Assembly (NCBI GenBank): GCA_021324635.1
Contig: JAJPIS010000099.1
Span: forward strand, 1 to 41,308
Source: Gemmatimonadota bacterium
Lineage (GTDB): Bacteria; Gemmatimonadota; Gemmatimonadetes; Gemmatimonadales; Gemmatimonadaceae
Length of the DNA stretch: 41,308 nucleotides
Direction of reading: 5' to 3'
The position numbers were made by a program, and so were the translations under genes. The notes under the pieces were generated by a model, which was not told the DNA's origin, made no database searches, and saw only the letters and a program-made list of their open reading frames with translations. Below are positions 1-41,308 of the stretch, one piece after another. The first letter of the stretch is position 1; each line of letters starts with the position of its first letter.

Positions 1-60
1 CGGGCGCGGTGCTCGGCGCGGCGCGGGGCACGGGGTGCACGGCAGTGCGCAGGGGAGGCC

Positions 61-2085
61 GTGGTGACCGACTCGCCCGATCGGCGTCCATCGGACCTCT
101 CGCCGGAGGAGCGCGATCTCGGGATGGACGTCGAGATCACCCGCCGCGACTTCCTGAATGCCGTGGCGCTCGGGACTGGCGCGGCGCTGCTCAATACGCC
201 GGCGCCGGCATTTCGTCCGCGGCCGGGCGGTCCGGGCCCACTGCGGCCGCTCTCGGACCCTGGCTCGACGTGGGATCCCTGGACGGGCGACCCGGGCGTC
301 GGCGACTACGCGATCTCGAACGGGAACACGTGGGACGTGGTCACGATGGCGCATGGCCTGCGCGACGGTACGTACGAGCGGGCGCTGAGCGGGGCCGAGG
401 ACACGGGTGAGACCTACGACCTGGTGATCGTGGGTGGCGGCTTTTCCGGAACGGTGGCCGCGTACACCTTCCTCAAGGCGACCGGGCGCCGGAAGACCTG
501 TCTCCTGCTCGACAACCATCCGATCATCGGTGGCGAGGCGAAGCGGAACGAATTCATCGTTCGTGGCCAGCGATTGATCGGGCCGCAGGGGTCGAACGGG
601 GCGTTGGTGGAGCGGGAGGGGCCGCGCGGGGAGTTGTGGCGTGACGTCGGTCTGCCGACCGAGTTCACCTTTGGCCAGCTCGCGCCCGATCGGCGTCCGA
701 TGATCTTCCCCAGGGACAACTATCTCTATCAGCTCTGGAACGACGAGTTCGAGAACCACGGGTTCTACTTCGACACCCCGCACCCGCACTGGGTGCGGAA
801 CCCGTGGGGCCATCGGCTGGAGGGGACACCCTGGCCGGAGGAGGTGCGTCGGGATCTGTTGCGGTCGCGTGAGGAGCGGGTCGAGCCGTACCGTGGCGAT
901 GCGGAGGCATTGAAGCGGTACCTGGACTCGATGACCTACGACCACTGGCTGACCGGCGTTCGCAAATTTCATCCCGAGGTCGCGCGCTACATCGATCCGA
1001 TCTACGCCTCCGGGCTCGGCCTCGGGTGCGACGTGATGTCCGCGTACTCCGCGTACATGGTGGGGTTGCCCGGGTTTCTCGGGCTCGGCGGCGAGCCGGC
1101 GCGGGACGCCGTCGTCCGGAACCACGTGTTGCGGGCGGGGGAGCAGCGTGACTTCTCCTTTCCCGGCGGGAACGACGGGATCCAGCGGTGCATCGTGAAG
1201 TGGCTCAACCCCGCGGTGATCGAGGGGTCATCGGCGTTCCCGGACGTGCACAACGGCCGGATCCGGTTCGACATGATGGATCGGCCCGGCGCGCCGTGCC
1301 GTTTCCGGGCGGGTGCGATGGTCGTGCGGCTCGTGGACGACCCGGAGCGTGCGGGGACCGGCCGGCCGCCGGTCGTGACCTACGTGAAGGGTGGCAAGCT
1401 GTACTCGGTGCGTGGGCGGGCGGTGATCTGGGCGGGTGCGAGCTTCACCGCCAAGCACGCCATCCCGCATCTGCCGGCCGAGTATCGGGAGGCGATGGAT
1501 CACTTCCCACGCTCGCCGATGCTGTCCGTGAACGTGGCGCTCGACAACTGGCGCTTTCTGTACGAGCTGGGGTTCACGGCGTGCTCGTGGCGGGGCGGGT
1601 TCGGGTTCACGGCGAACCTTCGTCCGAACATGTACGTCGGGGACTATCGGCCGCCGCTGGACCCTGATCGGCCGAACATCCTGACCTTCTACGTGCCGTT
1701 CAATCAGCGGGGGCTCTCGCTCGTCGATCAGGGTCACGCGGGTCGGGCGCGGTTGTTCGCCACCAGCTATCGGGCGTACGAGACCCAGATTCGCCAGCAG
1801 CTCGTGCGGCTGTTCGGGAGCGCCGGCTTCGATCCGGCGCGCGACATCGCCGGGATCGTGATCAACCGTTGGGGCCACGCCTACTGTAACGCCGGTCCCG
1901 GGTTCTACACCCCGCGCGACGGGTCGCCGACCCCGGCCGACCTGTTGCGCCGGCCCGTGGGCTCGCTCGCCTTCGCCCACTCGGAGCTGAACGGGAACCA
2001 GCACTGGCCGGTGGCGGCCGCCGAGGGTCGACGTGCGGCGTTGCAGGTGCTCGAGCTCCTGAGCCGGTCCAGCGCGGCTCGCTGA
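61..2085 (+). CDS. Tat-exported FAD-dependent oxidoreductase, spermidine dehydrogenase-like
   Basis: This 674-residue flavoprotein most resembles the spermidine dehydrogenase (SpdH) group, which oxidises polyamines outside the cytoplasm. A twin-arginine signal starts at residue 28 (RRDFLNAVALGTGAALL), which implies folded export with bound FAD. The dinucleotide-binding motif VIVGGGFSG lies at residues 122-130, followed by a GGEAKRNEF segment typical of the family. The C-terminal part (GHAYCNAGPGFY, then ELNGNQHWPVAAAEGRRAA) looks like the second FAD-contacting region. The GTG at 61 follows an AGGGGAGG ribosome binding site at 50-57. An upstream reading frame stops at 67, so this may be the distal gene of an operon cut by the window edge. 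The polyamine substrate is inferred from family similarity only. Confidence 0.8.
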   Translation: MVTDSPDRRPSDLSPEERDLGMDVEITRRDFLNAVALGTGAALLNTPAPAFRPRPGGPGPLRPLSDPGSTWDPWTGDPGVGDYAISNGNTWDVVTMAHGLRDGTYERALSGAEDTGETYDLVIVGGGFSGTVAAYTFLKATGRRKTCLLLDNHPIIGGEAKRNEFIVRGQRLIGPQGSNGALVEREGPRGELWRDVGLPTEFTFGQLAPDRRPMIFPRDNYLYQLWNDEFENHGFYFDTPHPHWVRNPWGHRLEGTPWPEEVRRDLLRSREERVEPYRGDAEALKRYLDSMTYDHWLTGVRKFHPEVARYIDPIYASGLGLGCDVMSAYSAYMVGLPGFLGLGGEPARDAVVRNHVLRAGEQRDFSFPGGNDGIQRCIVKWLNPAVIEGSSAFPDVHNGRIRFDMMDRPGAPCRFRAGAMVVRLVDDPERAGTGRPPVVTYVKGGKLYSVRGRAVIWAGASFTAKHAIPHLPAEYREAMDHFPRSPMLSVNVALDNWRFLYELGFTACSWRGGFGFTANLRPNMYVGDYRPPLDPDRPNILTFYVPFNQRGLSLVDQGHAGRARLFATSYRAYETQIRQQLVRLFGSAGFDPARDIAGIVINRWGHAYCNAGPGFYTPRDGSPTPADLLRRPVGSLAFAHSELNGNQHWPVAAAEGRRAALQVLELLSRSSAAR

Positions 2086-2086
2086 C

Positions 2087-2113
2087 CCCCGCCCCGGTCG
2101 GGACGGGGCGGGG
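2087..2113. terminator. GC-rich hairpin after the flavoprotein gene
   Basis: The arms CCCCGCCCCG (2087-2096) and CGGGGCGGGG (2104-2113) pair perfectly around a 7-base loop, starting two bases after the stop codon. No T-tract follows, so it is a terminator-like stem rather than a canonical intrinsic terminator. Confidence 0.5.
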
Positions 2114-2184
2114 TCGTCCGGGGGGCGGTCGCGGCGTCCATGCCCACCGATAGGCGGGCATACATAAAGAAAGCCTTCCGACAC

Positions 2185-2224
2185 GTACACTGTACATATA
2201 TATTACGCAGCCGTACAGGTACGG
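2185..2224 (+). promoter_or_regulatory. Putative TA promoter/operator with two palindromes
   Basis: An unusually AT-rich patch (TACATATATATTAC, 2193-2206) could supply a -10 element. It is flanked by GTAC-ACT-GTAC (2185-2195) and by the perfect inverted repeat CCGTAC-AG-GTACGG (2211-2224). The second palindrome runs into the GGAGGCGG ribosome binding site at 2223-2230 of the antitoxin gene. Binding of the antitoxin or TA complex here would fit the usual autoregulation of TA operons. Binding is inferred. Confidence 0.5.
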
Positions 2225-2231
2225 AGGCGGG

Positions 2232-2555
2232 ATGGCTAGGCCAAAGAAGAAGGTCCCGTCCGACGGAGCGCTTCGGCCGGGCGCCCGCGGCGGGGCCCCG
2301 CGGAGTGCAGTCGGACGCCGGCGGAAGAACTTCATCCTCCCGCAGGTCAAGATCGACCGCGTCCGGCGCCTCCTCGGCGCGGCGACCGAGACGGAAGCCG
2401 TCGAGCGAGCGCTGGACGCGGTCGCCGATCTCGACGCGTTCCGTCGAGAGACCGATACCGCGCTCGCGTGGATGATCGGGCGTGGGGGAATCGAGGACCA
2501 TTTCGACTCGGTGCCCCTCCGGGGCGGAGCCGGGCGCAGCCAGTCGTCGGGATGA
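2232..2555 (+). CDS. VapB-type antitoxin of a type II TA module
   Basis: This 107-residue basic protein probably neutralises the PIN toxin encoded immediately downstream. Residues about 35-65 (NFILPQVKIDRVRRLLG, then TETEAVERALD) have the strand-helix-helix pattern of ribbon-helix-helix antitoxins. The first 30 residues are rich in Lys, Arg, Gly and Pro and are probably disordered. The acidic and aromatic C-terminus would be the toxin-binding part. The ATG is set by the GGAGGCGG ribosome binding site. Its stop overlaps the toxin start as ATGA, indicating translational coupling. The palindromes just upstream suggest autorepression. Confidence 0.75.
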   Translation: MARPKKKVPSDGALRPGARGGAPRSAVGRRRKNFILPQVKIDRVRRLLGAATETEAVERALDAVADLDAFRRETDTALAWMIGRGGIEDHFDSVPLRGGAGRSQSSG

Positions 2556-2998
2556 TCTGGCTCGTCGACACGAACGTCTACATCCGCGCGATCCGGGACA
2601 CTGCCTTTGGTGCAGCGTTTCGGACCTGGCATGCCCGCGCGGCGCCGCGCCTCGCGCTGAGTGCCGTGGTGCTGCACGAGCTGCTGGTCGGTGCCTCGGA
2701 CCGTCGCCTTCGGCATCACATCGAGACGCAATTCGTTGCGCCGTTTGGCGCGCGTGGGCGTCTCCTGGTGCCGACCGCGCGCACGTGGGCGCAGGCCGCG
2801 GCCGCGGATCGGTCGCTGCGACGCGACCTGCGGCATCGCGTCCTGCTCGAGCGCCGCAGCTTCGCCAACGACCTGCTGATCGCCCTCTCGGCCCGCGAGA
2901 TCGGGGCAACCATCGTGACCCACAACACGCGTGATTTCGCCCTCATCGCATCGGCGACCGGCGTCCGCTTCACCGAGACGCTCCCCGAGTCGCCGTGA
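2552..2998 (+). CDS. VapC-type PIN-domain toxin
   Basis: The 148-residue protein is a PIN-fold ribonuclease of the VapC toxin type. The conserved acidic residues are visible: Asp6 in IWLVDTNVYI, Glu in VVLHELLVG, Asp in FANDLLIALSAREIG, and the C-terminal THNTRDF. These would coordinate the Mg2+ or Mn2+ for RNA cleavage. The start is fixed by the ATGA overlap with the antitoxin stop at 2553-2555. The gene looks intact. The RNA target cannot be inferred from sequence. Confidence 0.82.
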   Translation: MIWLVDTNVYIRAIRDTAFGAAFRTWHARAAPRLALSAVVLHELLVGASDRRLRHHIETQFVAPFGARGRLLVPTARTWAQAAAADRSLRRDLRHRVLLERRSFANDLLIALSAREIGATIVTHNTRDFALIASATGVRFTETLPESP

Positions 2999-3022
2999 CC
3001 GGCATGACCGCCAGGTCGGTCG

Positions 3023-3382
3023 ATGACGAGCACCCGTAGGCAGCGGCGGGCGCGCGTGTCCTACGACGCCAGGAAGGAGCGGTTCGAGGTCACGCTCGTG
3101 AACGGCGCTGCGTTCAGTTTCCCGGTCGCACTGGTGCCGACCGTACGGGACGCGACGCCGGCGGAACGCGCGGACGTGCGCATCAGCACGAGGGGCGAGG
3201 GGCTCCGGTGGGACGCGCTCGACCTCGATATCCTCTGGCCCTACCTCGCGGGCATGCTGCTCGGCCACGCCGCCTGGCGGCGCTCAGCCGCGGCGGCGCC
3301 CGGCCGGGTCTGGAGTCCGGCCAGGGCCCGGCCATCGCGCGAGAGCGGGAAGAAGGGCGGCCGGCCGCGAAAGACCGAGTGA
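3023..3382 (+). CDS. DUF2442 domain protein
   Basis: A 119-residue protein whose residues about 12-80 match the DUF2442 pattern: a beta-rich segment (RFEVTLVNGAAFSFPVAL), then a variable loop, then GLRWDALDLDILWPYLAGML. The family has no established biochemistry. Members often sit beside DUF4160 proteins in small TA-like gene pairs, but no DUF4160 partner is present here. The basic tail (GKKGGRPRKTE) is AT-hook-like. The gene starts 24 bases after the PIN toxin stop and may be co-transcribed with the TA pair. A second DUF2442 gene lies at 22943-23248. Confidence 0.7.
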   Translation: MTSTRRQRRARVSYDARKERFEVTLVNGAAFSFPVALVPTVRDATPAERADVRISTRGEGLRWDALDLDILWPYLAGMLLGHAAWRRSAAAAPGRVWSPARARPSRESGKKGGRPRKTE

Positions 3383-3497
3383 GGCCAGCTGAGGAGTCAG
3401 CCAAGCGGCAAGGGAGTCGGCCAGGATTCGGGGTGGCGATGCGCACTCCCCGGTAGGCTATCCGGGTCGGCGCCCGGGCATCGAGTACGACCTCCAG

Positions 3498-3878
3498 CTA
3501 CTGGCCCGCGGCCGGCAGCGGCTGGAGCGTCTGGTTGCACTCGTGGGTCTTGGTCTGCGACCAGTTGTTGGTCGCAGCGTCGATCACGATCGGGACGAGG
3601 CCGAAGATGACGTCGGCGATCACCCACCCCGCGCCGGTGCCCTTCTGAAGCTGACAGCCGATCTCGGCGAACCCCGGCTTCTTGAACACCACGGTGTGAC
3701 TCTGGGTGTTCGAGAGGTTCACCGTCAGCGGCGTCGTGCCGACCGGGTTCCCATCGACGAACACCTGGGCGCCGGTCGGCGCCGAGTCGAAGCTGAAATC
3801 GTGCTGCTTGCTCCCCAGCACCGTCGCACACCCGGTCGTGAGCCACGCCAGTGTCGCGACCGCCGCCCTTGCACGCAT
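3498..3878 (-). CDS. PEGA-domain lipoprotein
   Basis: A 126-residue predicted lipoprotein. A short hydrophobic signal ends in LTTGC with the candidate lipidated Cys at residue 17. A PEGA-like beta domain follows (SAPTGAQVFVDGNPVGTTPL, then VVFKKPGFAE), a fold common on surface-exposed proteins. A hydrophobic segment (WVIADVIFGLVPIVIDAAT) near residues 83-101 may touch the membrane. The ATG at 3878 is preferred over a longer open frame because it sits behind GAGGAACGAGG and gives a proper signal peptide. The gene converges with the DUF2442 gene. Its function is unknown. Confidence 0.7.
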   Translation of the reverse strand: MRARAAVATLAWLTTGCATVLGSKQHDFSFDSAPTGAQVFVDGNPVGTTPLTVNLSNTQSHTVVFKKPGFAEIGCQLQKGTGAGWVIADVIFGLVPIVIDAATNNWSQTKTHECNQTLQPLPAAGQ

Positions 3879-4075
3879 TGTCCTCGTTCCTCGGGTTGAA
3901 TGTCGGAGACCGGGCAAGACGGTGCAGGTCCGGGCCGAGCCCGTGCCCGCCGCCCCGCACGACGAGAACTGTAGAAGGGGGGTCTGACAGCCCGCCGCGA
4001 ACCCGCCGGGTACCGGGCGACGGAGGTGACGTCCAGTCAGGAGACGGGATGCGGGCGCGCCGCCGTGGCGCCCGC

Positions 4076-5065
4076 TCAGCTGCTCGGCCGCAGTGGGCTG
4101 CGCGAGACGATGCGGCGCAATCGCTCGGCGATCGCCAGGCGCGCGGCCTCCGGCGCCAGTACTTCGGCCTCGGGACCGTACTGGAGCACGTGCCGCACAG
4201 CCCACTGCACGTCGGCCAACGGATGCTCGACCGTCACCGATCCGTCCGCCGCGACCGGCACGCGCTCACGCTCCGCGATCCACGGCGCGACCGCCGGCGA
4301 GTAACGCACGCGGAGGGCCTGCGGTTCCTCGGCCCGGAACACTCGCCCGTCCTGGACGACGCTCTCGAGCGAGAACTCCGCCGGTATGGCGAAGGTCGCC
4401 GGGAGCAGCACGGCGTCGTCGATCCGGTCGAGCCGGAAGATGCGGATCGCCTCCCGGTCGTCGCAGTGCCCCACGAGATACCACGCGCCACGGGAAGCGA
4501 CGAGCCCGTACGGCCGCACCACACGCGCAGTCGACTGCTCGGCGCCCGCGGCGCGGTACGTGATCCGGAGCGTCCTCCGCTCCCGAACCGCTTGGCGGAT
4601 GGTCGCGAGGTGCACAGGATCCGCCACCGCCCCGAGATCCCCGTGACGCACGGCGGCGGGGACCGGGTCGGCCGGCAACCTGGCGACCGCCTTCCGCAAC
4701 CGCTCCCGCGCCCGATCGATGGTCCGCTGCTCCGCCGGTACACGCTCGCGCCGGAGCATGGCGAGCCCCAGCTCGAGCGCCGCGAGCTCCGCCGCGGTCA
4801 GCCCCATGGGACGCCTGAAGTGCGGCGCGCGCACGGACACGTCCCCGCCTCCCTCCGCGCCACCCTCGATGTACATCTCGAGCCCGGGCACGAACGCGCC
4901 CGGCTCACCCACGCGTGTCGCCAGCGCGAAGAGATCGTGCGCCACGGTCGCCCGGTCCACCCGAGCCAGCCGCGCGATCTCATCGATCGAATGCGCGCGA
5001 CCGCCGGTGAGCCGCGGGATGACCGACAGAAGCCGCCGGAGCTGCGCGGCCGCGTCGGCGGTCAC
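4076..5065 (-). CDS. WYL-domain transcriptional regulator, PafC-like
   Basis: A 329-residue regulator with an N-terminal winged-helix segment (IDEIARLARVDRATVAHDL), a middle WCX-like region, and a WYL domain marked by WYLVGHCDDREAIRIFRLDR. It starts at a GTG overlapping the stop of the upstream WYL gene (GTGA at 5062-5065). Tandem WYL genes in this order resemble PafB-PafC, the heteromeric activator of LexA-independent DNA-damage genes in mycobacteria. The divergent neighbours are AddB/AddA-like repair genes, which fits that role. Assignment as a PafC orthologue is inference; WYL regulators are numerous and many do other jobs. Confidence 0.75.
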   Translation of the reverse strand: MTADAAAQLRRLLSVIPRLTGGRAHSIDEIARLARVDRATVAHDLFALATRVGEPGAFVPGLEMYIEGGAEGGGDVSVRAPHFRRPMGLTAAELAALELGLAMLRRERVPAEQRTIDRARERLRKAVARLPADPVPAAVRHGDLGAVADPVHLATIRQAVRERRTLRITYRAAGAEQSTARVVRPYGLVASRGAWYLVGHCDDREAIRIFRLDRIDDAVLLPATFAIPAEFSLESVVQDGRVFRAEEPQALRVRYSPAVAPWIAERERVPVAADGSVTVEHPLADVQWAVRHVLQYGPEAEVLAPEAARLAIAERLRRIVSRSPLRPSS

Positions 5066-6183
5066 GGTCGCCCCTCGTACACCCCCAGCGTCGCACGCGC
5101 CAGCCGGTCGAACGCCGATAGCAGCTCCGGCGGCTCGATGGGCAACGCGTTCCCGCCGAACGCGAGGAGCCACCGCGCGAAGGTCTCGACCCGGCGGACC
5201 TCGAACCGCCGCCGGCCGGGTGACCCGCTCACCGGTGCGCCCAGCTTCATTGCCGCCCGCACGGCGCCCGACGATCCGATGAAGTCCACCACCGCATCGA
5301 GCACTGCGCCATCGCCCAGGCTCCAGGCCGAGCGCGTTCGCGCGTGCTGCTCGAGGCTGAACGACGGCGGGATCTCGTAGTCGGCGGACTGCGCCCGCGC
5401 GCGGTTCACGATCACGCCGCTCATACGACCCAACCGGAAGGTCCGGAGTTGCCCACGTCCGCGGTCGCGGGCGACCAGGTACCAGTGCGATCCGAGGAAG
5501 GCGAGCCCGTACGGCTCCACGTCGCGGCGCCCCGTCACGCCCGGCGCCGGAGCGGCGTAGTCGAACGTCGTGGTCTTGCGGTCGAACACCGCGCGCGCCA
5601 GGAGCGCGAACGTGCGCTCGTCGACGCGCTCGGCCACGACCCGCTCCGCACCGCGGACGCCGTCGATGCCGGGCAGATCGAACGTCAGCGTCCGCATCGC
5701 GCGCTCGGCGTCGGCGGCCAGTAGCGGGTCACCGAGCTGCCGCACCCGGACGGCGGCCTCGGCGACCGCCGCCAGCTCGTCGGGCTCGAACGCGAGCAGC
5801 GGGAGCGAGCGGTACCCGGGCTGCGGCATCGGGCGTGTGGCCGCGCGCCCGCTCGTCGCTACGGCGAGGAAGGGCAGATAGAAGTCACGCGGACGGAGCC
5901 GGTACCCGAGCACCTGCGGGTCGCCGAACGCCACCGTCTCGATCGGCACCCCGAAGACGCGGAGCTCGTCCTTGTCCCGCTCGAACATCCGCATCAGCGC
6001 CGGCCCGTCGCTTCCCGCGTACGCGGGCACGTCACGTCGAAGCTCCTCGAACGACGCCGGAAAGGCCCGCGACAGGAGCGCCGCGAGGAGATCGATCCAC
6101 CGCTGGAGCTTGGCGTCGCTGGTCGCCGCCTCACGGCTGCCCCGCCGGGACGCCGGCCGCCCTCTGGTCGGTCGCTTCGGCAT
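5062..6183 (-). CDS. WYL-domain transcriptional regulator, PafB-like
   Basis: A 373-residue WYL regulator. The N-terminal helix-turn-helix region carries FPASFEELRRDVPAY and the FERDKDELRVFGVPIETV block seen in PafB-type proteins. The WYL domain contains GSHWYLVARDRGRGQLRTFR. The ATG at 6183 gives a basic leader (PKRPTRGRPASRRG); an open frame extends to 6363, but that extension looks non-coding. No strong ribosome binding site is visible. The gene is translationally coupled to the next WYL gene. It diverges from the AddB-like gene across about 400 bases, where a RecA-NDp-like promoter can be seen on the other strand. Confidence 0.77.
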   Translation of the reverse strand: MPKRPTRGRPASRRGSREAATSDAKLQRWIDLLAALLSRAFPASFEELRRDVPAYAGSDGPALMRMFERDKDELRVFGVPIETVAFGDPQVLGYRLRPRDFYLPFLAVATSGRAATRPMPQPGYRSLPLLAFEPDELAAVAEAAVRVRQLGDPLLAADAERAMRTLTFDLPGIDGVRGAERVVAERVDERTFALLARAVFDRKTTTFDYAAPAPGVTGRRDVEPYGLAFLGSHWYLVARDRGRGQLRTFRLGRMSGVIVNRARAQSADYEIPPSFSLEQHARTRSAWSLGDGAVLDAVVDFIGSSGAVRAAMKLGAPVSGSPGRRRFEVRRVETFARWLLAFGGNALPIEPPELLSAFDRLARATLGVYEGRP

Positions 6184-6579
6184 CGGTGCGACTACCGCGT
6201 GCTCGTCATTGGTCCGTCCTACAGTAGCGGGCGCCCGTCCTCGGCGACAGCGCCGCGGGCACCAGGACACGATCGATTGGCGGCCCTGGATTAGAGGATT
6301 CCAATGATTGGGCGCTCGCGCCGCCATCCGATCGATGTCGTCGCCCGCCGCCCGCCGCGCCATTGTGCCCCGCCAACCCAGGGTCTATTGTCAGCGCCGA
6401 GTGCGCCGACCCGGCGAAGGGCCCAGCCCGATGCCCACCACCTCCAACGTGGCACGGGGCACTGTCAGTCCGACCGCGTATCCTCTGGCCCGGGCGGCCA
6501 CGCGAGCGGGCCGCCGCCCGCCGCGCGCTCGAGAGCCACTGCGCCGGTCGTTCGTCGCATCTTCACCGGTGCTCCCCTG
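6184..6579. other. Divergent intergenic region between the WYL pair and addB-like gene
   Basis: These 396 bases separate divergent starts. An open frame from 6304 runs into the addB-like gene, but its first 92 codons (rich in Arg, Pro and His) resemble no protein I know and look non-coding. The region holds the candidate DNA-damage promoter at 6462-6484 and a solitary -35-like TTGTCAGCG at 6388-6396 with no matching -10. Confidence 0.6.
6462..6484 (+). promoter_or_regulatory. Candidate RecA-NDp-like (PafBC-type) promoter
   Basis: CTGTCAGTC, an 8-base spacer, then TATCCT. The mycobacterial RecA-NDp consensus recognised with PafBC is TTGTCRGTG-N8-TANNNT. This site matches 7 of 9 positions in the first element, has the exact 8-base spacing, and matches TANNNT in full. 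It points toward the addB-like start at 6580, 95 bases downstream. Function is inferred from the pattern and from the adjacent PafB/PafC-like genes. Confidence 0.45.
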
Positions 6580-9500
6580 ATGGCAGCCCTCCGCATGGTG
6601 GTCGCCCATGACCCGGGTCGCTTGCTCCGGCATGCGGCCAATGGATTCCTCGTCCGGCGGACCCCCACGGCAGGCGAGCCCTTCCCGACGGTGCCGTACC
6701 TCCTGGCCGTGCGCCAAGGCGGGCTCCGCGAGGACGTGATCGAGATGGCGGCCGCCGAGCGGGTGGCGGGCTGGTTCGACCCGCCACTCGCGATCTTCGC
6801 CGAGCTGCCCGCCTGGCTCGGTCTACCGGAGCGGGCGATCCTGGGCGACTACGAACGGGCGGTGCTCCTGGCCGCGATCCTCCGCGAGCAGGGGCAGAAC
6901 CTCTTCGCGCGACTCGACCGGCCGGCCGACTACGTGGACGCCGTCGATGCGCTGTTCGGCGACCTGATCGCGGACGGCGTGCCGGCGGCGCGGTTTCACG
7001 ACGCGCTCGAGCGCCGTCCCGGGCGCGACCTGTTCGAGCGTGGACGGGACGCAGACCTCGCCCGCGCCTACGGCGCCTACCTCGACCGGCTCGCCACGCT
7101 GGGGAAGAGCGACGGCCGCGACCCCTGGCTCGCCTGCGCCCGAGCGATCGAATCCGGCGCCGCGGATCTCGCGACATCGCTCGGCGGGCGCCGCGAGATT
7201 CGGATCGTCGGGCTCCAGGACCTGCGCCGCGGGTGGGGGCACCTCGTCCGTGCGCTCGCGGCCTCGCCAGCGCTCGACGACGTCATCGTGTACGGCACGA
7301 GCGCGCTGCCGGTCGACCTGCCGGGAGTCGTTGTCGATCGGCTCGACGAGCCCGACACGCCCGCGGCTCGCCTCTTCACGGCCGCGCCGCAGCGGACCGC
7401 GGCGACTGCGACGCTCCTCATCGCACCGGATGTCGACCGGGAGCTCGACGAGGTTGCGCAGCGCGTGCGGCAGGAGATCGAGGGCGGCGTGCCGCCGCAC
7501 CGGATCGCCGTCGTGGCGCGTCAGGCGCGGCCAGGCGTCGACCGCGCGATCGCATCGCTCGGCAAGATCGGCGTCGCCGCGACCGCGCGACGGCGGACGG
7601 CACTGGCCGAGATCCCGCTCATCCGCGCGATCGGCACACTGTTCACCGCGGCGGCCGACGGGTGGACCCGGAGCGGCCTCACGGAAATCGCCGAGCAGCC
7701 GTACCTCGAGTGCGGGCTCGCCGTCGACATCATCAACAAGATCGGGTACCGCCACCGCGTCGAAGGCCTGGCGTCCTGGCGGCGCGAGCTCCGCGCGTTG
7801 GAGGCGCAGTCGCGCGACCGGGCGCGTGGGGCAGCGGCGTCCGATGGCGGTCGCCACCCCGAGCGATCGCTGCCGCCGCCGGGGCGGGTGGCGGCCGCCC
7901 GCGAGCGGTTCGACCGGTTCGCCGAGCGCGCGGCGGAGCTCGACCGGGACCGCACGCTCCTGGGCTGGCTCGGGTGGCTGTCGCGGTTCCTGGCGGACGA
8001 CCCGTGGCGCCTCATGAGCGCCATCTTCGACGTGCCGGACGAGCAGTTCGAAGTCGCTCGGCTCGATCTGGCCGGATGGGACGGGCTCCGAAAGATCCTG
8101 ACCGAGTGGACTGGGGCGGTCGAGGCGTTCGGGGCGGGAGGCGAGGCGCTGAGCGTCGGGCAATTCGCGGTGCAGCTCCGCGCCTGCCTGAGCGGCGACG
8201 TGGCCCTCTGGACGACTACACACCGCGGAGTGCAGGTCCTCGAGGCGCTGGCCGCGGCGTATCGCTCCTTCGACCATGTCTTTCTCGTCGGGATGGAGGC
8301 GGGCGCCTTCCCGCGTCGGATGCCGCGCTCGCCGCTCCTGAGCGACGCCGACCGCGAGGCACTGGCCGACGCCGGTCTCCCCATCGAGCGCCGCGAGCTG
8401 TGGGACGCCCGCGAGCGGGAGCTCTTCCGCGTGCTCGTGGCCGGTGCACCGCGTCTGACGGTCAGCTACTCCCGTCTCGACGACGCGGGTCGTGAGGTGA
8501 TCCGCTCCACGTTCGTCGAGGAGGTGAGCGACGTGCTGGAGCTCCAGGAGACCGAGCTCCAGCCCTCCGCGGTCGTCGCCGATCGCATGCCCCTCTACCG
8601 AACCTCGGCCGCCCTCGCCGCCGCCGTCCACGGTGCGGGCATCGAACGGCTCCGGTTGAACGGCGAGCGCTCGCCCTACAGCGGGTGGATCGCCGACGCC
8701 GACCTGTCGACCTGGCTGACGACAGAGTTCGGCGATGAGCGAGTGTGGAGCCCGACGCAGCTCGAGGAGCTGGCGAAGTGCCCGTGGGCCTACTTCTCGA
8801 AGCGCCTGCTGCGTATCGAGCGGCTCGACGATCCGTCGGACGACATCCAGCCGATGGTGCAGGGTGGCGTGCTGCACACGGCGCTCCAGCGGTTCTACGA
8901 CGCGGCACGCGCGCGCGGCTCCGGCCCTGTCTTCCTGCGGGCTGGCGATGCGACCTGGGCGGAGCCTTTGCTCGACGACTGCGTCGACTCGGCGTTCGAC
9001 GAGGCCGCGGCGCGCGGGTGGCTCGGGCATCCCGCGTTCCGGGCCGCCCGGCGCGCCGAGGCTCGACGCGTGGCGCGTGGCTTCCTCGCCTGGGAGATCG
9101 GCCAGCACGAGGACATGTTCAATCCGCGGAAGCGGACCGCGTTCGCGATGATCCGCACCGGTGTCGATGGCTGTGAGCTGGCGTTCGAGGATATGGTGTA
9201 CGAGGGCGACGGCGTACGGCTTCGGTATCGTGGGTTCATCGATCGGGTCGAGGTGAGCGTCGACGAGCGGGCGCCGGGCCGGACGTTCATTGCCGCCTCC
9301 GATTACAAGAACACCCGGTACTCGACCCCCGGCGGGGGTCACAAGGACGCGTGGGCCGACGGTGTCGTACTTCAGGTTCCGCTCTACGCATACGCCTTGG
9401 CGCACCTCCGCCCGGACGACCGGATCGCGCGGGTGGATTACCTCGCGTTGAAGGGGCAGGAGGCGGTCCATCAGCTCCAGCTCTACACCTTCGACCACCG

Positions 9501-9702
9501 AGCCCGGACGGTCATCCCCGACCGCGATGCGAGCGCGCGGTTGAGCACCGCGCTCGACGTCGCCGTCGCACATGTCGTCCGGGCCCGGCGCGGGGAGTTT
9601 CCGGCGGCGCCGCCCATGTCCTGCTCCTGCCCCCCCTGGTGCCACGGCCGAGACATCTGCCGAGTACCAGGGGGGCCCAGGGACGCCTCGTGGGCGCGAT
9701 GA
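6580..9702 (+). CDS. addB: AddB-like subunit of a helicase-nuclease (PD-(D/E)XK nuclease)
   Basis: A 1040-residue protein resembling AddB/RexB, the partner of AddA in processing double-strand DNA ends for recombination. No Walker A motif is seen. The C-terminal third carries the PD-(D/E)XK nuclease: SPTQLEELAKCPWAYF, GGVLHTALQRFYD, then ASDYKNTRY with Asp908 and Lys910. Cys734 plus Cys1017, Cys1021 and Cys1027 (CSCPPWCHGRDIC) match the iron-sulfur staple that encircles AddB nuclease domains, although the spacing is C-x3-C-x5-C rather than the C-x2-C-x5-C of Bacillus. The ATG at 6580 is chosen because the sequence before it looks non-coding. Its stop overlaps the addA-like start (ATGA), so the two are made together. 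Confidence 0.82.
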   Translation: MAALRMVVAHDPGRLLRHAANGFLVRRTPTAGEPFPTVPYLLAVRQGGLREDVIEMAAAERVAGWFDPPLAIFAELPAWLGLPERAILGDYERAVLLAAILREQGQNLFARLDRPADYVDAVDALFGDLIADGVPAARFHDALERRPGRDLFERGRDADLARAYGAYLDRLATLGKSDGRDPWLACARAIESGAADLATSLGGRREIRIVGLQDLRRGWGHLVRALAASPALDDVIVYGTSALPVDLPGVVVDRLDEPDTPAARLFTAAPQRTAATATLLIAPDVDRELDEVAQRVRQEIEGGVPPHRIAVVARQARPGVDRAIASLGKIGVAATARRRTALAEIPLIRAIGTLFTAAADGWTRSGLTEIAEQPYLECGLAVDIINKIGYRHRVEGLASWRRELRALEAQSRDRARGAAASDGGRHPERSLPPPGRVAAARERFDRFAERAAELDRDRTLLGWLGWLSRFLADDPWRLMSAIFDVPDEQFEVARLDLAGWDGLRKILTEWTGAVEAFGAGGEALSVGQFAVQLRACLSGDVALWTTTHRGVQVLEALAAAYRSFDHVFLVGMEAGAFPRRMPRSPLLSDADREALADAGLPIERRELWDARERELFRVLVAGAPRLTVSYSRLDDAGREVIRSTFVEEVSDVLELQETELQPSAVVADRMPLYRTSAALAAAVHGAGIERLRLNGERSPYSGWIADADLSTWLTTEFGDERVWSPTQLEELAKCPWAYFSKRLLRIERLDDPSDDIQPMVQGGVLHTALQRFYDAARARGSGPVFLRAGDATWAEPLLDDCVDSAFDEAAARGWLGHPAFRAARRAEARRVARGFLAWEIGQHEDMFNPRKRTAFAMIRTGVDGCELAFEDMVYEGDGVRLRYRGFIDRVEVSVDERAPGRTFIAASDYKNTRYSTPGGGHKDAWADGVVLQVPLYAYALAHLRPDDRIARVDYLALKGQEAVHQLQLYTFDHRARTVIPDRDASARLSTALDVAVAHVVRARRGEFPAAPPMSCSCPPWCHGRDICRVPGGPRDASWAR
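9630..9675 (+). other. Inverted repeat inside the addB-like 3' end
   Basis: CCCCCCTGGT and ACCAGGGGGG form a 10-bp stem around the codons for the last Cys residues, ending about 25 bases before the addA-like start. It could tune translation of the downstream gene, or be a by-product of Pro/Gly-rich coding sequence. Confidence 0.3.
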
Positions 9703-12700
9703 TCGGTCGGTCGGCCGCGACGGGCCGCGCGGGACTCCAGCAGTTCACGCCGGGCGCCCACGGACCCGTGCCGAGCGACTCACAGTGGGAGGTGATCCGC
9801 ACCGTCGGGCGGCACCTGCTGGTCGCCGCCGGCGCGGGGACGGGCAAGACGTTCACGGTCGTGCAGAAGGTCCTCTACCTGCTCGGCGTCCCTGTCCGCG
9901 GCGAGGTATACGAGCCGGCGCTCCGGCTCGACCAGATGGCGGCGATCACCTACACCAACAGGGCTGCCGCCGAGCTCAAGGAGAAGATCCGGGCGGCGCT
10001 TCGGGCGGCGGGCCGCCGCGCGCAGGCAGCCGAGGTGGATGAGGCGCGGATCGGGACGATCCACAGCTTCTGTGGCGACATCCTGCGTGAATTCGCGCTG
10101 CGTCGCGGGCTCGACCCGGCGATGACGGTGCTCACGGAGCTCGAGAGTATCCAGCTCGCGTCCGAGAGCATCCGGAGCGTGCTGCTCGCGACCCTCCAGC
10201 CCCCGGACGGAGCAGTGATCGGCGCCGGCGATGGGGACCTGGGACTCGGCGTGATGCTCGATCGCCATTCACTGCGTGATGTCGAGAAGTGGGTGCGACA
10301 GTTGCTCGACCAGGGTGATGCGCTCCCGGCGTTGGCCGCCAGGGTCGGCGTGCTGCCGCCCGCCGAAGCGACCCTCGTCCGCCTGGCCCTGCGCGTGCGG
10401 GCGCGGATCGAGGAGCGGCTCAGGAGCGACGGCACCGTGGACTTCGATCGGATGATCACCTGGACGCGGGATCTCATCCGGGACGACGCGAGCGTGCGGG
10501 CCGCGCTTCAGCGGCGACTTCGCGTCCTGATCATCGACGAGTTCCAGGACGTCGATCCGGCCCAGCGTGAGATCGCCGATCTGCTCGGCGACCCGGCGAG
10601 CGGCCGACCGGACACTCCGCGACTGGTCTTGGTCGGTGATCCCAAGCAGAGCATCTATCGCTTCCGCAAAGCCGACGTGCGCGTCTGGCGGAGCGTCGAG
10701 CGGGACTTCATGGACCGGGCGTGGGGACGCGTGCTGCCGCTGGCCGAGAACCGCCGGAGCGTCCCTGGTGTGCTCGGCTTCGTGGATCACACGATCGGTG
10801 CGCTGCTCGACACTCCGGCCGAGCGTGGCGCGGGGCACCAGGACTTCGAGGTCCCGTACGCGCCGGTGGTGCCGACGCGGACGGACGGTCCGTGGCCGCA
10901 GGCGGTCGAGGTGCTCGCCGTGCCGGCGGACACGTCGGGCAAGGCGTACAAGGCCGGGCTGGTGCGCGCCAGCGACGCGGCGGCCGTGGCACGGCGCGCG
11001 TGCGAGCTGCACGAGCAGGGTGTGGCGTGGCGGGACATGGCGGTGCTCTTCACCGCGTGGGAGGCGCTCGACAGCTACGAGGCGGCGCTGCGGGCGGCCG
11101 GCGTGCCGACCTATGCGCTCCGGTCGGAGGGGTTTTACGATCGACCGGAGATCGTCGATCTGCTCGTGGCGCTCCGGGCGGTCCGCGACCCGAACGATGA
11201 CCGCGCGCTCGTCGGCTTCCTGCGCGGGCCCTGTGTCGGCCTGTCCGACGAGACCCTGCTCCGGATCGTGCGGCAGGCCTATCCGCCCTACTGGGGCGGG
11301 CTCCGCCGGGTAGTGCTGCCGGATGTCGGGGCGAGCGGGCCCGCGAGGGCGTCGGCCGATGCGGGAGCGGGGTCGTCCGACGGGAGGGGAACGGCCTCGG
11401 CGGCAGCGGTGTGTGGCGTCGCGAGTGCTCCGGCCGCCGAGGGCGAACGATTGCGCGCGGGGATCGCGCTGCTCGACCGGTTGGTGCCGCTTCGCGATCG
11501 GATGCCGATCCGTGCCCTCGTGGAGCGGCTGCTCGACGAGAGCGGATATCTGGCGCATCTCGCGCTCTTGTGGGGCTCGTCGTCGCAGCAGGTCGCGAAC
11601 GTCCGCAAGTTCCTGCGCGAGTTGGACGGCGTGCGTGACGTGTCCGTGAGCCACGTGCTCCGGGCGATCGCGGACGCGCGAATGCTCGGCGTCGAGCAGG
11701 GCGACGCTCGCCTCCATGGCGAGCAGGACGATGTCGTGACGATGACGTCGGTGCACATGGCCAAGGGGCTCGAATGGCGCGTGGTGTTCTGGTGCGACCT
11801 GATGCACGGGCTCAGGTCGCTCAACGAGAAGCTCGTGGTCTCGGGAAGCGACGTCGCGCTCGCCCCGGCGGGGGCGGCCGAGAAGTCCGACCCGACGGGG
11901 GCGTTCGCCCGGCTCAAGGCGCAGGCGCTGGCGGAGCGTGATGCGGAGGCGAAACGCCTCTGGTACGTGGCGGCGACACGGGCCAGGGATCTCCTCGTGC
12001 TCGGCGGGATCCCGCTCGGCGAGGGGGGCCGGTTTCGGGAGTCGCCCGCATTCGTGATCCGGGAGTCGCTGCGTGACGCGACGCTCGGTGGGCGCGCGTG
12101 CGTGCCGTATGCGGCCCGGAGCGGTGTGGAGTTTCAGGCGCTCGTGCGGTGCGTCGAGGTGATCGAGGAGTCGGCGCCTGCGCCGGGGATCGGCGCGTTG
12201 GGCGATCCGAGCGCGGTGCCGGGTCCGCTGCCGGCGATCGTGGTGCCGCGGAGTCGTGCGCGACATTCGGCGACCGAGCTGCTGGCGCTCGAGCGCTGTG
12301 GTCGGAAGCATTGGTTCACGTACGTGCTCGGCGTGCGCGAGCCGGAGCCGGTGCGGCGCGCACCGGACAGTGGCGCGCCCGCCGACCATCCGACGGCGAT
12401 CGAGCGTGGACTGATCGTGCACGACGTGTTGGAGCGGTACGAGGCGGACCGGGAGCTCGAGGCGTGGATCGAGGACGCGATCGGCCGCTGGGACGAGGAT
12501 GCCCCGCCGCCGGAGACGCCACGGGGCATTCGGTATCGCCGGTCGCTGTCGGCGGAGCTCGAGTCGGTGCTCGCCGACCCTCGGTACCGCGCCGTCTTCG
12601 ACCGGTCGGAGGCTCGCCGGGAGCTGCCCTTCCTGTACATCCGTGAGCCTGGCTTCTACGCGACTGGTCAGATCGACCTCGTCGCGCCCGGGGCCGGCGG

Positions 12701-13097
12701 GTACGATGTGATCGACGTGAAGACCGGTGATTGCGCGGCCGCTGACGCGTCTGAACGCGCCGAGCGGTACGCGATCCAGCGTGCGCTGTATACCGCCGCG
12801 CTGGAGGCCATCGGTGGCCGACCGGTCGCGAGCTTCGCCTTCCACTTCAGTCACGCCGGCGTGCAGATTGCGGCGCTGACCGATCGCGGCGCCGTCGGGG
12901 CCGAGCTTGCCTGCGCCGTCGAGGAGCTCTTGGCGGACCCGCCGGCGCTGACGGACCGGCCGGTGGAGTGCCGGTTCTGCGGGTATCGCGGGCGAAAGTG
13001 GTGTGCGGGCGTGGCGTCGAGTGCCGGAGCCGGTCGCGCCGCACCTGGGACGACGCGGCGGGTCGCTCCCGCGATCTCGCCGGAGAGAGTGGAATAG
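9699..13097 (+). CDS. addA: AddA-like UvrD helicase with PD-(D/E)XK nuclease
   Basis: An 1132-residue superfamily 1A helicase-nuclease of AddA type. Helicase motifs in order: Walker A GAGTGKT (45-51), ITYTNRAAAELKEKI, DEFQD at 280-284, LVGDPKQSIYRFRKADV, TSVHMAKGLEWRVVFW, and WYVAATRARDLL. The C-terminal nuclease has GQIDLVA (Asp993) and VIDVKTGD (Asp1006, Lys1008), then QRALYTAALEA. A CRFCGYRGRKWC tail follows. With the AddB-like subunit it should unwind and trim broken DNA ends to load RecA. The start is defined by the ATGA overlap at 9699-9702. A Ser/Ala/Gly-rich insert near residues 545-585 looks like a flexible linker. Confidence 0.88.
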   Translation: MIGRSAATGRAGLQQFTPGAHGPVPSDSQWEVIRTVGRHLLVAAGAGTGKTFTVVQKVLYLLGVPVRGEVYEPALRLDQMAAITYTNRAAAELKEKIRAALRAAGRRAQAAEVDEARIGTIHSFCGDILREFALRRGLDPAMTVLTELESIQLASESIRSVLLATLQPPDGAVIGAGDGDLGLGVMLDRHSLRDVEKWVRQLLDQGDALPALAARVGVLPPAEATLVRLALRVRARIEERLRSDGTVDFDRMITWTRDLIRDDASVRAALQRRLRVLIIDEFQDVDPAQREIADLLGDPASGRPDTPRLVLVGDPKQSIYRFRKADVRVWRSVERDFMDRAWGRVLPLAENRRSVPGVLGFVDHTIGALLDTPAERGAGHQDFEVPYAPVVPTRTDGPWPQAVEVLAVPADTSGKAYKAGLVRASDAAAVARRACELHEQGVAWRDMAVLFTAWEALDSYEAALRAAGVPTYALRSEGFYDRPEIVDLLVALRAVRDPNDDRALVGFLRGPCVGLSDETLLRIVRQAYPPYWGGLRRVVLPDVGASGPARASADAGAGSSDGRGTASAAAVCGVASAPAAEGERLRAGIALLDRLVPLRDRMPIRALVERLLDESGYLAHLALLWGSSSQQVANVRKFLRELDGVRDVSVSHVLRAIADARMLGVEQGDARLHGEQDDVVTMTSVHMAKGLEWRVVFWCDLMHGLRSLNEKLVVSGSDVALAPAGAAEKSDPTGAFARLKAQALAERDAEAKRLWYVAATRARDLLVLGGIPLGEGGRFRESPAFVIRESLRDATLGGRACVPYAARSGVEFQALVRCVEVIEESAPAPGIGALGDPSAVPGPLPAIVVPRSRARHSATELLALERCGRKHWFTYVLGVREPEPVRRAPDSGAPADHPTAIERGLIVHDVLERYEADRELEAWIEDAIGRWDEDAPPPETPRGIRYRRSLSAELESVLADPRYRAVFDRSEARRELPFLYIREPGFYATGQIDLVAPGAGGYDVIDVKTGDCAAADASERAERYAIQRALYTAALEAIGGRPVASFAFHFSHAGVQIAALTDRGAVGAELACAVEELLADPPALTDRPVECRFCGYRGRKWCAGVASSAGAGRAAPGTTRRVAPAISPERVE

Positions 13098-13102
13098 CGG
13101 AG

Positions 13103-13303
13103 ATGCGACTCCGCGGCACGATCTCTCCGACCGACCGCTCGTGGTACGAGTTCCTGCGCACCCATCCGCGTCCGGAGGTCAACTTCTGGACACCGTCCGA
13201 TCGCCGGCGTTTCGACGCACCACGCTTCTCGCCCTACTTGTTCAAGCTCAAGGCACCTGGCGGCCGTCGTCTGCGTGCCGTGCTGGACGTCCTCGAGTGG
13301 TGA
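13103..13303 (+). pseudogene. N-terminal fragment of an HNH restriction-type endonuclease
   Basis: The 66 codons encode RGTISPTDRSWYEFLRTH, PEVNFWTPSDRR and SPYLFKLKAP. These are the N-terminal blocks of a roughly 300-residue family annotated as HNH or putative restriction endonuclease. After LKAP the expected continuation (a hydrophobic strand, then an AWExFG-type block and the HNH motif) is missing in all three plus-strand frames before the restriction gene at 13435. The fragment starts five bases after the addA-like stop, behind a weak AGCGGAG site. It marks the left edge of the defence island. Confidence 0.65.
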
Positions 13304-13434
13304 TGATCAGCCGACGGCTCGTCGGGGGGCCTCGGCCGCCACTCGCGGCGGGGCTCCGAGAGTGATGCGCTCAGACCGGGGGAACGGAGGACCGACACTC
13401 GCAAGTCGGAAAACCGGCCTGCAGATTTCCACCG

Positions 13435-16400
13435 ATGGCTGACGTCATCATTCAGGATCCCGTCATCAACTCGCCGTTCGTCGAGCCGACCCGGCACTTC
13501 GAGTTCGGTGAACGGGGGATCACTGGCCGGATCAAGGATGGTGCGCGGCGCGAGTCCAGCTACTTCGTCCCGATCCCACAGGGGCGCCGCCAGACGGCGC
13601 AGCTCTCCCTGGAAGCAGAATGGACCGCGGACCGCATCAAGCCCAACGATGATGTGAACAGGGTGCGACTGCGCGTCGGTGCGTGGCGGCAGGGTGGATA
13701 CACGGGCGTGACGCCCACTACTGCCCGCCTGCTCCAGTACTGGACCGACTCCCAACGCGACAGGAAACTTTTCTTCTGTCAGGTCGAGGCCGTCGAAACA
13801 GCGATCTACGTCGCGGAAGTCGCCGGGAAGTTCGGGGACGCATGGATCGCCAACGGTCTGCGCGAGGCGAACACGATCGGTGGAAACCCGAATCTGTTTC
13901 GGGTAGGGCTCAAGATGGCCACCGGTTCCGGCAAGACGGTCGTGATGGGCATGCTCATCGCCTGGCAGGCGCTGAACAAGATCGCGAACCCCCAGGACAG
14001 CCGGTTCAGCGACGCCTTTCTCATCGTCTGCCCGGGGATCACGATCCGCGATCGGCTACGCGTCCTCCTCCCCAACGATCTCGACAACTATTACAAGCAG
14101 CGTGACCTCCTGCCGCCCGAGCTTCTGGCGCAGCTCGAGCGCGCCAAGATCGTGATCACGAACTATCATGCGTTCCTGCCGCGGGAGCTCGGCGACGCGT
14201 CCCGGCTGACGAAGTCGCTGCTGGGGTCCGGGACTTCGGGGGCCTTCACCGAGACGCCGGACCAGGTCGTACGGCGCGTCTGCCGGGAGCTCGGGACCAA
14301 GCGTGGCATCGTCGTCATCAACGACGAGGCGCACCACTGTTACCGGAGCCGTCCCGAGGCGGAGAACGGGGAGAATGGGGAGAAGGGGGAGAAGCTGAAG
14401 GGGGACGACCGTCGGGAAGCCGAGAGGCGCGACCAGGAAGCTCGCGTGTGGCTCTCGGGCATCGAGGCCGTCAACCAGAAGGTCGGCGTCAAGGCCGTCT
14501 ACGACCTTTCGGCAACCCCGTTCTTCCTGCGAGGATCGGGTTGGCCGGAGGGCACGCTCTTCCCGTGGGTCGTCTCCGACTTCTCGCTCATTGACGCGAT
14601 CGAGTCGGGAATCGTGAAGGTACCGCGAGTGCCCGTGGACGACAATCAGATGAGCGGCACTCTCCCCGCTTACCGCCAGCTCTGGGAGAAGATCCGGGGG
14701 GCGCTCCCCCGCCGAGGCCGAGGCACGGAGGCGGCGACGGGGGAGCCGAGACTCCCCAAGGAGCTCGAGAGCGCGATCCAGTCACTGTACCAGAACTACA
14801 GGAAGTACTACGAGCTGTGGGAGAAGAGCGACGCGCGCGCTACGAGCGACCTCACGGCGCCGGTGTTCATCGTCGTGTGCAGCAACACCAGCGTCTCGAA
14901 GCTCGCCTTCGACTACATCGCCGGCTGGGAGAAGCCCCTCGACGACCACACAACCGTTCTCGTCTCCGGAGCGCTCCCCCTCTTCAGCAACGTCACCGAC
15001 GGCCGTTGGACCTCTCGGCCCACGACGATCCTCGTCGACAGCACCCAGCTCGACTCCGGTGAGGGGATGAGCCCTGAGTTCAAGACGATCGCGGCCCGCG
15101 AGATCGAGGAGTTCAAGGAGGAGTATCGGCGCCGCTTCCCGGGGCGAGACGCCGAGGAGCTGACCGACGAGGATCTGCTTCGCGAGGTGATGAACACTGT
15201 CGGGAAGCCGGGCAAGCTCGGCGAGCACGTGAAGTGTGTCGTGAGCGTGTCGATGCTGACCGAGGGGTGGGACGCGAACACCGTCACCCACGTGCTGGGT
15301 GTGCGTGCGTTCGGCACGCAACTGCTCTGCGAGCAGGTCGTTGGACGCTCGCTACGCCGGAGAAGCTACGCGCCTGAGACGATCCGTGTGGCGCTGGATG
15401 GCGGCGTGGTCGAATTCACGGGGTTCGCGCCGGAGTACGCCGAGGTGTATGGTGTCCCGTTCTCGTTCATCCCGTGCGCCGGGTCGGCGCGGGAGCCGCG
15501 CATAGGGCCGGCTCCGACGCGCGTGCGGGCGCTTCCCGAGCGGGCCGGGCGCGGCATCAAGTTTCCACGCGTGCTCGGGTATCGGTACGAGCTGGCCGGG
15601 GATCGGGTATCGGCAGACTTCGGGCCCGAGGCCCGGATGACCCTCTCTCCGGAGCAGACCCCGACCAAGGTCGAGGTGGCAGGGGTGATCGGGCCGTTCG
15701 AGTTTCACACGCTGGAGGATCTGAGGCGGACGATCCGGCCGCAGCAGATCCAGTTCCTGCTCGCCAAGCGCGTGCTCGAGAAGTATTACCGATCCGAGCC
15801 TGGTGAGCCGCCGAAGGCCTGGCTGTTTCCCCAGGTCGTGGAGATCACTCGGCAATGGTACGAGCGTTGTCTCGACTGGAAGGACGATGCCTTCCCCCAG
15901 CTCCTCTACTTCAGCGAATTCGGCCACAACGCAGCGGATCGGATTTACCGAAGCATCGCCGCGGCCGAAGGTGGGAGCTCCCGCCTTCGGCCGATCCTCG
16001 CCCCCTACGAGTGGGAGCGGACGACCGACCGTGTCGACTTCGACACGACGCGTCCCGTGTACGTGACTCGAACCAAGTGCCCCGTGTCGCACATCGTCTG
16101 TGACACCGGAAGTTGGGAACAGAAAGTCGCGCAGTCGCTGGAGGACATGGATGAAGTCGTGTCCTACGTGAAGAACGACCGGCAGCCGGGCTTCTCGATC
16201 CCGTACACGATCAATGGTGACCAGCGGGACTACTACCCCGACTTCATCGCCCGGGTTGCCGACGGTCGTGGCAGTCGACCGGACGACCTCCTGAACGTAG
16301 TGATCGAGGTGAGCGGACAGCAGGACAAGCCCGACAAGCTCGCCAAAGTCGCGACCGCCCGTCAGCTCTGGGTGCCGTCCGTCAACAACCACGGCGGAAT

Positions 16401-16524
16401 GGGTCGTTGGGCATTCCTCGAAGTCACAGATCCGTGGAAGATCAAGTCCCAGCTCCGCGCGATGCTCGAGGCCACAGCGGTCGCCGCGTGGCGGGACGGG
16501 CAGTCCGGCGCACAACACCGATGA
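13435..16524 (+). CDS. Type III-like restriction subunit: SF2 helicase with C-terminal nuclease
   Basis: A 1029-residue restriction protein. The SF2 motor has KMATGSGKTVVMGML (Lys167), VVINDEAHHCYRS (Asp297-Glu298), DLSATPFFLRGSG, SMLTEGWDANTVTHVLG and CEQVVGRSLRRRSY. The C-terminus holds a PD-(D/E)XK-like core: YYPDF (Asp936) and VIEVSGQQ (Glu958), then LWVPSVNNHGGMGRWAFLEV. The residue two after Glu958 is Ser rather than the usual Lys. It would translocate on DNA and cut unmodified sites, with specificity from the methyltransferase 16 bases downstream. An in-frame 9-bp repeat (14362-14394) encodes an ENGENGEKGEK linker. I recall similar proteins annotated as BPTD_3080-family restriction endonucleases. 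Confidence 0.85.
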   Translation: MADVIIQDPVINSPFVEPTRHFEFGERGITGRIKDGARRESSYFVPIPQGRRQTAQLSLEAEWTADRIKPNDDVNRVRLRVGAWRQGGYTGVTPTTARLLQYWTDSQRDRKLFFCQVEAVETAIYVAEVAGKFGDAWIANGLREANTIGGNPNLFRVGLKMATGSGKTVVMGMLIAWQALNKIANPQDSRFSDAFLIVCPGITIRDRLRVLLPNDLDNYYKQRDLLPPELLAQLERAKIVITNYHAFLPRELGDASRLTKSLLGSGTSGAFTETPDQVVRRVCRELGTKRGIVVINDEAHHCYRSRPEAENGENGEKGEKLKGDDRREAERRDQEARVWLSGIEAVNQKVGVKAVYDLSATPFFLRGSGWPEGTLFPWVVSDFSLIDAIESGIVKVPRVPVDDNQMSGTLPAYRQLWEKIRGALPRRGRGTEAATGEPRLPKELESAIQSLYQNYRKYYELWEKSDARATSDLTAPVFIVVCSNTSVSKLAFDYIAGWEKPLDDHTTVLVSGALPLFSNVTDGRWTSRPTTILVDSTQLDSGEGMSPEFKTIAAREIEEFKEEYRRRFPGRDAEELTDEDLLREVMNTVGKPGKLGEHVKCVVSVSMLTEGWDANTVTHVLGVRAFGTQLLCEQVVGRSLRRRSYAPETIRVALDGGVVEFTGFAPEYAEVYGVPFSFIPCAGSAREPRIGPAPTRVRALPERAGRGIKFPRVLGYRYELAGDRVSADFGPEARMTLSPEQTPTKVEVAGVIGPFEFHTLEDLRRTIRPQQIQFLLAKRVLEKYYRSEPGEPPKAWLFPQVVEITRQWYERCLDWKDDAFPQLLYFSEFGHNAADRIYRSIAAAEGGSSRLRPILAPYEWERTTDRVDFDTTRPVYVTRTKCPVSHIVCDTGSWEQKVAQSLEDMDEVVSYVKNDRQPGFSIPYTINGDQRDYYPDFIARVADGRGSRPDDLLNVVIEVSGQQDKPDKLAKVATARQLWVPSVNNHGGMGRWAFLEVTDPWKIKSQLRAMLEATAVAAWRDGQSGAQHR

Positions 16525-16540
16525 GGGATGCAGGAAACCG

Positions 16541-19216
16541 ATGATGGCGAGAGCGCGAAAGACGGGTATCATGAAGGCTCGGGGCGGGGGGCCAACCCCG
16601 GTCGAGGCGATCAAGCACAGGGACCACCGGGTGAACATCCCGACCGAAGAGCTGCGCGATTTCGTGCGGACCGACGAGGATCGCCCGGGGACGCTGCTCT
16701 ATCCGCGCGACCCCTCGCTCGACCCGCAGCTTGTTTGGAAGGGGAAGGACGAGCAGGACCGGCAGGATCTCGCTGTTCCGGTCGTGCCGATCTTTATCCA
16801 GGAGAAGATTCACCCGCAGGCGCTGGTGGAGAACCTGCGCGAGACTGCCGCCCCGGGTCAGCCCGAGCCCGAGCTATCCCTCTTTGCCGACTTCAACGGC
16901 CTGGACGGTGACTTCGACAAGAAGGTCGACTTCTACCACCACGAGGGCCACTGGTCGAACCGGATGATCCTCGGCGATTCGCTGCTCGTGATGGCGAGCC
17001 TGGCCGAGAAGGAAGGGCTCAAGGGGAAAGTGCAATGCATCTACTTCGACCCGCCCTACGGGATCAAGTTCGGCTCGAATTGGCAGGTGAGTACGCGGCA
17101 CCGCGATGTGAGGGACGGGCGGGTCGAGGATGCGTCGAGGCAGCCAGAGCAGGTCCGGGCGTTTCGCGACACATGGCAACTTGGTATTCACTCGTATCTG
17201 GCGTACCTGCGGGATCGCCTCGCGACGGCCCATGAGCTACTGAGCGAGACGGGCAGCATTTTCATACAGATTGGCGATGAAAACGTGCATCTCGTGCGCT
17301 CTCTCCTCGACGAGGCTTTTGGGAGTGGCAACTTCTGCAGCATGATCTCGTTCCGTAAGACGAGCGCAGTCAGCAGCCCCGTTGCTCGGGTCAATGTGCT
17401 CGCCGGCGTATCTGATGTCGTGCTCTGGTATGCAAAGAATCGTGACTCGGTGAAGTACCGCCAACTCTACTTGGCCAAGGCGCTCGATACTGACGCCGCG
17501 GGAGTCTACTCCTGGCTTCAGGAGCCCGATGGCAGCCGGCGCCGAATGAATACCAGCGAGCGTCAAGGTGAAACCGCGCTCTTGAGAGGCAGTCGTGTAT
17601 TCCGTATAGACAATGCAACGTCGACGGGCCATAGCGCCGCTCTATCTCAGTCTTTGCAAGTCGACGGGAGGACCTACTCCCCCGGTGCTAACAAGCACTG
17701 GAAGACCACGGTGGAGGGGATGACGCGGCTGCTTTCAGCGCACAGACTGGTTCCTGCGGGGGTCACCCTCGGATACGTAAGATTTATTGATGATTTTCCG
17801 GCTTACCCACTCGTGAACCTGTGGCCAGACACCGGCACCGGGAGTTTTACGGACGAGAAGATCTACGTCGTCCAAACTGGGACGAAGGTCGTCGAGCGCT
17901 GCCTCCTTATGGCCACTGACCCCGGCGATCTCGTTCTCGATCCCACCTGCGGATCCGGCACAACCGCCTATGTAGCCGAGCAATGGGGTCGCCGCTGGAT
18001 CACGATCGATACTAGCCGCGTAGCGCTGGCACTTGCGCGCACGCGCCTCATGACGGCGAAATACCCCTACTACCTGCTCGCGGACTCCCGCGAAGGCATC
18101 GCCAAAGAGTCCGAGATTACCGGCCGCATCCCAGCCGAGCAGAAGCCTGAAGGCGACATCCGCAAGGGCTTCGTCTACAAGCGTGTGCCGCATGTCACCC
18201 TCAAATCCATCGCCAACAACCCCGACATCAAAGAAGGGATGTCGCGCGAGGAGATCGACGCGGCGATCGCCCGGCACGCCGAGATCGAGCTGTTGTACGA
18301 TAGGCCGTACGAGGATCCCAAGCGGGTCCGCGTCACCGGTCCCTTTACCGTGGAGTCGCTCTCCCCGCACCGGGTGCTCTCGATCGACGAGGAGCGGCCG
18401 GCGAGCGAAGTCGATGGGCAGCGGTCTTCGGCGCCGGCGCAGTTCGAGACGATGATCATCGACAACCTGCGAAAGGCCGGCGTGCAGAACACCAAGAAGG
18501 GCGAACGCCTCGTCTTCGACACACTCGACGTGCGCGCGGGCATTTGGATCCAGGCCGCCGGCACGTACACCGATGCCGCGGGCAAGGTCAGGCGGGTCGC
18601 GGTGTCGATCGGCCCCGAGCACGGCACCGTCGGCCCGATGCAGGTGAAGGAGGCGGCGAAGGAAGCGGTGCAGGGGGTCGGGTACGATACTCTCGTCGTC
18701 TGTGGCTTCGCCTTCGACCCACACGTGAGCGAGGAGGTGAAGCGTTACGGCACGCTCACCGTGCTGCCGGCCCGGATGAATCCCGACCTCTCGATGGGCG
18801 ACGAGTTGCTCAAGAAGACGGGCGCCGGCAATCTCTTCATGGTGTTCGGGGAGCCCGATCTCGACGTTCGGAAGACAGGCGATGGCAAGGTGGTCGTGGA
18901 GATTCGCGGGCTCGATGTGTACGACCCGACGACCGGCGAGATCCGGTCGTCCAGCACCGACGATATCGCCTGCTGGTTCATCGACACCAGGTACAACGGC
19001 GAGAGCTTCTTCGTTCGCCACGCCTACTTCACCGGGGCCCAGGAGCCGTACGAGAAGCTCCGGCGTGCGCTCCGCGCCGACATCGACGAAGCCGCCTGGC
19101 AGTCGCTCTACTCGACCGTGAGCCGGCCCTTCGACGCGCCGGACACCGGGAAGATCGCCGTGAAGGTGATCAACCACTACGGTGACGAAGTGCTGAAGGT
19201 GCTCGCGACCGTCTGA
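16541..19216 (+). CDS. Site-specific DNA methyltransferase, beta class (type III Mod-like)
   Basis: An 891-residue adenine-type DNA methyltransferase. Motif IV DPPY (170-173, FDPPYGIKFGSNWQ) precedes motif I DPTCGSGTT (467-475), the beta-class order. About 295 residues between them form the target-recognition region, with visibly lower GC (about 17240-17900) than the flanks. The protein has a long C-terminal extension (about 520-891) beyond the usual Mod length, shared with relatives that pair with this type of restriction subunit. It would modify host sites and guide the restriction subunit. The start is the first of two adjacent ATGs, behind GCAGGA. The gene appears co-transcribed with the restriction gene. 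Confidence 0.86.
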   Translation: MMARARKTGIMKARGGGPTPVEAIKHRDHRVNIPTEELRDFVRTDEDRPGTLLYPRDPSLDPQLVWKGKDEQDRQDLAVPVVPIFIQEKIHPQALVENLRETAAPGQPEPELSLFADFNGLDGDFDKKVDFYHHEGHWSNRMILGDSLLVMASLAEKEGLKGKVQCIYFDPPYGIKFGSNWQVSTRHRDVRDGRVEDASRQPEQVRAFRDTWQLGIHSYLAYLRDRLATAHELLSETGSIFIQIGDENVHLVRSLLDEAFGSGNFCSMISFRKTSAVSSPVARVNVLAGVSDVVLWYAKNRDSVKYRQLYLAKALDTDAAGVYSWLQEPDGSRRRMNTSERQGETALLRGSRVFRIDNATSTGHSAALSQSLQVDGRTYSPGANKHWKTTVEGMTRLLSAHRLVPAGVTLGYVRFIDDFPAYPLVNLWPDTGTGSFTDEKIYVVQTGTKVVERCLLMATDPGDLVLDPTCGSGTTAYVAEQWGRRWITIDTSRVALALARTRLMTAKYPYYLLADSREGIAKESEITGRIPAEQKPEGDIRKGFVYKRVPHVTLKSIANNPDIKEGMSREEIDAAIARHAEIELLYDRPYEDPKRVRVTGPFTVESLSPHRVLSIDEERPASEVDGQRSSAPAQFETMIIDNLRKAGVQNTKKGERLVFDTLDVRAGIWIQAAGTYTDAAGKVRRVAVSIGPEHGTVGPMQVKEAAKEAVQGVGYDTLVVCGFAFDPHVSEEVKRYGTLTVLPARMNPDLSMGDELLKKTGAGNLFMVFGEPDLDVRKTGDGKVVVEIRGLDVYDPTTGEIRSSSTDDIACWFIDTRYNGESFFVRHAYFTGAQEPYEKLRRALRADIDEAAWQSLYSTVSRPFDAPDTGKIAVKVINHYGDEVLKVLATV

Positions 19217-19275
19217 CCGTGTGGGCTGCCGGCAGAGAGGCCCTGCCTGCTGAGTCGGCTGTCTGGTGGTGCGAG

Positions 19276-19304
19276 TTGACCTGCGAGCAAAGGGGGCGTA
19301 TGAT
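19276..19304 (+). promoter_or_regulatory. Sigma70-type promoter for the DUF5131-tcmP pair
   Basis: TTGACC (19276-19281), a 17-base spacer, then TATGAT (19299-19304). Both hexamers are one base from consensus at optimal spacing, rare in this GC-rich window. Transcription would begin near 19311, about 30 bases before the TTG start of the DUF5131 gene. This gives the pair expression independent of the restriction-modification genes. Confidence 0.65.
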
Positions 19305-19342
19305 AGAGCAGGATTCGGTCTTTCTTCGGTGAGAGAGGGCTC

Positions 19343-20101
19343 TTGGGCGACCGCACGGGTATCGAGTGGACCGACGCGACGTGGAACCCGATGACCGGCT
19401 GCACCAAAGTCTCGGCTGGGTGCGATCACTGCTACGCGGCAACGGTCGCGGTGACAAAGACCCGCGATGCATATCTCCGGCAGCGACCGGTCAAGGACAC
19501 GGCAGCTAATCGAGCTGACCCGTTCGCACCCCGGTTCTGGGACCAGCGCCTCGAGCAGCCGCTTCGGTGGCGTGAGCCGCGCCGGATCTTCGTCAACAGC
19601 ATGTCCGACGTGTTCCACGCCCACTTCTCGGCGGAGATGATCCACCGTGTCTTCGACGTGATGGCAATGGCGAGGTGGCACCAGTTCCAGGTGCTGACTA
19701 AGCGACCCGAACGGGCGCTCCGACTCAGTGGCCGCCTCCCTTGGCCGCCGAACGTCTGGATGGGCACGTCGATAGAGAACATGGACGTCGCGCGCCGCGC
19801 GGACAGTCTGCGTCAGATCCCCGCGGCGGTCCGGTTCATCAGTGCGGAGCCCCTACTCGGCCCGCTCGCGGATCTGGACCTGACCGGGATCGACTGGGTG
19901 ATCGGCGGAGGTGAGAGCGGAGGCCGGGCCCGGCCATGCCAGCCAGAGTGGGCGAGGGATCTACGAGACCGTTGTCTCGGTCGCGGCGTCGCGTTCTTCT
20001 GGAAGCAGTGGGGCGGACGGACGCCCAAGGCTGGCGGCCGAACGTTGGACGGGCGCGTGTGGGACGAGTACCCGGTCGCACTTTCCGCGGTCGCCGAATG
20101 A
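19343..20101 (+). CDS. DUF5131 (phage Gp37/Gp68-like) three-Cys-motif protein
   Basis: A 252-residue protein of the Gp37/Gp68 family. The hallmark is near the N-terminus: GIEWTDATWNPMTGC, then VSAGCDHCYA, with Cys20, Cys27 and Cys30 in C-x6-C-x2-C. Other blocks are IFVNSMSDVFHAHF, FQVLTKRPERAL, VWMGTSIENMD, FISAEPLLGPL, IGGGESGGRARPC and FFWKQWGG. The layout recalls radical-SAM proteins, but the Cys spacing is non-canonical and the activity is unproven. The TTG start follows GAGAGAGGG and matches the usual family N-terminus. Its partner TcmP starts 27 bases downstream; the pairing is a recognised genomic association of unknown function. Confidence 0.82.
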   Translation: MGDRTGIEWTDATWNPMTGCTKVSAGCDHCYAATVAVTKTRDAYLRQRPVKDTAANRADPFAPRFWDQRLEQPLRWREPRRIFVNSMSDVFHAHFSAEMIHRVFDVMAMARWHQFQVLTKRPERALRLSGRLPWPPNVWMGTSIENMDVARRADSLRQIPAAVRFISAEPLLGPLADLDLTGIDWVIGGGESGGRARPCQPEWARDLRDRCLGRGVAFFWKQWGGRTPKAGGRTLDGRVWDEYPVALSAVAE

Positions 20102-20128
20102 GCACCGCCTGACCGACTACGCACGCGT

Positions 20129-21208
20129 ATGGCGAAGTCGCTCGGCAAGACCTGGGACCTCATGCCGCATTCGGCGGCCAAGCACGAGATCCTCCGCCGC
20201 TACTTGCAGGCGTGGATCCCCATCCTGAGCAGCACGCACCGCCGGATCATGTACATCGACGGGTTCGCTGGCCCGGGGGAGTACCGGGGTGGCGAACCTG
20301 GGTCGCCGGTGATCGCGTTGCAGGCTGCGATTGACCACGCAGACCGCATCACGGGTGAGATGTCATTCCTATTCATTGAGGAGGATGAGGAGCGGAAGGC
20401 CAATCTCGAGCGATGTGTCGAAAAGCTTTGCATACCGGCGAATTTTCACCTCGACATCCGTTCGGGTCGGTGTAACGAGACGGTGAGCGCCCTCTTGGAT
20501 GGGCTCGAACAGGATGGACGCGCTCTCGTCCCGACTTTTGCCTTCCTGGATCCGTTCGGGTTCGCGCACACACCTCTCGATCTCATTGCGCGACTGATGC
20601 GCCGAGCGAGCTGCGAAGTGCTCGTAACCTTTATGTACGACGAGATCAACCGATTTCTGAATCAAAAGCAGCAACCTGCGAATTTCGACGCACTGTTCGG
20701 TACGACCGAGTGGCGCAAGGGGCTGGGCGTCAGCGATCGCCGGCAATATCTCCGAGATCTCTATCGGACCCAGCTCGAACAACGCGCGCAGATCAGATAT
20801 GTACGCGCCTTCGAGATGTTCAACCGGAGGAACCAGACTGACTACTTCTTGTTCTTCGGTACCAACCGGATTGAAGGCCTCAAGAAGATGAAGGACGCGA
20901 TGTGGAAGGTCGACCAGACCGGCGCGTTCTCCTTCTCGGACGCGACGGACCCGCGTCAAACTGTGTTGTTCGACAGAGGGCCGGATGCCGCCGACGTCCG
21001 TCGGCAGGTGCTCGCCGCGTTCGCCGGCAAGGAAGTTACGATCGATCAGCTGGAGGCGTTCGTGATTGCGGAAACTCCCTATCGCGAGACCCACCTCCGG
21101 TCACTCGTCCTGAAGCCGATGGAGAAAGCGGGCGAACTGCGCGTTGATCCGAGCACCAGGGGAAAGGGTCTAACGTACCCGAAGGGATCCAACATTCGTT
21201 TCGCTTAG
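20129..21208 (+). CDS. tcmP: Three-Cys-motif partner protein TcmP
   Basis: A 359-residue TcmP-family protein. The N-terminal half has a Rossmann methyltransferase-like look: YIDGFAGPGEY (42-52) resembles motif I, FIEEDEER at 83-89 supplies an acidic residue where motif II is expected, and FLDPFGF (139-145) sits where motif IV lies. These readings are mine and SAM binding is not shown. The C-terminal 80 residues (VTIDQLEAFVIAETPY, LKPMEKAGELRV, YPKGSNIRFA) look like a winged-helix domain. The ATG at 20129 has only a weak ribosome binding site, so translation may be coupled to the DUF5131 gene. AT content is higher than in neighbours, consistent with acquisition by transfer. Confidence 0.8.
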   Translation: MAKSLGKTWDLMPHSAAKHEILRRYLQAWIPILSSTHRRIMYIDGFAGPGEYRGGEPGSPVIALQAAIDHADRITGEMSFLFIEEDEERKANLERCVEKLCIPANFHLDIRSGRCNETVSALLDGLEQDGRALVPTFAFLDPFGFAHTPLDLIARLMRRASCEVLVTFMYDEINRFLNQKQQPANFDALFGTTEWRKGLGVSDRRQYLRDLYRTQLEQRAQIRYVRAFEMFNRRNQTDYFLFFGTNRIEGLKKMKDAMWKVDQTGAFSFSDATDPRQTVLFDRGPDAADVRRQVLAAFAGKEVTIDQLEAFVIAETPYRETHLRSLVLKPMEKAGELRVDPSTRGKGLTYPKGSNIRFA

Positions 21209-21508
21209 CCGAACGCGATCCAGGCGAGTTGCGGTCGCGGTATACCTCGACCAGGGTGACCCGATCCCGCTGCCGCCGGGTGTGTCCCGACTCCCGTGGG
21301 AACGGGGCACTCGGCCACCGCAGCCGTCGTGACGGCGACCGCTGAGCGCGGGCACGGGGCCGCGGACGAGCTCGACGCGAGGGACATTGATACCAAATGT
21401 CGGGGGTTGCAAATAAGACCCGACGTTTCGTATCACTACCGCCGTGGCTTCCACTCGCGGCAGTAAGGCGCTCCGGGCGGATCGAGAAGCTCGGGCTCGC
21501 CCTCCACG
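21209..21508. other. Non-coding stretch downstream of tcmP
   Basis: No convincing gene is seen in these 300 bases on either strand. A short plus frame (YLDQGDPIPLPPGVSRLPWE near 21240-21300) is the only protein-like text and I do not recognise it. The stretch contains the inverted repeat at 21388-21435. Confidence 0.4.
21388..21435. repeat. Imperfect 17-bp inverted repeat with 14-base loop
   Basis: TGATACCAAATGTCGGG (21388-21404) pairs with CCCGACGTTTCGTATCA (21419-21435) at 15 of 17 positions, around the AT-rich loop GGTTGCAAATAAGA. It lies between tcmP and the DUF2130 remnant and is much more AT-rich than its surroundings. It could be a mobile-element or island end, a recombination site, or a structured RNA. 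No second copy was noticed in the window. Confidence 0.5.
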
Positions 21509-21690
21509 ATGTCGAAAGGTGTTGAAGACTTCTGCATACAGGATGGGATCTGGATCGCCCGCCCTGAGCTGGCTCTACGCCTAGCTACCGCGCTGCGCGC
21601 CGGGATCCAACGAGCACACGCGGCCACAAGCGCAGTAACCGGGAGGGACGACAAGGCGGGAGCGGTGTACCGCTACCTGTTGGGCCCCGA
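21509..21690 (+). pseudogene. Remnant of a DUF2130 protein
   Basis: About 60 codons read FCIQDGIWIARPELALRLAT, ALRAGIQRAHAA, then GRDDKAGAVYRYLLGPE. This matches the conserved central-to-C-terminal block of DUF2130 proteins (DGVWV, ALATALR, K..x..YxYLxG). The frame upstream stops at 21464-21466 without the preceding family blocks. Downstream it departs from the family after LLGPE, where the minus-strand HEPN-CBS gene ends. Both ends of the original gene (about 400 codons) are missing. Confidence 0.6.
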
Positions 21691-21700
21691 GCGCCCCATC

Positions 21701-22507
21701 CTAGAGCAGGTCGAACGCCGTGGCCAGGCCCAGGAGCTGCCGACCATCGGGTGACAGGACAAGCACGGGTAGTTGCCCGATGTCGCTCACGACCTGGACG
21801 ACCAGCGTGTCGGGAGGGCAGGTGCGCGCATCGACCAGGTGCAGCCCATCATCACCCACCGCGTCGGTCAAGCGCTGTCCGAGTCGACGTTTCAGCTCTG
21901 CCGAATCGCCCGCCCGCAGATACCGCGCGAGCTCGCAGTCGAGCACGAACTTCCATTCCGGCCGGTCCTCTGGGCCAACGGCCACCGGCAGACATGAGAA
22001 GGAGTTGGCGAGTAGCGTTTGACGAATGAAGCTCAAGGGGTGCCACAGGCAGGCACACACAGGCGCGCGGACCATGAAATCAGCAACGCAGTCGTAGCCT
22101 CGCATCAGCGCATCCTCGAGTGTCAGAGCGATAGCAGCGGCGTGAGACGCAAGGTGACGCGCAAACGCCCCCTCGTGCACCGCGGCGTTGCGCGCCGTCC
22201 GAAGCTGGTCGAACAGGTCGCAAAACGGGATATGAAATTCCCTGTAGGAAGTCGGGATGTCGAGGGCCAGAGGTGAGCGGCACGCCAGACCGGTCAACGG
22301 ATCCTTGAGTGCCCCAAGTCCGCTCCATGACGGCTTCAGGTAGTTACCGAGGCGTTCGATCACATGGACGATGCTGTTGAACGCCTCGCTGTCGCGGAGC
22401 GTCGCCCCACGGGCCTCGCGGAGGGCGTCCCGAAAGTGCAGCGCCGCCTCGGGAGGCATGGAGAGCGGGGGCGCCGGGAGCGGCAAAGCACGAGTCTCGG
22501 CACGCAC
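21701..22507 (-). CDS. Predicted HEPN-CBS fusion protein
   Basis: A 268-residue protein when read from the GTG at 22507; the ATG at 22459 (252 residues) is an alternative and neither has a strong ribosome binding site. The N-terminal helical part includes a HEPN-like signature, LRTARNAAVHEGAFARHLA, with Arg106-Asn107 and His111 (R-x4-H, the arrangement of HEPN RNase sites). The C-terminal half reads as two CBS motifs: about 143-197 (MVRAPVCACLWHPLSFIRQT, then CLPV) and about 210-268 (IGQLPVLVLSPDGRQLLG, LATAFDLL). CBS pairs bind adenine nucleotides, so this may be a nucleotide-gated RNase. Domain calls are by eye. It is encoded opposite the island's other genes and abuts a truncated toxin. 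Confidence 0.6.
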   Translation of the reverse strand: MRAETRALPLPAPPLSMPPEAALHFRDALREARGATLRDSEAFNSIVHVIERLGNYLKPSWSGLGALKDPLTGLACRSPLALDIPTSYREFHIPFCDLFDQLRTARNAAVHEGAFARHLASHAAAIALTLEDALMRGYDCVADFMVRAPVCACLWHPLSFIRQTLLANSFSCLPVAVGPEDRPEWKFVLDCELARYLRAGDSAELKRRLGQRLTDAVGDDGLHLVDARTCPPDTLVVQVVSDIGQLPVLVLSPDGRQLLGLATAFDLL

Positions 22508-22515
22508 CGCGTTAT

Positions 22516-22599
22516 TCACCAGCGGCGATTGAGCCGAGCACACCGGTCGCCGGCTAAGATCCACGCCAGCGCCGCCGACGCATCCAGTATCAGGTTCAC
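22516..22599 (-). pseudogene. Truncated PIN-domain toxin
   Basis: Twenty-seven codons beginning VNLILDASAALAWIL, the start of a PIN toxin with its first catalytic Asp, then unrelated sequence and a stop. The GTG start overlaps the antitoxin stop as GTGA (22596-22599). About 100 C-terminal residues are missing, evidently lost when the sequence now holding the HEPN-CBS gene was joined here. Confidence 0.65.
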
Positions 22600-22833
22600 A
22601 CCCGACCCTCCGCGATCCACCTGGCGAGGTCGGCCGGGTCGACGTTCCGGACATGATCGAAGCCCTGCATGGCTGCGATCGCCGCCCGCGTTCCGGGCTG
22701 CCGCCGCGGCACTCGGCACCAGGTCGGCGATTGGCCGCCCCCGATGCGTGATCGTGAACCGCTTCCCGCGCTTCACCTGCCGGAGCAGCTCTGGTAACCT
22801 CGTCTTCGCGTCGTAGGCTCCGATCGTCGACAC
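22596..22833 (-). pseudogene. Frameshifted Phd/YefM-type antitoxin
   Basis: From the GTG at 22833 the frame encodes STIGAYDAKTRLPELLRQV, then RFTITHRGRPIADLVPS, a clear Phd/YefM antitoxin N-terminus. After about codon 50 the reading must shift to recover the tail (AAIAAMQGFDHVRNV, DPADLARWIAEGRV), which ends at 22596. The span of 238 bases is not a multiple of three, so there is a net one-base change near 22700-22716. With its toxin also truncated, the module should be dead. Confidence 0.65.
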
Positions 22834-22942
22834 TGATCCCCCTATGCGACTGGTCTATAGGCTGGTCGAATATACGACGCGAGCCGGGCCGCTATCGACG
22901 CGCTTGGTGCCAATCGCGTCCCGATGGCGAGTGTGGTGTCGG

Positions 22943-23248
22943 TCAGACGGCGAGGGAGAGGACGCCGGCCACTTCGTACTGCGCGTCCAGCGCGTCCCAG
23001 ATGACGCCCCACCCACCGGCGTCGAGCCGGACGGTGCGCAGGATTTCGGGCGAGACGCCTTCGAGCTCCGGCATGAGCGCGATCGGCACGATCATCGCGA
23101 CCGCGGTCGGGAGCGTCACCTCGAGCGCGCGCCGCTCCTCGAGGTAGCGGACGGCCGTCGCCGTTGGCTCCTCCGGGAGATCCAGGCGCGGGTGCCGCAC
23201 ACGCTCGCGGATCTCCGCCGTCGTCAGTCGCCGTCTAGTCGCCGCCAT
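22943..23248 (-). CDS. DUF2442-like small protein
   Basis: A 101-residue protein. Its second half has the DUF2442-like pattern: YLEERRALEVTLPTAVAMIV, then LMPELEGVSPEILRTVRLDA and GWGVIWDALDAQYEVAGVL. The first 30 residues are basic (TRRRLTTAEIRERVRHPRLD). No DUF4160 partner is next to it. It shares only the family pattern with the DUF2442 gene at 3023, so it is not a recent duplicate. It diverges from the decarboxylase gene across 214 bases. Function is unknown. Confidence 0.65.
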   Translation of the reverse strand: MAATRRRLTTAEIRERVRHPRLDLPEEPTATAVRYLEERRALEVTLPTAVAMIVPIALMPELEGVSPEILRTVRLDAGGWGVIWDALDAQYEVAGVLSLAV

Positions 23249-23344
23249 CGGTCTCCCCTACCGCGTGAGCAGCATCGCCTGATTTCGGCCCCACACCCCC
23301 TGCGCCCCGGGCATCGCGATGCCGCGCCCCGTGAATGGTACGCC

Positions 23345-23359
23345 CGACGTCTGACGTCG
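23345..23359. promoter_or_regulatory. CGACGTC-T-GACGTCG palindrome
   Basis: A perfect 7-bp inverted repeat with a one-base centre lies in the gap between the divergent DUF2442 and decarboxylase genes. It could be an operator for either. A 14-bp palindrome, GGCATCGCGATGCC, lies nearby at 23310-23323. Confidence 0.3.
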
Positions 23360-23462
23360 CCACGGCACTTTGGCCACATGGACCGCGGGAGCATCGGTTT
23401 GGTCCCCGGGATAGCATTCGAGCCGACCAGAACCCCCGACCTGAACCCGGAGGCCCCGCCCC

Positions 23463-24866
23463 ATGTCGGCCACTCGGCCCCGCGCCCGCGCCGCCGATTC
23501 CACGGACGTGCACGATGCACTCACCGCCGCGCTCGATGCGTCGCTCGACTTTCTCGGCTCGCTCGAGCAGCGACCGGTCGGCGCAACCGTGGACGCCGGG
23601 ACGCTGCGGGCACGCCTGGACGGCGCACTGCCCACCGAGGGAACGGACGCGGCGCAGGTCGTCCGGGAGCTCGTGGCCGCGGTCGAGGGCGGACTCCTCG
23701 CCTCGACCGGCGGACGGTTCTTCGGCTGGGTCATCGGCGGGACACTCCCGGCCGCCGTCGCCGCCGACTGGCTCACGTCGGTCTGGGACAACAACGCCGC
23801 GCTCTCTAGCACGAGTCCCGCAGCGGCCGTCGTGGAGGAGGTGGCCGGGCAGTGGCTCAAGGCGCTGTTCGACCTCCCACCACACGCCAGCGTCGGACTG
23901 GTCAGCGGATGCCAGATGGCACACTTCACCTGCCTGGCCGCCGCCCGACACGCGGTGCTGGCCCGCCACGGGTGGGACGTCGCCGAGCAGGGGTGCTGGG
24001 GCGCCCCACCAGTCCGCGTCCTCTGCACCCGGGAGCGCCATGGGGCGATCGATCGCGCGCTCCGCTTCCTGGGCTTCGGCCGATCCGACGTGACGGCCCT
24101 CGACCCCGACGGCGACTGGGAGCGGGCGCTCCGGGACTCGGCCCCGACGATCGTCGTGCTCCAGGCGGGCGAGATCAACACCGGGGCGTTCGACCCCTTC
24201 GAGCGGCTCATCCCACTCGCCACGCAGCGCGGCGCCTGGGTGCACGTCGACGGCGCGTTCGGGCTCTGGGCCGCGGCCAGTCCCCGCTATCGACACCTGC
24301 TCCGCGGCGTCGACGCGGCCGACTCGTGGGCGACCGACGGCCACAAGTGGCTCAACACGCCGTTCGACTGCGGATACGCGTTCGTCGCCGATCCGGCCGC
24401 GCACCGGGCGGCGATGGCGTTCCACGCGAGCTATATCACCCACGCCACCACGACACGCGACGAGATGGATTGGAATCCGGAGTGGTCGCGGCGCGCCCGC
24501 GGGTTTCCGACCTACGCCGCGCTCCGCCAGCTCGGCCGGCGCGGTGTGGCCGATCTGATCGAGCGCTGCTGCCGGCACGCGCACACACTGGTCACCGAGA
24601 TCGGCCGGCTGCCCGGCGCCGAGTGTCTCGCCGAGCCGATCCTGAACCAGGGCCTCGTCCGATTCATCGACCCGCATGGCCGCGAGCACGATCGTCGCAC
24701 CGATGCGGTGATCGCCGAGATCAACCGCACGGGCGAGGCGTTCTTCACCGGCACCACCTGGCGCGGACAGCGCGCCATGCGCGTCAGCGTCTGTAGCTGG
24801 CGGACATCGGACGACGATGTCCAGCGCGCGATCGACTGCGTGCGGAGCGTGCTCGCGACCCGCTAG
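23463..24866 (+). CDS. PLP-dependent group II amino acid decarboxylase family protein
   Basis: A 467-residue fold-type I PLP enzyme of the aromatic-amino-acid/glutamate decarboxylase superfamily. The internal-aldimine lysine is Lys295 in TDGHKWLNTPFDCGYAF, preceded by WVHVDGAFGLWAA, whose Asp contacts the PLP nitrogen. STSPAAAVVEEVAGQWLKAL and GLVSGCQMAHFTCLAAARHA are also typical. The ATG at 23463 follows GGAGG at good spacing. The substrate cannot be told from sequence; aromatic amino acids are one possibility and several members have unknown substrates. The enzyme is cytoplasmic. A pirin gene follows on the same strand after about 110 bases. Confidence 0.82.
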   Translation: MSATRPRARAADSTDVHDALTAALDASLDFLGSLEQRPVGATVDAGTLRARLDGALPTEGTDAAQVVRELVAAVEGGLLASTGGRFFGWVIGGTLPAAVAADWLTSVWDNNAALSSTSPAAAVVEEVAGQWLKALFDLPPHASVGLVSGCQMAHFTCLAAARHAVLARHGWDVAEQGCWGAPPVRVLCTRERHGAIDRALRFLGFGRSDVTALDPDGDWERALRDSAPTIVVLQAGEINTGAFDPFERLIPLATQRGAWVHVDGAFGLWAAASPRYRHLLRGVDAADSWATDGHKWLNTPFDCGYAFVADPAAHRAAMAFHASYITHATTTRDEMDWNPEWSRRARGFPTYAALRQLGRRGVADLIERCCRHAHTLVTEIGRLPGAECLAEPILNQGLVRFIDPHGREHDRRTDAVIAEINRTGEAFFTGTTWRGQRAMRVSVCSWRTSDDDVQRAIDCVRSVLATR

Positions 24867-24978
24867 CTTCCGGGGAGTGGGGAAGGGGACGAGGCGGATG
24901 GTCGCCGGCGACTGCGGCCGAGACCGCCTCGGGGCGGGAGACCAGCCGCAGGCCGCAGCAGACCAGCAGGAGACGACC

Positions 24979-25893
24979 ATGTCGATTCGACCCGTGCACC
25001 GGCTCATCAAGGCCAAGCCGACCCTCGAAGGGGCGGGCGTCCACCTGCGTCGGGCGTTCGGGTTCGGCAACACGTCGGACTTCGATCCGTTTCTCCTGCT
25101 CGACGACTTCCGCAACGACATCCCCGAGAACTACCTCGCCGGATTCCCCTGGCACCCGCACCGGGGGATCGAGACGATCACCTACGTACTGGCGGGCAGC
25201 GTCGAGCACGGCGATAGCATGGGGAACCGCGGCTCGATCGACGCTGGCGACGTCCAGTGGATGACCGCCGGACGGGGCATCATCCATCAGGAGATGCCGC
25301 GCGGCGACCGCGCGGGGCGCATGCACGGGTTCCAGCTGTGGGCGAACCTGCCGGCGTCGCTCAAGATGGCCCCGCCCCGCTACCAGGAGATCAAGTCCGC
25401 CGAGATCCCGCACGTGATCGACGACGACGGGACCGAGGCGCGGCTCGTCGCCGGGAGCTTCTGGGGCAAGCGCGGCCCGGTCGAGGGCATCGCGGCCGAC
25501 CCCACGTACGTCGACATCACGGTCCCGCCCGGCAAGACCAAACGGCTGGCGGTCGAGACTACACGCCACGCCTTCGCCTACGTGTTCTCCGGGAGCGGCG
25601 TGTTCGGCCACGCCTCCGGCCCGCTCGCCGTGCCGACCGAGGGCGTGCAGTGGCTCGAGACCGCGCCCCCGCCCGACGCCGACGACCGCTCGCTCGTCCT
25701 GTTCGACCGTGGCGACGAGGTCGTGGTCCAGGCCGGAGAGCAGGGCGTCCGCTTCCTCCTCGTCTCCGGCGCCCCACTGCGCGAGCCGGTCGCCTGGTAC
25801 GGCCCGATCGTCATGAACACCCAGGACCAGCTCCGCCACGCCTTCGAGCAGCTGCGCGAGGGCACGTTCATCGACCCCGGCGCCGATCGCTGA
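24979..25893 (+). CDS. Pirin family protein
   Basis: A 304-residue bicupin of the pirin family. The first cupin has the metal-site motif GFPWHPHRGIETITYVLAG, then DVQWMTAGRGIIHQEMP with the later His and Glu ligands. The second cupin (TRHAFAYVFSGSGVFGHAS, then DEVVVQAGEQGVRFLLVSG) lacks an obvious metal site, as is usual. Pirins bind iron; some are quercetinases and others regulators, and sequence does not decide here. The ATG at 24979 follows CAGGAGACGACC. An open frame extends 54 codons upstream but lacks pirin sequence. Confidence 0.88.
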   Translation: MSIRPVHRLIKAKPTLEGAGVHLRRAFGFGNTSDFDPFLLLDDFRNDIPENYLAGFPWHPHRGIETITYVLAGSVEHGDSMGNRGSIDAGDVQWMTAGRGIIHQEMPRGDRAGRMHGFQLWANLPASLKMAPPRYQEIKSAEIPHVIDDDGTEARLVAGSFWGKRGPVEGIAADPTYVDITVPPGKTKRLAVETTRHAFAYVFSGSGVFGHASGPLAVPTEGVQWLETAPPPDADDRSLVLFDRGDEVVVQAGEQGVRFLLVSGAPLREPVAWYGPIVMNTQDQLRHAFEQLREGTFIDPGADR

Positions 25894-25919
25894 CCACGTC
25901 CAGGGGCGCCGCGCTCGCA

Positions 25920-26359
25920 GGTCTCACGCCTTCGGCTGACGGGACAGCCATCGTTCGCGTGAGAGAGACATCTCCAGCCGCGCTCCTCCACGGCGATTCC
26001 GGCGGTGCGGAGCGCGGCCGGGAATTGCCGCCCGAGGTCCCGATCAGTGCAGGAAACGTTGGTCGAGCAGCGCGTTCGTACAGGACGGCCTCCTCGATGC
26101 CCTCGATGTCCTCGATGTCCTCGATGTCCAGGTCATGGTCGGCGGCCACGTCGCCCGCGCTTTCCCCGGCGTCGATGCGCCCTACGATTGCGGCGGTCGA
26201 GATCGACCTCCGCGCGATGACCGGGCGCCCGAACGCGACGAACGGACGTATCGCGATGCGGCGCGCGTCGGACAGCTCGAGGCTGACGAAGAGGAACAGC
26301 TTCACGGGCAACTCGCTCGAGTCGACCTCGACGCGCTGCCGCGAGCGTCCCGCCTTCAG
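25920..26359 (-). pseudogene. Remnant DUF433 antitoxin / DUF5615 toxin module
   Basis: The minus strand encodes RQRVEVDSSELPVKLFLF, FGRPVIARRSISTAAIVGRI, DAGESAGDVAADHDLDIED and EEAVLYERAA, the C-terminal domain of a DUF433 antitoxin, with the N-terminal part missing. In another frame (about 26048-25975) follows TDRDLGRQFPAALRTAGIAV, the start of a DUF5615 PIN-like toxin, which then loses similarity. The family helix is lengthened by DIEDIEDIEG, encoded by a 9-bp tandem repeat. Missing N-terminus, frame change and toxin truncation indicate a dead module. Confidence 0.6.
26092..26127. repeat. 9-bp tandem repeat (CCTCGATGY x4)
   Basis: Four consecutive copies: CCTCGATGC once, then CCTCGATGT three times. 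On the minus strand they lie in frame in the DUF433 remnant and encode the DIE-type repeat. This is probably slippage expansion in sequence no longer under strong selection. Confidence 0.8.
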
Positions 26360-28009
26360 CTACCTGGTCTGACAGCTCGCTCGTGGTCTCAGATACGCGC
26401 AGAGGAGCGCCGCGGATATCGAATCACGGCGGCGCAGTGATGCGTCGACCGGCAGCACCGCTGCCTCACCGACCGAGATGCGGGTCGAGAGCGGGCGCAC
26501 CTGCGCACTCTCTGGCGTGGCACGTGGCAGCTGATCCGGCCCCGCGAACGGCGGAGGAACCCGCGCAGCCTGGGTGTTCAGCGCGGCCATCAGCTGCTTC
26601 TGCTGTGCGCTGGGCAATCGCCTGATCTCCTGGCGCAGGGTCGCCTCGGGCGTCCCTTCCTCCGCGCGGGCGCCGGCGAAGATCCGCGGAGCCGGCCCGC
26701 GCTTCGGAGGTGTTCGATTCCATCGATGGACGTGAACGTCTCCGTACACGAGCGCGTAGCCGCTCAGCCCGCGGCCATCCTTGCCGAGACGGGGCCGCGG
26801 GAGCGTGAACGTGACCAGGAGCGCAGGAGCGCCGACCGCCCGGTCGACCCGGTACGTCACCGGCGCTCGTGTCCCGTTGTGCCACCTGAAGTCGTCGGAA
26901 TCCGACACCGCGTGGATACTATCGACCTCGACCCCGGGCCAGTCGATCCGGATGGTGTGGCTGAAGGTCGGCTCGGTCGAATTGCCCGCCGGCCCCAAGT
27001 ACGGTCGCCAGCCGGATCCGCACATGCCTTCGTCACCCATGTTCCGCACGAAGACGCTCCACACCTCGTCGGTGATCCGTCCCGTCATCCGGGCCGCCGT
27101 GTTGATCGCGATGGCCCACACCGGATGGACCTCGGCGTGAAATTCGTGAACCGCGTCCAGTCCATATAGGCCGGTCACGATGGCCCGCTGGTTACCCTGG
27201 AAAAACTCACCCAGGGTCGCCGGTTGGGGATGCCCGAGGAGCGCCCATCCGCCACCATCGACCGTGCTGGTCAGCGCGCTGTTCAGCGTGCGCCACCGGG
27301 AGGTCCCATCGACCATCCGCGCAACGGTCTCCCCGAACGCGAACTCCAGATCGAGCGCATCGTTCGCACTCGTGTAGCCGTAGTGGTGATCGGTGTCCAG
27401 CAGCAGGTTGATATCGCCATCGAGCGCCGCGTCCTCCCAACGTACGAGTCCCGTGTACGTCACCGGCAGCCAATTGACGTGGCCGTGTATCCGCCGCGGA
27501 TCCGATCCGCGACAGAGCCCCAGCGATGCGGGTACCGACTGCCGTGCCCCGAATTCGACGACGCGTACCAGGCTCTTCTGCGAGGTACAGGTCGAATCGC
27601 CGAACACGACGTCTGTGACGTCCTGCGCGACGTTGGCCCGATTGGCGGTGATGGATCGGCATTTTGCGAGGACCGGGACGCCAGGCGCGACTCCAGTGGT
27701 CTCGGGCTGAAAGCCCCAGCGTGGATTCAGCGGCAGCCCGTTCGAGTCGTGCCTCTCCGTCACGACCAGATCGACGGGCCGTTCCACGATGCCGCTGAGA
27801 GAGTCGAGGCGCAACGTGCGCGCCACGACGAATTCGCGCGAACTGAACACGAGTGTCGAGTCACCCTGGTGTTCGCCACGCCCCGCCGTGTGCGATTGCT
27901 CGCGGTTGCACGCGAGCATCATCAGGGCCGCCGTCATCCCGGGCGTCATCCGGATGGCGCGGAGTCGATCACCCCCAGGTCGTTGCAGTGTCACTGGGCC
28001 AAGCTCCAT
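26360..28009 (-). CDS. Unrecognised exported protein, putative lipoprotein
   Basis: About 549 residues from the ATG at 28009, or 529 from the ATG at 27949; neither has a clear ribosome binding site. A hydrophobic stretch ending in a possible lipobox (TPGMTAALMMLAC, then NREQ) suggests export and lipidation. I recognise no family. The middle is rich in Trp, Asp and His (DTDHHYGYTSANDALDLEF, DGGGWALLGHPQPATLGEFF, FVRNMGDEGMCGSGW), with beta-rich text such as GLSGYALVYGDVHVHRW. The C-terminal 120 residues look disordered. It is divergent from the ceramidase-like gene, with which it may act outside the cell. Confidence 0.55.
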   Translation of the reverse strand: MELGPVTLQRPGGDRLRAIRMTPGMTAALMMLACNREQSHTAGRGEHQGDSTLVFSSREFVVARTLRLDSLSGIVERPVDLVVTERHDSNGLPLNPRWGFQPETTGVAPGVPVLAKCRSITANRANVAQDVTDVVFGDSTCTSQKSLVRVVEFGARQSVPASLGLCRGSDPRRIHGHVNWLPVTYTGLVRWEDAALDGDINLLLDTDHHYGYTSANDALDLEFAFGETVARMVDGTSRWRTLNSALTSTVDGGGWALLGHPQPATLGEFFQGNQRAIVTGLYGLDAVHEFHAEVHPVWAIAINTAARMTGRITDEVWSVFVRNMGDEGMCGSGWRPYLGPAGNSTEPTFSHTIRIDWPGVEVDSIHAVSDSDDFRWHNGTRAPVTYRVDRAVGAPALLVTFTLPRPRLGKDGRGLSGYALVYGDVHVHRWNRTPPKRGPAPRIFAGARAEEGTPEATLRQEIRRLPSAQQKQLMAALNTQAARVPPPFAGPDQLPRATPESAQVRPLSTRISVGEAAVLPVDASLRRRDSISAALLCAYLRPRASCQTR

Positions 28010-28227
28010 GTCAGGGCGGGTCGGGCTCCTGCGGGGCGTGGACAATGTACCAGTCGGCTCGCGGCCGCAAGCCGGCGTGCGAGACGAGCTGCCGCAATGG
28101 GCCACCTCCGCCAGTGGGGGGGTTACGTAGCGGCACGCCGGGTTACGTGGAGAGTTGGTCTACGCGGTCGCGCGATGCGACCATGAACGGTTCCGCACGC
28201 CGCGAGACGTCTCTCTCCTCGACGACC

Positions 28228-30537
28228 ATGGGCGCCCCCTCTCGCACTCGTCACCTTGGCCGGGCGGTCGGTGTCAGCAGCGTCGCGCTGGCGCTCGGCG
28301 GGTGCTCGCTGATTCAGAACACCGTCGGATCGATCGTTTCCCCTCCTGGGCGACCTATCATCGTCGATGGCTACCGCGTGCCCCGCGGAGCATGGTGGCC
28401 CGATCACCTCGTCGCCGGCGTGTCGCGGATCGACATCACTCCACCCCCAGGATTCGCAACCGGTGGTCACGGTCCGGCCGGCGGACTGGCGCGGGGATAC
28501 TGGACCCGTCTGTATGCCCGGGCATTCTTCTTTGCCGATCCGCAGGGTCATCCGCTGATCCTGGTGACGTGTGACCTGTTCGCCGTTCCGGGAGGGCTCG
28601 CCCGGGAGGTCGGCCGCCGCATCGCGCTTCAATGGGGCGACAGCGGGCTGTCGGTCTCCCCGGAAGCGGTGATCGTCGCCGCGACTCATACGCACCAAGG
28701 ACCCGGCAACTTCTTGACTGCCGGCGTGTTCAACGCGTACGGCTCGAAGTATCCCGGCTTCGACCGAAGGCTATTCTCCTTTCTTGTGGACCGCGTCACG
28801 CTGGCGGCCAGTACCGCGATCGCCGACGGGTACGTCCACAAGGAGCCGGCAGTCATCCTGCGGCGCACCGCGGCGGTCCCGCACCCGCTTCAGCTCAACC
28901 GGTCGCCGCGGACGTATATGGCGAACTGGAATGCCACACGGCTGATGGATGCATTGCACGCCGCAGACGTCGACTGCACTCGAGGTCCCGAGCGAGACGA
29001 AGCGCGCCTGGATTGGGATCTCCCCAACTGCCCGCGCCTGCGCGCCACGGACCCTACAATGACGGTCCTCGACGTGGTACGGGGCGCCGACTCGATCGGC
29101 CGCCTCATCTTCTTCGCGGTTCATCCGACGGTCCTCATTCATACCGCCGGTGTGTACAGCAGCGACTTCGTGGGCCACGCCGTGACGGCCATGGAGGAAG
29201 CACGCGCGGCCCGAGGTGGCGCGCGCGTTGTGGTCGGGTTCTTCAACGGCGGCGAAGGCGATGTGACGGCCAGGCGCGGCGCCCGGGATCTGCGCGACGT
29301 CCTCCGCGTGAGCCGAGACTTCCGCGCGAGTGTGGAGTTCGTCGAGTCCACGCAACCCGCGGATGTGCCGGTACCGCGCATCGTGACTCGCCAGGCCATC
29401 CTGCGACCGGGACACTCCCGGTTGCCGAAGGAGCCGATGGTCGGAGCGCCGGCGCTCGGCGGCGGTGAGAACGACCGGACGGTGCTCTACCTGCTCGGCT
29501 GGCGCGGTGACCTCCACGAAATTCCGGCAAAGGGGCAGGGCGGGAAACTCGGCGCCCTGGAGGCGCAACTGGTACCGGGTCTGGACCTCACGCCGATGCT
29601 CGCACCGCCGCGGACGTTCCCGACGCAGATCCCGGTCGGGTATGTCGAGCTCGGAGCGTTCGCCCTCGGCACTGTTCCGGCTGAACCCAGTACCGCGACC
29701 GCGGCCATGATTCGCGATTCGCTCGGCTCTCGCGGCGCCCACGGCGCATTCGAGCTCATCTCGCTCGCCAACGAGTACTCGGCGTACATCGCCTCGCCCG
29801 ACGAGTACGAGATGCAGGACTACATGGGAGGCATGACCGTTTGGGGCCCGCGCGAAGGGCCGATCTTTGCCTGGGCGCTCCAGTGCCTTCAGCGGATGGA
29901 CCAGGCTCCTGACACCTGTCCAGGTCTCACTCGGCACGATCCGTCGCGCGTGCCCCGCATGAAATTCTCCCCAGGGCCGCCCCCGCCTCGGATCCGCGGC
30001 TTCAAGCTGTTCGGCCCGACGGCGCTGGGCGAGGCCTTCACGAGCGACGATGACGAGATGTCGGACATCGTCCGGGACAGCTCGGGGCAACCGGCGCGCA
30101 ACCTGCCGATCGCCGAGTGGACGGAGTGCATCACCGGCGATTCTGCCGAATTCGCCGCCGCCGCCAGCCGCACGATCTCCATCCTCGAGCTGACAGCCAC
30201 GGGCTGGACGCCACGGGCTGTCGTAGCGGACGATTCCGTGTCGGCCGGAGCGCCTCTGCCGGACGACGATCGGGGATCCAACTTTCTCACTGTGATGCGC
30301 TCAGCGCCGCCGAAGCACGGGCCTCGGAAGCACCAACGCCGCATGGCAGCCGTGTGGCTCGCTCCGATCCTGGAGCGGGGCCCGCTCGCGGGGCGTTACA
30401 AGTTTCGACTCACGACCCGCACGTCCGATGGCAGCGCAATCGACCAGCACGACTCGCCCGAGTTCCAGGTGCAGACCCTGCCGGCAGCGCGCAGGCCGCC
30501 GGTGCAGATCACGACACCTGCGTGCCCGGCGGCGTGA
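28228..30537 (+). CDS. Neutral/alkaline ceramidase-like lipoprotein
   Basis: A 769-residue lipoprotein: VSSVALALGGC forms a clear signal with lipobox LGGC. The body matches the neutral ceramidase N-terminal domain (VAGVSRIDITPPPGFATGGH, LILVTCDLFAVPGG, VAATHTHQGPGNFL, FFAVHPTVLIHTAGVYSSDF), including His residues that coordinate zinc in characterised enzymes. The nucleophile motif, normally GDVSPN, reads GEGDVTARR, so Ser is replaced by Thr. Family members hydrolyse N-acyl sphingosines; substrate and activity are uncertain here. The ATG at 28228 gives the best signal peptide; 28183 is an alternative. The gene converges on the DinB gene across a strong hairpin. Confidence 0.75.
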   Translation: MGAPSRTRHLGRAVGVSSVALALGGCSLIQNTVGSIVSPPGRPIIVDGYRVPRGAWWPDHLVAGVSRIDITPPPGFATGGHGPAGGLARGYWTRLYARAFFFADPQGHPLILVTCDLFAVPGGLAREVGRRIALQWGDSGLSVSPEAVIVAATHTHQGPGNFLTAGVFNAYGSKYPGFDRRLFSFLVDRVTLAASTAIADGYVHKEPAVILRRTAAVPHPLQLNRSPRTYMANWNATRLMDALHAADVDCTRGPERDEARLDWDLPNCPRLRATDPTMTVLDVVRGADSIGRLIFFAVHPTVLIHTAGVYSSDFVGHAVTAMEEARAARGGARVVVGFFNGGEGDVTARRGARDLRDVLRVSRDFRASVEFVESTQPADVPVPRIVTRQAILRPGHSRLPKEPMVGAPALGGGENDRTVLYLLGWRGDLHEIPAKGQGGKLGALEAQLVPGLDLTPMLAPPRTFPTQIPVGYVELGAFALGTVPAEPSTATAAMIRDSLGSRGAHGAFELISLANEYSAYIASPDEYEMQDYMGGMTVWGPREGPIFAWALQCLQRMDQAPDTCPGLTRHDPSRVPRMKFSPGPPPPRIRGFKLFGPTALGEAFTSDDDEMSDIVRDSSGQPARNLPIAEWTECITGDSAEFAAAASRTISILELTATGWTPRAVVADDSVSAGAPLPDDDRGSNFLTVMRSAPPKHGPRKHQRRMAAVWLAPILERGPLAGRYKFRLTTRTSDGSAIDQHDSPEFQVQTLPAARRPPVQITTPACPAA

Positions 30538-30641
30538 GCCTCATCTGATCGGAACCAGGTAGCCCGCGGTCGCGGAGCTTGGGGATCGGCGGACCGCGCC
30601 GGTCTCGCTGGCCGGTCTCGCGCTGGCCGTGCCACCCCGGA

Positions 30642-30687
30642 CGCGCGACCCGCAGGCGGAGATCCATCTCCGCCTGCGGGTCGCGCG
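30642..30687. terminator. Perfect 22-bp inverted repeat between convergent genes
   Basis: The arm at 30642-30663 (CGCGCGACCCG through GCGGAGAT) is the exact reverse complement of 30666-30687, with two bases between. It sits between the convergent ceramidase-like and DinB genes and probably ends transcription from both sides. No T-tracts flank it, so it could instead be a palindromic repeat element. Confidence 0.55.
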
Positions 30688-30707
30688 ACTGCCGGAAAGG
30701 GTCGGCG

Positions 30708-31331
30708 CTACTCGGCGGCCACCCGCTGCTTCGCGGTCGGCGGAAGCAGGCCGTTCAGCCGGAGATAGATCGCGTCCTGGCTGTAGTGGTCGGCCCAGTC
30801 GGCCGCGGTCGTGATGATGACGCCGGCGCGGCTCTGCGTCTTGCCGCCAAAGAAGGGGAGCTGCTCGCTGAGCTTGGAGTCGTCGAGCCCCGCGACTGCC
30901 TTGTCGCAGAAGTCGAACGTCTCCTTGAGCCGAGCGATGAGCGCCTCCTTCCCGGCACTCGTCGCGACCTTCGGCCGCTCGGGGGCCTTCATCCCGCCGA
31001 TCGCGCCGCACAGGTAGTCGTTCCCCTGCGAGAGGTGGACGACGATGTCGCCAAAGCTCATCTGCGCCGGCGTCGGCTTGTAGCCGTACTTGTCGGCCGG
31101 CATCTCCTCGGCCGCCGCGATCAGGTTCTTCTCGGCCCGCTTCTCCGTCGCCCGGAACGCCTCGGCCACCGGCGCATCGGCCGCCCGGACCGCCGTGCCG
31201 TTCGGATGGTCCGGCGTGCTCACGATCGCGCCATCCACGACGTAGAGGGCGTTCGCGCCCTGGGCCACCACGACGCCGGGGAGACCAACGGCCGCAGCCG
31301 CCAACAGACAGGTACAGATACGCACGCGCAT
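30708..31331 (-). CDS. Exported DinB-family protein
   Basis: A 207-residue protein with an N-terminal signal peptide (RICTCLLAAAAVGLPGVVVA, cleavage after AQG or near it) and a DinB four-helix bundle (FRATEKRAEKNLIAAAEEMP, FGDIVVHLSQGNDYLCGAIG, DWADHYSQDAIYLRLNGLLP). The fold's usual His triad is partly visible: the His in VVHLSQ and in DWADHYSQ. Most DinB proteins are cytoplasmic metal-dependent enzymes such as thiol transferases. Secreted forms of unknown function are common in some environmental phyla. The ATG at 31331 starts the signal peptide directly. Confidence 0.78.
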   Translation of the reverse strand: MRVRICTCLLAAAAVGLPGVVVAQGANALYVVDGAIVSTPDHPNGTAVRAADAPVAEAFRATEKRAEKNLIAAAEEMPADKYGYKPTPAQMSFGDIVVHLSQGNDYLCGAIGGMKAPERPKVATSAGKEALIARLKETFDFCDKAVAGLDDSKLSEQLPFFGGKTQSRAGVIITTAADWADHYSQDAIYLRLNGLLPPTAKQRVAAE

Positions 31332-31478
31332 GGAAATCGACTCGAAGTTGGGGAGACGTTCACGTTGTACGGGTGCGCGCCCGATGTCCAGCCCGGCGGA
31401 CCCCGCGCCATCTCACCCGCCGGCGCGCGGAACGCGCACGGGTTCGGCCACCGCCCCGGGGCCGACCTGCGCACCAAC

Positions 31479-31517
31479 GCACGACGCCGCAGGGCTGCTG
31501 CCCCTGCGGCGTCGTGC
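31479..31517 (-). terminator. 16-bp stem hairpin terminator
   Basis: GCACGACGCCGCAGGG (31479-31494) pairs perfectly with CCCTGCGGCGTCGTGC (31502-31517) around a 7-base loop. It lies 52-90 bases downstream of the LVIVD gene's stop on the minus strand and before the DinB gene, so it should separate the two transcripts. Confidence 0.6.
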
Positions 31518-31568
31518 CGATCGTGTGACATTGCCCCGCGGCCGCGCCGCGCCGGCTGATGCCCCGAG

Positions 31569-33365
31569 CTACCCCTGCTTGGCGGCCAGCCCCCGGATCG
31601 TCGATGCCAGCTCGTGCACCCGCGTGGCGTCGCCGGCACCCTTGGCGAGCCCTTCCACCTGACCGGCCAGCTTCCGAAGCGCCGACTTCTGCTGCGCGCC
31701 CTCGAGGTGCTCGGCCGCGTCGAGCTCGCTCGAGACCTTCTGCATCGCGTCGCCCGCCAGCCCGTTGTCGCGCTTGAGCTGGTCCAGATACGCGCGCGCC
31801 ACCACGAAGCTCGCCGGCCACACGATGTGCTGCTGGTCCGACGGGTTCGAGGTCTCGATCTTCACCAGCTTGGCGGCGTCGATCTCGTTCTGCGACAGCT
31901 CGTCGCTCGGCTTGAGCTCGAAGATGTCGAGCCCGCGCGCGATCTCGGAGCCGAAGATGTGGCCGTTGTACCAGTACGCCGACCAGTCGCCGGCCAGGGC
32001 CAGCTTGTCACTCACCGGACCGCGGTCGAAGAACGCGATCTCCTTGGCGTGCGCCGGGTCGGTGAAGTCGAACACCGACACACCACCCTGATACCACCCC
32101 TGGACCATGATGTCGCGCCCCGGCACCGGGATGAGCGACCCGTTGTGGGCCACGCAGTTCTCGATATCGGTCTGCGGCGCCGGCATCTTGTAATAGCCGT
32201 CGAGCGTCAGCTTGTGGTCGGCGGCCAGCGTGAAGATCGCGTCCGCGCCCCAGTTCTTCGGGTCCGACGCCCGGCACCGCGGATTCACCCCACCCCCCCA
32301 CTCGTCGGTGAACAGCACGTGCTTGGCGTCGTTCGCGAACGTCGCCGAGTGCCAGTAGGCGAAGTTGGGATCCGAGATCTCGGCGATCCGCTTCGGGTGC
32401 GCCGGATCCTTGATGTCGAGGATGATGCCGTTCCCGGAGCACGCGCCGGCGGCGATCCCGAACGCCGGGTACACCGTGATGTCGTGGCACTGGTTCGTCT
32501 CCGACCCCGCCTGGACACCGGGGCCACCCGGCGTCGCCTTCGCCAACCCGTTGATCGCGCCCGTCTTCGCATCGGCGAAGATGCGCGGCGTGCTCACGAT
32601 CTTGGCCTCCTGCGGCGCGTTCACCGGTACCCGAATCACCTCGATCCGGAAGAGCGACGTGTTGGGGTCGACCTCCGGCGCCGCGCCGGAGCACCCGGCC
32701 AGCTCGGCCGCCGGCCGCACCGGCGCCGTGCCCTGCACGTAGACGTAGATGACGTTCGGGTCCTTGGGGTCGGGGACCAGCGTGTGCGTGTGCGACCCGC
32801 GGCAGGTCTGGACCTGCGCGACGATCTTCGGATGATCGATGTCGCTGATGTCGAAGATGCGGACGCCGCGGAAGCGCGCCGGACTCACCGAGTCGGCGAC
32901 GCCCTGTGTCCCGCAGTCCACGCGCCCGTTGAGGGCCTCGACCGACATGAACATGAGGTGTCCGAACACCGACGGGTCGCCCTGCCCGCCGGGGCAGACG
33001 ATCGTCGTGTGCAGCTTCGGGCTCGCCGGGTCCGTGATGTCCCAGATCTGAATGCCGTGGAAGCTGCCCTGGAAGACCCAGTTGTCCTTGAACGCCAGGT
33101 CGGAGTTGGCGAAGCCGAAGTCGCCGATGTCCGCGGGATTGCTGAAGCCGGGCGGCCGCGGCGTATGCGAGACGAGCGTGAGATTGCTGATCGCTTCCTT
33201 CGCCTCCACCATGTGGGCGCCCTCGAGCCCCACACGCGGATCGCTACTACCGGCACCGTCGCCCTGCGCCGCCGCCGGAGCGGCGAGCACGCCAGCCGCC
33301 AATGCCACCGGCAGCGCCAGCGTGGTCCATCGGGTGCCTCTACGCCAGGTCATCGAATCGAGCAT
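31569..33365 (-). CDS. Secreted LVIVD-repeat protein
   Basis: A 598-residue exported protein. The signal peptide (LALPVALAAGVLAAPAAAQG) follows a twin-Arg-containing leader (TWRRGTRWTT). Several LVIVD-type beta-propeller repeats are visible: GIQIWDITDPASPKLHT, GVRIFDISDIDHPKIVA, GIILDIKDPAHPKRIAEI and GVSVFDFTDPAHAKEIAFF. They are interspersed with Cys and His residues (SHTHTLVPDP, ETNQCHDITVY). The C-terminal 85 residues form an Ala/Lys-rich helical tail. Function is unknown; such propellers are usually binding or scaffold proteins. The ATG at 33365 follows GAGGCGACCTG. It lies 34 bases downstream of the DUF305 gene in an apparent operon. Confidence 0.8.
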   Translation of the reverse strand: MLDSMTWRRGTRWTTLALPVALAAGVLAAPAAAQGDGAGSSDPRVGLEGAHMVEAKEAISNLTLVSHTPRPPGFSNPADIGDFGFANSDLAFKDNWVFQGSFHGIQIWDITDPASPKLHTTIVCPGGQGDPSVFGHLMFMSVEALNGRVDCGTQGVADSVSPARFRGVRIFDISDIDHPKIVAQVQTCRGSHTHTLVPDPKDPNVIYVYVQGTAPVRPAAELAGCSGAAPEVDPNTSLFRIEVIRVPVNAPQEAKIVSTPRIFADAKTGAINGLAKATPGGPGVQAGSETNQCHDITVYPAFGIAAGACSGNGIILDIKDPAHPKRIAEISDPNFAYWHSATFANDAKHVLFTDEWGGGVNPRCRASDPKNWGADAIFTLAADHKLTLDGYYKMPAPQTDIENCVAHNGSLIPVPGRDIMVQGWYQGGVSVFDFTDPAHAKEIAFFDRGPVSDKLALAGDWSAYWYNGHIFGSEIARGLDIFELKPSDELSQNEIDAAKLVKIETSNPSDQQHIVWPASFVVARAYLDQLKRDNGLAGDAMQKVSSELDAAEHLEGAQQKSALRKLAGQVEGLAKGAGDATRVHELASTIRGLAAKQG

Positions 33366-33399
33366 CAGGTCGCCTCTCGTGTGGGTTCGGATGAGCAGG

Positions 33400-34248
33400 T
33401 CAATGATGGGTCTGGTCCGGCGTCGCGGCGAGCATCCCTTGCATCCGCTTGATCTCGGCACGCTGGTCCGCGTCGACGTCGGCCGCGAACTGGAAGACCT
33501 CGGGCGCCTGCGCCGCGCCCGAGGTGTGGAGGAGGTTGGCGACCATCGTCAGCGCGCCCTCGTGATGGCCGATCATTCCCTGGAGGAGCAGCCGCTCGAA
33601 CTCGGGCCCGGTCGCCCTGGCCAGGGCCGCCATCTGCTCCGCGGTGAGCATCCCGGGCATGAGACCACCGGCCATGCCGGCCATCCCCGGCATCCCCGCC
33701 ATCGCCCCCCCTCCCCCTCCCCCGGTTTCCCCTCCGCTCCTGGCGGCCGTCGACGCCCCGGCCCCCGAGGCGTCGTACACCGTGTCGACGCGCGGGACCT
33801 CCTCGTGGTGGGCGGCGAGCCACCGGCTCATGAGCGCGATCTCATCACGCTGCGAGATCGCGATCCGCTGGGCGAGGTAGCGCATGTCCTGCCGCGTCGT
33901 GCGGCTCGGGATCATCGCCACCATCTGGAGCGCCTGCGCATGGTGGTGGATCATCCCCTGCATGAAGGCGACGTCCGCCGCGTTGTTGCCCGCGGGCGTG
34001 CGCGCGCCCGGTGCGCCCGGTGCGCCCGGCGTGCTGACCGCCCCCGCGGCGCTCTGCCCACCCGGCGCCCCCTGCGCGCGCAGTGGACGCGCGGTGACGC
34101 CGAGCGCAGCCGTGCCGAGCGCAACCGCCCCGATGGCGATCGCGACCAGCACCGGCACGGTCGACCGCGACGATGATCGTGAGGCGTGATCGACTGCCAG
34201 CACGCGCCCTCCGGCGTTCCGTGACCCCGCCGGGCCCCCGTGTACCAT
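33400..34248 (-). CDS. DUF305 domain protein, membrane-anchored or exported
   Basis: A 282-residue protein with one N-terminal membrane segment (VPVLVAIAIGAVALGTAALG) after a basic leader, then an Ala/Gly/Pro linker. A ferritin-like DUF305 domain follows with the repeated metal-site pattern: VAFMQGMIHHHAQALQMVAM, DEIALMSRWLAAHHEEVP, LLLQGMIGHHEGALTMVANL. A Gly/Met-rich insert (GGGGGGAMAGMPGMAGMAGG) separates the two halves. The His/Met richness suggests metal, perhaps copper, binding outside the cytoplasm; that is inference. The ATG at 34248 is chosen; an in-frame TTG at 34281 is possible. It is the first gene of an operon with the LVIVD protein. Confidence 0.75.
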   Translation of the reverse strand: MVHGGPAGSRNAGGRVLAVDHASRSSSRSTVPVLVAIAIGAVALGTAALGVTARPLRAQGAPGGQSAAGAVSTPGAPGAPGARTPAGNNAADVAFMQGMIHHHAQALQMVAMIPSRTTRQDMRYLAQRIAISQRDEIALMSRWLAAHHEEVPRVDTVYDASGAGASTAARSGGETGGGGGGAMAGMPGMAGMAGGLMPGMLTAEQMAALARATGPEFERLLLQGMIGHHEGALTMVANLLHTSGAAQAPEVFQFAADVDADQRAEIKRMQGMLAATPDQTHH

Positions 34249-34569
34249 TTTCCGGGACCGCGGACCGGCGAGACGGGACAAAGTATCACTCAGGCGACCC
34301 GCCCGAAAGCCGGGCGCGGTGGGGCCCGCTGTGGGGTGTAGATGACGGAAATCGTCAAACGGTTTACCCGGGCGATCGCCCGGTGACGCGCGGGGGCACG
34401 GCTACGGGCCGGCCGAACGGCGGTCCCCGGCGCCTCGGGCGATTGCAGAACCCCGAGCGGAGACCTATTTAGGAAACGCCACCCGGGACGACAGCCGCGC
34501 CACCGCGCACGGAGCCCAGATAGCCCGCCCCACGCCCGTCGACATCGTCGGCGCCATGGCCCGAGCGCC
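34249..34569. other. Divergent intergenic region with 16-bp palindrome
   Basis: These 321 bases lie between the divergent DUF305 and lactate permease genes. The perfect palindrome CCGGGCGATCGCCCGG at 34368-34383 could be an operator. GACGGAAATCGTC (34343-34355) is a second, shorter inverted repeat. No gene is seen. Confidence 0.4.
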
Positions 34570-36288
34570 ATGAGCGGCCCCTGGCCGCAGACCTATGCCC
34601 CGATGCACGGCGCCGCGCTCTCGACGCTCGTCGCGGCCCTCCCCGTGGTCGTGCTCCTCGGGTCGATCGCGGCCCTCCGGATGCGCGCCCATCTCGCGGC
34701 GCTCCTCGGTCTCGCGACGGCGCTCGCCGTCGCCGTCGGGGCGCTTCACATGCCGGTCGGCCTCGCGGCACGCGCGTCGATCCTGGGGGCGGCCTACGGG
34801 CTCCTCCCGATCGGCTGGATCATCGTCAATGTCATCTTCCTCTATCAACTGACATTGGACCGCGGGCTCTTCGACGTGCTGCGCCAGAGCCTCGGCCGCG
34901 TCACCGCCGACACGCGGCTCCAGCTCGTCCTCGTCGCCTTCTGCTTCGGGTCGTTCTTCGAGGGCGCGGCAGGCTTCGGCACGCCGGTCGCCATCACCGG
35001 CGCCATCCTCGTCGGCCTGGGCTTTCCACCACTCGAGGCCTCGGGCCTCTCCCTCATCGCCAATACCGCGCCGGTCGCCTACGGCGCCCTCGGTACCCCG
35101 CTCATCGCGCTCGCCGGCGTCACGGCCCTCCCACTCGGCGCGCTCAGCGCCATGGTCGGCCGCCAGCTCCCCTTCTTCTCGGTGCTCATCCCGTTCTGGC
35201 TCATGTGCGCCTATACGGGACTCCGCCGCGCGCTCGCCGTCTGGCCCGCGCTGCTCGTCGCCGGCGTCAGCTTCGCCGTCCCGCAGTGGCTCATCGCCAA
35301 CTACCACGGGCCCTGGCTGGTCGATGTCGGCGCCGCCGTCATCTCGATCGCTTCGCTCGTGCTCTTCCTCCGCGTCTGGCAGCCCGCGGACGCGATCCCC
35401 CGCGGCGCCGGCGCCCCACGCGCCGACGTGCTGCGGAGTGAGCTGGTGCAGGGCGAGGTAGCGACGCACGCGGCGGCCGCCCCCGGTGTGGTGGGCGCCG
35501 GCGACGGACCGGCGAGCGCCGGCCGCCGGACGGTCGTCCGCGCCTGGATGCCCTGGGCGATCCTCAGTGTGATCGTCTTCGTCTGGGGGCTGCCGCCCGT
35601 GAAGTCCGCGCTCGACCACATTTCCCGGCCTGTCATCACGGTCGGTGGGCTCGACCGGCTCGTCCTGCGCGTGCCGCCGGTCGTCCCGACACCGACCGCG
35701 GAGCGGGCGACCTTCGTCCTCAACTGGCTCTCGGCGACCGGAACCGGCATCCTCGTGGCCGCGCTCATTGCCGCACTCGCCCTGGGCTGCCGGCCGCGTG
35801 AGATCGCCCGCACCTACGCCCGAACCGTCGTGACCGTCCGGCTCTCACTCGTCACGATCGCGGCCATGCTCGCACTCGGCTTTCTCACCCGGTACGCGGG
35901 GCTCGATGCGATCCTCGGGCTCGCGTTCGCGCGGACGGGCGTCTGGTACCCCTTCTTCGGCACCCTTCTCGGTTGGCTCGGCGTCGCCCTGACCGGCTCC
36001 GACACGGCGTCGAATGTCCTCTTTGGCGGCCTCCAGCGCATCACGGCACAGCAGGTCGGCGTGAGCCCGACGCTCATGGCAGCGGCCAACAGCTCCGGCG
36101 GCGTGATGGGGAAGATGATCGACATGCAGAGCATCGTCGTCGCGAGCACGACCACGCGATGGTACGGGCACGAGTGGCAGATCCTCCGCTTCGTGTTCGT
36201 CCACAGTCTCGCGCTCGCCGCGCTCGTCGGTGGCCTCGTGACGCTCGAGGCCTACGTCGCGCCGTTCACCGGCCTCGTGCCACACTGA
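34570..36288 (+). CDS. lctP: L-lactate permease (LctP family)
   Basis: A 572-residue integral membrane transporter that imports lactate (and often glycolate) with protons. About 12-14 hydrophobic segments span the whole protein. The family signature is clear: FCFGSFFEGAAGFGTPVAIT, then NTAPVAYGALGTPLIALAGV. Near the C-terminus are TGSDTASNVLFGGLQRITAQ and AAANSSGGVMGKMIDMQSIV. A cytoplasmic loop around residues 275-315 is Ala/Gly-rich and variable. The start at 34570 lacks a clear ribosome binding site. No lactate dehydrogenase gene is adjacent. It ends 6 bases from the convergent PIN toxin gene. Confidence 0.87.
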   Translation: MSGPWPQTYAPMHGAALSTLVAALPVVVLLGSIAALRMRAHLAALLGLATALAVAVGALHMPVGLAARASILGAAYGLLPIGWIIVNVIFLYQLTLDRGLFDVLRQSLGRVTADTRLQLVLVAFCFGSFFEGAAGFGTPVAITGAILVGLGFPPLEASGLSLIANTAPVAYGALGTPLIALAGVTALPLGALSAMVGRQLPFFSVLIPFWLMCAYTGLRRALAVWPALLVAGVSFAVPQWLIANYHGPWLVDVGAAVISIASLVLFLRVWQPADAIPRGAGAPRADVLRSELVQGEVATHAAAAPGVVGAGDGPASAGRRTVVRAWMPWAILSVIVFVWGLPPVKSALDHISRPVITVGGLDRLVLRVPPVVPTPTAERATFVLNWLSATGTGILVAALIAALALGCRPREIARTYARTVVTVRLSLVTIAAMLALGFLTRYAGLDAILGLAFARTGVWYPFFGTLLGWLGVALTGSDTASNVLFGGLQRITAQQVGVSPTLMAAANSSGGVMGKMIDMQSIVVASTTTRWYGHEWQILRFVFVHSLALAALVGGLVTLEAYVAPFTGLVPH

Positions 36289-36294
36289 TGCTGC

Positions 36295-36708
36295 TCAGCG
36301 CGCGGCCGGATGCACGAGGCGCACGGTGGGGAAGTCGGTGCGGTAGCGAGTGGGATCGCGCGTCAGCAACGCGTGCCCGGCGACAGCCGCGTGGGCGCCG
36401 ATAAAAAAGTCGGGCAGTGGAGACCGGCGCGTGCCACCGCGGCGGCGGTATGCCAGAAGGCACTTGCCGGCGAGGTAGTCTGCCTCCCACGGGAGCTGCT
36501 CGCGGCGAAACATGCTCCCGGGCAGAGCCGCCTCGAGCTCCTCGATCCGCTCGAAGCCGACCGACACTTCCGCGTAGATCACAGGATTGATCGCCAGCGT
36601 CGCCAGGTCGGCTTCGGATGCGAGCGCCTTCGCCGACCACGGTCCCCACGCGGCATCATCGGTCAGGACATCCAGTAGGACGTTGGAGTCCACGAGCGTC
36701 ACTCCCAC
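36295..36708 (-). CDS. PIN-domain toxin (VapC-like)
   Basis: A 137-residue PIN ribonuclease. The acidic residues are visible: Asp7 in GVTLVDSNVLLDVL, Glu in INPVIYAEVSVGF, Asp in SPLPDFFIGAHAAV, and the final LLTRDPTRYRTDFPTVRL. The gene appears intact. The GTG at 36708 overlaps the antitoxin's 3' end by ten bases, retaining coupling. It would cleave RNA when the antitoxin is degraded. The target is not predictable from sequence. Confidence 0.82.
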   Translation of the reverse strand: MGVTLVDSNVLLDVLTDDAAWGPWSAKALASEADLATLAINPVIYAEVSVGFERIEELEAALPGSMFRREQLPWEADYLAGKCLLAYRRRGGTRRSPLPDFFIGAHAAVAGHALLTRDPTRYRTDFPTVRLVHPAAR

Positions 36709-37061
36709 GGCCGGGTGCCGGGGCTGTCAGGCAGATCGGGCGGAGCGCGCGGCGCGACGGCTGCGCAGCCGCGAAGCCGCGAAGCCGCGTCCTGCGGCTG
36801 CCGATCGCGACGACCCCGCGTGCGGCCGATTGCCCCGGCTTCTCGCGTCAGCGCGAGGATCTCGTCGGTCGTCAGCCGCACCGTGGCCGCGCCGCGCATG
36901 CGGCGCACGACTTCCTCCCCGCGGCCGGGGCGCCCGGCGATCTTCTCGAGGACCGCGGCATCACCGTCGACCCGGAACTTCACCTCGGTGTGCGGCAGGA
37001 ACCCCAGCGCCTCCCGCACGGCCAGCGGGATCGTGACCTGACCTTTGCTCGTGATGCGCAT
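36699..37061 (-). CDS. AbrB/MazE-type antitoxin with repeat-derived C-terminal tail
   Basis: A 120-residue antitoxin. Residues 1-45 are a SpoVT/AbrB swapped-hairpin DNA-binding domain (RITSKGQVTIPLAVREALGF, VKFRVDGDAAVLEK). Residues 46-73 (GEEVVRRMRGAATVRLTTDE, ILALTR) are the usual toxin-binding segment, where such antitoxins normally end. Residues 74-120 are an Arg/Ala/Pro-rich tail encoded by a palindromic and tandem-repeat stretch (36759-36789), apparently an insertion that kept the frame and the overlap with the toxin. The ATG follows GGGAGGTGCG. The inverted repeat at 37135-37153 is a plausible operator. Confidence 0.75.
   Translation of the reverse strand: MRITSKGQVTIPLAVREALGFLPHTEVKFRVDGDAAVLEKIAGRPGRGEEVVRRMRGAATVRLTTDEILALTREAGAIGRTRGRRDRQPQDAASRLRGCAAVAPRAPPDLPDSPGTRPWE
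36759..36789. repeat. Palindrome plus tandem GCCGCGAA repeats inside the antitoxin gene
   Basis: The perfect palindrome GGCTGCGCAGCC (36759-36770) overlaps 2.75 copies of GCCGCGAA (36768-36789). The block encodes part of the non-conserved antitoxin tail. Confidence 0.7.
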
Positions 37062-37361
37062 CGCACCTCCCTCGCCGGGCGGGGCGCAGTGCGCGCGCGC
37101 TCAGGCCGAGCCCGTCACGCCGCGCCGCGGTGGTCCGGTAATGGTATTACCGGGCATAGTATTACCCAGGGCAGGTGATCGAGGTGCGAGCGATCCGCGA
37201 TCGCCAGGATGCGTACGGCTGAGCAAGCATCAGCACTTTCATATCGGGCCAAGATCGACCGGCGCCGATGCGCCAGCGGCGCGCCTGCTCGGCCCTGGTC
37301 GCCCGCCTCGGCCTCCACCGGCTCGAGCGGCCGGCGCACGCGGGTCGCGGGCCTCCAACCG
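37062..37361. other. Intergenic region upstream of the second TA module
   Basis: These 300 bases lie between the antitoxin start and the DinB stop, both on the minus strand. They contain the operator-like repeats at 37135-37166. A short minus frame (KVLMLAQPYASWRSRIARTS near 37240-37165) is not recognised and is probably non-coding. Confidence 0.4.
37135..37166 (-). promoter_or_regulatory. Operator-like inverted and direct repeats
   Basis: CCGGTAAT-GGT-ATTACCGG (37135-37153) is a perfect 8-bp inverted repeat. GTATTACC occurs at 37144-37151 and again at 37159-37166, 15 bases apart. The AT-rich cores stand out in this GC-rich DNA, about 75 bases upstream of the AbrB-type antitoxin start. Autoregulation by the TA complex is the likely use. 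Confidence 0.5.
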
Positions 37362-37955
37362 TCACGCCGGCGTTCCTCCGTGATCCGTCCGGCCGCCCGC
37401 CCCCGTCCATCGCTGGCCGTGGGCCTGGACGTCCTCGGCGGTGAGCCCGTAGAGCGGCGGCGTGGTGACGCCGCGCATGGCGAGCATGAGGTAGAGCTGT
37501 CCGCGGTGGTGCGCCTCGTGCTCGAGCATTGCGCGCAGCCACTTCCACAGGCTGATCGGCATGCCGGCCGGCGTCGCGACCTTCCGCGTGAGCGCGGCGT
37601 CGTCGAGCGTCGCGAAGATCGCGACCGACTCCGCGTGCAGGCGGTCGTAGTACGCGAGCACCGCGTCGTACCCGTCCGCCAGCTCGCGCCCATGACCCGG
37701 GTATCGGTCGGGTCGCCCGGCGGCGTGCTCGGCGTACATCCACCGCTCGATCCCCGCCAGGTGCCGTACCAGCCCGCCCAGGGTGAACCATCCGGGCCTG
37801 GGCGTCCACTCGATGTCGGCCGGCGGGATGAGTGTCACGACACGGCGGGTGCGCTCGTGCACGCGTCCGAGGTACGCCACCGTCGCCGCGGCGCTCCACC
37901 CGCCGTCGACCGGCACGGCTCCCGCTCGCTCCGCCCCCGTTGCGCTGGTCGTCAT
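37362..37955 (-). CDS. DinB-family protein
   Basis: A 197-residue cytoplasmic DinB-fold protein. Characteristic blocks are the early helix AATVAYLGRVHERTRRVVTL, then WFTLGGLVRHLAGIERWMYA (first His of the metal triad) and WLRAMLEHEAHHRGQLYLML, where the EHEAHHRGQ motif holds the other His ligands. YGLTAEDVQ near the C-terminus is common in the family. These residues suggest a metal-dependent enzyme, perhaps a mycothiol- or bacillithiol-type transferase; the substrate is unknown. The ATG at 37955 is chosen over one eight codons upstream. Confidence 0.8.
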   Translation of the reverse strand: MTTSATGAERAGAVPVDGGWSAAATVAYLGRVHERTRRVVTLIPPADIEWTPRPGWFTLGGLVRHLAGIERWMYAEHAAGRPDRYPGHGRELADGYDAVLAYYDRLHAESVAIFATLDDAALTRKVATPAGMPISLWKWLRAMLEHEAHHRGQLYLMLAMRGVTTPPLYGLTAEDVQAHGQRWTGAGGRTDHGGTPA

Positions 37956-38183
37956 GTGCGCCCCCCTGCGATACGACACCGATCGGGCTCGTCACACAAT
38001 GAAACGCAACCCCGAGTGACGAGCAATGGGCGTCGCCGGCGCGGCCGCGCGGCCATAGCTTCAGCGAGCGCTCGTGCGCGGGCCCGGGTCGCTCCCATCC
38101 GCATCTGCTCCGGCCGGAGCGCCCGGAGCATGCGCTCGGCACGCCCGCGGACGGCACATGTCCCCCGTTCCCTCACCTGGCGG

Positions 38184-38639
38184 ATGACCACGCTCCGGCC
38201 ACTTCGTCCCTCCGACGCCGCGGCACTCGTACCGCTGTGCGAGCAACTCGGGTATCCGGCGACCGCGGAGCAGCTCGAGCGGCGGGTTCGGGCGCTCGGG
38301 GCGTCCGACGACCACGGGCTCCTCGGCGCAGTCGGGCGGTCGGGCGCCCTGATCGGGTGGATTCACGTGCAGGGACACCGGACGCTCGCCGCCGAGCCGT
38401 ACGCCGAGATCACCGGGCTCGTGGTCGACGAACGGTGCCGGAGCGCGGGCGTGGGGCAGGGGCTCGTGGCCGGCGCCGAGGCATGGGCCCGGGCCCACGG
38501 GTACACCGTCGTGCGCGTACGCTCGAACGTGGTCCGCTCCGACGCCCACCGCTTCTACGAGCGGCTCGGCTACCGCCGGCAAAAGTCCCAGCACGTATTC
38601 GACAAGACGTTGTCGTCGCCATCGTCGTTGTTGTTGTAG
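38184..38639 (+). CDS. GNAT-family N-acetyltransferase
   Basis: A 151-residue single-domain GNAT enzyme that would transfer an acetyl group from acetyl-CoA. The N-terminus is typical (TLRPLRPSDAAALVPLCEQL). Motif A, which binds acetyl-CoA, reads ITGLVVDERCRSAGVGQGLV, with RSAGVGQG in place of the usual Q/RxxGxG/A. The C-terminal block VVRSDAHRFYERLGYRR is standard. The substrate is unknown. The last residues (SSPSSLLL) are encoded by runs of TCG and TTG at the edge of the repeat cluster and may be non-native. The ATG at 38184 lies well inside a longer open frame whose upstream part is not protein-like. Confidence 0.83.
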   Translation: MTTLRPLRPSDAAALVPLCEQLGYPATAEQLERRVRALGASDDHGLLGAVGRSGALIGWIHVQGHRTLAAEPYAEITGLVVDERCRSAGVGQGLVAGAEAWARAHGYTVVRVRSNVVRSDAHRFYERLGYRRQKSQHVFDKTLSSPSSLLL

Positions 38640-38659
38640 GGGCGGCATTCATGCCGCCC
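38640..38659 (+). repeat. Palindromic repeat copy 1
   Basis: GGGCGGCATTCATGCCGCCC: 9-bp perfect arms around TC, preceded by TAGG. It begins at the GNAT stop codon. Confidence 0.8.
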
Positions 38660-38684
38660 GCGACCCGCATCCCGCACCAATGCC

Positions 38685-38704
38685 GGGCGGCATTCATGCC
38701 GCCC
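38685..38704 (+). repeat. Palindromic repeat copy 2
   Basis: Identical 20-base core in the same orientation as copy 1, without the TAG leader. Confidence 0.8.
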
Positions 38705-38776
38705 GCCGTTCGCATCCCGCACGGATGCCGGGACGCCAGCGTCCCGCGGCCACCAAACGAACGGGGTTTGTTGGAT

Positions 38777-38815
38777 GGTGCAGGGGCAATTCGCGACGCG
38801 AATTGCCCCTGCACC
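38777..38815. repeat. 18-bp palindrome with different core
   Basis: The arm at 38777-38794 (GGTGCAGGGGCAATTCGC) is the exact reverse complement of 38798-38815, around GAC. It keeps the GGGGC...GCCCC frame of its neighbours, but the inner arms differ. Confidence 0.8.
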
Positions 38816-38919
38816 GGGAACAGCAACAACCGGGTTGGGTGACGGCGCCGTGATCCCGGGCGGCCGTGTGGGTGCCCCAACCACCAACGACCGGGGGGGC
38901 ATCGGGATGTCCCGCGTAG

Positions 38920-38939
38920 GGGCGGCATTCATGCCGCCC
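38920..38939 (+). repeat. Palindromic repeat copy 3
   Basis: Identical core with the TAGG leader, as in copy 1. Confidence 0.8.
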
Positions 38940-39060
38940 GCGATTCACCCGGTCCGCGTCCCGCGGCCGTTCCGCCAACGGCGGCCGCCCGACATGCCGG
39001 GCCAGACATCCGTATGGGATGCGAATCGCGGGCGAGGCATTCGTGTGGGATGGGAGCAGC

Positions 39061-39080
39061 GGGCGGCATGAATGCCGCCC
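39061..39080 (-). repeat. Palindromic repeat copy 4, inverted
   Basis: The same core on the opposite strand (centre GA), followed by CTAC, the complement of the leader. Confidence 0.8.
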
Positions 39081-39126
39081 CTACGGTGCCGGCATCCCGC
39101 ACCAATGCCTGGCCCGGCATCCACGG

Positions 39127-39181
39127 CGCCCGCCGTGCGCCCGCCGTGCGCCCGCCGTGCGCCCGCCGTGCGCCCGCCGTG
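39127..39181. repeat. 11-bp tandem repeat, five copies
   Basis: CGCCCGCCGTG is repeated five times without variation. Perfect identity suggests recent expansion. It lies just after the stop of the convergent PLP enzyme gene. Confidence 0.85.
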
Positions 39182-39213
39182 CGCTGGGGCGGCATGTCAT
39201 GCGCGGACGGTGG

Positions 39214-40395
39214 TCAGAGCGCCTGGGCGAGGTCGGCGATGAGGTCGTCGGGGTCCTCGATCCCGACCGAGTAGCGCACCAGCCCTTCCGGGATCCCGAG
39301 GGCGGCGCGTTCGGCGGCGGTGTTCTCGACGTGGCTCGTGGTCGCCGGAGGACCGACCACCGTCTCGACCGAGCCGAGATTGGCCGCGCGGTGGGCACGC
39401 CGGAGCCGCGGGAGGAACGCCCGCACCTCGCCGAATCCGCCGGCCAGCATGAAGCTCAGCACGCCGCCGAATCCTCGCATCTGCCGCGCCGCCACGGCGT
39501 GATGCGGGTGCCCCGGCAGCCCCGGATAGAACACCGCGCCGACCTTCGGATGTCGGGAGAGGTACTCGGCGATGCGCTGCGCGCTCGCGTTCTGCTGGCG
39601 GATCCGCAAGTGGAGCGTCTTGAGGCCGCGGAGTAGCAGGTACGCCGACGCCGGGTGGAGCGCCGCGCCGGTGATCTCCCGATAGTGGTACACCCGCCGG
39701 ACCAGCTCGGCCGGTCCGCAGAGCACGCCGCCGAGCGCGTCGGCGTGCCCGCCGAGGAACTTGGTGGCGCTGTGCACGACGAGGTCCGCGCCGAGCGCGA
39801 GCGGGTTCTGGTTGATCGGCGTGGCGAAGGTGTTGTCGACCACCACCAGCGATCCGGCCCGGTGCGCGGCCGCCGACAGCCGCGCGATGTCCACGACCTT
39901 GAGCGTCGGGTTCGTCGGCGTCTCGAGGTACAGCATCGCGCACCCGGCCGCGACCGCGCGCTCGATCGCGTCGTGGTCGTCGGTGTCGCAGAGCGTCGCC
40001 TGAACGTCGATGCGCGGCAGGAACTCGGTGAACAGCTTGCTCGTCCCGCCGTACGAGTCCTTGATCGACACCACCCGGTCACCGGGAGCGAGGAGGGCGA
40101 ACAGCGTGTTGCTGATGGCCGCCATGCCGGTCGCGAAACTCGTCGCCGCCTCGGCGTGCTCGAGTACCATCACCTTGCGCTCGAACGCCGCGACCGTCGG
40201 GTTGGTGTTCCGGCTGTAGATGTGCCCGCGCGAGCGCCCCAGCGCGACCGCCTGCCACTCGTCGACGTCGGCGTAGCCGAAGGCCACGCTGTGCACGACC
40301 GGCACCTGCGTCGCGCCCTCGAACGCGGGACCGTCCTCGCCGCCCCAGACGGCGATCGTGTCGAGCGATTCCTGCGGGATCGGCGGCTTCGTCAC
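39214..40395 (-). CDS. Cys/Met metabolism PLP enzyme, cystathionine gamma-synthase family
   Basis: A 393-residue fold-type I PLP enzyme. The PLP lysine is Lys212 in LVVHSATKFLGGHADALGG. YSRNTNPTVAAFERKV near residue 60 supplies the Tyr and Arg that hold the phosphate of the neighbouring subunit, and LVVVDNTFATPINQNPL carries the PLP-binding Asp. The family covers cystathionine gamma-synthase, O-acyl-homoserine sulfhydrylase and methionine gamma-lyase, and sequence alone does not settle which. The GTG start at 40395 follows a strong GAGGAGG site. The enzyme is cytoplasmic and upstream of, or parallel to, methionine synthesis. Confidence 0.85.
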   Translation of the reverse strand: MTKPPIPQESLDTIAVWGGEDGPAFEGATQVPVVHSVAFGYADVDEWQAVALGRSRGHIYSRNTNPTVAAFERKVMVLEHAEAATSFATGMAAISNTLFALLAPGDRVVSIKDSYGGTSKLFTEFLPRIDVQATLCDTDDHDAIERAVAAGCAMLYLETPTNPTLKVVDIARLSAAAHRAGSLVVVDNTFATPINQNPLALGADLVVHSATKFLGGHADALGGVLCGPAELVRRVYHYREITGAALHPASAYLLLRGLKTLHLRIRQQNASAQRIAEYLSRHPKVGAVFYPGLPGHPHHAVAARQMRGFGGVLSFMLAGGFGEVRAFLPRLRRAHRAANLGSVETVVGPPATTSHVENTAAERAALGIPEGLVRYSVGIEDPDDLIADLAQAL

Positions 40396-40508
40396 TGTTG
40401 GTCCTCCTCGGGGTGCGCGAGCGCCTCAGTCGCCCCAAGATAGGCGCGCTCCGGTCGCCGCGCCCGGCGCCGCGCGCTGACGCCGTGCTCTCCCGACCGA
40501 GCCCGCCA

Positions 40509-41308
40509 TCACTGGCAGTAGGCGATCGCCGCGTCCGCGAGGATGCGCGTGAGGTCGTGCACCGTCCCGAGGTCCACCCACTCCTCATCGGCGTGCGCGC
40601 CTGCCCCCTCGGGACCGATCACGACCGTGTCGATGCCGGCGGCGCCGAGGAAGGCCGAGTCCATCCACCAGGGCTGACCGACGCGCTTCGGTTCCCGGTG
40701 GAGACACGTGCGGGCGCTCTGGAGGACGGCCTCGAGGATCGGCGACCCGGCGGCCGACTCGAACCAGTCGCGGGCGAGGAGCCGCGTGACCGTGGCGTGG
40801 AACTCCGGGTCGGCATCGGCGAGCGGATCGACCAGCTCCCTGATCTCGGCCTCGACCTGCTCGACCGTCTCGCCCGGGATCGTGCGGCGCTCGATGCCGA
40901 GGACGCAGGCGGCGGCGTACGTGCTGAGCCCCGTGCCGCCGGCGAGCGTTGCGGCATGGATCGACGGCCGCCCCACGAGCGCGTGCGGCGCGCGCTCCCG
41001 GAGCCTCTGCTCGAGCACCTCGAGGCGGCCGAGCACTCGTCCCATGTGGAGGTTGGCATCGACTCCGAGCTCGGGCCGGCTGCCGTGTGCGGCTCGCCCC
41101 CGCGTCTGGATCTCCATCCAGACGAAGCCCTTGTGGGCGACGCATACATCGAGCGCGGTCGCCTCGGTCACGATCGCCCCGTCCGCGCGATGGCGCGTGA
41201 GGACATCCTGCATCCCGATGCTCGAATGTTCCTCGTCGGCGACCGCGGTCACGAGCAGATCGCCGCCGAGCGCCGTGCCGGCATCCCGCAGCGCCTTGAC
41301 CGCACCGA
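40509..41308 (-). CDS. M20-family metallopeptidase, N-terminus beyond the window
   Basis: The C-terminal 266 residues of an M20 peptidase/deacylase (ArgE, DapE and CPG2 relatives); the frame runs open through the window end. TAVADEEHSSIGMQDVL contains the Glu-Glu pair (catalytic base and zinc ligand). GFVWMEIQTRGRAAHGSRPE starts the lid/dimerisation domain, with the His that completes the partner active site. GPEGAGAHADEEWVDL near the C-terminus supplies the last zinc-binding His. The first zinc-binding half is missing from view. The substrate (an N-acyl amino acid or peptide) is unknown. It lies about 110 bases downstream of the PLP enzyme's start on the same strand but is read first. Confidence 0.83.
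   Translation of the reverse strand, partial: GAVKALRDAGTALGGDLLVTAVADEEHSSIGMQDVLTRHRADGAIVTEATALDVCVAHKGFVWMEIQTRGRAAHGSRPELGVDANLHMGRVLGRLEVLEQRLRERAPHALVGRPSIHAATLAGGTGLSTYAAACVLGIERRTIPGETVEQVEAEIRELVDPLADADPEFHATVTRLLARDWFESAAGSPILEAVLQSARTCLHREPKRVGQPWWMDSAFLGAAGIDTVVIGPEGAGAHADEEWVDLGTVHDLTRILADAAIAYCQ

Follow-up and report, generated by a model that had tools for sequence, protein, structure and literature searches.

PafBC and the sigma-adaptation promoter have been studied in Actinobacteria. Mycobacterial PafBC, which serves the response to DNA damage, consists of tandem or fused PafB-like and PafC-like HTH-WYL-WCX proteins, with a PafB recognition helix, and the RecA-NDp promoter has the form tTGTCRgtg-N8-TannnT. 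The PafBC regulon of M. smegmatis is described as taking in RecBCD and AdnAB (PMC8223512). Among other WYL regulators, DriD of Caulobacter is described as an activator responding to single-stranded DNA (ssDNA) (PMC12340889). DriD is given as a homodimer, and BrxR and CapW as homodimeric repressors (PMC11804915), which sets all three apart from the PafB/PafC-type pair treated here.

The DNA analysed here (the window, 41,308 nt in full) comes from a Gemmatimonadota genome of 4.09 Mb. Like the mycobacterial system, it has a tandem of PafB-like and PafC-like genes retaining the PafB recognition helix, end-processing helicase-nucleases among the putative targets, and sites with the TGTCR core and N8-TANNNT spacing of the RecA-NDp promoter; like brxR and capW, the WYL genes lie beside DNA-processing or defence genes. 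Unlike mycobacterial PafBC, the pair belongs to another phylum, is patchily distributed (WYL1 was detected in 103 of 395 genomes) and is associated with nuclease and conflict genes. An open-access full-text search found no literature linking PafBC with a Gemmatimonad, and what is most likely new is the prediction of PafBC-type promoters for nuclease and conflict genes of a second phylum. A shared geometry combined with another extended core would offer a natural experiment on which contacts are important, and the promoter signature should make target genes predictable from sequence. It would also link ssDNA sensing to end-processing nucleases able to serve repair or anti-phage action.

The WYL pair and the AddAB-like genes

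WYL1 (5062..6183, 373 aa) and WYL2 (4076..5065, 329 aa, GTG start) lie in tandem on the minus strand, the start of WYL2 overlapping the stop of WYL1 by 4 bp, and diverge from AddB-like and AddA-like genes on the plus strand. Pfam assigns a WYL domain to WYL1, and to WYL2 the PafC helix-turn-helix (PF19187, HTH_PafC; 43.4 bits, cut-off 32) together with WYL and WCX domains. The resemblance to PafB and PafC proposed in the initial annotation was borne out by sequence searches of the PDB, in which WYL1 matched solely PafB-bearing chains (PafB or fused PafBC, best E-value 1.3e-19) and WYL2 matched best the fused PafBC chain 6sj9, the PafC half on top (2.2e-22). WYL1 had no match to DriD by sequence at E 0.01. 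Judged by these matches, WYL1 and WYL2 are homologues of PafB and PafC from mycobacteria.

The pair was followed through a discovery set of 39 loci including the window, which covers 39 of the 40 discovery genomes (G038, with a WYL1 fragment, was left out), and through 60 validation loci. The two genes lie in tandem at 33 discovery loci and are fused at 5, 38 in all; the remaining one (L132) is cut off at a contig end with one WYL gene readable. Tandem or fused genes are likewise present at 56 of the validation loci. The helix of the window WYL1 (RMFERDK) fits the PafB pattern F-x-R-x-F-x-R except for L replacing the first F. Of the 33 tandem pairs of the discovery loci, 32 have FERDK in WYL1 and none has it in WYL2, and recognition-helix residues R65, E68, R69, D70 and K71 are invariant in all 31 aligned WYL1 sequences. 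In M. smegmatis PafB, mutations of R181, Y196, R204, R208, R211 and R214 are reported to abolish ssDNA binding (PMC11804915). All six have counterparts in the window WYL1 by sequence alignment to the PDB chain, and R211 and R214 of WYL2 are invariant across 30 aligned sequences; such arginines, however, are common to WYL domains generally and are no proof of an ssDNA ligand.

Fold comparison was dropped as a discriminator because PafB and DriD score alike. With weak models (pTM 0.34-0.35), WYL1 gave Z 14.5 against 9fnd_X (267 aligned, rmsd 24.7) and 13.5 against DriD (182, 5.7), and WYL2 gave 14.2 against DriD (182, 6.3) and 13.4 against 9fnd_X (252, 27.0), so that for both predicted folds DriD and PafB chains are matches of about equal quality. 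Carriage of WYL1 by phages or plasmids was rejected, as it had no match in the phage and plasmid sequence collections searched.

The AddB-like PD-(D/E)XK nuclease subunit (6580..9702, 1040 aa) has a PDDEXK_1 domain (82.3 bits, Pfam) and the motifs GxIDRV, DYK and QxPLYA with conserved Cys. A start at 6304 was rejected, since full-length relatives align only from residue 77-96; by homology to these relatives, the in-frame ATG at residue 93 of the ORF (6580) is the likely start, leaving an intergenic gap of 396 bp to WYL1. Overlapping it by 4 bp is the AddA-like UvrD helicase with a PD-(D/E)XK nuclease domain (9699..13097, 1132 aa; Pfam and motifs), in which Walker A, DEFQD and nuclease motifs are present. 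The UvrD-type helicase motifs in AddA, the nuclease motifs in both subunits and the addB-addA order are those of AddAB. The pair is nevertheless named AddAB-like because its scores fall far below the NCBIfam equivalog cut-offs (AddB 38.5 against 903.7; AddA 204 against 707.65), and it differs from AddAB also in being accessory, with AddB in 15 of 149 genomes of relatives. WYL1 occurs in 11 of those 15 genomes against 29 of the 134 others (p = 1e-4).

Linkage of the WYL pair to AddAB and RecBCD is recurrent. In the discovery loci AddAB lies near the pair in 10 cases and RecBCD in 5, in several gene orders (15 of 39 in total), and AddAB is near the pair in 7 of the validation loci. Downstream of addA the plus strand carries, as far as 21208, genes for a restriction endonuclease, a methylase, DUF5131 and TcmP.

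Predicted promoter sites in the window and across the phylum

Exactly two strict TGTC-N12-TANNNT sites occur in the window, and they flank the WYL pair. The initial annotation had described CTGTCAGTC-N8-TATCCT at 6462..6484 on the plus strand, facing AddB with RecA-NDp spacing, and this proved correct; it lies 95 bp before the AddB ATG. The other site, CTGTCAGAC-N8-TACAGT at 3968..3990 on the minus strand, lies 89 bp before the ATG of a PEGA-domain lipoprotein-like gene (3498..3878, minus strand, 126 aa; PEGA 36.7 bits), its putative target. It had been missed by that annotation. Using a matrix built from 45 sites of other genomes, the 3968 and 6462 sites scored 24.3 and 23.8 bits, the third-ranked position in the window 14.0, and the maxima of 60 shuffles 12.3 ± 2.9 (largest 21.9).

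Matching to RecA-NDp with mismatches was rejected as a lone test. With up to two mismatches the genome has 108 places, and 70 when the pattern is reversed; with up to three, the window has 20 and shuffles have 14.5 ± 3.5. These counts are near background, so the match at 6462..6484 says little by this test. Among the RecA-NDp matches listed for the genome in order of mismatches, none was exact for the TTGTCRGTG -26 element. Since the full element was not among them and the phylum form of the core is YTGTCASACC instead, the 6462 and 3968 sites are best classed, on their letters, as a variant of the actinobacterial element and not as that element itself. The M. smegmatis recA P1 core is TTGTCGGTG.

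TGTCRSNC-N8-TANNNT occurs at three places in the whole genome, two being the 6462 and 3968 sites, and the sole match to YTGTCASACC-N7-TANNNT in the 4.09 Mb is the 3968 site. No strict site in the window belongs to the WYL pair itself. At recA, where the initial annotation had proposed to look for the motif, about 370 bp of upstream sequence contains no such site, and a recA-centred damage regulon was rejected for this genome on that ground.

TGTC-N12-TANNNT, which stands out ahead of WYL pairs, AddAB and other genes across the phylum, was first noticed by eye within the discovery loci, where 11 of 46 heads have a site at N12, exactly the RecA-NDp spacing, against 0-2 at each other spacing. This count is not independent, because the set includes the window and the motif was seen there; the validation counts are. 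In the validation loci 30 of 145 gene upstreams have a site at N12 against 0-2 at other spacings. After removal of 12 loci sharing the genus of discovery loci L130/L131 and two from G007, a genome seen earlier, the 46 independent validation loci gave 26 of 117 at spacing 12, while none of 19 other spacings gave more than 0-1. In these 46 loci the site is present upstream of 4 of 7 AddB genes and of none of 41 WYL2 genes, the latter as expected because WYL2 sits inside the operon, and 23 of the loci have no strict site at a key gene. Of the linked AddB genes, those of L049 and L050 retain CTGTCAG with poor -10 hexamers (CAAGCT, GACGTT), and that of L052 has no site upstream; G075 and G076 carry AddB without detected WYL1, yet CTGTCAG is retained.

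Across the 395 genomes, the motif depends on the presence of the WYL pair. A stricter site was found in 50 of 103 genomes with WYL1 against 14 of 292 without it (Fisher count, OR 18.7; seven matches in a repeated coding sequence left out), or in 51 against 20 with the seven kept. Site counts were 68 against 10 for the reversed control in WYL1 genomes and 14 against 12 in the others. The seven matches are one near-identical sequence, and in the three that were opened (L139-L141) it falls within a long coding frame, taken from its protein sequence to be ileS.

Proposed regulation and rival explanations

The locus probably encodes an activator of PafBC type, local and accessory, that turns on end processing by the AddAB-like enzyme. 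WYL1 and WYL2 would form a PafBC-type heterodimer, activated most likely by ssDNA bound in the WYL domains, which would let housekeeping RNA polymerase use YTGTC(A/G)(C/G)-N10-TANNNT promoters. The 6462 promoter would then drive an addB-addA operon for an enzyme that degrades or resects DNA ends, and the 3968 promoter the PEGA lipoprotein. That the pair binds the sites, activates and does not repress, has ssDNA as its ligand and responds to DNA breaks or phage is what we infer here, activation by ssDNA being read from the WYL residues. The local control of end-processing suggested in the initial annotation is a likely reading, favoured by the recurrent AddAB/RecBCD linkage and the sites at AddB genes; a mycobacterial-style regulon found no support, with three strict sites genome-wide and none at recA. 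Counting against the proposed activator are the poor -10 hexamers at L049 and L050, the AddB gene of L052 with no site, CTGTCAG in G075 and G076, the lack of a strict site at the WYL pair and at recA, and the 23 validation loci with none at a key gene.

It is unlikely that the pair is instead a repressor with the site as its operator, its ligand being, for example, an ADP-ribose-type molecule as suggested for WYL factors in ARG/ARPP conflict systems. Two WYL proteins, BrxR and CapW, regulate defence genes (PMC9122601, PMC9122588), and motif targets elsewhere include ARPP-1, ADP-ribosylglycohydrolase plus phosphatase, and TY-chaperone genes, the components of systems whose WYL factors are predicted, as set out in PMC9503650, to be ADP-ribose-sensing repressors. 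However, the site is asymmetric and ends in a -10 hexamer at activator-dependent promoter spacing, no sigma-70 -35/-10 pair was found in the WYL1-AddB gap, and WYL1 retains the PafB recognition helix and matches PafB alone.

Sites at 7 of 540 unrelated genes in the validation loci, and in the 14 genomes without detected WYL1, would suit a promoter class used throughout the phylum by a different factor, with an indirect link to WYL. This is improbable given the near-parity with the reversed control in WYL1-lacking genomes, unlike the excess in WYL1 genomes, and a site density 4.3 times higher within 1.5 kb of the pair than farther off. Slightly less credible still is a single anti-phage system in which AddAB would work with the restriction endonuclease, the methylase, DUF5131 and TcmP, controlled by a WYL protein like BrxR. 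These genes do run on one strand, but addA and the endonuclease gene are 337 bp apart, the regulators are a PafB/PafC-type pair, and none of the four downstream genes was found near AddAB in 13 fetched relatives, for which reason a joint system was rejected.

Beyond the local activator proposed for the window, motif-found targets elsewhere, chosen regardless of gene content, include RecC, AddB-like, Cas3 and SNF2 genes. A more speculative and rather doubtful possibility is that the PafBC switch in Gemmatimonadota is a mobile immunity alarm, not a housekeeping repair regulator, in which ssDNA of phage or broken DNA would trigger swappable weapons, each recruited just by a YTGTCASACC-N7-TANNNT promoter. 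These might, equally tentatively, comprise AddAB, RecBCD, DUF2779 and TM0106 nucleases, Cas3, SNF2 helicases, ARPP/ADP-ribosylglycohydrolase systems and VWA proteins. Loci L059, L113 and L294 likewise have PEGA-like proteins close to a WYL pair or a site.

The PafBC-like pair and the divergent AddAB-like genes

The window, which is the complete contig G000:C18 of its Gemmatimonadota genome, carries two tandem HTH-WYL-WCX regulator genes on the minus strand, WYL2 (4076-5065) and WYL1 (5062-6183), and diverging from these on the plus strand are genes for the AddB-like (6580-9702) and AddA-like (9699-13097) helicase-nuclease subunits. All are codon-based gene calls, with an operon-like 4-bp overlap within WYL1/WYL2 and within AddB/AddA. 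The AddB start was placed by homology; the start at 6304 in the initial annotation was rejected, as full-length relatives align from residue 77-96 and an in-frame ATG lies at 6580. The WYL1-AddB gap is therefore 396 bp.

The resemblance of the WYL genes to PafB and PafC, first proposed from reading the sequence, was borne out. A PDB sequence search with WYL1 (E 0.01) returned only PafB or fused PafBC chains (9fnd_X, 1.3e-19; 7p5x; 6sj9), and its RMFERDK stretch aligns with the PafB recognition helix, in which two arginines are proposed to read DNA (PMC6789036). WYL2 possesses the Pfam domain HTH_PafC, above cut-off, and its best PDB match is 6sj9, with the top score in the PafC half. Among 33 tandem pairs, FERDK is present in 32 WYL1 and 0 WYL2 proteins, with R65, E68, R69, D70 and K71 invariant in 31 aligned WYL1. 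Mutation of M. smegmatis PafB residues R181, Y196, R204, R208, R211 and R214, singly or grouped, abolished ssDNA binding (PMC11804915), and all six are matched in the window WYL1 by sequence alignment. The predicted folds of WYL1 and WYL2, which are weak models (pTM 0.34-0.35), resemble PafB chains no more than DriD chains and do not discriminate between the two. The pair is predicted to work like PafBC.

A RecA-NDp-like motif and its spacing

The consensus of RecA-NDp, the mycobacterial PafBC promoter type, is given in PMC5656591 as tTGTCRgtg-8 nt-TannnT. The motif initially reported in the gap, CTGTCAGTC-N8-TATCCT (6462-6484, plus strand), was found facing AddB, 95 bp 5′ of its ATG. Counting RecA-NDp mismatches is by itself a weak test and not significant, with 108 places in the whole genome at up to two mismatches against 70 for the reversed pattern, and 20 in the window at up to three against 14.5 ± 3.5 in shuffles.

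Reading of upstream regions yielded the strict site TGTC-N12-TANNNT, which has the spacing of RecA-NDp (TTGTCRGTG-N8-TANNNT) and was compared with 19 other spacings (range 4 to 23). In the discovery set N12 occurs in 11 of 46 heads, against 0-2 at each control spacing, and over the full validation set it precedes 30 of 145 key genes against 0-2. Once 12 loci of an already seen genus and 2 of an already seen genome were removed, the independent subset gave 26/117 against 0-1, made up of WYL1 (16/44), fused pair (1/2), AddB (4/7), VWA (4/10), HP0729 (1/4) and WYL2 (0/41), the last being an operon-internal gene expected to lack its own promoter. At unrelated genes of these loci N12 was found in 5 of 376 cases, against 0-3 at other spacings, and site density within 1.5 kb of the pair is 4.3 times that farther out. 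Some observations count against control by the pair. No strict site was found at any key gene in 23 of the 46 independent loci. For the pair-linked AddB genes, CTGTCAG with poor -10 hexamers precedes those of L049 and L050, and that of L052 has no site upstream; CTGTCAG is retained in genomes G075 and G076 though no pair was detected there.

The strict site occurs twice in the 41 kb, at 6462(+) and 3968(-), flanking the pair on both sides. The consensus of 45 sites from other genomes is roughly YTGTC(A/G)(C/G)ACCC-N6-TANNNT, where TGTC and TA-N3-T were set by the search pattern and only the remaining columns are informative. Scanned with this matrix, the window gives 3968(-) first (24.3 bits), 6462(+) second (23.8) and a third match at 14.0, the maxima in 60 shuffles being 12.3 ± 2.9 (highest 21.9). 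TGTCRSNC-N8-TANNNT, a pattern partly shaped on these two sites, matches three positions across the 4.09-Mb genome, both sites included. The site at 3968 points towards a PEGA protein gene (3498-3878), and a PEGA protein of a different genome (L294) likewise has an upstream site.

Unlike the actinobacterial PafBC regulon, this genome has no site in the ~370 bp upstream of recA, where the initial annotation had proposed to look, and the full TTGTCRGTG element was also sought and is absent; for both reasons, membership of that regulon is not claimed. The proposal that PafBC-like neighbours locally control end processing finds support in the comparative evidence and none in the recA test or the RecA-NDp count alone, and such control remains putative.

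Sites and candidate targets in other genomes

Across 395 genomes, the stricter YTGTCASACC-N7-TANNNT has 89 places against 22 for the reversed pattern, seven of the 89 being a single repeated coding sequence. WYL1 was detected in 103 of these genomes by a phylum search at E 1e-20, which scores as absent a diverged pair or one missing from an incomplete genome. With the repeat excluded, the site is present in 50/103 genomes with WYL1 and 14/292 without (odds ratio 18.7, p = 4e-22; 51/103 and 20/292 with it included), a count not fully independent, as the 395 overlap most relatives used for motif discovery. The reversed control shows a slight bias (10/103 and 11/292, p = 0.04), too small to account for this difference. 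Site counts are 68 against 10 control with WYL1, and 14 against 12 without.

Sites that lie at a distance from any WYL pair or on a different contig, selected regardless of gene content, form a descriptive list without enrichment statistic. They lie upstream of RecC (L279), three AddB-like PD-(D/E)XK proteins (L282, L291, L301), and Cas3-type (L285, L164) and SNF2 (L284) helicases. ARPP-1 proteins also have one (assigned by Pfam in L302, by similarity in L295 and L303), as do an ADP-ribosylglycohydrolase-phosphatase (L270), a TY-chaperone (L157), VWA proteins, and the DUF2779 proteins of genomes where WYL1 was not detected (L142-L144). Of the remaining sites, one precedes a phosphoribosyltransferase (L292), some precede proteins of unknown kind, and some are not followed by a start codon in the next 250 bp. 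In L142, L143 and L144 the strict site ends just 7 bp 5′ of the DUF2779-like start codon and, if used, would give nearly leaderless transcripts.

Gene neighbourhoods

Among 149 relatives, WYL1 is found in 40 and AddB in 15 (14 loci named Gemmatimonadetes, Gemmatimonadaceae or Gemmatimonadales, one Chloroflexota), with WYL1 present in 11/15 AddB genomes against 29/134 others (Fisher p = 1e-4). Near the 39 discovery pairs (one of the 40 WYL1 matches, a fragment, was left out) are AddAB (10), RecBCD (5), DUF2779 (4), TM0106-type RecB-like nuclease-helicases (4), HP0729-like (8) and VWA (5) proteins; RecC and RecD of L114 score above NCBIfam cut-offs. The 60 further phylum-search loci have AddAB in 7 and VWA in 10. 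AddAB is divergent from the pair in the window, L049 and L050, upstream in the same direction in L052, L054 and L116, convergent in L059, L122 and L209, and downstream in L223; linkage is therefore conserved and gene order is not.

The VWA-domain protein (~425 aa; L118:13106-14431, L208:2986-4254, L213:11272-12540, L248:4199-5464, L296, L298) is the most frequent partner in validation loci (10/60), often with a site upstream. The HP0729-like protein (L118:11751-13019, L250:2031-3218; 85 bits, below the NCBIfam cut-off of 250) adjoins pairs in 8/39 discovery and 4/60 validation loci. In L119 (12628-15491) the pair adjoins BREX brxB and brxC-type genes. The 420 bp 5′ of AddB are almost identical in L048 and L051 (G076 and G075, different genera), which suggests recent transfer or binning error, and one of these AddB copies has an internal TAA.

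On the same strand after AddAB, 13435-21208 (+) encodes a BPTD_3080-family restriction endonuclease (NF046055, 1124 bits), a type III-like methyltransferase, DUF5131 and a TcmP-like protein (PADLOC PDC-M30 models), none of which was found near AddAB among 13 relatives, and G+C falls to ~62-66% across this block. DUF2442 genes at 3023-3382 (+) and 22943-23248 (-) flank the entire WYL-AddAB-restriction block and may mark the limits of an inserted island. Toxin-antitoxin-like pairs, each made up of a PIN-domain gene and a small partner, lie at 2552-2998 (+) and 36295-37061 (-); a MazE-type antitoxin domain is present in the latter.
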